Assembly (NCBI GenBank): GCA_947466965.1
Contig: CANIFU010000017.1
Span: 1 to 48,899, forward strand
Length of the DNA: 48,899 bases
Direction: 5' to 3'
Source: Bacteroidota bacterium
GTDB lineage: Bacteria; Bacteroidota; Bacteroidia; 2-12-FULL-35-15
This document shows positions 1 through 48,899 of this stretch, piece after piece. Below the pieces are notes generated by a model. The model saw nothing but the letters and a program-made list of their open reading frames with translations. It ran no database searches and was not told where the DNA came from. Position 1 is the first letter of the stretch; the number at the start of each line of letters is the position of its first letter. The position numbers and the translations under genes were made by a program.

Positions 1-117
1 GCCGCGCGGGGACGTCCACAAAAAGAGCGAACTGCTTTTTTTTCAGGCGACTGAATGCGAGGATTTTTTGAGTGAAAGAAAAAATAGTAGTTGGTTTTTG
101 TGGTCGCTTTTTCTTTG

Positions 118-149
118 TTTCTTTCTTTTGGAGAATCAAAAGAAAGAAA
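118..149. other. Perfect 13-bp inverted repeat (hairpin)
   Basis: TTTCTTTCTTTTG at 118-130 is exactly complementary to 137-149, around the loop GAGAAT. It lies about 320 bp past the stop of the minus-strand adhesin. In the minus direction there is no clean T-tract after the stem (AAACAAAG... follows the outer T's), so a role as intrinsic terminator is uncertain. It could instead be part of the repeat patch. Confidence 0.5.
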
Positions 150-194
150 AATCAAAATTGCTGGCAGCTATTTCTGAATAAAACGAAAAGCTCT

Positions 195-264
195 GCGAGG
201 TTGTATTAGTAGTTCTAATAGTTCTCGATACATTCCTGTGGAACACTCGAACTGACATATCGAT
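195..264. repeat. REP-like intergenic repeat, copy 1
   Basis: From 208 to 264 this copy matches 375-431 at 53 of 57 positions by eye, and the similarity continues upstream to a shared GCGAG at 195. Inside are a TCGATA...TATCGA inverted repeat and a small TTCC-TGT-GGAA stem that is perfect in this copy. The pattern suggests a palindromic repeat family rather than a gene. Confidence 0.7.
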
Positions 265-362
265 GGAAATAGCACTTGATTTGACAAGCACGCAATAGTA
301 TAAGTACTAATAATAATTTTTCGGAGCCGCGCGAAGGGAATGAACGCATACGATGCCGTTTA

Positions 363-431
363 GCGAGATGCAATAGTAGTTCTAATCGTTCTCGATACGT
401 TCCTGCGGATCACTCGAACTGACATATCGAT
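363..431. repeat. REP-like intergenic repeat, copy 2
   Basis: Same orientation as the copy at 195-264. The differences are mostly transitions, and there is one single-base indel between GCGAG and AGTAGTTC. The outer TCGATA...TATCGA pairing is kept, while the inner TTCC/GGAT stem is imperfect. The copy ends about 40 bp before the adhesin stop codon. Confidence 0.7.
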
Positions 432-469
432 TTAAGTAGCCTGTTTTACACCCCGGTGGTTCCTGTTAT

Positions 470-3400
470 TTATTTGTTTAATAATTGAACAAATCCGGAT
501 GCATCGTATTCTTTTCCATCAAAACCAACCGCTTTGATCACATAGTAATATACTCCGTCCTCAGCCTCTTTCCCGCTGTTTTTACCATCCCAACCCATTG
601 TTGGAGAACCACTCCACTCGTAAATTTTATTTCCCCAACGATTAAAAATAGTCCCCGTTAATTCTTTGATTCCTTGTGAATGAACTACAAATAAGTCGTT
701 TATTAAATCACCGTTTGGAGTAAATACATTTGGCACAACCATTAAAGCTTCATCAAATACATTAATAGTAATTGTTGTTGTATCCGCACAAGCGTAAGAA
801 CCATTGTATGCAATTAATAAAATGTTATACGTTCCGTTAGCAGCATAAACAACAGAAGGATTCGTTAAAATGGAGGATATTCCATTTCCAAAATCCCAAA
901 AATAATCACTTGCCCCATTGGATGAATTTGAAAGATTTACAGTAAGGGGGCTTGAGCCTGAAGTAGGACTTGCGGTGAAAGATGCTGTCACACCTAACAC
1001 GGAGTTTACTACAACCGTTTGAGCAAAGGTACAACCAGCGTTATCTGTTACGGTTAAAGTGTACGTTCCTGAACTAAGCCCTATAAATGTTGGTGAAGAT
1101 TGAGAAGTGCCACTATTCAAAGAATATGTAAAAGGGGCACCACCACCGGAAATGGCTCCAGCCGTGATAGTTCCATCAGCATCTCCACAGGTTGAATTTG
1201 TTGATGTTGGAGTTGTCATCGACAAGGTTGAATTCACCGTAACAGTAACTGTTGCTGTGTTACTACATGAGCCATTTGATACTACTACTGTATAGGTTGT
1301 AGTAGAAATTGGTGTTGCGGAAGGTGTTGCCGAAACAACGCTACTTAACCCTGCACTCGGACTCCATAAATAAGTTCCGCCTCCACCAGCAGTTATTACT
1401 GTTAATGCGCCATTACAAATTACAACATTTGCACTTGTTGTAGCTATTGGTATAGGATTTATTGTAAGATTAACACTTGATGATGCAGAACAACCAGCAG
1501 CATTCGTAACAGTAACCGAATACGTTGTTGTTGTTGAAGGGGTTGCCGTAGGGGTTGATATTGTTGAACTACTTAACGAAGCTGAAGGGGACCAAGAGTA
1601 GGTTCCGCCACCAGTTGCTGAAAGAGTAACAGGAGTGCCAACACAAACGCTTGAAGCGGAAGATGTGGCTGTTGCAACTGGTAATGCATTCACTGTCACG
1701 GTCACGGTATTTGAGGAGCTACAGCTATTTGCATCTGTTCCAACCACAGTATAGGTTGTTGTTGCCGCTGGAGATGAAACAGGTGATGCTGTAGTTGCTC
1801 CAGATAAAGAAACAGCAGGAGACCAAACGTATCCAACAGCACCAGAGGCGCTTAAAGAAGTTGTTAAGCCAACACAAATTGAATCGGGTGGGCCAACCAC
1901 AATAACCGGTAAAGAATTTACATTTACTGTGACAAATGCAGTATCAAGGCAACCAGAGGATGCCGTTCCAACAACAGTGTAAGTTGTTGTAGAGGCAGGT
2001 GAGGCTATTGGATTGGCAATAGAAGAACTACTTAACGTTCCTGAAGGAGACCAAGAATAACTTGCAGCGCCTAAAGCACTCAGTGAAGCAGATGATCCAG
2101 CACAAATAGTTGCAACGGAAGTGCTTGCAGTAACAACAATACCACTTAAACTTATGGAAACAACATCAGATGAAGAACAACCATTTGCATCTGTTCCAAC
2201 AACTGTATATGTTGTTAATGAAGTTGGAGAAGCTATTGGATTTGAAATAGCTGGGTTATCCAGTGATCCGGATGGTGTCCACAAATAAGATGTTCCTCCT
2301 GTTGCATTTAAACTAGTACTTGTTCCTGGGCAAATGCTTATACTTGCTCCTGCATCAATGGTTGGCAAAGGGTTTACACTAACCGTTATACTATCGCTTG
2401 CCGAACAACCGTTTCCATCTGTCCCAACTAGTGTATAAGTTGAAGTAGTTATTGGGCTTGCAATGGGATTTGAAATACTTGTGCTACTAAGGGTTGCACC
2501 CGGAGACCAAACATAACTTGATGCCCCACTTCCGTTTAGCACCGTTCCTCCACCAATACAAAAAGCTATTGGTGATCCTGCATCTACAGCTGGCAAAGGA
2601 TTTACTGTAATTGTTACAAATGCAGTATCAAGGCAACCAGAGGATGCCGTTCCAACAACAGTGTAAGTTGTTGTAGAGGCAGGTGACGCTATTGGATTAG
2701 CAATAGAAGAACTACTTAACGTTCCAGAAGGAAACCAAGAATAACTTGCAGCGCCTAAAGCACTCAACGAAGCAGAGGAGCCATTACAAATAGCTACACT
2801 TGAAGTGCTTGCAGTAACAACAATCCCTGTTAATGTTATGGTAACAACATCCGAAGACGAACAACCATTTGCATCAGTACCAACAACGGTATATGTTGTT
2901 AATGAAGTTGGAGAAGCTATTGGATTTGAAATAGCTGGGTTATCCAGTGATCCGGATGGTGTCCACAAATAAGATGTTCCTCCTGTTGCATTTAAACTAG
3001 TACTTGTTCCTGGGCAAACGCTTAAACCTGTTCCTGCATCAATCGTTGGCAATGGGTTTACAACAACCGTAATACTATCGCTTGCCGAACAACCGTTTCC
3101 ATCTGTCCCGATTACGGTATATGTAGTAGAAATTGTTGGGCTCGAAATTGGATTTGAAATAATTGTGCTACTAAGGGTTGCAGCCGGAGACCATACATAA
3201 CTTGTTGCGCCTGAAGCAGAAAGAGTTTCACTCGAACCAGTACAAATGTATGTGGCAGCACCTCCGTCTACCAATGGCAAAGGATTTACGTTAACTGTTA
3301 CTAAAGAAGTAGCTGTACAAAGTCCTTGGCTTGCTGTAACAGTGTATGTCGTAGTTGAAGTTGGGCTTGCAACTGGATTTGCTATTGAAGGATTACTAAG

Positions 3401-4663
3401 TCCGATTGCGGGACTCCAAGAATAAAAAGATCCACCTGTAGCTGTTAATCCTGTTGACGAACCAAAACAAATTGAAACACTCGCTCCGGCACTGGCTGTA
3501 ATGGTTGAAGTAGCAAGTGTAACGGTATCTGAACCGACACAACCTATTCCATCAGTAACGGAAAGTGTGTAGGTTGTTGTTCCCCCTGGCGATGCAATGG
3601 GATTAATTATAGTTGGATCACTTAAACTCGCTGCCGGGGCCCAAGAAAAATTAAGCCCTGTTGGAGCCGAACCCAATAAGCCGACCGAAGACCCGCTACA
3701 AAATGATGAGAAAACTCCTGCATCAACAGGAACATTATTTGTAAGAACAACAACTGTATCTGTATTTGTTCCTGCTGCTGATGCAACACAAGCATTTGAA
3801 AGCACCTCTGCATAATAATATTGAGGTGATAATGGCGGTGTTACTGTAATTGTTGAACCGGTCCCAATCAATGTGTTTGCAGGTAAAATATACCAGTTGA
3901 TTGTATAGGTGGGAACTCCATTGGGAGTAAAACGAGTCGCTTCGTTTGCCACCGTCCATTGTGTGTTATTTCTTCCTGGCATAACAAAGGCCGCTGTACC
4001 GGTAGAGTTATGAAGTCCATGAACAGCATTTCCGGAATTCCAAGTTAAACAGAGTGACTTATTTGCAATATGCGTTTCAATTATATTTGTTGTTTCATAA
4101 ATAATAATTTGGCTGGAATACAATTGTCCTGTACAAGAAAACATTGGCACATTATTCCATGAAACAGATAATCTGCGAAAGGGTGCTGTTCCGTATAGGG
4201 CAAATTTTACAGTCCCGCCAAGTCCCGGATTAATATCTTGCCATGCACCCATAATCGTATTTCTTGGAGCAGTTCCTGTTGCATTAGGGATTGCCGTTGT
4301 TACCCAAGTAGATGTTTCTCCGGCTTGAAAACCAATCCAATTATTTGAGCCAATAATAAAGTTGGTATATGTATTTCCAAAATAGCAAAAAGAAAAACCT
4401 ATTGGCAATAGTCCTGTTTGAGAGTCATCAGAAAGAAAAACGGATGTGCCTGCTGTCAAAGGATCAGGAGCGTATGGAACCGAACTAATGGCATAACTAT
4501 CTGTGAGCATTCCACTTGCTCCAGCAGGATTTACGACTGCCGAAAGCGTTGCCGTTCCTCCCGAACAAATCGATTGTGTTTCAGGAGAAGCATCAATTGT
4601 TTGAGATTGAATGGAGAATATATTTAAAAATAATCCAAAAGAAATAAGTTTAATTTTTTTCAT
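470..4663 (-). CDS. Giant repeat adhesin with C-terminal type B T9SS (CHU_C) domain
   Basis: A 1397-residue secreted surface protein. Residues 1-20 form a signal peptide ending near SIQSQ. Residues about 50-260 are a globular domain with WIGFQAG and MGAWQDINP motifs, resembling nidogen-like domains of adhesins. About eleven tandem units of roughly 76 residues follow (about 310-1140), each with an (I/V)C-G-S start, an SWSP or YVWSP core and an NPIASP..TTTYTVVGTD tail. Then come a SprB-like repeat (about 1145-1215), a PKD domain containing WDFGNG, and a gliding-motility-associated C-terminal domain with VFTPNGDLIND, IFNRWGNKIYEW and GWDGK. Family knowledge says such domains direct T9SS export and attachment. 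Role in adhesion or gliding is inferred. Units 4-6 and 7-9 are near-identical at DNA level. The ATG lies four bases from a TAnnTTTG box. Confidence 0.9.
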   Translation of the reverse strand: MKKIKLISFGLFLNIFSIQSQTIDASPETQSICSGGTATLSAVVNPAGASGMLTDSYAISSVPYAPDPLTAGTSVFLSDDSQTGLLPIGFSFCYFGNTYTNFIIGSNNWIGFQAGETSTWVTTAIPNATGTAPRNTIMGAWQDINPGLGGTVKFALYGTAPFRRLSVSWNNVPMFSCTGQLYSSQIIIYETTNIIETHIANKSLCLTWNSGNAVHGLHNSTGTAAFVMPGRNNTQWTVANEATRFTPNGVPTYTINWYILPANTLIGTGSTITVTPPLSPQYYYAEVLSNACVASAAGTNTDTVVVLTNNVPVDAGVFSSFCSGSSVGLLGSAPTGLNFSWAPAASLSDPTIINPIASPGGTTTYTLSVTDGIGCVGSDTVTLATSTITASAGASVSICFGSSTGLTATGGSFYSWSPAIGLSNPSIANPVASPTSTTTYTVTASQGLCTATSLVTVNVNPLPLVDGGAATYICTGSSETLSASGATSYVWSPAATLSSTIISNPISSPTISTTYTVIGTDGNGCSASDSITVVVNPLPTIDAGTGLSVCPGTSTSLNATGGTSYLWTPSGSLDNPAISNPIASPTSLTTYTVVGTDANGCSSSDVVTITLTGIVVTASTSSVAICNGSSASLSALGAASYSWFPSGTLSSSSIANPIASPASTTTYTVVGTASSGCLDTAFVTITVNPLPAVDAGSPIAFCIGGGTVLNGSGASSYVWSPGATLSSTSISNPIASPITTSTYTLVGTDGNGCSASDSITVSVNPLPTIDAGASISICPGTSTSLNATGGTSYLWTPSGSLDNPAISNPIASPTSLTTYTVVGTDANGCSSSDVVSISLSGIVVTASTSVATICAGSSASLSALGAASYSWSPSGTLSSSSIANPIASPASTTTYTVVGTASSGCLDTAFVTVNVNSLPVIVVGPPDSICVGLTTSLSASGAVGYVWSPAVSLSGATTASPVSSPAATTTYTVVGTDANSCSSSNTVTVTVNALPVATATSSASSVCVGTPVTLSATGGGTYSWSPSASLSSSTISTPTATPSTTTTYSVTVTNAAGCSASSSVNLTINPIPIATTSANVVICNGALTVITAGGGGTYLWSPSAGLSSVVSATPSATPISTTTYTVVVSNGSCSNTATVTVTVNSTLSMTTPTSTNSTCGDADGTITAGAISGGGAPFTYSLNSGTSQSSPTFIGLSSGTYTLTVTDNAGCTFAQTVVVNSVLGVTASFTASPTSGSSPLTVNLSNSSNGASDYFWDFGNGISSILTNPSVVYAANGTYNILLIAYNGSYACADTTTITINVFDEALMVVPNVFTPNGDLINDLFVVHSQGIKELTGTIFNRWGNKIYEWSGSPTMGWDGKNSGKEAEDGVYYYVIKAVGFDGKEYDASGFVQLLNK
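1932..2425. repeat. Intragenic long repeat, copy B (684-bp period)
   Basis: Near-identical to 2616-3109, offset by exactly 684 bp (228 codons, three 76-residue units). The offset was checked at three anchors: ACAAATGCAG at 1932/2616, AAGTTGGAGA at 2221/2905 and CCGAACAACC at 2401/3085. The offset preserves the reading frame of the adhesin. Confidence 0.9.
2616..3109. repeat. Intragenic long repeat, copy A (684-bp period)
   Basis: Partner of the copy at 1932-2425. It encodes adhesin units 4-5 plus the end of unit 3, while the partner encodes units 7-8 plus the end of unit 6. Near-identity over about 490 bp, including synonymous positions, points to recent duplication or gene conversion. Confidence 0.9.
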
Positions 4664-4969
4664 AATTCAAAAGTATCTTAGGTGAACGTAAATTTCTCTT
4701 TTGATTTTTTTAAAAATCATAGAGCGTTTTTGCAATAATAATAAAATCAAAACAGTATCAAAACCAACATTTGGATAGGATAACGCTTTGTTTGTATGAT
4801 TTTTTGGAGTAACAATAGGGTTAATTAAATTTTTAAAATTGGAAACACCGGCAACAAAAATCATGCATGTAGTGGTGGTAGCGCTAAAACAGGATTAATA
4901 TTTTTGAATCTTTTTGTCTGACGTTGGACCAGACTATACAATCCTTCCCGATGCCCCAATTTTAATAGC
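4664..4969. other. 306-bp gap without a gene
   Basis: AT-rich spacer between the sigma-linked CHU_C gene and the giant adhesin, both on the minus strand. The only items I can name are the TAnnTTTG-like box at 4668-4675 and a weak GTCTG/CAGAC inverted repeat at 4916-4934. Short frames here have no recognisable protein character. Confidence 0.6.
4668..4675 (-). promoter_or_regulatory. Putative Bacteroidota -7 box (TACTTTTG) of the giant adhesin
   Basis: On the minus strand TACTTTTG fits TAnnTTTG, the known -7 consensus of the Bacteroidota housekeeping sigma factor. It ends only four bases before the ATG at 4663, so a transcript from it would be nearly leaderless. No clear -33 element was identified. 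It may be a chance match in AT-rich DNA. Confidence 0.3.
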
Positions 4970-5950
4970 TTATCTCGTTAATTTTATTTTTCCCTTTTGT
5001 TCGTATTTTTTTCCATCTGCTCCATCAGCAGAAATAATGTATAAATAGTTTCCTTCTTTTACATTTTCTCCTTTTTTGTTTTTGCCATCCCACTTAAAGC
5101 CGCTACCCTTAAATTCATAAATTATTTTAGCGTCTTTATCAAAAATGGTAACTTCCATCGACAAAATATTTTCTCCGGTGAACACAAACAAATCGTTAAG
5201 CCCATCACCATTTGGGGAAAACTCTCTTTGGTTTGATACCGCAATGGAAGAGTTATTAAATGCTTCAATTTTGATACTATCAATAGCCGTTTTCCCATCA
5301 ACACCAATTGATGTAAGCGTAATAGTATAAATACCCGGTTCATCAAAATATTTGATCGGATTAGCGCCCACCATTGGCTTTGTTCCATCATTAAACGACC
5401 ACTTGTTTGTTTTACCACTTCCAATATTCGCAAGGTTGATAATTAAAGGAACTGCACCAGCAACACAACTGGAAGAAATAGAAGCAATACGCTCATCTGA
5501 CAATAAAGATTGAATTTGTTTTTTGTCTTTTTTACTGTTATTTTTAACGGAAGACAGCGTCGATTTTTGTTCAACTTCTTTAGGAGAAACAACTGGTAGT
5601 TTTATTGTTTCTTTTGCTTGGATTGTATCTACAGTTAAAAACTCTTTTATTTCTGAAACACTTGGTTTCTGATTTTCAACAACAACTTTTGGCGCAACGA
5701 TTTTTGGGGGTGTTGTGGTTTTGTTTTCCGGTCCGTTCATTACAAATACGGTGGCCAATACAGCTGCTGCAGATGAAACAATTGCAACAATTGCATTTGC
5801 ACCTATTTTATTTAGAATCGATTTACCCAGAACGCCCAGGCCAGCGGCCTTTAAAGCCGTTTGAACATTTTTCCAAACAGTAGGACTAACTTCAACTTCG
5901 AAATTTTCGAACGTGTCTTTAAATAAATCTTCTATATTGTTTTTCTTCAT
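4970..5950 (-). CDS. Membrane-anchored PKD/CHU_C protein, anti-sigma-like N-terminus
   Basis: 326 residues. The N-terminus (1-40) has the acidic pattern IEDLFKDTFENFEVEVSPTVW, seen on many Bacteroidota proteins encoded directly after ECF sigma factors. One hydrophobic segment (about 45-70) follows, then a charged linker (75-150), a PKD-like domain (about 160-232, WSFNDGTKP) and a C-terminal gliding-motility-associated domain (EFSPNGDGLNDLFVF, IFDKDAKIIYEF, KWDGKNKKGE). There is no cleavable signal peptide, so the expected topology is cytoplasmic N-terminus, one membrane pass and a periplasmic or exported C-terminus. It starts two bases after the ECF sigma gene and is surely co-transcribed with it. 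I infer that it regulates that sigma factor; a pure surface role remains possible. Confidence 0.8.
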   Translation of the reverse strand: MKKNNIEDLFKDTFENFEVEVSPTVWKNVQTALKAAGLGVLGKSILNKIGANAIVAIVSSAAAVLATVFVMNGPENKTTTPPKIVAPKVVVENQKPSVSEIKEFLTVDTIQAKETIKLPVVSPKEVEQKSTLSSVKNNSKKDKKQIQSLLSDERIASISSSCVAGAVPLIINLANIGSGKTNKWSFNDGTKPMVGANPIKYFDEPGIYTITLTSIGVDGKTAIDSIKIEAFNNSSIAVSNQREFSPNGDGLNDLFVFTGENILSMEVTIFDKDAKIIYEFKGSGFKWDGKNKKGENVKEGNYLYIISADGADGKKYEQKGKIKLTR

Positions 5951-5952
5951 TT

Positions 5953-6483
5953 TTAATCCCGTTCTATTGGTATCATTTTCTGCAAATGTGCTTTTGCTCT
6001 TGAGTATTGAGACTTAGATGTGCTTTCTGAAATATTGAGCATATCCCCAATCTCTTTATGAGAATAACCTTCAATCGCATAAAGGTTAAAAACCGTTTTA
6101 AATCCCAAAGGCAACGTTTGTATAATCTTTAACAGATCCTTAACAGCATAACTGTCGCCCGTATTCATATTCGATGGAAGCATAAATTCAACGCTATCCA
6201 ATTCTATGTTTTGTTTTAATTTTTTATTTTTTCGAATATTGGTAAGGGCGGCATTTACCATTATTTTTCTTATCCAACCTTCTAAAGAACCGGTACCTTT
6301 ATACGACTCAATGTTTTCAAAAATGCTGATAAATCCATTTTGGACAACATCTTCTGCTTCTTCAGTATTGTCACAATAACGAAGGCAAACGCCCATCATT
6401 TTTCGTACAAACTTTTCGTACAACGTTTTTTGAGCAATTGCACTCTTTTCAATGCACCCTTTTACTATTTGCTCATCTGTCAT
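5953..6483 (-). CDS. ECF-type RNA polymerase sigma factor
   Basis: 176 residues, typical of the family. Region 2 covers about residues 20-90 (RYCDNTEEAEDVVQNGFISIF and GWIRKIMVNAALTNIRKNKK), a short variable linker follows, and region 4 covers about 115-170 (LPLGFKTVFNLYAIEGYSHKEIGDMLNISESTSKSQ, a helix-turn-helix). It is the first gene of a two-gene unit with the membrane CHU_C protein, which by position and N-terminal pattern could be its anti-sigma. Its upstream region, shared divergently with RNase R, has a CAACTTTG box inside an ATGCAA-AG-TTGCAT palindrome. The target regulon cannot be read from the sequence; nearby surface genes are plausible. Confidence 0.92.
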   Translation of the reverse strand: MTDEQIVKGCIEKSAIAQKTLYEKFVRKMMGVCLRYCDNTEEAEDVVQNGFISIFENIESYKGTGSLEGWIRKIMVNAALTNIRKNKKLKQNIELDSVEFMLPSNMNTGDSYAVKDLLKIIQTLPLGFKTVFNLYAIEGYSHKEIGDMLNISESTSKSQYSRAKAHLQKMIPIERD

Positions 6484-6503
6484 ATTTGATTTCTATTCTA
6501 ATG

Positions 6504-6517
6504 ATGCAAAGTTGCAT
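6504..6517. promoter_or_regulatory. Palindrome overlapping the likely sigma-gene promoter
   Basis: ATGCAA-AG-TTGCAT is a 6+6 inverted repeat in the divergent sigma/RNase R spacer. On the minus strand it contains CAACTTTG (6514-6507), one mismatch from TAnnTTTG, giving a leader of about 23 bases to the sigma ATG. It could be an operator on the sigma promoter; chance cannot be excluded for so short a site. Confidence 0.35.
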
Positions 6518-6599
6518 TATTTGGTTGCATGGCTGAAATTTTTTTTAGTTTTTATCAACAAACCTTTCTTTATCCATAAATCAGTAGCACATTTGGTGT

Positions 6600-8987
6600 A
6601 TGGCAAAGAAATTTATCAGCAAAACGCAGGGGAAAAACAAACGCTTCTTTTTCGAGGAGATATTAAAAGTACTATCTTCAAACAGGAATAAAGCACTCAA
6701 CTACAAACAGATAGCTGCTGATTTGCACGTTACAGATTTTGCTCAACGGCAAATGATTAATGTAATTTTAGAAGAATTGAAAAATAGCGGTTCGGTTATG
6801 GAGCCCGAACGTGGCAAGTTTCAAATTAAAAACACGCAGATACTTATTACCGGTAAGGTGGATATGACTTCCACAGGAACTGCATATATCGTTTCTGATG
6901 AAACAGAAGAAGATGTGGTTATACCAGCCAAAAAAACGCTGAATGCCATGCATGGTGATATCGTTAAGGTTCGCATATTCCCCAGAGGCAAAGGAAAACA
7001 AGAAGGTGAAATTATTGAAGTTGTTGAACGTGCCAAGACTGAATTTGTTGGAACGATCCAAATTTCCCCTCGTTTTGCTTTTTTAGTACCAAGCAACAAT
7101 AAGATACATGTGGATATTTATATTCCAATAGAGAAATTAAACGGAGCAAAGGACGGACAAAAAGCGATTGCAAAAATTGTTGACTGGCCCAAAAACGGAG
7201 TCAATCCAATTGGAGAGATTAAAAGTGTATTAGGAAACGTTGGTGAAAACAACACGGAAATGCATGCTATCTTAGCTGAATTCGGCTTGCCTTATGAATT
7301 CCCTAAAGATGTAGAGCGAGCCGCTGACTTAATACCAATAAAAATTACAGAAGAAGAAATTGCCAAAAGAAGAGATTTTAGGGCTATTACCACCTTTACA
7401 ATTGATCCTGTAGATGCAAAAGATTTTGATGATGCACTTTCCATACAAAAACTTAAAAATGGAAACTGGGAAATCGGTGTTCACATTGCTGATGTTAGTC
7501 ATTATGTAAAACCCGATTCTATGATTGACAAAGAGGCTATATCACGTGCTACCTCGGTTTATCTTGTTGATCGTGTTGTTCCTATGCTTCCAGAGGTGCT
7601 TTCAAACAATGTATGTTCGCTTCGACCAAACGAAGAAAAACTTTGTTTCTCCTCCGTTTTTGAAATGACAGATGACGCTGAGGTTGTTGCAGAATGGTTT
7701 GGAAGAACAATTATCAATTCAGACAAGCGCTTTACATATGAAGAAGCGCAATTGGTTATTGATAACGAAGAGGGTGATTTTTGCGATGAAATTCTTACAA
7801 TGAACCGTCTTGCTAAAATATTGAGAGGTGCCCGTTTCAAAAAAGGGAGTATTGCTTTTGAAAAAATGGAAGTGAAATTTCATTTAGATGAAATAGGAAA
7901 TCCTACTGGTGTATATTTTAAAGTTGCAAAAGACTCTAATCAACTGATAGAAGATTTTATGCTTTTGGCAAACAGAAAGGTTGCTGAATTTGTTGGCAAA
8001 AAGAAGCCGGATAGCAAAGAAAAGAATGGAGATAAACGAATAGGAAACAAAGAATCTCAGCGACCTTTTGTATACCGTATTCATGACAAGCCCAACCCGG
8101 ATAAACTAGAAAACTTTTCTGAATTTGTAGCAAAATTCGGGTACAAATTAAATGTAAAAAACTTGAGTACCGTTGCCGATTCAATGAACACCTTATTGAA
8201 AGAGGTGAGCGAGAAAAAAGAGTCCGGAATGATCGAGCTCCTTGCAATCCGCACGATGGCAAAAGCGGTTTACACTACCAAAAATATTGGTCATTATGGA
8301 TTAGGGTTTGATTATTATACACACTTCACCTCTCCTATCCGAAGATATCCGGATGTAATGGTGCATCGCTTGTTGCAGCATTATTTGGATGGGGGGAAAA
8401 ACCCAGATATTGATAAATTAGAAGATCAATGCAAGCATTCTTCCGACATGGAAAAACTTGCAGCAGATGCTGAACGCGCTTCTATCAAATATAAACAGGT
8501 ACAATACCTTACAGATAAAGTCGGACAAGAGTTTGATGGTACCATTTCCGGTGTAACAGAATGGGGAATATTTGTTGAAATTATAGAGAACCATTGCGAA
8601 GGAATGATTCGCTTAAGGGAGCTGCGTGATGATAATTATTATTTTGACGAAGATAATTATTGTTTGCGTGGAAGAAAGTATGGAAAAGTTTTAACCCTTG
8701 GTGATACAGTAAGGATAGAGATAAAACGCGCCGACTTAGTAAAAAAACAATTGGATTTTGCACTTGTAGAAGTTTTGGAAGAAAGAAAAAAAACAAACGA
8801 AAAACTTTCTAAACGACAAGAACACAAGGCGAAAACCAAAAGTTTTAAGGAAGAGATGAAATCGGCAACTGAACGTAATAAACAAATTAAAAAAGAGCCA
8901 AAAAACAACCAAGAGCCATCTGAAAACAAGCCAGCAAAGCCCTCTACAGGAAACTCTTTTGTTGACGAGTGGGGATTTGAAGTGTAG
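6600..8987 (+). CDS. rnr: Ribonuclease R
   Basis: 795 residues, the usual size of RNase R, a processive 3'-5' exoribonuclease that degrades structured RNA. The N-terminus has a winged-helix-like segment (about 15-75), then cold-shock/OB domains (about 85-235). The RNB catalytic domain (about 255-600) carries FTIDPVDAKDFDDALSI with its metal-binding aspartates and the later YTHFTSPIRRYPD motif. An S1 domain (about 645-725) with EFDGTISGVTEWGIFVEI and a lysine-rich tail follow. A charged insertion at about 463-485 (KKKPDSKEKNGDKRIGN) interrupts the RNB domain before PFVYRIHDKP. The ATG at 6600 gives a sensible MAKKF start; no Shine-Dalgarno sequence is visible. It is monocistronic and ends at the strong terminator at 9033-9059. 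Confidence 0.96.
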   Translation: MAKKFISKTQGKNKRFFFEEILKVLSSNRNKALNYKQIAADLHVTDFAQRQMINVILEELKNSGSVMEPERGKFQIKNTQILITGKVDMTSTGTAYIVSDETEEDVVIPAKKTLNAMHGDIVKVRIFPRGKGKQEGEIIEVVERAKTEFVGTIQISPRFAFLVPSNNKIHVDIYIPIEKLNGAKDGQKAIAKIVDWPKNGVNPIGEIKSVLGNVGENNTEMHAILAEFGLPYEFPKDVERAADLIPIKITEEEIAKRRDFRAITTFTIDPVDAKDFDDALSIQKLKNGNWEIGVHIADVSHYVKPDSMIDKEAISRATSVYLVDRVVPMLPEVLSNNVCSLRPNEEKLCFSSVFEMTDDAEVVAEWFGRTIINSDKRFTYEEAQLVIDNEEGDFCDEILTMNRLAKILRGARFKKGSIAFEKMEVKFHLDEIGNPTGVYFKVAKDSNQLIEDFMLLANRKVAEFVGKKKPDSKEKNGDKRIGNKESQRPFVYRIHDKPNPDKLENFSEFVAKFGYKLNVKNLSTVADSMNTLLKEVSEKKESGMIELLAIRTMAKAVYTTKNIGHYGLGFDYYTHFTSPIRRYPDVMVHRLLQHYLDGGKNPDIDKLEDQCKHSSDMEKLAADAERASIKYKQVQYLTDKVGQEFDGTISGVTEWGIFVEIIENHCEGMIRLRELRDDNYYFDEDNYCLRGRKYGKVLTLGDTVRIEIKRADLVKKQLDFALVEVLEERKKTNEKLSKRQEHKAKTKSFKEEMKSATERNKQIKKEPKNNQEPSENKPAKPSTGNSFVDEWGFEV

Positions 8988-9032
8988 ATTATTTACACTT
9001 TTTAAAGTTTTGATTTTAAATTTGATTTATAA

Positions 9033-9059
9033 AAAACGCCACCTCATTGGTGGCGTTTT
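9033..9059. terminator. Bidirectional intrinsic terminator
   Basis: AAAACGCCACC-TCATT-GGTGGCGTTTT is an 11-bp perfect stem with a five-base loop, A-rich on the left and T-rich on the right. It lies between the convergent RNase R gene and the response-regulator gene and can terminate both. Confidence 0.92.
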
Positions 9060-9116
9060 GTGTTTGTAAACTGTATAAATGTTGCAAATAAAAATCTATT
9101 GTTTTCAGTTTTAAAG

Positions 9117-9869
9117 TTATATCATATTTAATCTCTTGGAAAGATCTTCTTTGTATGACCCACCAATAGGAATCAACTTTTTATCTTCCTCAAGGATTAG
9201 GTTCGGTTGTTCTATTGCAACAATTTTATCTATACGAACAATAAAAGAGCGGTGAACGCGAATAAAATCACTAACAGGCAATTTTTTCTCAATGTCTTTC
9301 ATTGTGCTGTGGATTGTGTAACGAGCACTGTTTGTATTAATAACAACATAATCTTTTAAGGCTTCAACAAAATAAATATCGCTGGTTTTCACTTTTACCA
9401 AACGGGAATTTGACTTCACAAAAATTATATCTTTCGACTCTTTGTTTTCAACGATAGAATATAAGAAATCTCTTTCTTTTTTTATATCCAATTCTTTCTC
9501 GTGTTTATAGATCGCCATTTCAATTGATGTATGCAAATCAATTTCTTTAAATGGTTTGATAATATAACCATAGGGCTCTGAAACCTTTGCTTTGTTTAAT
9601 GTACTTTCGTCTGCGTAAGCCGTAAGATAAATAATAGGTATGTTGAACTTTTCCCGAATTTGCCCGGCTGCCTCAATTCCACTCATTTCTCCCTTTAGCA
9701 TAATGTCCATTAATACAAGGTCTGGCTTAACTTCTTCAACAGTTTTAATGGCATCTTCACCTGTAGAGCAAATTCCAACAACTATATACCCAAGCTTTTT
9801 TAAACTATGTTGAATATCTTTAGCGACAATGCTTTCATCTTCAACAATAAGAATGTTTGTTTTTGACAT
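9117..9869 (-). CDS. LytTR-family response regulator
   Basis: 250 residues. The receiver domain (about 1-122) has the acidic pair E10/D11, phospho-acceptor D55 in LVLMDIM, T83 in YLTAYA and K105 in IIKPFK, so all conserved positions are present. A linker (125-145) leads to a LytTR DNA-binding domain (about 148-248) with FVEALKDYVVINT and FIRVHRSFIVRIDKI. It starts one base after the histidine kinase gene ends, so the two form a cognate pair. LytTR regulators bind direct repeats upstream of target promoters; in Bacteroidota they often control surface or motility functions. Regulation of the adjacent T9SS operon is an inference from position only. Confidence 0.95.
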   Translation of the reverse strand: MSKTNILIVEDESIVAKDIQHSLKKLGYIVVGICSTGEDAIKTVEEVKPDLVLMDIMLKGEMSGIEAAGQIREKFNIPIIYLTAYADESTLNKAKVSEPYGYIIKPFKEIDLHTSIEMAIYKHEKELDIKKERDFLYSIVENKESKDIIFVKSNSRLVKVKTSDIYFVEALKDYVVINTNSARYTIHSTMKDIEKKLPVSDFIRVHRSFIVRIDKIVAIEQPNLILEEDKKLIPIGGSYKEDLSKRLNMI

Positions 9870-9870
9870 A

Positions 9871-12708
9871 TTATATGCGATTTTTTACCTGATTTTGTTT
9901 AAATATAATAGTATAATTGGTTCCTTTTTTAAACTCTAATTCAATCGTTCCACTGAGCTGATCGGTCAATGTTATAACTAATTGCAATCCGAGCGACTCG
10001 GTATTTCTGTAATCAATATTTGGGGGCAAGCCCTTGCCGTTATCACCTATGTTTAATATCAAATTTTTACCTGATATTTTCATTACAATTGAAATTTCTC
10101 CCCCAAGGCTATTATCGACAAACGCATATTTTAATGCGTTGGATACTATTTCGTTTATGATTAAACCACAAGGAATAGCCAGGTCTAAATTAAGAAAAAC
10201 ATTTTGAATATCAAGTTTTAATTTTATTTCAGGATCAAAATTGGAATACGAGTGGATTAAATTTTGTGAAAGGTTGATGACATATTCGGTGAAGTTGATG
10301 CTTGAAAAATCTTTTGTTTGATACAAACTTTCATGAATAAACGCCATCGATTTTATTCGATTTTGGCTTTCTTTTAAAATTTGCAATGTTCCCTCGTCTT
10401 TAATATATGAAGATTGAAGATTTAAAATACTTGAAATAACCTGAAGGTTGTTTTTTACACGGTGGTGCACTTCTTTCAGCAACACCTCTTTTTCCTTGAG
10501 CGACAAACGGATGTGTTCCTCGGATGTTTTTTTTTCTGTAATATCATGACTGATTCCAGAAACTTCCACAACCGATCCGTCTTCCCCAAAAATAGGGTTA
10601 AGATAGGTCTCTCTCCAGTTTCCAAGTCCGTTTTTATCCAAAAAATGCATGTCAAAATATTGTGGTTCTCCGTCAAACGCTCTTTCGTATTTCTTTATAA
10701 GAAAATCTTTGTGGTCTAAAAGTAATCCCGTGCTCTCCATAATCATTGATAAACCGATTTTTGCATTTTTCCCATAACGCAATTCTAATTCTTTGTCTAA
10801 ATTTTGATTAAACGTGGTAAGACAAATGTTTTTATCAACCGTCCAAATAAGGTGAGAGCTTGTTTCAATGATTGCGTTATATTTTGCAGATTGCGTTCTT
10901 AATTTTCCTTCGGCCCTTTTAAGTTCGGAAATGTCTCTGGAAACGCCCATTGCACCGATTACCTCTCCTTCGTCATTTTTAAGAACAGAGGCAGATAGAT
11001 AGGCAATAAATTTTTCGCCGTTTTTTTTTCTATTTGTTACTTCACCAGCATATACTCCTTTCTTATAAAGCTCATCGTCAGTAATTTTTTTACGTTCCTT
11101 CGGATCTTGGTATAACATACTTACATGTTTACCAATCACTTCGTCTGAAGTGTAGCCAAATGTTTTTTGGGCCGCCCGATTAAATTCGGTAATATAACCC
11201 TGCCTGTCAGAAGCGCAAATCATATCAAGGGAGCCATTAATAATAAAACGGGTATGTTTTTGAGATTCTTGAAGTTTTAGTTGTATAACTTTTCTATTGG
11301 TAATTTCCTGCTGAAGAAACTCATTTGTTTCCTCTGCAATTTGAGCACGCGCTTGCTCCCTTAATAACAATTTTTTGGGAGCTGTTTCGTGTAAAACAAG
11401 CTGTATCGCGTCCATTCCATTAAACTTTATTAGGGTGGATTTTGTTTCAAATACAGAAATTTCACCTTTTTTATTTTTGATTTTTATTTCAACGAAATCA
11501 AGATCTTCACCTGCTTTTGCCTTCGCAATCCTTTCTTTTTTTTGCTGGCGGTATTCTGGAAGGATAAATTCAAGCGCTGAAACGTTTTCAAGTTCATCAA
11601 AATCCTCCATGCCAATAATTTTCAATCCACTCGGATTAGCAAATTTCAGAATCCCATCAACATGAATTAAAACACCATCTGGGGATTGGTCTATGAGGCT
11701 TTTGTAGTTTTCACGGCTTCGTTTTAATTCATCTTCAATTCGTTTTTTTTCGTTAATATCCGTAATAAACCCTTCAAGAAATAATAATTCCCCATCCTCA
11801 GAAAAAACACCCTCTCCCTTATCCCACACCCACTTTACTTGACCTGAAGCTGTGATCATTCGATATTCAATTTCAAACGGTAATTTTGATTTTAAAACTT
11901 TTTGAATCTCCGATTTTAACAGGTTTCTGTCATCGGGATGCGTTATTTCTGAAAATGAAATCTTCTTGTTGTTAAGAATGTCCTTCGGTTTATAACCCGT
12001 CAAAACCTGAAAACCATCACTAACAAATAGCATTGCTGCGTTTTTGTCATTTTCACGACGATAGGCCATTCCTGGCAATCTGTTCAGCAACATGGAAAGA
12101 GTTCGCTCGGTTTCCTGCAACTTATTTTCAGCCCTTTTCTTTTCAATAATATAGTTTACCACTTTAGCGTTTGTATTTTTATTCAAATCTGGGCTGTTGG
12201 CGGCTTTCGTTTCGGCTATATTGTTTCGTCCGTTATTTTTGATTGTAACATCTTCCGTTATTTTTTCTGACAGCTCTATAACAACCGTTATGACCATTTT
12301 GTTTTTAATAACCGCTTTTACTTTGGTTTTAAGGTGTCTTATTACTTGATTATCCTGCCAACTAGTAATATACTCTTGGGCCTTTTTTGTTTTAAAAACA
12401 GCTTCAATAGCACGCTTCATTCTTTTTAAGTCTTGGTTATCAATAAAAGAAAATGCGCTTTTCCCAATTATATCTTTCTTTTTAACTTGTTTTGTTTCGG
12501 TATTTATATCAATAATATTGCCTTTGCGGTCAACAACAAGTATAACATTGTGTGAATGCTTAAAAAAAGAATGCCACTTTAAGTCGCTGAACGGTGAATT
12601 ATATTTGTTATTTTCTGATGTGGGTGTTTTCTCTGAGGAACTGTTTTTTTTCTGGCGCTTATTAAGCTCCGCGAGCAATTCAGGATTTGATTTTTTTAAG
12701 AGCGTCAT
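9871..12708 (-). CDS. Multi-PAS histidine kinase, HisKA_2/HWE-like
   Basis: 945 residues with no obvious signal peptide or membrane segment, so probably cytosolic. The N-terminal third has a PAS-like region (about 45-145), followed by at least four more PAS/PAC units; segments such as GFITDINEKKRIEDELKRSRENYKSLID, split across the PAC ends, mark the boundaries. The kinase core begins near residue 735 with KEVLLKEVHHRVKNNLQ (H748/H749), typical of HisKA_2 rather than classical HisKA. It ends with an N-box (INEIVSNALKYAF), a G1 box (DNGKGLP) and a G2 box (ESLGLQLV). It is followed immediately by the LytTR response regulator and preceded by the MORN-repeat gene. The signal sensed is unknown. Confidence 0.93.
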   Translation of the reverse strand: MTLLKKSNPELLAELNKRQKKNSSSEKTPTSENNKYNSPFSDLKWHSFFKHSHNVILVVDRKGNIIDINTETKQVKKKDIIGKSAFSFIDNQDLKRMKRAIEAVFKTKKAQEYITSWQDNQVIRHLKTKVKAVIKNKMVITVVIELSEKITEDVTIKNNGRNNIAETKAANSPDLNKNTNAKVVNYIIEKKRAENKLQETERTLSMLLNRLPGMAYRRENDKNAAMLFVSDGFQVLTGYKPKDILNNKKISFSEITHPDDRNLLKSEIQKVLKSKLPFEIEYRMITASGQVKWVWDKGEGVFSEDGELLFLEGFITDINEKKRIEDELKRSRENYKSLIDQSPDGVLIHVDGILKFANPSGLKIIGMEDFDELENVSALEFILPEYRQQKKERIAKAKAGEDLDFVEIKIKNKKGEISVFETKSTLIKFNGMDAIQLVLHETAPKKLLLREQARAQIAEETNEFLQQEITNRKVIQLKLQESQKHTRFIINGSLDMICASDRQGYITEFNRAAQKTFGYTSDEVIGKHVSMLYQDPKERKKITDDELYKKGVYAGEVTNRKKNGEKFIAYLSASVLKNDEGEVIGAMGVSRDISELKRAEGKLRTQSAKYNAIIETSSHLIWTVDKNICLTTFNQNLDKELELRYGKNAKIGLSMIMESTGLLLDHKDFLIKKYERAFDGEPQYFDMHFLDKNGLGNWRETYLNPIFGEDGSVVEVSGISHDITEKKTSEEHIRLSLKEKEVLLKEVHHRVKNNLQVISSILNLQSSYIKDEGTLQILKESQNRIKSMAFIHESLYQTKDFSSINFTEYVINLSQNLIHSYSNFDPEIKLKLDIQNVFLNLDLAIPCGLIINEIVSNALKYAFVDNSLGGEISIVMKISGKNLILNIGDNGKGLPPNIDYRNTESLGLQLVITLTDQLSGTIELEFKKGTNYTIIFKQNQVKNRI

Positions 12709-12724
12709 TCAATAAAAATGTAAT

Positions 12725-14302
12725 TTACTTAATACTTGGCTCTGATGTGGATGTTTCGGGTAGCACTTTTACTCCATCAAATCTTATTTCAATATCGTTT
12801 TTATAGAGAATCGTCAAAAATAAAAAGCCGGCTTCATCATAATATTTCCACTCGCCCTCTTTCATTCCGCCGGAATATTTTCCTAACTGCCGTTCTTTCC
12901 CCGATAAATAGAAATAAATATGCAATCCATCGGGAACACCATCACTAAATTTTCCTATAAATCGTAGTTTCCCGTTTTCTGTATAATAGTGTTTCCATTC
13001 CCCATCTCTCTGATCTGCCTTAAAATTTCCTTCTTCTTTATATTCCTGTAATTCGAGCATCCAGGGGCCTTCCTTAAGTCCATCAATATAATCTCCTTTA
13101 GTTATAACCTTAGCCGAATCACTATATTCAATCATCACTCCATCTTGCAAGTCGTTGCGGTAGTTTTCTTCTCTTAACAAATTTCCAGTTTCATAGAACC
13201 ATTTCCAGGCGCCTTGCGCTCTCCCTTTTTTGTCGTATTTACCTTTTTGTTCGATTTTTTTATTGGGATGATAAAAAACCCAATCACCAATTCTTTTGCC
13301 ATTAAGATATTCTCCTTGGGACCGAAGTTCGCCATTGGGGTGATACTCTTTCCATGGACCCTGCTGCCGTCCTGCTGTGTCAAGAATTCCCTCTCCAGTT
13401 AAATAGCCGTCAACATATACTTTTGCAGCAATCACTTTTCCTTCCGGCGAAAACTCTCGGTGAATTCCTTCTGCCACCCCATCTCTGTATGTTCCGGTAA
13501 ACTTCACCGTCCCCGTTTCGAAATAAACTGTTTTCACATCTAATTTAGCAAGTTCTGGGGCGTTTGTTTGAAGGGCTCCATTTATATATTTTGTTGTGTT
13601 GGTTAAACTACCATTGTATGCATACTCTTTGAAATAACCATTCATCTTACCATCAGAATAGTTTATTTCAGTTTTAACTATCCCATTCTGATAAAATGTT
13701 TTCCACATTCCCTGCTTTAAGCCATCCGCATCTTTTCGGTTTACCTTTTCTTCTTTTTGAATAAAACCCATTTTGTAAAGGGTGAGTGTAATAATGGTGC
13801 TATCTGATGTCAATTCATAGCCTTGGCCTTCTTCCTTACCGGAAATAAAAGGGATAATCTGCTTCACTTTTGAAGAGCCAAGTGTAGAGTCTTTCTGTTT
13901 TTCGGGTTTATAATAAACAATGGTATTTCCTTGTTTGGCGTCGTTTTCAAAATTTTCAGTTAAAATAAGGGCACCATCTTTTGTGTCAAATGTTTTCTTT
14001 GCGCCCTTTTTCTTTCCATCTTTGTAATTAAACTCAAAAGCAAGCTTACCTTGTTCGCTATAAAACTTCCAAATGCTATCCAGCTGAAAATTTTTTCGAT
14101 TGCCTTCTGATTTCAAAATGCCCGCTTGAGAATATGTTTTCCAATATCCATCGGGCTTACCATCGCGCATAGGACCTTCGCTAGATACTTTGCCGTTATC
14201 GTGGTAAAACTTATTGTATCCGTTGGGGTTTATGTCCTGCTGTTTTTGTGCTAACAAAACAATTGGAAATAAAATAAATATGAATCTTAAAATACGGTGC
14301 AT
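12725..14302 (-). CDS. Secreted MORN/YwqK-type repeat protein
   Basis: 525 residues with a signal peptide (about 1-18, FPIVLLAQ). The rest is a long series of units of about 22-25 residues built on G-x-W-K-x-Y-x-x-N-G, such as GYWKTYSQAGILKSEG and GDWVFYHPNKKIEQKG. These match the MORN_2 repeats found in proteins that databases often label YwqK antitoxins. I see nothing toxin-antitoxin-like in the context. It lies 112 bp after the TPR-PD40-OmpA gene and 16 bp before the histidine kinase gene, so it may join the export module to the two-component system. It is probably periplasmic or surface-exposed and ligand unknown. Confidence 0.88.
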   Translation of the reverse strand: MHRILRFIFILFPIVLLAQKQQDINPNGYNKFYHDNGKVSSEGPMRDGKPDGYWKTYSQAGILKSEGNRKNFQLDSIWKFYSEQGKLAFEFNYKDGKKKGAKKTFDTKDGALILTENFENDAKQGNTIVYYKPEKQKDSTLGSSKVKQIIPFISGKEEGQGYELTSDSTIITLTLYKMGFIQKEEKVNRKDADGLKQGMWKTFYQNGIVKTEINYSDGKMNGYFKEYAYNGSLTNTTKYINGALQTNAPELAKLDVKTVYFETGTVKFTGTYRDGVAEGIHREFSPEGKVIAAKVYVDGYLTGEGILDTAGRQQGPWKEYHPNGELRSQGEYLNGKRIGDWVFYHPNKKIEQKGKYDKKGRAQGAWKWFYETGNLLREENYRNDLQDGVMIEYSDSAKVITKGDYIDGLKEGPWMLELQEYKEEGNFKADQRDGEWKHYYTENGKLRFIGKFSDGVPDGLHIYFYLSGKERQLGKYSGGMKEGEWKYYDEAGFLFLTILYKNDIEIRFDGVKVLPETSTSEPSIK

Positions 14303-14413
14303 AAAAATAGTAGATCTCTCACAAAGTTAAACAATTTGGGGGAGTTTGGAAAGGAAAAAACAAATCGTTTCTTGACTTGTTTTTTTTCAAAAAGGCAAAA
14401 GGAAATATCGTTT

Positions 14414-16414
14414 TTATTCTTTATTTGAAGAGAATGAAGAAAAAGCAATAATTTGTATTTTGCGCTCAAGAGCAGCAACTGGATTGTAGATTGAGTTTTT
14501 GGTATCGAAATAATCATCGCTAACGTTTGGTCGCGCCTTTAACTCACCAATATCTTCATCCATAAAAGTTATGCTTCCATCATCTGGATTTTTATTGTCT
14601 ATATATTTTATGAATATACCATTCTGGTATTCTCTGAAATAGTTTCTCAAGCTCGATATTCTTCTTTTTGCCAGATTAACATTGTAGTCCGTTGACGCAA
14701 GCGGGCTGCAGAACCCCTTCATGGTGATGGTTACCTTTTCTTTATCGTTTAAGACTTTCACTAATAATTGAGCAAATTTTTCAAGATCCTGCATTCCCGC
14801 ATCCACTGAGTCTTCAAACAGATTATCGATATCGGTAATTGCCCTTTCAAAATCCACATCTTTCGCACCTTTTGAATATTCTTTTTTATACAATTCCCGC
14901 ATTGCGGAATAATCTTCATGCGTTTTTTTATAGTTTTTAAGCGTTGTAATCGCGAGTGTTTTTTTATCCGGCTCATCATTGTGAAAGTATAACGTAAGCG
15001 GAACAAGCAGCTTTATTTGAGTTACAAAAACCTGAGTGCTGTCAATCTTTTTAGGAGGCTCATCCGCCTTTGGAAGCTTCACCATATAAATATCATTACA
15101 ACAACTTTCCTTCTCTTCGAAGTAAGAGCCTATTCTATTAGAGGAGAGAAATGCCTCTGTTCTTCTCGAATTGATTGAAAAATAAATATCATTGAAATTG
15201 CTGTTGATAGGTAAACCAAGGTTTTTAGGTTCTCCCAACTCATTGTTTTTATATTCGCTTTTAAAAACATCAAAGCCACCCAAACCCATGTGCCAACTAG
15301 AACTAAAAAATAATTCCTGACATGGCTTACAATAAAACGGAGTAATTTCATCATCCATAGAATTCACTTTTTTGCCTGCGTTTATTGCCTTTCCATAGCT
15401 TCCGTTTTTTCCAAGCTTGCTATACCAGATGTCCATTTTACCTTCGCCACCACTGCGGTTGGATGAGAAAAACAACACTTCATCTTCCTCTAAAAATCCG
15501 ATTGCAGGTTGTGTATTTGTAAATCCTTTCGCATTAATTTCAGGGGGCAGTTTCTGAAGCGCTTGCCAATGTCCTTTTTTATATTCCGAAGAATAAATGT
15601 CACAATTAAATTCCATTGCATTTTTGGGAACACATCGCGTTATGAAAACTTTTGTAAAGTCCGCATTAAAAGCGGTATTTGCATTGTGAATTCCTTTACG
15701 ATTAAAAAGTGAGTCCAGCTCAACTGCTTTTTGCCATTTTAGGGAATCCTGAATGGCGGTATATATTTTATTAAAATTGACACTGTTTTTTTTGTCTCTG
15801 TCTTTAACATCCCTTAAAGAAGAAAAGTAAAGGAGGCTGTCAACTTGTATCGGTGCATATTCTGAAACCTTGCTATTAACGGAGCTATCGAGGTGAAAGA
15901 TGGCAACGCTTTTATCGGGTGTGGCCAACAGCAGTTGGGCGTAATCGCATGCTAATGCTTCTTGGACGGCTTTTTTTACAAAGTAACTATCTTTTTTCTT
16001 TTTGTTTTTCTTGGCATACTTTTCAAACATCTTTTTTGCATCCTTGTATTTTCCCTGATTCTTTTTTATTGAAGCCAACCAAAAAGAACACTCAGGGTAT
16101 AGTTTTCCTTGAGCATCTTTTTTGAACACTTTTGCATACCAGTGTTCTGCAATCACAAAATCAAAGTTTAACCGACTGGCATCGGCGAATTTATACTGAA
16201 CAACAATGTCGCTTGAGTCCTGCAGAATTGCTCTGTTATAGTATCCTGCAGCAGAAAAAAAATCATTTTCTGCAAACGCCTTATCTCCATCAGACAAAAG
16301 TGTTTTTGTTTTTTGTGCAGAAAGCGAAAACGAAAAGAGAAAAGAAAAGCCTATAATAAAAGTCACTCTAAGCATCAGTAAACACATTAATTTAAATCGC
16401 TTTTCAAAAATCAT
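14414..16414 (-). CDS. TPR, PD40 and OmpA-like outer membrane-associated protein
   Basis: 666 residues from the ATG at 16414, chosen because it directly follows the PorP/SprF stop (16417) and yields a signal peptide ending at FSLSAQ. An in-frame TTG at 16435 would overlap PorP. TPR-like helices (about 25-130) are followed by PD40 beta-propeller blades (about 165-430: LLYFSSLRD, LFFSSNRSGGEGKMDIWYSK, LFFSSSWHMGLGGFDVFKSE) and a C-terminal OmpA-like domain (about 520-630, MKGFCSPLASTDYNVNLAKRR) expected to bind peptidoglycan. Such proteins are commonly encoded beside PorP/SprF and CHU_C adhesins, where they are thought to help anchor or assemble the T9SS-exported partner. Confidence 0.9.
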   Translation of the reverse strand: MIFEKRFKLMCLLMLRVTFIIGFSFLFSFSLSAQKTKTLLSDGDKAFAENDFFSAAGYYNRAILQDSSDIVVQYKFADASRLNFDFVIAEHWYAKVFKKDAQGKLYPECSFWLASIKKNQGKYKDAKKMFEKYAKKNKKKKDSYFVKKAVQEALACDYAQLLLATPDKSVAIFHLDSSVNSKVSEYAPIQVDSLLYFSSLRDVKDRDKKNSVNFNKIYTAIQDSLKWQKAVELDSLFNRKGIHNANTAFNADFTKVFITRCVPKNAMEFNCDIYSSEYKKGHWQALQKLPPEINAKGFTNTQPAIGFLEEDEVLFFSSNRSGGEGKMDIWYSKLGKNGSYGKAINAGKKVNSMDDEITPFYCKPCQELFFSSSWHMGLGGFDVFKSEYKNNELGEPKNLGLPINSNFNDIYFSINSRRTEAFLSSNRIGSYFEEKESCCNDIYMVKLPKADEPPKKIDSTQVFVTQIKLLVPLTLYFHNDEPDKKTLAITTLKNYKKTHEDYSAMRELYKKEYSKGAKDVDFERAITDIDNLFEDSVDAGMQDLEKFAQLLVKVLNDKEKVTITMKGFCSPLASTDYNVNLAKRRISSLRNYFREYQNGIFIKYIDNKNPDDGSITFMDEDIGELKARPNVSDDYFDTKNSIYNPVAALERKIQIIAFSSFSSNKE

Positions 16415-16416
16415 AA

Positions 16417-17433
16417 CTACATATAAATAGGACAAACACGTTTTTTAGCCACAAAAGGAGCAACCTTTTTGAAAATATATATTAATGAAATTTCAAATCC
16501 ACCTCTGCGATTTGTAGCTTCTATAAGCTTGGACGTGTTGATATCATAGCTAAATCCGACATTAAAATTTTTATAATCCATGTTTGCTACCAGAACAAAT
16601 GCATCCTTTATGCGGTAAAATCCTCCAAGAGAAACGGCGGTAGTCATTCCATCAATTGGTTTCAAGTGGTACTTACCAAACAATCCAACAACGGTTTCCT
16701 GAAAGGTTCCTTGTCGTTGATATAGAATTGAAGGCAAAACATCTAGTTGTGTGGCAACAGGAAATTCCGCAATTGCACTAACGTTGGTTTTTACATCTAA
16801 TCGAGTATCGTCGTTATTAAAGAACGATTGTTTGGGACGGTTCAAATGAAGTGCTGATAGGCCTATACTCACAAGCGTACGGCTGTTTTTTTTCCAAAGG
16901 TATGCAAGTCCTCCACCGAAATCAAAATAAGTAATTCGTGTTTTGGAAAAATTTTCGCCGCTACTCATAGATGCGTTATAACTGTCGCCATCGTATTGAT
17001 TATCGAACGTAAGTGCAGAAACATCAAAACTTTTTGTAGTTACACCAGGCTGCAAACCAACAGATAAAAAGTGTGTTGAGTCTTTGTTAAGTTTTTTAAC
17101 ATACGCGCCCGAAACAAAAAGCTGCGTTGTTGTAAACCTGGAATCCCCCGACTTGTCAGTATTAATAAGCAAACCTAAGGCAGGAACATCTTTCTCTAGC
17201 TTTGTTTTTAAGCGTGTATCTGAAGCAATTGAAAGTGTTCGATATGGAACAGGTATTGCCGACCATTGACTTCTGAAGTTTCCTACAAATCGCCAATCGC
17301 CATCAAATAAACCAGCTTGAGCAGGATTTAAGTTTTGTGGCGAAGCATTAAATTGAGAGTAATGAATGTCTTGTGCATGAATTAAACTCACACAACAGAT
17401 CATTAAAAATAATATAATCTTATTTTTTTTCAT
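16417..17433 (-). CDS. PorP/SprF family T9SS outer membrane protein
   Basis: 338 residues. A signal peptide ends near CCVSLIHAQ, followed by the family's diagnostic opening DIHYSQFNASPQNLNPAQAGLFDGDWRF. The rest alternates beta strands and ends with an aromatic-rich strand region, as in an outer membrane beta-barrel (FEISLIYIFKK). In known systems SprF/PorP-like proteins are paired with one specific CHU_C cargo and are needed for its secretion or surface attachment. The gene sits seven bases after the 1202-residue CHU_C protein, its likely cargo, and just before the OmpA-like gene. The specific pairing is inferred from operon order. Confidence 0.95.
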   Translation of the reverse strand: MKKNKIILFLMICCVSLIHAQDIHYSQFNASPQNLNPAQAGLFDGDWRFVGNFRSQWSAIPVPYRTLSIASDTRLKTKLEKDVPALGLLINTDKSGDSRFTTTQLFVSGAYVKKLNKDSTHFLSVGLQPGVTTKSFDVSALTFDNQYDGDSYNASMSSGENFSKTRITYFDFGGGLAYLWKKNSRTLVSIGLSALHLNRPKQSFFNNDDTRLDVKTNVSAIAEFPVATQLDVLPSILYQRQGTFQETVVGLFGKYHLKPIDGMTTAVSLGGFYRIKDAFVLVANMDYKNFNVGFSYDINTSKLIEATNRRGGFEISLIYIFKKVAPFVAKKRVCPIYM

Positions 17434-17440
17434 TCTTCAA

Positions 17441-20400
17441 CTATCTTATCAAGGTTGTATTGCCCTGTTTTTTCAGCTCGTTACCGTTGTAACATGTTGC
17501 TCTTAAGTACCAGGCAAAAACTGCCGGATCGGCTTTCATTCCTTTATAAATTCCATCCCAACCAACATTTTGATTTGTTGTTTCAAACACCATTTCTCCC
17601 CAACGATTATAAACAGCAAAATACATTTCTGTGATCATGTTTGCCCTGACAAATAAAACATCATTCTGTCCATCACCATTGGGGGTAAATGTATTGGGTA
17701 CAAAAACATCTGCCGGATCACATTGCATTGATAATACATATATTGTTACCGTTGCCGTTTTGGGGCAACCAGAAGAGTCGATTACAGTCAAGGTATATGT
17801 TGTTGTTGTTGTTGGCGAAGCAGTTGTATTAAATGAATTCGGGTTACTAAGACCTGTTGCTGGGCTCCACAAGATGGTTAACGTTGTATCGGTGATGGCA
17901 TGGATTATTGTAGAGCTTCCTAAGAAAATGCTATCATTGTCTGCGACTGCAGAAATTGGAAAAAGAGCAGGATCAATAACTGTTATGTTGGTTGAAAGCG
18001 AAACAATACAAGTATCTCCCATAGGATTTACGGTAGAAATGGCCACGGTATAGGAAGTAGAGGACGCGGGGCTTGCAATAGGATTGGCGATTGTTGAATT
18101 ATTTAAACCAGAGGATGGTGACCAGCTATAGGCAAAGCCGCCAGTTGCAGAAATAGAAGCGGCGCCTCCTTCACAGATTGTTTGGTTAGAACTAATGGAG
18201 GCCCCTCCCGAATTATCAAAAGCTATGGATGTGCTATCGGCACACCCGTTTATGGTGGTTGCAATTAAAGTAACAACATAATTCCCTGAAGAAGGATATG
18301 TGTGTGAAGGATTTTGAAGCGAGGACGAAGAGCCGTCTCCAAAATCCCAAAGCCATGATGCCGGCGATGCCACAGAAGAATCGGTTAATGCAATTGTATT
18401 TGAACAAGGGAGGCTATTCAAACCAAAATTTGCTGTAATACCGGGATAAACGGTTATATACGAGTAAGCTGTATCAGAAACTTTACAAGCATTATTATAT
18501 AAAATCAATGACACAAGGTACGTTCCTGGAATTGAAAAAACGTGAGTAGGATTGTAGATAACAGACGTGGTGTCTCCGCTGCCAAAATTCCACAAATAGG
18601 TTCCGTAAGGGGAACTTTGATTGTTGAATGTTACAGAAAACGGAGCGCATCCGGCTGATGTGTCTATAGAAAAATCAGCATCCACAGGAGGAACCTGGAA
18701 GTCGAATTTAAATGTTCCGTTGTTACAATTAGAATTCATGTTTATTCCTGTTGATGGAACTCCCGGTGAAAGGGGTGTATATATAGGGCTTGTATACGGC
18801 CAAGATCCTGGAGTTACAGGAAAGTCGTCGTTTCCACCACATCCCGCACAAACAGATTGATAAATAATACCCTTTTTATCAAAACGGCTTGTTCCACCAT
18901 CAACATGTTCCCAACTGCTGGCTCCTCCAAAATAGGTTGCATAAATAAGGGAAGAAGCATCTGCAGAAAGAACGATCAAATAAAAATTATGTCCGTCCGT
19001 TGTGGGTTGAACAGCATCTGCAGTAAGCGGCATACCGGTTGTACTTGTAACTGGTGGAACAATTTTTCCGCCCCAACCAGAAACATAAATATTTTTACAC
19101 TCGTCAACCAAAAAGGCAGAGGGAGAAATGTTTGGTGTACCGCTACCGTTTCCGAATACTGTTGAAAAACCAAGTACTGTAAGATCGTAATTCATTCTGG
19201 AAATAAACTGGCCACTATTCGGATTATTATAAACGCCAGCGGTAACCGGCATCAATCCTTCTGTTTGACCAACCACATAAACATTGCTATCTCTGTCGAA
19301 CTGAATAAAATAACATTGATCGTAAGCGGTTGTGCCCCAATAAGTAGAAGCGAGCAGGGCCGAACCATTGTTTTTTATTTTAGAAATATATCCATCCGCC
19401 TTTCCACCTTGGTAAGTAGTTCGAAGCACACCGGGCGTGGACGGAAAGTTGTTGCTTCGAGTGCCTCCGGTAATATAAACATTTAAAGAATCGTCAATTG
19501 CTAATGCATAACCTGCATCATTATCCGTACCTCCTAAAAAGGTGCTCCAAAGCAACACAGAAAGGTCGCTGTTAAACTTAAACGCCACGGCGTCCTGTTC
19601 TCCACCCAATGTGTTGTCAAAACCACCAACAATTGGGAAGTTTCCCGATCGAGAAGAGCTAGCTACATAAGCATTTCCCAACAAGTCAACATTTATCTCG
19701 CCACGAAATTGATCGCCGTAATTATATTGTAAGGAATCGGCAGGGAACTCATATACAGCAGGGGGGCCAGCAGAAAAAAGAACACTATCGTTGTTAACAT
19801 TCACGCCATCATTCAAGCTACCACCGATGAAGGTGGACGCTAAAAGTGTTGTTCCTGTTGCGTTAAACTTTGCAACATAAATATCCGTTCCATTGTCGAA
19901 ATAACTTCCGTTATAAACAAATCGCAACAAAATACCTCCATTAAAAGTTGTGTCAAAAGCAGTTGGGGTAACAGGAAAATCAGACGAGCCGGTTGCGCCA
20001 TACAATAGCAATTCATCATTATTGTTTACAACGAGACTCGTTACAATTTCGGTGCTTGTTGCTCCACCAATATAGGTTGAATATTGAAGAAACGTTCCGG
20101 AAGAATCATATTTTGTAATTACAACATCCGTTCGGCCATAAGCTATTGCACCGTTAAATGTTACGTCGTATGCACCAAGAGTTGTTGGAAAACCGATATC
20201 AAAACAGGTTCCTCCGGAATATAAATTACCTGAGGCATCGTAGGTGGCTGTCATGCCGAAATTGTCGGCCGTTGAACCGGAAGAACATGCAAACACCAAA
20301 ATCGGATCAATAATCAACTCAATGCTATTGTCGTATCCTTTGGGAAAACGAAAAGAAAGGGTCGTGTTGTTGAGAACAAATTCGCAGGGCACCTCAACTT

Positions 20401-21049
20401 CATATCCGTCAATATATTGGTAGGCATATGGTTTTTGTTCAACCATTGCGTTTACACTAGTTGTTAGCTGCAATCTTCCTTTGTCGAGCTTTATTTTATC
20501 AAGCCCCTCATAAAAAAGTGCTATTTCTTTCGGGCTGGAAAGAGGAGCTACTATAAAATTATATTTTAGACTATTCTGCAATCCTACTACTTGAAGATCT
20601 ATTCCTGAATAAATGTTTTTATAGTTTACTTCGCGGAAATTTTTTGCATCGCCGGCCCACTTGCTCTTGTCCTTGCCAATGAAGTAGTTCGTGTAATCAT
20701 GCGTAAGTTGCGTTGCTGTTGTTGCAACCGTTTTTAGGGCATTTAAAAATGTTGTTTTAAAAGCATGGGAACGAATCGGTGCGCCGGACGTTGTTTTGTT
20801 TCTTCCGGTGTGATTGTTGCGAAGCGTTTCTTTGTCATAAAAATTATATGTAAACGCATTTTTCTCCAAAAACAAAACACCACCGTCAAGTTGTGCTCGA
20901 TACAACACTTTTTTATCCCATTGATTTTTATTTTCAGTAAATTTTATTGCCGTTTGAGAATCAAAAATCTTACGTTCCTGAGCGAATGTTCTGAAGAAAA
21001 ACAAAAACAGAAAAACAAAAAGAAAATATTTTTTTAGTGGAACGTTCAT
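17441..21049 (-). CDS. SBBP-propeller/PKD adhesin with C-terminal type B T9SS domain
   Basis: 1202 residues. A signal peptide (about 1-23) leads to a DUF7948-like domain (about 30-250: TENKNQWDKKVLYRAQLDGGVLF, split by later NYKNIYSGIDL). SBBP-type beta-propeller repeats follow (about 255-770), recognisable by STYIGG, STFIGGS, STFLGG and TYFGGAS. Then two PKD domains (about 790-960, YLWNFGSGD and WLWDFGDGS), Ig-like SWSPSSGL units, and a CHU_C domain (about 1115-1202: NTFTPNGDGQNDVLF, VYNRWGEMVFE, GWDGIYKG). It is first in a likely operon with PorP/SprF and the OmpA-like protein, so it should be that secretion partner's cargo. The function at the surface is inferred to be adhesion or gliding. 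Confidence 0.93.
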   Translation of the reverse strand: MNVPLKKYFLFVFLFLFFFRTFAQERKIFDSQTAIKFTENKNQWDKKVLYRAQLDGGVLFLEKNAFTYNFYDKETLRNNHTGRNKTTSGAPIRSHAFKTTFLNALKTVATTATQLTHDYTNYFIGKDKSKWAGDAKNFREVNYKNIYSGIDLQVVGLQNSLKYNFIVAPLSSPKEIALFYEGLDKIKLDKGRLQLTTSVNAMVEQKPYAYQYIDGYEVEVPCEFVLNNTTLSFRFPKGYDNSIELIIDPILVFACSSGSTADNFGMTATYDASGNLYSGGTCFDIGFPTTLGAYDVTFNGAIAYGRTDVVITKYDSSGTFLQYSTYIGGATSTEIVTSLVVNNNDELLLYGATGSSDFPVTPTAFDTTFNGGILLRFVYNGSYFDNGTDIYVAKFNATGTTLLASTFIGGSLNDGVNVNNDSVLFSAGPPAVYEFPADSLQYNYGDQFRGEINVDLLGNAYVASSSRSGNFPIVGGFDNTLGGEQDAVAFKFNSDLSVLLWSTFLGGTDNDAGYALAIDDSLNVYITGGTRSNNFPSTPGVLRTTYQGGKADGYISKIKNNGSALLASTYWGTTAYDQCYFIQFDRDSNVYVVGQTEGLMPVTAGVYNNPNSGQFISRMNYDLTVLGFSTVFGNGSGTPNISPSAFLVDECKNIYVSGWGGKIVPPVTSTTGMPLTADAVQPTTDGHNFYLIVLSADASSLIYATYFGGASSWEHVDGGTSRFDKKGIIYQSVCAGCGGNDDFPVTPGSWPYTSPIYTPLSPGVPSTGINMNSNCNNGTFKFDFQVPPVDADFSIDTSAGCAPFSVTFNNQSSPYGTYLWNFGSGDTTSVIYNPTHVFSIPGTYLVSLILYNNACKVSDTAYSYITVYPGITANFGLNSLPCSNTIALTDSSVASPASWLWDFGDGSSSSLQNPSHTYPSSGNYVVTLIATTINGCADSTSIAFDNSGGASISSNQTICEGGAASISATGGFAYSWSPSSGLNNSTIANPIASPASSTSYTVAISTVNPMGDTCIVSLSTNITVIDPALFPISAVADNDSIFLGSSTIIHAITDTTLTILWSPATGLSNPNSFNTTASPTTTTTYTLTVIDSSGCPKTATVTIYVLSMQCDPADVFVPNTFTPNGDGQNDVLFVRANMITEMYFAVYNRWGEMVFETTNQNVGWDGIYKGMKADPAVFAWYLRATCYNGNELKKQGNTTLIR

Positions 21050-21122
21050 TGTTAAAAAAGAAGGGTTGATGTTTTAACACAAATGCGTTTATCAAAAATA
21101 AGAATAAAATTCGGAATTACAC

Positions 21123-23012
21123 CTATTGAGCAGGCAGTGCTGTCAATCCTTGCTGTGCCAAAACGTGATCGGGTTTTAGCTTTAAAGTTTGTGTCCAGGC
21201 GTTTCTGGCTTTGTCATATTTTTTTATTGTAAAACTTGCACCACCAATATTATACCAGTATTCAGCATTAAAAGGGTCAATGCTCACGGCTTTCTCCATC
21301 AGCCTAATTGCCTTTTCAATATTTTTCGCTCCGATTGACATCCCTTGATTAAAATAAGTTACTGCCAACAAATCGAAGTTTCTTTTAACAAGCGGGTTAT
21401 TGGGATAAATCGCCTTCGCTTTTGCCCAGTATATCTGAGCTCTTTCGTAATCTTTCAGCTTGAAATAAGCAACACCCAAATTTAAATATCCGTTCACATA
21501 TTTTTTATGAATTCTTACCGAATGTTCCAAATGATAAATTCCCTTTTTTATCAATTCAAGCTCCTGCTCTTTGTTTTCTGGCTTTTCTGAAAGATCAACA
21601 TAGGCCTTACCTGCGTTGCCGTTAACTAGTGCGCTATTAGGAACTGTTTGAGCATCTGTAATAAATAGCGTTTGATCATTTTTCCAGGCTGCATTTCTTT
21701 TTATTGTTTTGGTGCCACACCAAAAAACTAGAAGGCAACCTAAAGAAAGCGTAAGCCATTTTTTTGCGTTTTCTGATGCTATTTTTCCTTGTATCCAAGT
21801 AATAAAAACAGACAGGGCTATTGCAAAACCGAATGATGAATGATAAACCATACGCTCACCCATTGTTGCACCAATATTAAAAATAAAGTTGGAAATCATA
21901 AACAGGTGCAACAAGTAAAAAGTAATTGCAAAGGATAAAATATTGCGTTTTAAAAACAATACAACGGCAGTAACAAACAATGATAAATGAATTACGACAG
22001 AGGCCCAAACGCCTGCGCTACTGAAATTTACAAACGGTATTGTACTGTATGAATAATCGCTTGAAAGTGGGCTTGGATAAAATAGTAGTTTTAAATAGCG
22101 CAACAAAACTTCTATTTTTGTTGCCAGTTTTTCTGTTTCTGTAGCATATAAATATGGGTTATTAAGCACATCCGGATTTTCAAACTTTGCTCCTGCACCT
22201 ACAATCGAATAGCGAATTAACAAATAAAAAAAAGCAATCACAGCAAAAGGAATCGATGCAAGTATCGCGCTACGGAGTGTTTCATTTAAAACGATATACA
22301 ACAACATTGGTATTAAAATAAGTAACGTAATCGCATATTCTTTAGACAGAAGGGCGAGAAAATAAAACAAGCCTCCCCACAGTAACTGTTTTATTTTTTT
22401 GTTTTCGCGATACCTGAATACAGCAATGAAAGTAAGAATCATAAATAAAAACGATAAAATCTCATCGCGGCTTTTAATATTTGCAACTACCTCAGTATGC
22501 ATCGGGTGAATCAGAAAAATAAGGCAAACAACAAAGGCGGTATATTGATTATCTTTAAATATGAAGCGTTTTAAAAAATAAAGTAAAAGAACAATGGACA
22601 GAAGGTAAAAGAACACATTCATAAAATGCCGCACAAAGGCCACATCGTCTGCGGGAGGCGCTTCATTGTGGCTTCCGAACAATTGTTGTTCAACAGCAAA
22701 CGTAACAACAGAAAGGGGGCGGTATCTTCCGCCGGACAATTGCTGTTTGGCCCCCATTTGTCTATAAAAACTTTCGTATGCATCGGTGCTTAATATTTTG
22801 GGGATTCCACGCACACCCTGCTGAACATAGTCGTTCTTCTGAATTACAATTCCGTCATCTAAGGCGTACTCATTGAAAAAAGAATTCGCATAAAAAACAA
22901 AACCAATGATCGCAAGAATTACAACCTGGATTCTAAACGCTTTTGAGTTAAGAAGGGGTGATTCCCCGATCGGCATTGAACCTTTTTCTGTTTTTACTTT
23001 CTGACGTGCCAT
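21123..23012 (-). CDS. Polytopic GT-C glycosyltransferase-like protein with C-terminal TPRs
   Basis: 629 residues. After a basic N-terminus come about ten hydrophobic segments (about 28-440). The first loop holds YALDDGIVIQKNDYVQQG, with a conserved acidic pair placed as in GT-C glycosyltransferases of the PMT/TMTC type, and GGRYRPLSVVTFAVEQQLFG lies further on. Residues about 480-629 are TPRs (YLNLGVAYFKLKDYERAQIYWAKA, in part). The architecture matches TMTC-like O-mannosyltransferases known in both eukaryotes and Bacteroidota, which use a lipid-linked sugar on the outer side of the inner membrane. The acceptor is unknown; the neighbouring T9SS adhesins are candidates. It is divergent from the histidine kinase gene across a 118-bp spacer. 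Confidence 0.8.
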   Translation of the reverse strand: MARQKVKTEKGSMPIGESPLLNSKAFRIQVVILAIIGFVFYANSFFNEYALDDGIVIQKNDYVQQGVRGIPKILSTDAYESFYRQMGAKQQLSGGRYRPLSVVTFAVEQQLFGSHNEAPPADDVAFVRHFMNVFFYLLSIVLLLYFLKRFIFKDNQYTAFVVCLIFLIHPMHTEVVANIKSRDEILSFLFMILTFIAVFRYRENKKIKQLLWGGLFYFLALLSKEYAITLLILIPMLLYIVLNETLRSAILASIPFAVIAFFYLLIRYSIVGAGAKFENPDVLNNPYLYATETEKLATKIEVLLRYLKLLFYPSPLSSDYSYSTIPFVNFSSAGVWASVVIHLSLFVTAVVLFLKRNILSFAITFYLLHLFMISNFIFNIGATMGERMVYHSSFGFAIALSVFITWIQGKIASENAKKWLTLSLGCLLVFWCGTKTIKRNAAWKNDQTLFITDAQTVPNSALVNGNAGKAYVDLSEKPENKEQELELIKKGIYHLEHSVRIHKKYVNGYLNLGVAYFKLKDYERAQIYWAKAKAIYPNNPLVKRNFDLLAVTYFNQGMSIGAKNIEKAIRLMEKAVSIDPFNAEYWYNIGGASFTIKKYDKARNAWTQTLKLKPDHVLAQQGLTALPAQ

Positions 23013-23130
23013 ATTGTTTGGTACAATTTCTGCAAATTGGTCTGCTGTATTTGTTTATTTTATTTGCACCTTTGTTTAGCATTTTTGAGGGCTAACCTGA
23101 TGCTGTAAATATACTTAATTATCATTTTTA

Positions 23131-26100
23131 TTGAAAAATTTTTTAAAAAATAAATATTTTCTTTTTGTTTTTGCGCTTGTCTTTTTGATAGCGGGAAGCA
23201 CTTTGTTTTATGCTTTTTCAGGAAGTGCGGAGCCAACAATCAGTAGCTTTGAAGATGTTTTACATAAAAAAGAAAAGCGATTAAAAGAAGAGATGCTTGT
23301 GCTTGCGAAGCGCGCCGAATCGGAAAACTATAAAGAACTTTTTTCAAATAAGCCCGATTATTATAATGCGCTTCGAACCGAAGAGGGTATTGCATTACTT
23401 ATTTATGAAAATGACACGTTAAAATTCTGGAGCGACAATTCCATTGCAGTAGAAAACTGGGTGAAAGAGGTGTGCCTTGATTCAAAAATGGCTAAATTAC
23501 ACAATGGCTGGTTTGAGGTTGTGCGACCACACACAAACTCAACAACTACAAAAGCAATTGTTGGACTCGTATTGGTAAAAAACGAATACCCCTACCAAAA
23601 CAAATACCTGATCAATGAGTTTCAAAAAGATTTTGCTGTTCCCGCTGAAACAAAATTAATTACAGACAACCCCAATGCAAGCAATGGGGTAAAAAATTAT
23701 ACGGGTGAGTATTTATTTTCATTGGAATTTAATCCTGCAAACAATTCGGTTTCGCTTATCTCTTTCGTTTCCGTTTTTTTAAGTTTTTTCGGGTTTGTCT
23801 TTCTAATTGCATTTATAAATGTTTTCATTTCTGAAAACTCATTGCGCCTCGGAAAAAACTGTTCCACAATTGCCTTTATTTTTCTGCTTGTTGTGATTCG
23901 ATACGCTTCCATTAAACTTTCTTTTCCCGAAAGTTTTTATTCCTTTGATTTGTTTCGGCCACAGGTTTTTGCAAACGCAAATTCTATATGGTTAACCTCT
24001 TTAGGTGACCTACTTCTAAATGTTCTTCTGTTATTTTATTTAACCTATGTTTTTTTTAATGGGTGCGAATTCAATGCATTAATTAAAGGTTTAAAAAAGG
24101 TAAATAAGCTCGTTTTGTCTTTCGCATTTTTTCTTGCTTTCTTTTGGTTCTCTTGGGTGATCAATGGTTTGTTTGTCGGTTTAATTAAAAACTCAAACAT
24201 ATCTTTCAGCATCAACAATCTTTTTACACTTAATGAATACAGTTATGTAGCAATTGTTATTATTGGTCTATTACTTTTTGTTTACTTCCTTTTTGCAGAC
24301 AAAATTGTTTCAGTATTAAAACAGTTACAATTGAATACAAAACAATATGCTCTTGTTTTTATTGTATCTGCCGGCATACACACGCTTATCTCACACGCCC
24401 TTGGAACACTCGATCTTATTGTTATATTTTGGCCTTTTTTATTGGTTCTTTCTATTGCCATTATAAAACAAAAACAAACCGTATATCCTTTTTCAAGTAT
24501 TATCTTTTTGGTTTTTCTTTTCTCGTTGTATGCCGTTCATGTTTTTATAAAGCACGCTGGGCTGAAAGAAGCTGAAAGTAAAAAAATTTATGTTGAAAAA
24601 CTAGCGGCAGAGCAGGATCCGGTAGCAGAACTTTTGTTTCAGGATATAGAAAATAAAATGCAGTCAGATACCGTTCTTTTGTCTTTGGTAAGTGGGACAG
24701 AAAAAAAACCGGAAGCGTTTGAAAAAAGGATCAAGCAGCAGTACTTTAGCGGTTTCTGGGAAAAGTACGACATACATGTTGCTCTTTTTGATAGCGCATG
24801 TGCGCCGATAATTCGTTCGCAAAATCCAGTGTTTGACAACAACTTTTACTTTGATGAACTGATTGAAAAACGCGGCCAAAAAACACCTTGTCAGGGCTTT
24901 TATTTTATAAACAACTCCTCCGGGAAAATAAGTTATCTAGCAAAACTGTCGCTATTTAAAACAGTCAGATCTACATCTAAACTGGGTACCGTTTATGTTG
25001 AGATGGATGCCAAATTTATATCTGACGAGGTTGGTTTTCCAGAGTTGTTGCTTGACAGAAATATTGGCCTTTCACAAGAGCTGAGTAATTATTCTTATGC
25101 AAAATACAAGCACAACCAACTCTTAAATCAATATGGAAAATATTCTTACAGCCTAACAGCTTCTGATTTCAAATTGTCGCGTTCGGAATTTGTGTTTCAA
25201 GAAATGGGTGGATTTAATCACCTTCTTTATAGACCCGATTCCGAAACGCTTGTAGTTTTAAGTAAAAGGATCGAAGGGATCGTTGGTAACATAACCACCT
25301 TCTCTTATTTGTTTGCTTTTTTTAGTTTACTGCTATTGTCAATATTGTTCTTTAGGCAGATCTCTTTAGGCAGATTGCTAGATAATTTCAGCTTTAAGTA
25401 CAGAATACAAGTGTTGCTGGTTTTGATCGTTCTTGTTTCTCTTGCGCTTTTTGGAGGAGGAACAATTTATTATATAAAACAGCAGTTTGAAGTAAAGAAC
25501 AAAGAAAACATTAGTGAAAAAATCCATTCTGTTTTGATTGATGTTGAAAGCAAGTTGTCAACTGAAACGGTTTTAAATAAAGGACTAACCGAGTATGTTA
25601 CTTTTATTTTGAAAAAATCTTCTTCTGTTTTTTTTACGGATATAAATTTTTATGATGTTGATGGGAACCTGTTCTCTTCTTCGCGGTCAAAAGTATTTGA
25701 CGAGGGGCTTACTTCAAAAAAAATGAATCCCGAAGCGTTTTTGCAAATTGCAATTTTAGGGAAAACAGAGTTTGTTCATGATGAACGAATTGGGAAGCTG
25801 GAATATTTATCAGCATATATACCTTTCAAAAACAAAGAGGGAAAGCTGCTGGCTTATCTGAATTTACCATACTTCGCGAAACAAAGTGAATTAGAAAAAG
25901 AGATTTCCGGATTTTTAGTTGCGCTCATAAATATCTATGTTTTATTGTTTGCGCTCTCGATTGTGACGGCCATATTTATTTCCAACTATGTTACAAAACC
26001 GCTTAAATTAATACAGGATAAATTAAGTAAAATAAAGCTCGGAAAAACCAATGAGCCCATTGAGTGGAAAGAAAATGATGAGATCGGAAGCTTGGTTAGT

Positions 26101-26838
26101 GAATACAACAGAATGATTGCAGAGCTTTCGAAAAGCGCTGACCTTCTGGCAAAATCAGAAAGAGAAAGCGCCTGGAGAGAAATGGCGAAACAGGTGGCGC
26201 ACGAAATAAAAAACCCTCTAACTCCAATGAAGCTGAGCGTCCAACATTTGCAACGAACATGGAAAGATCACGCACCAGATATGGATCTGAAGATGGAGCG
26301 ACTTACAAAAACAATCATTGAACAAATTAATACGCTTTCGAATATTGCAACCGAGTTCTCTAATTTTGCAAAAATGCCTAAAGCAAATCTGGAAAAAATA
26401 AACGTAAAAGAGCTTCTTGTAAACACCATCGCATTGTTTCACGATTCTGAAAACCTCGAAATTAATTTCGACTATGTTGTTCTTTATGACGCGTATGTTT
26501 TTGCAGACAAGGAACAGCTATTACGCGTATTTAATAACCTCATCAAAAATGCCACACAAGCCATTCCGGAGGAAAGAAAAGGAAAAATTAATGTTGCTTT
26601 AAAAAAGGAAAAAAATCAATTTGTTATTTCGATTACAGACAATGGTAATGGAATAGATGAAGCTGTGCTGGATAAAATATTTGTTCCAAACTTTACTACA
26701 AAAACAGGAGGAATGGGCCTTGGATTGGCCATGGTAAAAAATATTGTTGAAGCCGCAAACGGCCGAATTTGGTTTGAAACAACAGCCGGAGAAGGCTGTA
26801 CTTTTTGTGTTTCACTTCCTTCCTGCTTGGAGGAATAA
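23131..26838 (+). CDS. Large polytopic NtrY-like sensor histidine kinase
   Basis: 1235 residues, starting at TTG 23131 (the frame has no better start and a membrane anchor follows at once). An extracytoplasmic domain (about 32-205) is followed by roughly seven membrane segments (about 207-490), a second extracytoplasmic region (about 495-720), two more segments, a third external region (about 790-930), a last segment and a HAMP domain (about 955-1005). The kinase core has H1024 in QVAHEIKNPLTPMKLSVQHL, an N-box (NNLIKNATQAI), DNGNGID and GGMGLGLAMVKNIVE. No response regulator lies beside it, so it is an orphan here. The multi-pass sensor suggests envelope sensing; the signal is unknown. Confidence 0.92.
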   Translation: MKNFLKNKYFLFVFALVFLIAGSTLFYAFSGSAEPTISSFEDVLHKKEKRLKEEMLVLAKRAESENYKELFSNKPDYYNALRTEEGIALLIYENDTLKFWSDNSIAVENWVKEVCLDSKMAKLHNGWFEVVRPHTNSTTTKAIVGLVLVKNEYPYQNKYLINEFQKDFAVPAETKLITDNPNASNGVKNYTGEYLFSLEFNPANNSVSLISFVSVFLSFFGFVFLIAFINVFISENSLRLGKNCSTIAFIFLLVVIRYASIKLSFPESFYSFDLFRPQVFANANSIWLTSLGDLLLNVLLLFYLTYVFFNGCEFNALIKGLKKVNKLVLSFAFFLAFFWFSWVINGLFVGLIKNSNISFSINNLFTLNEYSYVAIVIIGLLLFVYFLFADKIVSVLKQLQLNTKQYALVFIVSAGIHTLISHALGTLDLIVIFWPFLLVLSIAIIKQKQTVYPFSSIIFLVFLFSLYAVHVFIKHAGLKEAESKKIYVEKLAAEQDPVAELLFQDIENKMQSDTVLLSLVSGTEKKPEAFEKRIKQQYFSGFWEKYDIHVALFDSACAPIIRSQNPVFDNNFYFDELIEKRGQKTPCQGFYFINNSSGKISYLAKLSLFKTVRSTSKLGTVYVEMDAKFISDEVGFPELLLDRNIGLSQELSNYSYAKYKHNQLLNQYGKYSYSLTASDFKLSRSEFVFQEMGGFNHLLYRPDSETLVVLSKRIEGIVGNITTFSYLFAFFSLLLLSILFFRQISLGRLLDNFSFKYRIQVLLVLIVLVSLALFGGGTIYYIKQQFEVKNKENISEKIHSVLIDVESKLSTETVLNKGLTEYVTFILKKSSSVFFTDINFYDVDGNLFSSSRSKVFDEGLTSKKMNPEAFLQIAILGKTEFVHDERIGKLEYLSAYIPFKNKEGKLLAYLNLPYFAKQSELEKEISGFLVALINIYVLLFALSIVTAIFISNYVTKPLKLIQDKLSKIKLGKTNEPIEWKENDEIGSLVSEYNRMIAELSKSADLLAKSERESAWREMAKQVAHEIKNPLTPMKLSVQHLQRTWKDHAPDMDLKMERLTKTIIEQINTLSNIATEFSNFAKMPKANLEKINVKELLVNTIALFHDSENLEINFDYVVLYDAYVFADKEQLLRVFNNLIKNATQAIPEERKGKINVALKKEKNQFVISITDNGNGIDEAVLDKIFVPNFTTKTGGMGLGLAMVKNIVEAANGRIWFETTAGEGCTFCVSLPSCLEE

Positions 26839-26958
26839 ATAAATACGCTACTTTCAAACAATAAACTTCTTGACCAAGAGCGCTACAAATCCGTATTAGA
26901 AAAAGAGGTTTTTCAACCAATAGATTTCGTATATTCGTATCCTATAATTTGTTAAATT

Positions 26959-27366
26959 ATGAACAGACCAATACGCGTTTTAGTAGCCAAAGTAGGCTTA
27001 GACGGACACGACCGTGGTGCAAAAGTAATTGCCTCTTTCCTTCGAGATGCCGGAATGGAAGTGATTTACACTGGACTTCGACAGACACCGGAAATGGTTG
27101 TAAATGCTGCGTTACAAGAAGACGTTGATGCAATTGGTGTCAGCATTTTGTCTGGTGCACACAACACTGTTTTTCCAAAGATCATGGCGATCATGAAAGA
27201 AAAAGGTTTGAATGATGTGCTATTAACCGGTGGTGGAATTATCCCAGATAAAGACATTCAAAAATTAAACGAAATTGGCGTTGGAATGCTTTTCCCTCCA
27301 GGAACGGACACCAAAGAGATTGTTGAATACATTACAAATTATGTTAAAGAACACCGAACTTTTTAA
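26959..27366 (+). CDS. Stand-alone B12-binding protein (methylmalonyl-CoA mutase C-domain type)
   Basis: 135 residues, consisting only of a cobalamin-binding Rossmann-like domain. The signature D15-x-H17-x-x-G20 ([12 protein letters not shown]) supplies the histidine that coordinates cobalt, and SILSGAH and LLTGGGIIP complete the usual motifs. The sequence closely resembles the C-terminal domain of methylmalonyl-CoA mutase large subunits. No catalytic mutase subunit is in the window, so it must act with a partner encoded elsewhere or bind B12 for another role. It begins 120 bp after the kinase gene and lies ten bases ahead of the crotonase start, so the two are probably co-transcribed. Confidence 0.9.
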
Positions 27367-27376
27367 TCTTTACTTT

Positions 27377-28159
27377 ATGACATTCGAAAACCTGTTGGCT
27401 TCTGTACAAAACAATATTTTGACAATTACCATAAACCGCCCCGACAAACTAAATGCATTAAACAAAAATACGATAGACGAACTTGGGCAAGCACTTGTTG
27501 CCGGCGAAAAAGATACCTTGGTTAAAGTTATTGTAATAACCGGCTCTGGGCAAAAAGCATTTGTTGCCGGAGCAGACATTTCTGAGTTTGCAAACTTTAG
27601 CGTTGATCAAGGGAAAGCGCTTAGTGCAGAAGGGCACAACAAACTTTTTAATTTGATTCAAAACCTTACAACACCCGTTATTGCTGCTATAAACGGGTTT
27701 TCTCTTGGTGGAGGGCTAGAGCTTGCAATGAGTTGCCACATTCGAGTTGCATCAGACAATGCTAAGATGGGCTTGCCAGAAGTTTCGCTAGGGGTTATTC
27801 CTGGATACGGAGGAACACAACGGTTGGCGCAATTGGTTGGGAAAGGAAAAGCATTAGAAATGATAATGACCGCAGATTTAATTACAGCAAACGATGCGTT
27901 AACTTGGGGCTTGGTAAACCATGTAACAACACCCGATTTGTTGCTTACTAAATGTTATGAACTTGCGGAAAAAATTTCCAGCAGGTCCTCTGTTGCGATT
28001 GCATCTGCGATTGTTGCCGTAAATGCAAATTACGAAGACGGAGTAAATGGTTTTAATATTGAAATTGAAGAATTCGGAAAGTGTTTTGGAACAGAAGACT
28101 TTAAAGAAGGCACCTCTGCTTTTTTGGAAAAAAGAAAAGCAAATTTTTCCGGAAAATAA
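27377..28159 (+). CDS. Enoyl-CoA hydratase/isomerase (crotonase family)
   Basis: 260 residues from the ATG at 27377, the standard length. An in-frame upstream start at 27275 would lie inside the B12-binding gene and add 34 residues unlike the family. Crotonase features: oxyanion-hole segment FVAGADISEF, GFSLGGGLELAMSCHI and LPEVSLGVIPGYGGTQRL. Both glutamates used by true hydratases (GGGLELA and GLPEVSL) are present, so a hydratase that adds water to trans-2-enoyl-CoA is likely, in fatty-acid or short-chain acyl-CoA breakdown. Its link to the B12 protein suggests a branched-chain or propionate context; this is inference. Confidence 0.93.
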   Translation: MTFENLLASVQNNILTITINRPDKLNALNKNTIDELGQALVAGEKDTLVKVIVITGSGQKAFVAGADISEFANFSVDQGKALSAEGHNKLFNLIQNLTTPVIAAINGFSLGGGLELAMSCHIRVASDNAKMGLPEVSLGVIPGYGGTQRLAQLVGKGKALEMIMTADLITANDALTWGLVNHVTTPDLLLTKCYELAEKISSRSSVAIASAIVAVNANYEDGVNGFNIEIEEFGKCFGTEDFKEGTSAFLEKRKANFSGK

Positions 28160-28271
28160 GACTGCTTGCTCGTTAAGTGTTTCTGCTTTTGTAGTTTTAA
28201 AAACCGCTGAATAGCTATTAAAAAAATAAACAAAAGGTTGTATATTAAATTTTTAAAACTTTAATCTCCGA

Positions 28272-29744
28272 TTGAATCCTTTAAAAAAACTCGCTTCACA
28301 AACAGCTATCTACGGCTTACCTACTATTGTCGGGCGACTTTTGAATTATCTCCTTACTCCGTTATATACTTACATGTATACAACATCCGAATTCGGAGAC
28401 GTTACTTCCGCATACGCCTTCGTTTCTTTCCTTCTTGTTTTTTTAACCTATGGAATGGAAACCTCGCTTTTTCGTTTTTCACAAACAGAAATTGAAAAAG
28501 AAAAGGTGTATTCTTCAGCATTAATTTCCTTACTGCTCTCTTCCTTTTCTTTTGTTTTGGTTGTAAGTTTTTTTTCAACGCCAATCTCTGAAACACTGCG
28601 GTTTTCTGGTCATCCGGAATATATTATCTGGTTTGCAATTGTTTTGGGCTGTGATGCAATTGCCGCCATTCCCTTTGCTCGTCTTCGCGAACAAGGAAAA
28701 GTAAAACGGTTTGCAATCATCCGTTCGTTGAACATTGTTATTAATATTGGATTAAACCTGTTTTTTATTTTGTTCTGCAAGGGTGTTCATGATTCTACTG
28801 ACTCTTGTTTCAAACCTTTTGTAGAACTGGTATATGATCCAAAAATTGGTATAGGATATATTTTTATTTCTAACCTTTGGGCAAGTGCTATTACCCTTTT
28901 ATTGCTAAGTCCAGAGATTATTTCTGTGAAATGGAAAATGGATCTTATTATCTGGAAGCGGATGATGCGATATGGGCTACCCCTCCTAATTGCCGGATTG
29001 GCAGGCATGACAAACGAAACGCTCGACCGAACTCTTATTCCATATTTACTTCCTGAAGAAATTGGAAAAAGTCAAAATGGAATTTACGGAGCCTGTTACA
29101 AAGTGGCCATTCTTATGACTATTTTTATTCAGGCCTTCCGCTTTGCCGCGGAGCCTTTCTTTTTTAGCCAATCAAAAGAAAAGGATTCCAAAGAAACAAA
29201 TGCGATTATCATGAAATATTTTGTGATCATTTGTTCTATTATCTTTTTGGGGACAACCATGAATCTAGATTGGATCAAATATTTTGTTGGGGAAGAGTTC
29301 CGAGAAGGAATGGGTGTTGTGCCGATTTTGCTTCTTGCAAATCTTTTTCTTGGAATCTTTATCAACCAATCTATTTGGTATAAACTAACCGGACAAACAG
29401 GATATGGGGCGCTGTTAACAATATTTGGTGCAATCATTACAATTTCCTTAAACTTTTATTGGATCCCCCGGATTGGCTACATGGGATCTGCCTGGGCAAC
29501 CCTAATTTGCTATGCCAGTATGATGATTGTTTCTTATTTTCTGGGTAATAAACATTACCCTGTTAATTATGACTTAAAACGCATACTTGGTTACTTGGGT
29601 TTATCCTTAACTTTGTATTTTATCAGCCTTTTCATTAAAACTGAATTAATAGCAATTAATGTATTATTAAACAACTTGTTATTCGTCGGGTTTGTTGCTG
29701 TTGTTTGGAAAAAGGAAAAGAATAATTTTAAAAAACTTGCATGA
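28272..29744 (+). CDS. Oligosaccharide flippase / polysaccharide biosynthesis protein
   Basis: 490 residues starting at TTG 28272. About 12-14 membrane segments span the protein, with the MATE/MOP-type N-terminus [32 protein letters not shown] (split here by family consensus) and a charged loop in the middle ([21 protein letters not shown]). Members move undecaprenyl-linked oligosaccharides or lipids across the inner membrane. The stop codon overlaps the dUTPase ATG by four bases, which places it at the head of the envelope operon. The exact substrate is not readable. Confidence 0.9.
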
Positions 29745-30175
29745 AAATCAAAATAATAAACACCTCGAAACACGAACTTCCAAGTTATGCAACAGCGGCG
29801 GCGGCAGGATTTGATTTGCGTGCCAACATTTCTGAGCCGATAATTTTAAAATCATTGGCAAGAACGCTGGTTTCAACGGGCATTTTTATTGAGCTTCCAA
29901 TAGGTTTTGAAGCACAAATAAGACCAAGAAGCGGATTGGCATTTAAAAATGGAGTAACGGTATTAAACTCGCCAGGCACAATTGATGCGGACTATAGGGG
30001 TGAATTAAAAGTGATACTGGTAAACCTTTCAACAGAAGATTTTATTATCAATGATGGTGAGCGAGTTGCACAAATGGTAGTCGCAAAACACGAACAAGCC
30101 GAATGGCTAGAAGTAGAGCAACTAGAAGAAAGCAAAAGGGGCGAAGGTGGATTCGGAAGCACAGGAAAAAAATAA
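29741..30175 (+). CDS. dut: dUTP diphosphatase
   Basis: 144 residues, a complete trimeric dUTPase. All five motifs are visible: AAAGFDLRA (motif 1), [11 protein letters not shown] (2), [18 protein letters not shown] (3), [11 protein letters not shown] (4) and the glycine-rich arm [11 protein letters not shown] (5). It hydrolyses dUTP to dUMP and pyrophosphate, keeping uracil out of DNA and feeding thymidylate synthesis. The ATG overlaps the flippase stop (ATGA) and the sugar nucleotidyltransferase follows 17 bases later. This order with envelope genes is common in Bacteroidota. Confidence 0.98.
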
Positions 30176-30192
30176 AAAAATATATCTATTTT

Positions 30193-31194
30193 ATGAAGAT
30201 TATTATACCGATGGCAGGAATGGGCAAAAGAATGCGCCCGCACACACTAACAACTCCTAAACCACTTATTCCGATTGCAGGAAAACCAATGGTTCAAAGG
30301 ATCGTAGAGGATATTATTAAAGTTTGTGACGAAAAAGTTGACGAGATTGCCTTTGTTGTTGGTCGTTTTGGAAAAGAGGCAGAAGAAAACCTTATTAAAG
30401 TTGCAGAAAGCCTGGGAGCAAAAGGTAGTATTTTTTATCAAGATACCCCTCTTGGAACTGCTCACGCTATCTTATGTGCCGAAGCTTGTGTAACCGGAAA
30501 AGTTGTTGTTGCCTTTGCAGACACATTGTTTAAGGCCGACTTTAAAATGGACTCTTCTCAGGAAGGAATAATCTGGGTTCAAAAGGTGGACGACCCAAAG
30601 CCTTTTGGTGTTGTGAAACTAGACACAAATAACGTGATTACAGATTTTGTTGAAAAACCACAGGAATTTATTTCAGACCTTGCAATCATTGGTATTTATT
30701 ACTTTAAGGATGGTGATTATTTAAGAAGAGAATTAAAATATTTACTTGAAAACGACATAAAGGAAAAGGGAGAATTCCAGCTCACCAACGCACTAGAAAA
30801 CATGAAAGCGAAGGGAACAAAATTCACTCCCGGTAAAGTTACAGAATGGCTGGATTGCGGAAATAAAGACGCAACGGTGTATACGAATCAACGCATTTTA
30901 GAGTTTATAAAAGATACCGGAATTGTTTCTGAATCCCTTAAAAATACGAACTCACAAATAATTGAACCTTGCTTTATTGGTGAAAATGTACAACTTATTG
31001 ATTCTGTCGTTGGCCCTTATGTATCCATCGGAAAAGATTCTGTTATCGAAAACTCTGTCGTAAAAAACTGTATCATTCAAACAAACAGCAAAATCAAAAA
31101 TGCAGAATTAAGCAATTCGATGGTTGGAAATTTTTCGGAATACACAGGAAAGTCAAGCGATCTAAGCATCGGAGACTATAGCACGATTAAATAA
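30193..31194 (+). CDS. Sugar-phosphate nucleotidyltransferase
   Basis: 333 residues from ATG 30193; an earlier in-frame ATG at 30103 lies inside dut and is rejected. The N-terminal nucleotidyltransferase fold has the signature IIPMAGMGKRMRPHTLTTPKP with the nucleotide-binding GxGxRxxP-like loop and the PKPLIPIAGKP lysine motif. A metal/sugar-site segment VVAFADTLFKADF and the VTEWLDCGNKD motif follow. The C-terminal third (about 255-333) is a left-handed beta-helix of hexapeptide-like repeats. It should make an NDP-sugar (glucose- or mannose-type) for glycan synthesis; the sugar and base cannot be settled from the sequence. Confidence 0.9.
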   Translation: MKIIIPMAGMGKRMRPHTLTTPKPLIPIAGKPMVQRIVEDIIKVCDEKVDEIAFVVGRFGKEAEENLIKVAESLGAKGSIFYQDTPLGTAHAILCAEACVTGKVVVAFADTLFKADFKMDSSQEGIIWVQKVDDPKPFGVVKLDTNNVITDFVEKPQEFISDLAIIGIYYFKDGDYLRRELKYLLENDIKEKGEFQLTNALENMKAKGTKFTPGKVTEWLDCGNKDATVYTNQRILEFIKDTGIVSESLKNTNSQIIEPCFIGENVQLIDSVVGPYVSIGKDSVIENSVVKNCIIQTNSKIKNAELSNSMVGNFSEYTGKSSDLSIGDYSTIK

Positions 31195-31201
31195 AAACAT
31201 T

Positions 31202-32971
31202 TTGGCAAACACGTTTTTTTCTTTTCTTTTTAACTTTCGCAGAAACAGTGTTCTACTGCTCTTGTGTCTTTTCTTTTCTTGTAAAACGCCTCAGAAGAGC
31301 AGCGGAGATAGCACAATAAAAAAAAGCCAGAAAAGCGGAATTTCTGAAAAAGATTTAGTACAATTCAAATTCGTTTTTTTTAACGCAAACAAAGAGCGCA
31401 TTCTTGGAAACTATGATTTAGCTGAAACGCTATTTTCACAGGCGCTAAAAATAGACCCAAACAGCGCTGCATCAATGTATGAACTGGCTAACATCTATTC
31501 CTTTCTAAACAATAAAAACAAAGCTCTTTTTTACAGTAAAAAAGCGGCTACAATTGATCCCAAAAACATCTGGTACCAATTATTATACGCTTCCTGTTTG
31601 AAGGAGAATAAGCTCCTTACGGAGCTTGCTGTTGTTTATGATCGATTGATAAAAGACTACCCTCAGAACTTTGATTTTTATTACGAACTCGCCAACGTTT
31701 ATTTGTATCTAAATAAAACAAGCGATGCTGTTAAAGTATACAATAAAATAGAAGAGTCAATTGGCATTACCGAAGAGGCTTCTATGCAAAAATTAAAAAT
31801 ATATAAGAAAAACAAGAACTTTGAAAAAGCCTTAGAAGAAGCCAATAAACTTATTAAAGCATATCCGAAAGAAGCAAAATATTACGGAATTCTTGGTGAG
31901 CTTTATCAAGAAATGGGACAAAACGAAAAGGCGCTAGATGCTTATAACGAATTAATAAAGATCGATTCAACAAATGCTTATGTTCACTTGTCTTTAGCAG
32001 ATTACTTCAGGGGCTTAAAACAAAATGATAAAGCTTTTCAAGAAATAAAAATTGCTTTTCAAAGCAAAGAGTTAGATATCGACACAAAAGTGAAAATCCT
32101 TTTGTCCTATTACGATATTACTGAAAGTTTTCCCGAGTTAAAAACGGATGCAGATGAATTATGTAAAATTATTATCGCTATACATCCGAATGAAGCAAAG
32201 TCTTTTGCCATTTATGGCGACTTTTTATTCCGAGACAAAAAGTACGATCAAGCACGAACACAATATCGAAAATCGATAGCGCTTGACAAAGAAAAATATG
32301 CCTTATGGAACCAACTCCTTGTTATCGAATCAGAGCTTAATGATTATACAGCAATGCAAGGGGAAAGCAAAGAAGCAATGGAGCTATTTCCCAACCAGCC
32401 CCTACCCTATTTCTTTAACGGAATCTCAGAATACCAGTTAAAAAACTATTCGACAGTCGTTACTGTATTAACGGAAGGTAAAGAATTTATTTTTGACAAC
32501 AATCTTTTGTTAGCTCAGTTTTATGGTACCATTGGCGACGCTCAAAATCAATTAAAAAACCACGCAGAATCGGATGTTGCCTTTGAAAAGGCCTTGGAAT
32601 ATGATCCAACAAACGTATCTGTACTTAATAATTACGCTTATTTTTTATCGTTAAGAAACACCAACCTTAATAAGGCAGAAAGTATGTCAAAAAAATGCAA
32701 TGACCTGCAACCCAATAGCAGTTCTTACCAGGACACATACGGGTGGATTTTATATCAAATGAAGAAGTACGACGACGCAAAAGTTTGGCTCGGAAAGGCT
32801 TTGGAAAGCGGTGGCAAAAACAACAGCACGCTTCTTGAGCACTTTGGCGATATTTTATATCAATTAGGGGACGTTGAAAGCGCCCTCGAAAATTGGACCA
32901 GAGCAAAAAAACAAGGCGGTAAATCAAGTCTTCTCGACAAAAAAATTGCTGAGAAAAAATTATATGAATAA
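31202..32971 (+). CDS. TPR lipoprotein
   Basis: 589 residues, starting at TTG 31202, eight bases past the previous stop. The first 28 residues form a lipoprotein signal with lipobox LFFSC, so the protein is lipid-anchored. About fifteen TPR-like helical pairs follow (for instance AETLFSQALKIDPNSAASMYELANIY, abbreviated from the full unit, and ALDAYNELIKIDSTNAYVHLSLADYF). The gene overlaps the DUF4292 start by eight bases. TPR, DUF4292 and EnvC-like genes in this order form a conserved Bacteroidota unit; a role in envelope assembly is inferred. Confidence 0.9.
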   Translation: MANTFFSFLFNFRRNSVLLLLCLFFSCKTPQKSSGDSTIKKSQKSGISEKDLVQFKFVFFNANKERILGNYDLAETLFSQALKIDPNSAASMYELANIYSFLNNKNKALFYSKKAATIDPKNIWYQLLYASCLKENKLLTELAVVYDRLIKDYPQNFDFYYELANVYLYLNKTSDAVKVYNKIEESIGITEEASMQKLKIYKKNKNFEKALEEANKLIKAYPKEAKYYGILGELYQEMGQNEKALDAYNELIKIDSTNAYVHLSLADYFRGLKQNDKAFQEIKIAFQSKELDIDTKVKILLSYYDITESFPELKTDADELCKIIIAIHPNEAKSFAIYGDFLFRDKKYDQARTQYRKSIALDKEKYALWNQLLVIESELNDYTAMQGESKEAMELFPNQPLPYFFNGISEYQLKNYSTVVTVLTEGKEFIFDNNLLLAQFYGTIGDAQNQLKNHAESDVAFEKALEYDPTNVSVLNNYAYFLSLRNTNLNKAESMSKKCNDLQPNSSSYQDTYGWILYQMKKYDDAKVWLGKALESGGKNNSTLLEHFGDILYQLGDVESALENWTRAKKQGGKSSLLDKKIAEKKLYE

Positions 32972-33845
32972 GTTTTTTAATTTCTTTTCTGTAACGTTTA
33001 TTGCTTGGTTTGCGCCACTGTTGCTTGTTATTTCAACTTCATTGCTTTCGTGTAAAAGCCATAAAAATATTACACTGAATAATGGAAGGTGTTTGTTAGA
33101 TTTTAAAAACGCGAGAACATTAACTTCCAATTTAAAAACAAATGAGTTTTGTTTCGATCTCATGAACGCTAAACTAAGTGTTGACTCCGAAATAGACAGC
33201 GCTTCTGCTTCTTTTTCTGTAACGCTGAGAATGAAAAAAGACAGCATTATCTGGCTGTCGCTATCGAAACTTGGCATAGAAGGCGCGCGTGTGCTTATTA
33301 CAAAAGACTCTGTCAAATTCATTAAACGTCCTTTTGGTAGCGACGGTGGCAAATATTTTATTGGCGACTATGCCTATATTAGTAAATTACTTAACACAGA
33401 CATGGATTTTGAGCTAATACAATCCCTCTTAGTGGGAAACGGTGTTGAGTTTTATGATGATGATGAAAAAATTAAAGCTGGAACCAGTGATTGTCAATAC
33501 ACGCTTGGCACAATCAGAAAAAATAAGCTTAGAAAAGTGATAGAAAAAGGGAAAGAATTAAAAGATCCTGTACAAAGTATCTATCTCGTTCCTGAAACCT
33601 TTAAAATTGCAAAAATCGTTTTTTATGAGTTTTCTCCAGACAGAAGTTTTGAGGCCCTTTATAGCGACTTCGAAGCAAAAGGCGCTTCACAGCTTTTTCC
33701 GATGAAAATGAATTATAGTATTAAAGCACAAAAAAATGTTAGGATCAACTTGACATATAATAAAATTGTTTTAAACGAAGAACAGACCTTCCCCTTTAAA
33801 ATACCAGAAAACTATGAGGCTATTAACATTAAAGAAAAGAAATAG
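32964..33845 (+). CDS. DUF4292 lipoprotein
   Basis: 293 residues from ATG 32964. A lipoprotein signal ends at SLLSC (about residue 25). The rest matches DUF4292 in pattern: ASFSVTLRMKKDSIIWLSLSKLGIEGARVLITKDSVKF (shortened in the family consensus to the MRxxKDSxIWxS and GIExAR cores) followed by a curved beta-sheet region. The fold is reminiscent of LolB/LolA-like lipoprotein carriers, but function is not established. It overlaps both neighbours: the TPR gene by eight bases and the M23 gene by 32. Tight coupling suggests co-translation. Confidence 0.88.
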   Translation: MNKFFNFFSVTFIAWFAPLLLVISTSLLSCKSHKNITLNNGRCLLDFKNARTLTSNLKTNEFCFDLMNAKLSVDSEIDSASASFSVTLRMKKDSIIWLSLSKLGIEGARVLITKDSVKFIKRPFGSDGGKYFIGDYAYISKLLNTDMDFELIQSLLVGNGVEFYDDDEKIKAGTSDCQYTLGTIRKNKLRKVIEKGKELKDPVQSIYLVPETFKIAKIVFYEFSPDRSFEALYSDFEAKGASQLFPMKMNYSIKAQKNVRINLTYNKIVLNEEQTFPFKIPENYEAINIKEKK

Positions 33846-35070
33846 TTCGCTGTCGTATATTTTTCTTTTGTGTTTCGTATTGTTTGGTACGGGAGGTGCA
33901 TACGCACAAAAACAAACCAAAAAGGACTTGGAGAAAAAAAAACAGCAATTACAAAAAGAAATTGAAAACACCAATCAGCTTCTTGCAGAAACAAAAAAAA
34001 ATAAGAAGCTTTCACTTAATCAGCTGGTGATGTTAAATAAGAAAATAAGCGCTAGAGAGGAACTAATTGCTACTATAAATAATGAAATTGGCGCTTTAAA
34101 TAAACAAATAAAAGAAAACAACGAATCCATTAACGGACTACAAAAAGACTTAACGAAACTAAAGGCTGAATATGCAAAAATGATCTATTATGCCTACAAA
34201 AACCAAGACTCCTACAGCCGTTTAATGTTTGTTTTTGCTTCTGGCGATTTTGAACAAGCCTTCATGCGATTGAGGTATCTTCAGCAATATAGTGATTATC
34301 GCCACAAACAAGCAGAACGAATTATTCTAACAAAAAAAAATCTAAATGAAAAAGTACAGGATCTTGAGGTTAAAAAATCGGATCAACGCGTTTTGCTTGG
34401 AAGCGAAGAAATAGAAAAGAAAAGTCTTACTTCCGAAAAAACAGAGAAAGAACAGGTGTTCTCGGAGCTGCAACAACAAGAAAGTAAACTCAAAAAAGAC
34501 CTAGAAAAAAAGAAAAAAGATGCCCAAAAATTACAGCAAGCAATTCAGCGAGTAATAGAAAAAGAATTAGAAAAAGCACAAGCACAAGCCGTAAAAGAAA
34601 ATAAGCCCAAGCCTCAAAAACTTGTTCTTACACCCGAATCACAGCTGTTGTCGAATTCCTTTTCCAGCAACAAAAGCAAGCTCCCTTGGCCGGTTGCAAA
34701 AGGTGTGATTAGCGAACGATTTGGTGTTCACCCGCATCCGCTTATGAAAGATATTGATATCAACAACAACGGGGTAGACATTACAACAAATAGCGGATCA
34801 CTTGCTAGAGCGGTTTTTGAAGGAGAAGTGAAGGCGGTTGTAAACATGCCTGGAGCAGGGCAATTTATTTTGTTAAGACATGGTGAATTTTTAACCATTT
34901 ACTCCAACTTAAAAGAGGTGTATGTAAAAGTTGGCGAAAAGGTTAGTACAAAACAGAACATCGGATCTGTTTTGCTGGATGACGATGATTCAAAAACGGT
35001 AATGCATTTTGAGGTTTGGAGAGGACAGACAAAGCTTAATCCGGAAGAGTGGTTGTACAAAAACAATTAG
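33814..35070 (+). CDS. EnvC-like murein hydrolase activator (degenerate M23)
   Basis: 418 residues. A signal peptide ends near GGAYAQ (about 31); a long coiled coil covers about 33-260; a LytM/M23 domain covers about 288-418. The zinc ligands of active M23 peptidases are mostly lost: the HxxxD histidine is N318 (NNGVD, D322), the YxH histidine is N365 (IYSNL), and the HxH pair is V396/H398 (VMHFEVW). Such loss is typical of EnvC/NlpD proteins, which activate amidases rather than cut peptidoglycan. The gene begins inside the DUF4292 gene. It likely acts in the periplasm at division or cell-wall remodelling; the amidase is not in this window. Confidence 0.93.
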   Translation: MRLLTLKKRNSSLSYIFLLCFVLFGTGGAYAQKQTKKDLEKKKQQLQKEIENTNQLLAETKKNKKLSLNQLVMLNKKISAREELIATINNEIGALNKQIKENNESINGLQKDLTKLKAEYAKMIYYAYKNQDSYSRLMFVFASGDFEQAFMRLRYLQQYSDYRHKQAERIILTKKNLNEKVQDLEVKKSDQRVLLGSEEIEKKSLTSEKTEKEQVFSELQQQESKLKKDLEKKKKDAQKLQQAIQRVIEKELEKAQAQAVKENKPKPQKLVLTPESQLLSNSFSSNKSKLPWPVAKGVISERFGVHPHPLMKDIDINNNGVDITTNSGSLARAVFEGEVKAVVNMPGAGQFILLRHGEFLTIYSNLKEVYVKVGEKVSTKQNIGSVLLDDDDSKTVMHFEVWRGQTKLNPEEWLYKNN

Positions 35071-35186
35071 TGTGTTTTTATGGTTTTGCTAGATCAACTG
35101 ACTGCCTAAATTTCATTTTACTATAAAAATAGTGATAATTCAAAAAACATTTCCCACTCAAATCCAACGTAAAAGATAATATTTTG

Positions 35187-35194
35187 TATCTTTG
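35187..35194 (+). promoter_or_regulatory. Putative -7 promoter box of tatA (TATCTTTG)
   Basis: A perfect TAnnTTTG match 23 bases before the tatA ATG at 35218, a normal leader length. No clear TTG was found at the -33 position. It lies in a 147-bp gap after the EnvC-like gene, which supports a separate tatA transcript. Confidence 0.5.
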
Positions 35195-35217
35195 CCATAT
35201 AATTAAAATCACACATC

Positions 35218-35409
35218 ATGTTAAATAGTGTATTCCTTGCTTTTTTAGGCACCACAGAATTGATAGTTATTTTTATCATTGTTTTATTACTTTTTGGCGG
35301 TAAAAAAATTCCTGAACTAATGAAAGGTCTTGGAAAAGGCGTGAAAGAATTTAAAGACGCTTCTAAAGGTGAAGACGCAAACAGCGCTTCTGCCGATAAA
35401 AAAGACTAG
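35218..35409 (+). CDS. tatA: Sec-independent translocase subunit TatA
   Basis: 63 residues, normal for TatA/TatE. A short N-terminus and membrane helix (about 12-29, [21 protein letters not shown]) are followed by the conserved hinge FGGKKIPEL and an amphipathic helix ([14 protein letters not shown]), then a charged tail. TatA oligomers form the pore for folded, twin-arginine-tagged proteins. No tatB or tatC is nearby, as is usual in Bacteroidota, where TatC is encoded elsewhere. It has its own promoter-like box and a terminator, so it is probably monocistronic. Confidence 0.96.
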
Positions 35410-35432
35410 TTTTTTATTTTAATAACCCAAAT

Positions 35433-35454
35433 TCCTCTTCCTAAAAGAAGAGGA
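35433..35454 (+). terminator. Intrinsic terminator after tatA
   Basis: TCCTCTTC-CTAAAA-GAAGAGGA forms an 8-bp stem with a six-base loop, followed by TTTTCTATTT. It lies 24 bases past the tatA stop and 28 bases before the gatA start. Confidence 0.85.
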
Positions 35455-35482
35455 TTTTCTATTTAATAATATTCCCCGATTT

Positions 35483-36910
35483 GTGAAGACGTATCATTCG
35501 TTTGCTGAAATAAGATCTGATTTGGATAGTGGTGCAACAACCTGTGTTGAACTTACAAAGTCCTACATAAAACAAATTGAATCCCAAAAAAATTTAAATG
35601 TTTTTTTAGAGGTCTTTGAGATTTCTGCTTTGGAAAAAGCAAAACTTGTAGATGAAAAAATTAAATCGAAAACCGCTGGTAGACTTGCCGGAATGGTAAT
35701 CGCGCTTAAAGATAATCTTTGCTATAAAGGGCACAAGGTCGCTGCATCATCAAAAATTTTAGACGGGTTTGTGTCACAATACAGCGCAACCGTTATTGAA
35801 CGATTGCTTGCAGAAGATGCTATTATTATTGGTCGTTGTAATTGTGATGAGTTTGCAATGGGCAGCTCGAATGAAAATTCTGCATTTGGAAACGTATTAA
35901 ATCCACTAGACATAAAACGGGTTCCCGGAGGGTCGTCGGGAGGGTCTGCTGCCGCAGTTGCTGGTAATATGTGTATTGCCGCCCTAGGAACAGATACCGG
36001 AGGATCCATCCGTCAGCCCGCATCTTTTTGTGGTGTTGTTGGGTATAAGCCTTCATACGGGCGTGTTTCACGTTATGGTGCCATCGCATACGCTTCCTCG
36101 TTCGATCAGATCGGTCCGATTACTAAAACAGTGGAGGATGCCGCATTGATCATGGAAGTGGTGGCAGGAAAAGATGAATACGACAGCACTGCCTCTTCTC
36201 GTCCGGTTCCCCTATTTTCAAAAGAATTAGACCAAACGCCAAAAAAGCTTAGAATTGCATATATTAAAGACTGCCTAGAAAACGTCGGGTTAAATCAGGA
36301 GATAAAAACCCGAATCAACGATATCATCAACAAACTTAAGGCCGCCGGTCATACTGTTGAAGCGGTTGATTTTCCATATCTAGATTACCTCGTTCCAACA
36401 TATTACGTATTAACTACCGCCGAAGCGTCTTCTAATCTTGCCCGCTATGATGGCATTAACTATGGTTTCAGAAGCAACAACGCAAGCGATTTAGAATCAA
36501 CATATAAAAAATCAAGAAGCGAAGGTTTTGGTGAAGAGGTTAAGCGTAGAATTATGTTGGGAACATTTGTTTTAAGTTCCGGTTATTACGACGCTTATTA
36601 CTCAAAGGGACAAAAGGTGAGAAGACTTCTGAAAAACAAAACAAACGAAATTTTAGAGCGCTACGATTTTATACTCTTGCCCACCACACCTGGAACCGCT
36701 TTTGAATTCGGACAAAAAGGCGCCGATCCTATTGCAATGTATCTGGAAGATATATTTACCGTGCAGGCCAATATCACAGGACTTCCTGCAATATCACTTC
36801 CTCTGGGGCAACATTCTAATGGACTTCCTTTTGGCGTTCAAATAATCGGAAAAAACTTTGCCGATTCGGATGTTTTTGCCTTTTCGAACTACCTGATGCA
36901 TAATTGTTAA
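35483..36910 (+). CDS. gatA: Asp/Glu-tRNA amidotransferase subunit A (GatA)
   Basis: 475 residues from GTG 35483. The amidase signature is complete with the Ser-cisSer-Lys triad: K76 in IALKDNLCYKG, S151 in VPGGSSGGSAAAVA and S175 in GTDTGGSIRQPASF. GatA-specific blocks such as SRYGAIAYASSFDQIGP, AEASSNLARYDGINYG and RRIMLGTFVLSSGYY separate it from generic amidases. It releases ammonia from glutamine or asparagine to convert misacylated Glu-tRNA(Gln) or Asp-tRNA(Asn). gatB and gatC are not in the window. It lies directly after the tatA terminator. Confidence 0.96.
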   Translation: MKTYHSFAEIRSDLDSGATTCVELTKSYIKQIESQKNLNVFLEVFEISALEKAKLVDEKIKSKTAGRLAGMVIALKDNLCYKGHKVAASSKILDGFVSQYSATVIERLLAEDAIIIGRCNCDEFAMGSSNENSAFGNVLNPLDIKRVPGGSSGGSAAAVAGNMCIAALGTDTGGSIRQPASFCGVVGYKPSYGRVSRYGAIAYASSFDQIGPITKTVEDAALIMEVVAGKDEYDSTASSRPVPLFSKELDQTPKKLRIAYIKDCLENVGLNQEIKTRINDIINKLKAAGHTVEAVDFPYLDYLVPTYYVLTTAEASSNLARYDGINYGFRSNNASDLESTYKKSRSEGFGEEVKRRIMLGTFVLSSGYYDAYYSKGQKVRRLLKNKTNEILERYDFILLPTTPGTAFEFGQKGADPIAMYLEDIFTVQANITGLPAISLPLGQHSNGLPFGVQIIGKNFADSDVFAFSNYLMHNC

Positions 36911-36986
36911 TTTTCGTTTTAAAAACTCTTTTTGTGATTCAGGCAATTTTTCGTTGATAAAAACGCTTTACTAATATAATCTTTCT

Positions 36987-37016
36987 TGTTATTTTAAACA
37001 ATCATTGCGATATTTG
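36987..37016 (+). promoter_or_regulatory. Putative promoter of the LysM transglycosylase
   Basis: TTG (36987-36989), a 19-base spacer, and GATATTTG (37009-37016, one mismatch to TAnnTTTG) fit the Bacteroidota -33/-7 layout. The -7 box ends six bases before the GTG at 37023, so transcripts would have almost no leader. Confidence 0.35.
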
Positions 37017-37022
37017 TAAAGA

Positions 37023-38534
37023 GTGGTAAAAATAAATTATTCATACAAAAAAACGATTTGTTTCGTTAGTATACTCTTGTGGGGAGTTGGGGTAACATTC
37101 ACCTTGCGCGCTCAAACAACCGTTGGATATGCACCCGAAACAATGATAGACGATCCGATTGCAGCGGCACTGGATAGTTTATATAAATTAAATCTTTTCG
37201 AAAAAGGATATGGTAAAATAGCCTATCCCAAAAATCCTAAATTTAATTTCCCCCACGATTCGGTTCCCAGATACGATGAACTGATTTATGAATCGCGACT
37301 GGCAAAGCTGGACGCCTCTTCCCCATTTGATTTACAATACAACCCTGTTGTAAGGGGATATATCGACATGTATACCTTGCGAAGAAGAGAGCTCGTTTCC
37401 CGAATGATGGCTTTGTCTCAGTTTTATTTTCCCATGTTTGAGGAGCAACTCGATAAATATAATTTGCCTTTAGAATTAAAATATCTGGCAATTTGTGAGT
37501 CGGCACTAAACCCTCTAGCAAAAAGCCGCTCGGGAGCAATGGGGTTATGGCAATTTATGTACCCTACCGGAAAAATGTTTGGACTAAAAGTTTCGTCTTA
37601 TGTTGATGAGCGCTGCGATCCCTACAAATCAACCGTTGCAGCATGTGAATATTTTGAATACTTATACCGACTGCTAGGCGACTGGCAAATGGTTTTGGCG
37701 GCGTATAATTGCGGACCTGGCAATGTAAACAAGGCGATACGAAGAAGTGGAGGAAAAAAAACCTATTGGGAGGTGCGCCCTTTTCTACCAAAAGAAACCC
37801 AGGGTTATGTTCCTGCATTTATTGCCGTAAACTATGTGATGAACTATACCTCTGAACACAACCTCTATTCTGCAATCCCTAAAAAAACCTTTTTGCAGGT
37901 TGACACAATTTCAATTAAAAAACAACTTAGTTTTTCACAAATATCCAGTATTTTAGATATTCCAGAAGACGAGTTACAATATTTAAACCCTAGCTACAAA
38001 AAAAATGTTATTCCCTATCTGCCAGATGAGACGAACACGCTGGCCCTGCCTTCTGCAAAAATGGGAATATTTGTCGCTAATGAAGAAAAAATATATTGTG
38101 CCGGAAAAGACACGCTGCACAGCCAAGATGTTCTTGTGACACAAGAAACAATTAAAATCCACACCGTAAAAAAGGGGGAACACTTAAGTACTATTGCAAA
38201 ACGTTACGGATGTTCTGTTGCAGAGTTAAAGACATGGAATAGCATTGCAACGTCTTCTGTAAAGCCTGGTAAAAAATTAACAATCTACATCTATGGCAAA
38301 AAAAAAACAGATAATAAAATCATAACCACAATAGATAATAAAGGAGCAATAGCGGACGAAAGCAAAACAAACACCGCTGTAAAATTTAAATACTACACGA
38401 TACAAAAGGGGGACTCTCTTTATAAAATAGCACAAAAGCACAAAACAACAGTTGCAGAGCTGAAAAAGCTGAATAATTTCGGGGAAAAATATTCGTTATT
38501 GCCTGGCAAGAAACTCAAGGTCGGTAGCATTTAA
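37023..38534 (+). CDS. MltD-like lytic transglycosylase with two LysM domains
   Basis: 503 residues from GTG 37023. A signal peptide (about 1-31) precedes a goose-lysozyme/SLT domain (about 130-290) with catalytic E159 in LAICESALNPLAKS and the motifs GAMGLWQFMYPTG and LAAYNCGPGNVNKA. Two LysM domains follow (about 378-422, VKKGEHLSTIAKRYGCS; and 450-498, IQKGDSLYKIAQKHKTT), which bind the glycan strand. The enzyme cleaves the MurNAc-GlcNAc bond with 1,6-anhydro product formation and acts in the periplasm during wall growth. Context with EnvC-like and other envelope genes fits. Confidence 0.94.
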   Translation: MVKINYSYKKTICFVSILLWGVGVTFTLRAQTTVGYAPETMIDDPIAAALDSLYKLNLFEKGYGKIAYPKNPKFNFPHDSVPRYDELIYESRLAKLDASSPFDLQYNPVVRGYIDMYTLRRRELVSRMMALSQFYFPMFEEQLDKYNLPLELKYLAICESALNPLAKSRSGAMGLWQFMYPTGKMFGLKVSSYVDERCDPYKSTVAACEYFEYLYRLLGDWQMVLAAYNCGPGNVNKAIRRSGGKKTYWEVRPFLPKETQGYVPAFIAVNYVMNYTSEHNLYSAIPKKTFLQVDTISIKKQLSFSQISSILDIPEDELQYLNPSYKKNVIPYLPDETNTLALPSAKMGIFVANEEKIYCAGKDTLHSQDVLVTQETIKIHTVKKGEHLSTIAKRYGCSVAELKTWNSIATSSVKPGKKLTIYIYGKKKTDNKIITTIDNKGAIADESKTNTAVKFKYYTIQKGDSLYKIAQKHKTTVAELKKLNNFGEKYSLLPGKKLKVGSI

Positions 38535-38608
38535 CGTGTTTTAACTGCAGTTTAAACAGCAACCCTTCACTTTTTTATTTAAAAACACACCAGCAGCAAG
38601 CCATTCAA

Positions 38609-39070
38609 ATGAAAACAATTGTTTCACTAATTCTTGTCCCATTTTTTTTGATAACTTTTGTGTCGGCCGTTGCTCAAGAGCCAGATTCGATTGCAAAAAA
38701 AATACTCGACTTTTGTGAAAAACATAAGGGAAAAAAAGTGGGAAAGGGAGAGTGTTGGGATTTAGCAAAGGAAGCCCTAAATGAGTCGGGAGCAACATGG
38801 ACGCCGCCCTATATGTTTGGTAAACCACTAAGCAAAAAGGAGGCGCTTCGCGCGGGTGATATTCTCCAGTTTGAAAAAGTAAAAATAGAGTCTCCAGATG
38901 GCTCATGGAAGGATCTGCCCCACCACACCGCAATCGTTTTTAAAGTCATTGACAAAAATAAAATTATAATGGCCGAGCAAAATGCAAACGGAAAAAAATT
39001 CGTTCTGTTTTCTGAAGCAGATCTTTCGCAGATTACAAAGGGGAAATTAACTTCATTCCGACCAAATTAA
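38609..39070 (+). CDS. Small secreted Cys/His hydrolase-like protein (NlpC/P60-CHAP-like fold suspected)
   Basis: 153 residues. A signal peptide ends near VSAVAQ (about 23). The mature part has a compact pattern: C49 in VGKGECWDLAKEAL, H105/H106 in LPHHTAIVFKV and Q124/N125 in MAEQNANG. This C-H-polar order, with a GDILQFE strand before the histidine, recalls NlpC/P60-, CHAP- and BBC1/AIM3-type papain-like domains. Substrate is not known; peptidoglycan amide bonds are plausible given the LysM transglycosylase 74 bases upstream. No T9SS tail, so periplasmic or released by another route. Family membership is inferred from motifs. Confidence 0.7.
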   Translation: MKTIVSLILVPFFLITFVSAVAQEPDSIAKKILDFCEKHKGKKVGKGECWDLAKEALNESGATWTPPYMFGKPLSKKEALRAGDILQFEKVKIESPDGSWKDLPHHTAIVFKVIDKNKIIMAEQNANGKKFVLFSEADLSQITKGKLTSFRPN

Positions 39071-39112
39071 TCACAGAACCAAAACACTAAAAAACATTTC
39101 TTGTGGTAATAT

Positions 39113-39120
39113 TAAATTTG
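39113..39120 (+). promoter_or_regulatory. Putative -7 promoter box of the secreted cassette (TAAATTTG)
   Basis: A perfect TAnnTTTG match 27 bases before the ATG at 39148, in the 77-bp spacer after the small Cys/His gene. It would drive the four tightly spaced genes 39148-42627. The -33 element is unclear. Confidence 0.45.
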
Positions 39121-39147
39121 TTTTAAATTAGCAGAAAATCTCTTTCA

Positions 39148-40404
39148 ATGAAAAAGATGTTGCGTAGTATACTTATTGCTGTTTTGTTTTGTTCTCAATT
39201 TACATTCGCACAAGACTTTTCGTATTCAAACATAAGCCTTGTAAGTGTTACATTTAGTGGCGGAAACCTTAACATTCGTTCGGACAGCGGAGGTGCGGTC
39301 TATTCTTCGCCCCAATACCTAACAAGCGCCACCAAACAAAAGCCTGTTGCATATGTTAGCGGAAACGCACCACGAGCTGCAGCCTCCTTTACCATTGATT
39401 GCCCTTCTGTTCCCGACTCGGTAAACGTAAGAGGGTTTGGGTCGGACGCTATAAACTTTTCGTCTGTAAAAGTCGTTGTAAACCCATCATCAGGAACACT
39501 ACACACATTTAACTACCCCGCCAAAACAGGATCTCACGTTTTTACAACTTCTATTGTTCGTTTTTTTAAGCCGTATACAATCAACTGGGAAATATCCTTC
39601 GACAACGGAATAACTTGGAAATCAATTGGAGCGAGCAATAATACACTATATGTAACCCGGAGCGCTCCTCAAACGGAAGGAACAAATTACAAATGGTATC
39701 ACACCGTTTTCGATCTGAGCTGCAGAAATGCGCAATACAAAAGTCTGGACACCGCTATCATTTCAAGCGTCTGGGGCGAATTCACTGATCACATTGTTTT
39801 AAATTATAACAACGACAGTCTGTTTTATTACAAGATTATGAACTCTCCAAACGTAACGCTTGGTAGTCTTTTACAAAACCGCGATGCCGAATGCTATACG
39901 TTTGCTCAACTCTTTTTGGCTTCAATAAAAATACAAGGTGTCGTTCGCACAAACAACTATGTTTACATCACCCCGATAAATAATTCTGTGTGTGGAAATG
40001 TTGTAAATCGATTCCTCGTTAAAAATTGGAGCTTCGGAACACCTACTGCTTCATCGACGTGTTCTGCATTCCCATATAAAAACACATACAACTCTGCTAT
40101 CGGTTCTATTCCTGCGCCATTTGATCAATATGTTTTTATTACTTCTGATGTAACAGACCTGTCGGGAATACCAGGATCTTGTAATATTCGACCGGCATCC
40201 TATTTCAATAATCACCAAATCGCTAAAGTTGACGGCGTTTATTATGATGCGTGTTATGGGGTAACATTTCCAACGCTTGGATCAATAAAATCAGCTGCAT
40301 TTAGTGGTTGGAGCTTCCGTTATACGACTAGCGGAATAACAAATTGTTTTTTTACAAACGACCTTTCACAATCTGATCTTTCAGAATCAATAAGTACATT
40401 TTAA
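39148..40404 (+). CDS. Secreted transglutaminase-like protein
   Basis: 418 residues with a signal peptide (about 1-21, FTFAQ). The N-terminal half (about 25-225) looks like beta-rich Ig-type domains. The C-terminal half has an order of residues typical of transglutaminase-like cysteine proteins: C249 in NRDAECYTFAQLFLASIKIQG, H356 in YFNNHQIAKVDG and D367 in VYYDACYG. Further cysteines (192, 282, 305, 344, 400) could form disulfides. There is no type A or CHU_C sorting tail. Known members cleave or cross-link peptides; which activity applies here is unknown. It is first of four genes with 1-, 13- and 16-base gaps. Assignment rests on motif reading, not on a search. Confidence 0.65.
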   Translation: MKKMLRSILIAVLFCSQFTFAQDFSYSNISLVSVTFSGGNLNIRSDSGGAVYSSPQYLTSATKQKPVAYVSGNAPRAAASFTIDCPSVPDSVNVRGFGSDAINFSSVKVVVNPSSGTLHTFNYPAKTGSHVFTTSIVRFFKPYTINWEISFDNGITWKSIGASNNTLYVTRSAPQTEGTNYKWYHTVFDLSCRNAQYKSLDTAIISSVWGEFTDHIVLNYNNDSLFYYKIMNSPNVTLGSLLQNRDAECYTFAQLFLASIKIQGVVRTNNYVYITPINNSVCGNVVNRFLVKNWSFGTPTASSTCSAFPYKNTYNSAIGSIPAPFDQYVFITSDVTDLSGIPGSCNIRPASYFNNHQIAKVDGVYYDACYGVTFPTLGSIKSAAFSGWSFRYTTSGITNCFFTNDLSQSDLSESISTF

Positions 40405-40405
40405 A

Positions 40406-41230
40406 ATGAGAGCGCTCTTTGTTTCTTATTTTATTCTTTTAACAATTGGCTTGCCTGCACAGATAATAGAACGGAAAATAATAATTGAAAAAGGAAATTA
40501 TTTTTTCACCACTATTGATGACAACAATCAACTTGCAACATTAAATACAGGAAAAGTAAACGATGCAATCCGTGAATCAAAAAAACTTGCCATGCCTGCC
40601 GGAAGAAATTACGACAACCCCATTATTCCATTTGCGTGGGACATTGTTGATACAAGTGTTTATGCGGTTAGTTTTTTGCTTCACCCACTAAACGACAGGA
40701 ACGAAGCAATTAAAAAAATAAGCGTGGCATCTTTAAAAGAATGGAGCAGCACCGTAACACCAATGGCGCTAATAATGCAGAGTATAGAGTCGAGCCCTTA
40801 TGCATATAACGATCCGTATTTGTTTATTACCAAAAGATCAAATATCATCAGCGGTTTTTATTTTGATGCTATATATGCAAGCGATAACTCTTTCACAATA
40901 GCAATATCAAACAATGGCGAGCTAAGCATTTGGAATTACAGCGGAAGCTCATGGAACCACAGTGATGTTTTTCAGTTCCCTGTTGATGGGTATTTTTCGC
41001 TTTTTGAAAAAGATAAAAAAACATATTTAATGTTAAACTCGGGAGTTGTCTGTGAAGCTTCAAAAGAGGGAATAAAAGCCGTAAATAAAGATTGCGGAGC
41101 TTCACTTAATGACGGCTTTCTGATTATAAACAAAGACGAAAACACAATATCCTTCATGAAAAACAGCAACCTAAATAAGCACACAGCATTAAATGAATTA
41201 ATCACCAAAAAGGCAATACGTATTTTTTAA
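40406..41230 (+). CDS. Secreted protein of unknown function
   Basis: 274 residues, not recognised. A signal peptide (about 1-19, TIGLPAQ) is followed by a strand-rich protein with repeated short segments such as FTIAISNNGELSIWNYSGSSW and KKTYLMLNSGVVCEASKEG that read like beta-propeller blades. Two cysteines lie late in the protein and could pair. The gene starts one base after the stop of the transglutaminase-like gene, indicating translational coupling and a likely functional link. No catalytic motif or T9SS sorting domain was seen. Confidence 0.75.
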   Translation: MRALFVSYFILLTIGLPAQIIERKIIIEKGNYFFTTIDDNNQLATLNTGKVNDAIRESKKLAMPAGRNYDNPIIPFAWDIVDTSVYAVSFLLHPLNDRNEAIKKISVASLKEWSSTVTPMALIMQSIESSPYAYNDPYLFITKRSNIISGFYFDAIYASDNSFTIAISNNGELSIWNYSGSSWNHSDVFQFPVDGYFSLFEKDKKTYLMLNSGVVCEASKEGIKAVNKDCGASLNDGFLIINKDENTISFMKNSNLNKHTALNELITKKAIRIF

Positions 41231-41243
41231 ATAAAACATACAA

Positions 41244-41798
41244 ATGAAAACAAATATCAGATTTTCTTTTCTCTTGATTTTACTCGCCGGAACGGCCTTC
41301 GGTAGCGACTTAACCTATTCGGTTATCAACACCACATCGGGAACGAGCTCTGGATCAATCGACTTATCGGTTACCGGAGGAGTTGCGCCTTTTACATTCA
41401 TCTGGACGGGGCCGGCTGGATTCGCAGCAACAACAGAAGACATCGGCGGACTTCCTTTGGGTGCCTATACCGTTACTGTTAGCGATAAGTATTGCGGAAT
41501 CGCAACAATTACAATTTTTGTTGATAATGATCTTTTAAGCGGTGTCGATGAAAATAACAAAAACAACATTCGTGTTTTTCCGAATCCTGCAAACGGTTTG
41601 GTTAATCTTGTTTCAGAAAAATCTCTTAATGGCGCAAGTTTTAAAATAATTAACATAGCCGGACAAGTAGTATATGAGAAAAAAGAGAGCACCGGAAGCA
41701 ACTTCTTTTTTGATGTTTCAGAAAAAGCTTCAGGAATTTATTTCATTGAAATAAAAACGCCAGGAAGTATTTCAAGAATAAGATTTGTAAAAAATTAA
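41244..41798 (+). CDS. Small SprB-repeat protein with type A T9SS sorting domain
   Basis: 184 residues. A signal peptide (about 1-20) is followed by a SprB-like repeat (about 22-95: SGSIDLSVTGGVAPFTFIWTG, then GLPLGAYTVTVSDKYCG). The C-terminal 80 residues are a type A sorting domain with VFPNPANGLVNLVS, IINIAGQVVYEKK, GIYFIEIKT and a final RFVKN, as recognised and cleaved by the T9SS. It should be exported and anchored to the surface, probably on A-LPS-like glycolipid. It is third in the cassette, 13 bases after the unknown gene. Confidence 0.88.
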   Translation: MKTNIRFSFLLILLAGTAFGSDLTYSVINTTSGTSSGSIDLSVTGGVAPFTFIWTGPAGFAATTEDIGGLPLGAYTVTVSDKYCGIATITIFVDNDLLSGVDENNKNNIRVFPNPANGLVNLVSEKSLNGASFKIINIAGQVVYEKKESTGSNFFFDVSEKASGIYFIEIKTPGSISRIRFVKN

Positions 41799-41814
41799 CC
41801 AAAAACAATTCAAT

Positions 41815-42627
41815 ATGAAAAAAAAATACTTCATTTTAATTCTTTTTTTTTATTCTCTTTTTGCTGTTGCCCAAACCGTTTGTAACCCATCCGGAAACCT
41901 TATGGTTTTTACGAACTATAGCGGTGGCAACCTGAATATTGACGTAGACGTGAATATCCCAGATTTAAAAATTGGCGTTGTAAGTTATGAAGGAACAGCA
42001 ATAACGATAAGCGGTACTTTTGCTGGTAACGTAACAAGCGTTGCCTATGCTGGATTTAACAATACCAACCTAAGCTGCGGAGGATCCATTTCAACATCAA
42101 TCTCCGGAGCGGGAAGCGCCACGACAAACATTGCCTTTGCGCCGACAGCTACACTCTCAAACTCATTCGGATACGGCTCAATCATCTGCGGTTACAGTTG
42201 TTCAACCACCACAAACCAAGGGGGGTGTAATACCGTGGATCAGATAGAAAATTATTTTTTAAACTATTTTCCCGGATGCCAACTTTATGCAAACAAAGTA
42301 CAATATGATTGCTGGACTGGAAATCAATCGCTTTCAGCAGGAGGTACATGCTGCGCGCTTGCAACAAGACTTACATCTGGTGTATCTCAAAAAAAGTTAA
42401 GCATTTTTCCAAATCCAGCAGCTGCAAACCTTACAATCGCCTTTAACACGTTTGTTTCAAACGGCACTGTTCGTGTTTTTAGTGCGGCAGGAGAGCTAGT
42501 AAAACAAGAAAGCAACATAAGCGGAACTGATCACTCTGTTAATGTTTCCGGCTTGTCTGCTGGTATTTATTTTATTGAAACCAATGACGGGGAAGAAATT
42601 TCACACCTGCGTTTTATAAAAAATTAA
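41815..42627 (+). CDS. Cys-rich secreted protein with type A T9SS sorting domain
   Basis: 270 residues. A signal peptide ends at LFAVAQ (about 20). The central region (about 22-185) has about ten cysteines and a distinct pattern: CNPSGNLMVFTNYSGGNLNID, then DLKIGVVSYEGTAITISG, GYGSIICGYSCSTTTNQGGCNTVDQIENYF and YDCWTGN. I recall this pattern recurring in Bacteroidota secreted proteins without a known function. The C-terminus (about 190-270) is a type A sorting domain (SIFPNPAAANLTI, VFSAAGELVKQ, GIYFIETND, LRFIKN). It is last in the cassette. Role unknown; disulfide-stabilised surface display is likely. Confidence 0.85.
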   Translation: MKKKYFILILFFYSLFAVAQTVCNPSGNLMVFTNYSGGNLNIDVDVNIPDLKIGVVSYEGTAITISGTFAGNVTSVAYAGFNNTNLSCGGSISTSISGAGSATTNIAFAPTATLSNSFGYGSIICGYSCSTTTNQGGCNTVDQIENYFLNYFPGCQLYANKVQYDCWTGNQSLSAGGTCCALATRLTSGVSQKKLSIFPNPAAANLTIAFNTFVSNGTVRVFSAAGELVKQESNISGTDHSVNVSGLSAGIYFIETNDGEEISHLRFIKN

Positions 42628-42700
42628 TCTTTTATACTGACCATCTCTCTTTATGGGGAAATTGTCAGCAAAAACAGTTTTTTAAGATGGGTCGATGTTG

Positions 42701-42716
42701 GGAGCGACCTCGCTCT
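42701..42716 (+). terminator. Possible weak terminator after the secreted cassette
   Basis: GGAGCG-ACCT-CGCTCT is a short GC-rich stem (five pairs plus a G-T) with a four-base loop, followed by GCTTTTTAATT. It lies 73 bases past the last cassette gene and could end its transcript. Stem length is marginal. Confidence 0.4.
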
Positions 42717-42831
42717 GCTTTTTAATTGCACAAACAACAACAATGTTGCTTGCTGCCGTTTCCACTTTTGCTTTTGAAAAGCCTACAGCAAAACAAATAA
42801 AAAAACGATTGATCTCCTAAAATTAAATTGA

Positions 42832-43989
42832 TCAGATCTTGTTCAGCGCCTGATCAAGGTCTTCAATTAAAAGATCCGCGTCCTCCAAACCAATATACAA
42901 ACGAACCATATTCCAGGGCAAAGGGTTTTCAAAACTCTTACTAGCAGCCAGGGCACAAAGGGGAAACAAAAGGGATTCATAACCACCCCAAGATGTGGCC
43001 ATAATAAAACGCTTAAGATGATCGCAAAAACGCTCTACTCCGGCTTCGTCTTCAGCGTCTATGAGGATTGACAAAAGCCCTCCACCTTGTTTCATTTGTT
43101 TTTTTGCAAGTTCTAGTTGAGGATTTTTTGCAGAGAATGGATAATTCACGTGTTTAATTTTGTGGTGTTTTTCCAAAAACTCAGACACTTTTTTTGCGCT
43201 GGCAGCACTTTGATTAACGCGCAACTCTAACGTTCTTAAACCTCTCAAAACAAGGGCTGCATCGTGTGGAGAAATACAACTACCTATTGTCATGTATTCC
43301 TCGGCCATCATTTTCATGATCCGTTCCCGTGAACCACAAACAACGCCACAAACAACATCGCTGTGTCCGTTTATATATTTAGTACCAGAATGAACAACAA
43401 GATCAACACCCATGGTAATAGGATTTTGATTGATTGGTGAATTGTAACTGTTATCGATTATCGTAGTGATTCCTTTTCCTTTTGCCAGCGTGGTGATTGC
43501 AACAATGTCCTGCATCTCAAATGTTAGGGAGTTCGGACTCTCTAGGTAAATTAGTTTGGTATTCGCCTGAATGGCCTTTTCAAAATCGTGAGCACGCCCT
43601 CCACTTACAAATGAGTACGTTACACCATATTTAGAAAGGTATTTAGAAAATAAATTATTTGTCCAACTATACGGTTTTTGAACACACACAACGTGATCAC
43701 CCGCCTTCACAGCGCTCATTACGGCAGCAGCAACAGCAGCGCTCCCGCTAGAAAAAACGAGCGCATCTTCTGTTTTTTCAAGAGCGGCAAGCTTTTTACG
43801 AAGTGTTCCAACGGTAGGATTGTAACCCCTCGTGTAGAAGGGCGTTTCTAACTCATTTGTAAGTTTTTGACGCATTTCTGCAACGGTTTTAAAACAAAAG
43901 TTCGTGCTTTGAAATATGGGAGGTGCAACAGAACCATAGTATTCATCGCGTTCTTCGCCAAGATGATTTAGAATAAAAGAATTGTCCAT
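42832..43989 (-). CDS. PLP-dependent Cys/Met metabolism enzyme (cystathionine gamma-synthase-like)
   Basis: 385 residues from the ATG at 43989; an upstream in-frame start at 44109 would add 40 hydrophobic residues unlike the family. Fold type I landmarks: YGSVAPPIFQSTNFCF, TRGYNPTVGTLRKKLAALE, FSSGSAAVAAAVMSAVKAGDHVV (split by the phosphate-binding SSGSAA), IDNSYNSPINQNP, and the PLP lysine in VHSGTKYINGHSDVVCG. The family covers cystathionine synthases and lyases, O-acetylhomoserine sulfhydrylase and methionine gamma-lyase; I cannot choose among them with confidence. It is isolated, with long gaps on both sides. Confidence 0.9.
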   Translation of the reverse strand: MDNSFILNHLGEERDEYYGSVAPPIFQSTNFCFKTVAEMRQKLTNELETPFYTRGYNPTVGTLRKKLAALEKTEDALVFSSGSAAVAAAVMSAVKAGDHVVCVQKPYSWTNNLFSKYLSKYGVTYSFVSGGRAHDFEKAIQANTKLIYLESPNSLTFEMQDIVAITTLAKGKGITTIIDNSYNSPINQNPITMGVDLVVHSGTKYINGHSDVVCGVVCGSRERIMKMMAEEYMTIGSCISPHDAALVLRGLRTLELRVNQSAASAKKVSEFLEKHHKIKHVNYPFSAKNPQLELAKKQMKQGGGLLSILIDAEDEAGVERFCDHLKRFIMATSWGGYESLLFPLCALAASKSFENPLPWNMVRLYIGLEDADLLIEDLDQALNKI

Positions 43990-44168
43990 AGAATTTAAAA
44001 TAAGATTTGTCAAAATAGTGATCTTTTTATTATTTCTTAAATATGAAAAATGCCGATGACCAAAATCCAGGCATAAAATCAAAATTACTTTTTTTCCAAA
44101 ATGTAGCAAAGTCTTTTTATTCTTGGATTCAAATTCAGCAAGCTATTTTTTGCATTTAACAAATTTCT

Positions 44169-44206
44169 ATCGTTGCCGTTTTTGAAAATAGAAAAACGGC
44201 AACGAT
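44169..44206 (+). terminator. Terminator-like hairpin with no plus-strand gene before it
   Basis: ATCGTTGCCGTTTTT at 44169-44183 pairs perfectly with 44192-44206 around the loop GAAAATAG, and TTTT follows. The shape fits an intrinsic terminator reading rightwards, yet the gene to the left (ending at 43989) runs the other way. It may end an unannotated small RNA or belong to a mobile or repeated DNA element. Confidence 0.6.
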
Positions 44207-44219
44207 TTTTGAAAACAGA

Positions 44220-44385
44220 GTACAAAACAGGCGCAAATCCGCTGGAAGCAGCAGCCACAAAGACACACAAGGCGGGGTGTTTAAGGGCGTTTTAATAGCC
44301 GTTATACGTTCCGTGCACCCAAACACACCAGCGAGGGTTCCCAAGCCAGCAGGGCGCCCAATTTCGCTTCGGCAGCTATTTTTTT
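44220..44385. other. GC-richer structured block of unknown nature
   Basis: This block contrasts with its AT-rich flanks. It contains GCTG-GAAG-CAGC, the palindrome GGGCGCCC, and GGTGTTT facing AAACACACC across about 40 bases. I do not recognise it as a tRNA, riboswitch or gene. Candidates are a structured non-coding RNA, a REP-like repeat or a relic of an inserted element. Confidence 0.4.
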
Positions 44386-44724
44386 TCTCAATCGAGGAGA
44401 TCTTTCGTGTTTTTTTAAACTTAAACGTTTATCAAACAATTTTAAAAAAATTTAGGTTGAATGGTTGTGTATCAATTTAAACGCATTTTAGATAAAAATC
44501 CAAACTAAAATAACTGTAAGATTCTTTTATTAATTTGCTTAGGTGTCCATTGATTTAATTTTTAAACTTCTGTTCCAAGTGAAACAAAGAGTTTACACTT
44601 TCTGAAAGCAAGAAACAGAAAATAAAAACTTGAAGATAATGACAAAAATTAATCGGCAAACAACATACAAAGAAAGGGCAAAAATTGAAAGTGCATCAAT
44701 AAATGAGATAAACAGAGAAATAAA

Positions 44725-44747
44725 AAAAACCACATCATGTGGTTTTT
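44725..44747 (-). terminator. Intrinsic terminator of the methyltransferase gene
   Basis: AAAAACCAC-ATCAT-GTGGTTTTT is a 9-bp stem with a five-base loop; T's follow in both directions. It lies 51 bases past the minus-strand methyltransferase stop. Confidence 0.85.
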
Positions 44748-44798
44748 AAGGACTTGTATAAGAGAAAAAAGGAGAAAATACAAAAGAAGAAAACACTA

Positions 44799-45683
44799 TT
44801 ATTTTTTGCGAATTAAGTATATCTGACTAGAAGACGTGTTTGCAGATTTAATCGCAGAAAGGTTTGAACGAAGTCCGTTCCACGTGGAACGTATTATATT
44901 CGTTCTGCCAAATTTAATCTTTTCGCTAAGCATTGAGACATAAAAAGAATCGAAAATCATCGGTAGGATTCGAAAAACCTTCATGTTGTACTTACTGAAT
45001 AACGAGTCAATATCCTTTGGGGTAAAATGATAAAGATGACGAGGAACATCGAAAGCTGCCCAATTATCTTTGTATATTTTTGCATCCAAGGAATTACAGT
45101 TGGGAACAGCAATGATAATAATACCATTCGGTTTAAGTAAGCGCTTTAATTCTTCTACGCGTTCGTTTAATTTAGGAACATGCTCCAGTACATGCCACAT
45201 TGAAATAACATCAAAACTCTCATCTGAAAGGTTTTTTAAACTTGCTTCGGGTAGCACGGTTAATCCGTAAGTATTTATTGCCATATTCCGAGCATCATCG
45301 TCAGGTTCTATTCCAAATGTGTCCCATTTTGCATTTTTACACGTATTCAAAAACTCACCCGTTCCGCATCCAATATCTAAAATTTTACCTGTCTTATAAT
45401 ATGAAGAAATGAGTTGTAACTTTTTTAATAATGTGAATTTACGAACCGATTGGTAGGTGGAGTTGATAAAACCTTTTTTAGTATTTGAATGGGAAACATA
45501 CTCTTCAGACTTGTAATATTTCCCTAAGTCCGATTCGTTGGGTCGGGGGTTGGTAAATTTAAAACCACATGATTCACACGCAACAATCGAAAACGTTTCA
45601 CGTGAAACAGTGTGATCAACACAAGTCAGAAACGGCTTATTTCTAATAGAATTACATACGGGACAGTTCTCTAATTTTTCCAT
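44799..45683 (-). CDS. Class I SAM-dependent methyltransferase with N-terminal zinc-ribbon-like segment
   Basis: 294 residues from ATG 45683; an in-frame TTG at 45701 is possible but weaker. The N-terminus has two CxxC-type pairs (CPVCNS and CESCGFKF) that could bind zinc. The Rossmann methyltransferase core follows (about 80-220): ILDIGCGTGEFL (SAM motif I), FGIEPDDDARN, ISMWHVLEHV and KPNGIIIIAVPN. The C-terminal tail (about 225-294) is basic. This architecture is common among enzymes that modify sugars, quinones or surface glycans; the substrate is unknown. Two parS-like palindromes lie inside the coding sequence (44876-44891 and 45594-45609). It ends at a clear terminator, and mnmG lies upstream. 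Confidence 0.88.
   Translation of the reverse strand: MEKLENCPVCNSIRNKPFLTCVDHTVSRETFSIVACESCGFKFTNPRPNESDLGKYYKSEEYVSHSNTKKGFINSTYQSVRKFTLLKKLQLISSYYKTGKILDIGCGTGEFLNTCKNAKWDTFGIEPDDDARNMAINTYGLTVLPEASLKNLSDESFDVISMWHVLEHVPKLNERVEELKRLLKPNGIIIIAVPNCNSLDAKIYKDNWAAFDVPRHLYHFTPKDIDSLFSKYNMKVFRILPMIFDSFYVSMLSEKIKFGRTNIIRSTWNGLRSNLSAIKSANTSSSQIYLIRKK
44876..44891. other. parS: parS-like ParB-binding site 1
   Basis: CGTTCCACGTGGAACG is a perfect 16-bp palindrome centred on CACGTG. It fits the parS consensus TGTTtCACGTGAAACA with the C/G variant at the fourth pair, a variant half-site known from Bacillus parS. It lies in the methyltransferase gene and encodes RSTWN on the minus strand. Confidence 0.7.
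45594..45609. other. parS: parS-like ParB-binding site 2
   Basis: CGTTTCACGTGAAACA matches the 16-bp parS consensus at 15 positions; the inner 14 bases form a perfect palindrome. It lies near the 5' end of the methyltransferase gene and encodes VSRET on the minus strand. Confidence 0.8.
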
Positions 45684-45694
45684 AAATATCTTTA

Positions 45695-45707
45695 GTTCCA
45701 ATGGAAC
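45695..45707. other. Degenerate parS-like hairpin
   Basis: GTTCCA-A-TGGAAC equals the neighbouring GTTCCACGTGGAAC with the central CG replaced by a single A. It lies in the spacer just before the methyltransferase start. It may be a decayed parS site or a chance inverted repeat. Confidence 0.35.
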
Positions 45708-45759
45708 TATAATTCGAATAATATAAAATCATAAATTACTACTACAGTCTTTGTAGAAG

Positions 45760-45773
45760 GTTCCACGTGGAAC
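45760..45773. other. parS: parS-like ParB-binding site 3
   Basis: GTTCCACGTGGAAC is a perfect 14-bp palindrome with the same core as site 1. Its last base is the first base of the mnmG stop codon on the plus numbering, so it occupies the mnmG/methyltransferase junction. Confidence 0.7.
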
Positions 45774-47677
45774 TATCTACCCAAATAAACCATCAAGACA
45801 GAAATGTCGGACGGTGTAACCCCGGATATGCGAGATGCCTGTCCGATTGTTCTTGGTTTGATCTTTGAAAACTTTTCTCTTGCTTCCGCTGATAAAGAAG
45901 TTAATCTTTTATAGTCAAAATCATCGTGTAAAATCAAGTCTTCTAATCTTGACTGTTTATCAGCTAAGTCGTGCTCTCTCGAAATATAACCTTCGTACTT
46001 CATTAAAATCTCTGCTTGTTCAATACTTTCTAGGTCATAGTTGGAAACAAACTCATTCACCTTTGATGAAGCAATGGCAAAATCTAATAAGGTAATCGTT
46101 GGTCTGGTTAACACTCCAAACATTTTAACTTTCTGCGAAATGGGGGCAGAATTAATGGTTTCTAGTACCGGGTTCATTTCTGCTGGATCAATACTCTCCT
46201 TCTTGAAATAAGATATAATTTCCTGCGTGTTCTTTTGCTTAATAATAACTCTATCCAAACGCTCTTTTTTAGCTAAGCCTATTTCAAAAGACTTAGGGGT
46301 TAATCGAATATCTGCATTGTCTTGCCTTAATAATATTCGATATTCGGCACGAGACGTAAACATGCGATAGGGTTCGTCCGTTCCTTTTGTTACAAGGTCA
46401 TCAATCAAAACACCAATATATGCTTCGGAACGTTGAAGAATGAATGGTTCCTTGTTGTTTACTTTTAGGTGCGCATTAATGCCGGCCATTAAACCCTGAC
46501 AAGCCGCTTCTTCGTAACCTGTTGTCCCGTTAATTTGTCCCGCAAAATAAAGGTTATCTAACAACTTTGTTTCAAGCGTAAGATTCAATTGTTGAGGAGG
46601 AAAATAATCATATTCAATTGCATAACCTGGACGAAACATTTTAGCATTCTCAAAACCAGGAATTTTTCTCAATGCCTTAAACTGAACATCTTCTGGAAGA
46701 GAGGTAGAAAAACCATTGACATAAATTTCGACTGTATTCCATCCTTCGGGTTCGACGAAAATCTGATGTCTTTCGCGTTCCGCAAAACGGGTAATTTTAT
46801 CTTCTATACTTGGACAATATCTGGGACCTAAACCTTGAATCCTACCAGAAAACATCGGAGATTTTTCAAAACCTGTTCTTAATATTTCATGTACCTCTTC
46901 ATTTGTATAGGTAACAAAACAAGGAATTTGACCTTCTGGACCATTTTTAAAAGCGTCCTTACGTTCTACCTTAAAGCCAAACTGATCAACATCTACAAAA
47001 GAAAATTTATTCGGATTTTCATCACCATGTTGCACTTCCATTTTAGAATAATCAAGAGATCGTCCATCAATACGAGGAGGAGTTCCTGTCTTCATTCTAC
47101 CTGCTTCAAACCCTAAAGAAACTAACTGCTCAGTAATCCCGGTAGAAGATTTTTCCCCTGCACGACCGCCACCATATTGCTTTTCGCCAAGGTGTATTAA
47201 TCCATTCAAAAAAGTTCCATTTGTCAGAACAACCGCTTTTGAACGAATTTCAATATCCATACCCGTAATTACACCACAAACTTTATTCTCTTCTATAATT
47301 AAAGATTTTACCATGTCCTGCCAAAAATCAAGGTTAGGAGTTGCCTCTAACATCAACCTCCATTCTTCAGCAAACTTCCATCTATCACTCTGAGCCCTGG
47401 GGCTCCACATCGCAGGACCCTTTGATCTGTTTAACATTCTAAATTGCACAGCAGTCCTGTCGGTAACAATACCAGAATAACCACCCATCGCATCAATTTC
47501 ACGAACAATTTGACCTTTTGCAATTCCACCCATTGCAGGGTTACAACTCATTTGGGCAATTGTCTGCATATTCATGGTAATCAATAGGGTAGAAGATCCC
47601 ATATTAGCAGCAGCAGCAGCAGCTTCACAACCGGCATGACCGGCACCAACTACAATTACATCGTATTCTTTAAACAT
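45773..47677 (-). CDS. mnmG: tRNA uridine-34 carboxymethylaminomethyl synthesis enzyme MnmG
   Basis: 634 residues, full length. The N-terminal FAD-binding motif is [21 protein letters not shown], abbreviated to its GxGxAGCEAA core; [34 protein letters not shown] and [18 protein letters not shown] are family signatures. With MnmE it installs the carboxymethylaminomethyl group on U34 of several tRNAs, using FAD and methylene-tetrahydrofolate. In many bacteria this gene (gidA) lies near the replication origin, and the parS-like sites at its 3' end agree with that. The stop overlaps the third parS-like palindrome by one base. The gene lies 113 bp downstream of nadA. Confidence 0.97.
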
Positions 47678-47790
47678 TTTTATATATTAAAAAGTCCGTA
47701 AAAGTAATGATTTATCAGCATTTCCCGAAAACACGGACATTTGATATTCTAACATATTAATAAGTAATTAATAATCAATAATTTATAAAT

Positions 47791-48777
47791 TTATAAACCA
47801 AATTGCGAAGATAACTCAAGCATTCTTAAAATTGGCCTTTTTGCATTTTCGATCAGTTCATCTGATAATACTATTTCAGGGGCCTCGAATTTAAGGCAAT
47901 TATAAAGCTTTTCCAAGGTGTTTAACTTCATGTGGGGACAATCGTTGCATGCACAAGAATTATTCGGTGGAGCGGGTATAAATGACTTATTAGGATTAGC
48001 TTTTTGCATTTGATGAATAATACCTGCTTCTGTGGCGACAATAAATTCTTTAGCATCTGATTTCGTAGCATATCTTAAAATACCTGTTGTACTACCAATA
48101 TAATCAGCGATCTCAAGTACATTAGATTCACATTCGGGGTGCGCCAATAATAAAGCTCCAGGATGCTGATTCTTTAATTTTAATATTTTTTCTAAAGAAA
48201 ATATTTCATGCACCATGCAGGCACCATTCCAAAGTACCATGTTCCTACCGGTAAGTTTGTTAATATAAGCGCCCAAATTTTTATCAGGAGCGAATATTAT
48301 TTTTTGGTCTATTGGTAAGCTTTCAACGATCTGAACAGCATTCGTAGAAGTACAAACAATATCAGTTAGGGTTTTCAGATCAGCAGTACAATTTATATAA
48401 GAAATTACCAAATGATCCGGATGTAATTTTTTGAATTCAGCGAACTTTTCAGCAGGACAAGAATCTGCTAATGAACATCCCGCATTGAGATCTGGTAATA
48501 AAACCTTTTTTCCTGGAGAAAGTATTTTTGCTGTTTCAGCCATAAAATGAACACCTGCAAAAACAATAATGTCTGCATTCGTTTTGGAAGCTTCTTGAGA
48601 AAGTCCGAGGCTATCACCAATGTAATCAGCAATATCCTGAATATCGGCATCTTGGTAATAGTGCGCAAGGATGATTGCATTTTTTTCTTTTTTAAGTTTG
48701 TTTATTTCTGAAAACAAATTTAGCGAATAATCAATCGGCACATCCAAAAAACCTTTTGACAATAAATTTTCACCCAT
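47791..48777 (-). CDS. nadA: Quinolinate synthase NadA
   Basis: 328 residues. NadA condenses iminoaspartate with dihydroxyacetone phosphate to give quinolinate in NAD synthesis, using a [4Fe-4S] cluster. The sequence shows [22 protein letters not shown] (HYYQ core), a cluster cysteine in [12 protein letters not shown], another in WNGACMVHE, and the third in the C-terminal [18 protein letters not shown] block. AHPECESNV is also diagnostic. No nadB or nadC neighbours are visible. A GTCCGT/ACGGAC inverted repeat with a 33-base loop (47694-47738) followed by TTTTT on the minus strand is a weak candidate terminator. Confidence 0.97.
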
Positions 48778-48899
48778 AATAATAATATATCTTTTTATTT
48801 AAAATATTTAAAAATTTGTTGTTGTTGTTGGTCTGTTAGTTGAGTGTATAAAAAAAGAATAAAAGCATTGCATTTATGAGTTCTAACATACAACTAACA

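What the first reader, a model, noticed from the sequence alone, without database searches (positions are those of the whole stretch)
39148..42627. Four-gene secreted cassette built around a transglutaminase-like protein and two T9SS cargo proteins
Genes are 1, 13 and 16 bases apart. The first has a Cys249-His356-Asp367 order in contexts typical of transglutaminase-like enzymes; the second is an unknown secreted propeller-like protein; the third and fourth carry type A T9SS sorting domains. A secreted peptide-bond enzyme co-expressed with small surface-anchored substrates could process or cross-link its own cargo. I know of no named system with this content.
Basis: partly seen in the sequence, partly recalled or inferred. 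Interest (0 to 1): 0.62.

Follow-up and report, generated by a model that had tools for sequence, protein, structure and literature searches.

The report
Conserved three-gene secreted enzyme operon
A bacterium of the phylum Bacteroidota carries a small operon, kept together in unrelated chromosomal settings, that encodes an exported enzyme with a transglutaminase-like active site, an exported partner of unknown fold and a small cell-surface protein; it is an unnamed module whose enzyme probably processes an envelope or surface protein, but its function is untested.

Summary
The cassette, however, is three genes, not four. Genes 1-2-3 occur in the same order and strand in every intact locus read, in five chromosomal settings that share only these genes. 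Genes 1 and 2 co-occur in 18 of 388 related genomes, and neither has a clear match without the other. Gene 4 is absent from two same-genus cassettes and from every setting outside the genus. Gene 1 is an unnamed family. Its Cys-His-Asp order is invariant in 18/18, and a profile comparison places Cys249 on the transglutaminase catalytic Cys (P 0.0015; unrelated families 0.13 or worse). Pfam hits stay below cut-off and predicted structures are low confidence, so the fold is likely, not shown. Genes 1 and 2 lack a T9SS sorting domain and are probably periplasmic. Gene 3 is a one-SprB-repeat T9SS cargo whose mature part has no conserved Gln or Lys (two loci have neither), which argues against Gln-Lys cross-linking. 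Best reading: a TGase-fold hydrolase that processes its co-encoded cargo or a nearby envelope protein. No published description was found.

The parts
39148..40404 (+). Gene 1 (418 aa): Sec-exported protein, N-terminal beta-sandwich-like region plus a C-terminal transglutaminase-like Cys-His-Asp domain; no sorting domain
   Evidence: single copy
39355..39657 (+). Gene 1 residues 70-170: all-beta, Ig/beta-sandwich-like region
   Evidence: mostly pLDDT 58-82, with a dip at 131-141; Foldseek beta-sandwich matches at E 0.003-0.04
39892..39894 (+). Codon of Cys249, putative nucleophile
   Evidence: invariant in 18; aligned on the transglutaminase Cys by hhalign
40213..40215 (+). Codon of His356, putative catalytic His
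   Evidence: invariant in 18; starts a strand in the model
40246..40248 (+). Codon of Asp367, putative catalytic Asp
   Evidence: invariant in 18; end of the next strand
40406..41230 (+). Gene 2 (274 aa): Sec-exported protein of no named family or known fold; between genes 1 and 3 in every intact locus
41244..41798 (+). Gene 3 (184 aa): small T9SS type A cargo
41340..41417 (+). Gene 3 SprB repeat (residues 33-58)
   Evidence: PF13573, 30.4 bits against cut-off 28
41574..41795 (+). Gene 3 T9SS type A sorting domain (residues 111-184)
   Evidence: TIGR04183, 51.8 bits against cut-off 23
41815..42627 (+). Gene 4 (270 aa): T9SS type A cargo with a widespread unnamed N-terminal domain; adjacent here but not part of the conserved unit
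39113..39120 (+). TAAATTTG, a match to the Bacteroidota -7 promoter element TAnnTTTG, 35 nt upstream of gene 1 (suggestive only; few relatives have an exact match)

Best explanation
Genes 1-3 form one operon-like secreted module. SHOWN by computation: the three genes stay together, in order, in five unrelated chromosomal settings, and gene 3 is a T9SS cargo with one SprB repeat. SUPPORTED but not shown: gene 1 has a transglutaminase-like fold with a Cys249-His356-Asp367 site. INFERRED: gene 1 is exported by Sec and acts in the periplasm, which T9SS cargo crosses before export; it forms a thioester with a substrate carbonyl or amide and hydrolyses it (proteolysis or deamidation) rather than cross-linking Gln to Lys; its substrate is the gene 3 protein or another envelope/surface protein that gene 3 accompanies; gene 2 is a non-catalytic exported partner (scaffold or regulator). 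In logic this resembles LapG, a periplasmic TGase-like protease that trims a surface adhesin, but with T9SS cargo and unrelated partners.
For: Only genes 1-3 are shared between any two of five settings (contexts). Co-occurrence of genes 1 and 2 in 8/148 and 10/240 genomes, the same genomes each time. Correlated divergence of the three proteins, r 0.81-0.90, 0 of 2000 permutations, although shared ancestry alone also gives this. Invariant C249/H356/D367; 70 of 187 positions invariant in residues 185-371 against 27 of 148 in the N-terminal part. hhalign to 28 Bacteroidota transglutaminases P 0.0015 with the Cys in register; unrelated families 0.13 or worse. Weak Transglut_core matches in four members. 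Cys at the start of a helix, His at the start of a strand, Asp on the next strand in the model. T9SS-family proteins and other T9SS cargo lie in the same window. LapG precedent: PMC3032545.
Against: No Pfam or NCBIfam match over cut-off for gene 1. Both structure models are low confidence (mean pLDDT 39.9 and 50.1), and no transglutaminase entry appears in the fold searches. No experimental or comparative evidence names the substrate. Gene 3 is less conserved than the enzyme, which would be unusual for an obligate sequence-specific substrate. Cys-His spacing (107 residues) is longer than in HvyA (34; PMC4241560).
Confidence: 0.4

Rival explanations
1. The TGase-fold enzyme acts on something other than gene 3, such as an envelope glycan-assembly protein, a peptidoglycan-linked protein or another cell's protein, and gene 3 merely displays or anchors the complex at the surface.
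For: Gene 3's conserved residues are mostly those of the SprB repeat and sorting domain; the enzyme is far more conserved than gene 3. A periplasmic TGase-like enzyme that controls capsulation exists: HvyA in Caulobacter (PMC4241560).
Against: Strict linkage of all three genes in five settings makes a direct working relation between enzyme and gene 3 the simpler reading.
Confidence: 0.3
2. One reading: gene 1 cross-links the small surface proteins by Gln-Lys isopeptide bonds.
For: TGase-like triad and small T9SS cargo next to it.
Against: No conserved Gln or Lys in the mature gene 3 domain; L054 and L082 have none before the sorting domain. Gene 4, the other proposed substrate, is not linked to the module. 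The enzyme has no sorting domain.
Confidence: 0.06
3. Genes 1-3 build or maintain a surface structure: gene 3 is the displayed subunit, gene 1 is a maturation factor whose active site matures itself or gene 2, and gene 2 is the periplasmic scaffold.
For: Gene 2 has invariant Q42, H93, K103 and R23 and a conserved NDR-x-E motif, so gene 2 rather than gene 3 offers conserved candidate residues.
Against: Nothing ties the enzyme to gene 2 beyond adjacency and co-occurrence; gene 2 has no known fold.
Confidence: 0.15
4. The genes are linked only by shared ancestry and the enzyme fold is misread; gene 1 is a non-catalytic adhesin.
For: Narrow distribution: 1 of 395 genomes drawn across the phylum; weak HMM and fold evidence.
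Against: Five settings with nothing else shared; invariant C-H-D; Cys in register with transglutaminases.
Confidence: 0.09

Closest known systems
LapG and other bacterial transglutaminase-like cysteine proteinases (BTLCP, DUF920; LapG of Pseudomonas, HvyA of Caulobacter)
   Same: Exported enzyme with Cys-His-Asp order, probably periplasmic, near a surface or envelope protein (PMC3032545, PMC4241560)
   Different: No match to any BTLCP family model in the Pfam scans; 107 residues between Cys and His against 34 in HvyA; extra N-terminal beta region; no neighbouring c-di-GMP receptor or large adhesin; the neighbour is T9SS cargo
Transglutaminase-like superfamily, Pfam PF01841
   Same: Cys at a helix start, His then Asp on strands; best profile-profile match of the families tried
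   Different: 16.1 bits at best against a cut-off of 23; not a recognised member
NTAQ1 N-terminal glutamine amidohydrolase (PMC4214742)
   Same: Cys-His-Asp hydrolase; five of the eleven weak VIA matches, Z 2.0-2.5
   Different: Z too low to mean relatedness; NTAQ1 has no signal sequence or beta-sandwich (own knowledge)
T9SS type A cargo with SprB repeats (TIGR04183, PF13573)
   Same: Gene 3 has both domains over cut-off
   Different: Only one repeat and about 80-90 residues of mature protein, where SprB itself is a giant multi-repeat adhesin (own knowledge)
PorA of Porphyromonas gingivalis
   Same: Small protein with a T9SS C-terminal domain at the surface (PMC7712824)
   Different: Homologues reported only in Porphyromonas (PMC7712824); I know of no TGase-like gene tied to it

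Membership tests
Transglutaminase-like superfamily (PF01841) | Cys, His, Asp in that order, conserved | tested here: met
   C249, H356, D367 invariant in 18 of 18
Transglutaminase-like superfamily (PF01841) | Score over the curated cut-off | tested here: not met
   No hit for the window protein; best relative 16.1 bits against 23
Transglutaminase-like superfamily (PF01841) | Profile-profile similarity with the Cys in register | tested here: inconclusive
   P 0.0015, HH-suite probability 16.6%; 12 unrelated families P 0.13 or worse
Transglutaminase-like superfamily (PF01841) | TGase/papain fold | tested here: inconclusive
   Low-confidence models; no significant Foldseek match
Transglutaminase-like superfamily (PF01841) | Enzymatic activity | not testable with these tools
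   needs purified protein
BTLCP / LapG family | Match to a BTLCP/LapG family model (Pfam) | tested here: not met
   Not among Pfam hits of any of 16 members at E up to 10
BTLCP / LapG family | Periplasmic export signal | tested here: inconclusive
   N-terminal hydrophobic signal-like sequence without lipobox by eye; no predictor available
BTLCP / LapG family | LapD-type receptor and large adhesin nearby | tested here: inconclusive
   None recognised by eye beside the cassette in the contexts read, but most neighbours were not scanned against family models
T9SS type A cargo (gene 3) | C-terminal TIGR04183 domain over cut-off | tested here: met
   51.8 bits against 23; Por_Secre_tail also over cut-off in the five relatives from outside the genus that were scanned
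SprB-repeat protein (gene 3) | PF13573 over cut-off | tested here: met
   30.4 bits against 28; some relatives fall below cut-off
Beta-propeller (gene 2) | Propeller repeat family match or fold | tested here: inconclusive
Conserved four-gene cassette (reader) | All four families linked | tested here: not met
   Gene 4 absent from the G003, G023, L053, Crocinitomix, G591 and G592 loci

The most novel reading that the evidence does not exclude
A dedicated periplasmic transglutaminase-fold enzyme covalently matures one specific T9SS cargo encoded in the same operon, with a new exported partner protein: a cargo-specific processing step in type IX secretion that has not been described.
Probability: 0.2. 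Interest if true: 0.7.

Novelty: new variant of a known kind. Interest (0 to 1): 0.45.

Why it matters
Two protein families without a name in Pfam or NCBIfam are tied by strict linkage to a small T9SS cargo, in Bacteroidota that include Crocinitomix catalasitica ATCC 23190 and C. algicola. That gives a concrete, testable candidate for enzymatic processing linked to type IX secretion, and a lead on what single-SprB-repeat surface proteins do.

Tried and rejected
Whole-protein fold from 7 close homologues: poor over the catalytic part. Catalytic-domain fold from 18 homologues: mean pLDDT 50; Foldseek had no significant match and transglutaminases were not listed; VIA second look gave only Z 2.0-2.5, with NTAQ1 entries prominent, not used as proof. 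PDB sequence searches: nothing relevant. Plasmid and phage tblastn and viral contigs: no relatives. PHROGs and NCBIfam on gene 1: nothing. First hhalign runs used fewer transglutaminases because '-' strand loci were read in the wrong orientation or dropped by a filter; repeated with all 28. Upstream CHAP-like gene 38609-39070 as a cassette member: rejected, because it is not beside the cassette outside the genus. Promoter element: an exact TAnnTTTG match in only two of 16 upstream regions, so not used as evidence. A look for an empty site in same-genus genomes via the CHAP-like gene was uninformative. Papers combining transglutaminase and T9SS: one, irrelevant by its title and abstract; none combining Crocinitomix and type IX secretion.

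Full report
Observation. The four ORFs lie at the stated coordinates on the + strand with gaps of 1, 13 and 16 nt. Translation places Cys249, His356 and Asp367 as described. Genes 3 and 4 carry the T9SS type A sorting domain TIGR04183 over cut-off, and gene 3 has one SprB repeat. Genes 1 and 2 match no Pfam or NCBIfam family over cut-off. Each of the four proteins begins with a hydrophobic signal-like sequence; this was judged by eye.

How widespread and how linked. Gene 1 is single copy in its genome. Among 148 related genomes 8 have a clear copy, all in the same genus, and the same 8 have gene 2. One further weak match to each was seen elsewhere (G081 for gene 1, E 8e-4 over 63 residues; G047 for gene 2, E 4e-4), not counted as a copy. 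A scan of one genome per species found 15 loci, including Crocinitomix catalasitica and C. algicola. In the family of C. catalasitica 10 of 240 genomes clearly have gene 1, and the same 10 have gene 2. Over both samples 18 of 388 genomes have both and none has a clear match to only one. Gene 1 is rare outside these groups: 1 of 395 genomes drawn across the phylum and 9 of 399 across the order of Crocinitomix.

Conserved unit. In every locus whose contig continues, genes 1, 2 and 3 follow in this order on one strand. I read five different settings: the window's genus, L053, Crocinitomix, G591 and G592. Pairwise comparison of the neighbourhoods finds these three genes in common between any two settings and nothing else, apart from one partial match of L053's gene 3 to gene 4 that I take to be the shared sorting domain; two Crocinitomix species share 9-11 genes. 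The linkage is therefore not left-over synteny. Pairwise divergences of the three proteins correlate (r 0.81-0.90), as expected for co-inherited genes; shared ancestry alone would also give this.

Gene 4 is not part of it. It is missing from the cassettes of two same-genus genomes (G003, G023) and from all settings outside the genus. Its N-terminal domain occurs in many genomes of the class, including same-genus genomes that lack gene 1.

Gene 1 fold. C249, H356 and D367 are invariant in 18 proteins, the most distant 49% identical to the window's protein. Residues 185-371 have 70 of 187 positions invariant against 27 of 148 in the N-terminal part. Transglut_core matches four members weakly, best E 0.014 and 16.1 bits against a cut-off of 23. 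An hhalign comparison with 28 transglutaminase domains from related genomes gives P 0.0015 and lays Cys249 on the catalytic Cys; the twelve unrelated neighbourhood families give 0.13 or worse. An earlier run with 20 of these domains gave P 0.004. The model of the catalytic part has a helix starting at the Cys, a strand starting at the His and the Asp on the next strand, which is the transglutaminase order, but mean pLDDT is only 50 and Foldseek finds nothing significant. A second-look alignment lists NTAQ1, a Cys-His-Asp amidohydrolase, at Z 2.0-2.5, too low to count (NTAQ1 triad from PMC4214742). I rate a TGase-like fold at about 0.8. The N-terminal part is predicted all-beta with weak beta-sandwich matches.

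Where the proteins go. Only gene 3 (and gene 4) has a sorting domain. Genes 1 and 2 most likely stay in the periplasm (inference). The same window holds T9SS-family proteins and other T9SS cargo: a PorP/SprF-family protein over cut-off, a protein with below-cut-off similarity to PorE, and proteins with type B sorting domains.

What it probably does. The mature domain of gene 3 has no conserved Gln or Lys; its one conserved Cys (Cys84) sits at a position I recall as usual in SprB repeats. L054 and L082 have neither Gln nor Lys before the sorting domain. A Gln-Lys isopeptide in mature gene 3 is therefore excluded at those loci. Hydrolysis (proteolysis or deamidation) remains. The nearest working analogy is LapG, a TGase-like protease that trims a surface adhesin (PMC3032545); HvyA is a periplasmic TGase-like enzyme that controls capsulation (PMC4241560). 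Gene 1 is not a recognised member of that family. Gene 2 carries conserved Gln, Lys and His (Q42, K103, H93) and could itself be the substrate or a scaffold. The substrate is the main unknown.

Novelty. Searches of the open literature for the combination found no description; most papers of subscription journals are not held. The module is best called a new variant of a known kind: an exported TGase-like enzyme paired with a surface protein, here a T9SS cargo, with a new partner family.

Noticed in passing
window 41815-42400 (gene 4 N-terminal domain): An unnamed domain, about 180 residues, widespread across the class and sometimes in larger or duplicated proteins (e.g. G136, G123), with no Pfam match.
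   Followed up: partly
window 38609-39070: Small exported CHAP-like protein matching PF25459 (AIM3/BBC1 cysteine-proteinase-fold domain, named after fungal proteins) at E 3e-19; next to the cassette only within the genus.
   Followed up: partly
window 14414-21049: T9SS-related cluster: a protein with below-cut-off similarity to PorE and OmpA-like family models, a PorP/SprF-family protein and a 1202-aa type B T9SS cargo.
   Followed up: no
window 470-6483: Two type B T9SS cargo proteins beside an ECF sigma factor gene.
   Followed up: no
L054, L055, L056, L059, L062, upstream of the cassette: Several Crocinitomix loci have a small exported protein that looks like a CAP/SCP-domain protein (judged by eye) within about 1.5 kb upstream; not seen in the other settings.
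   Followed up: no
window 42832-44109: PLP enzyme whose best NCBIfam match is a bifunctional L-alanine/L-glutamate racemase model (below cut-off), ahead of methionine gamma-lyase models.
   Followed up: no
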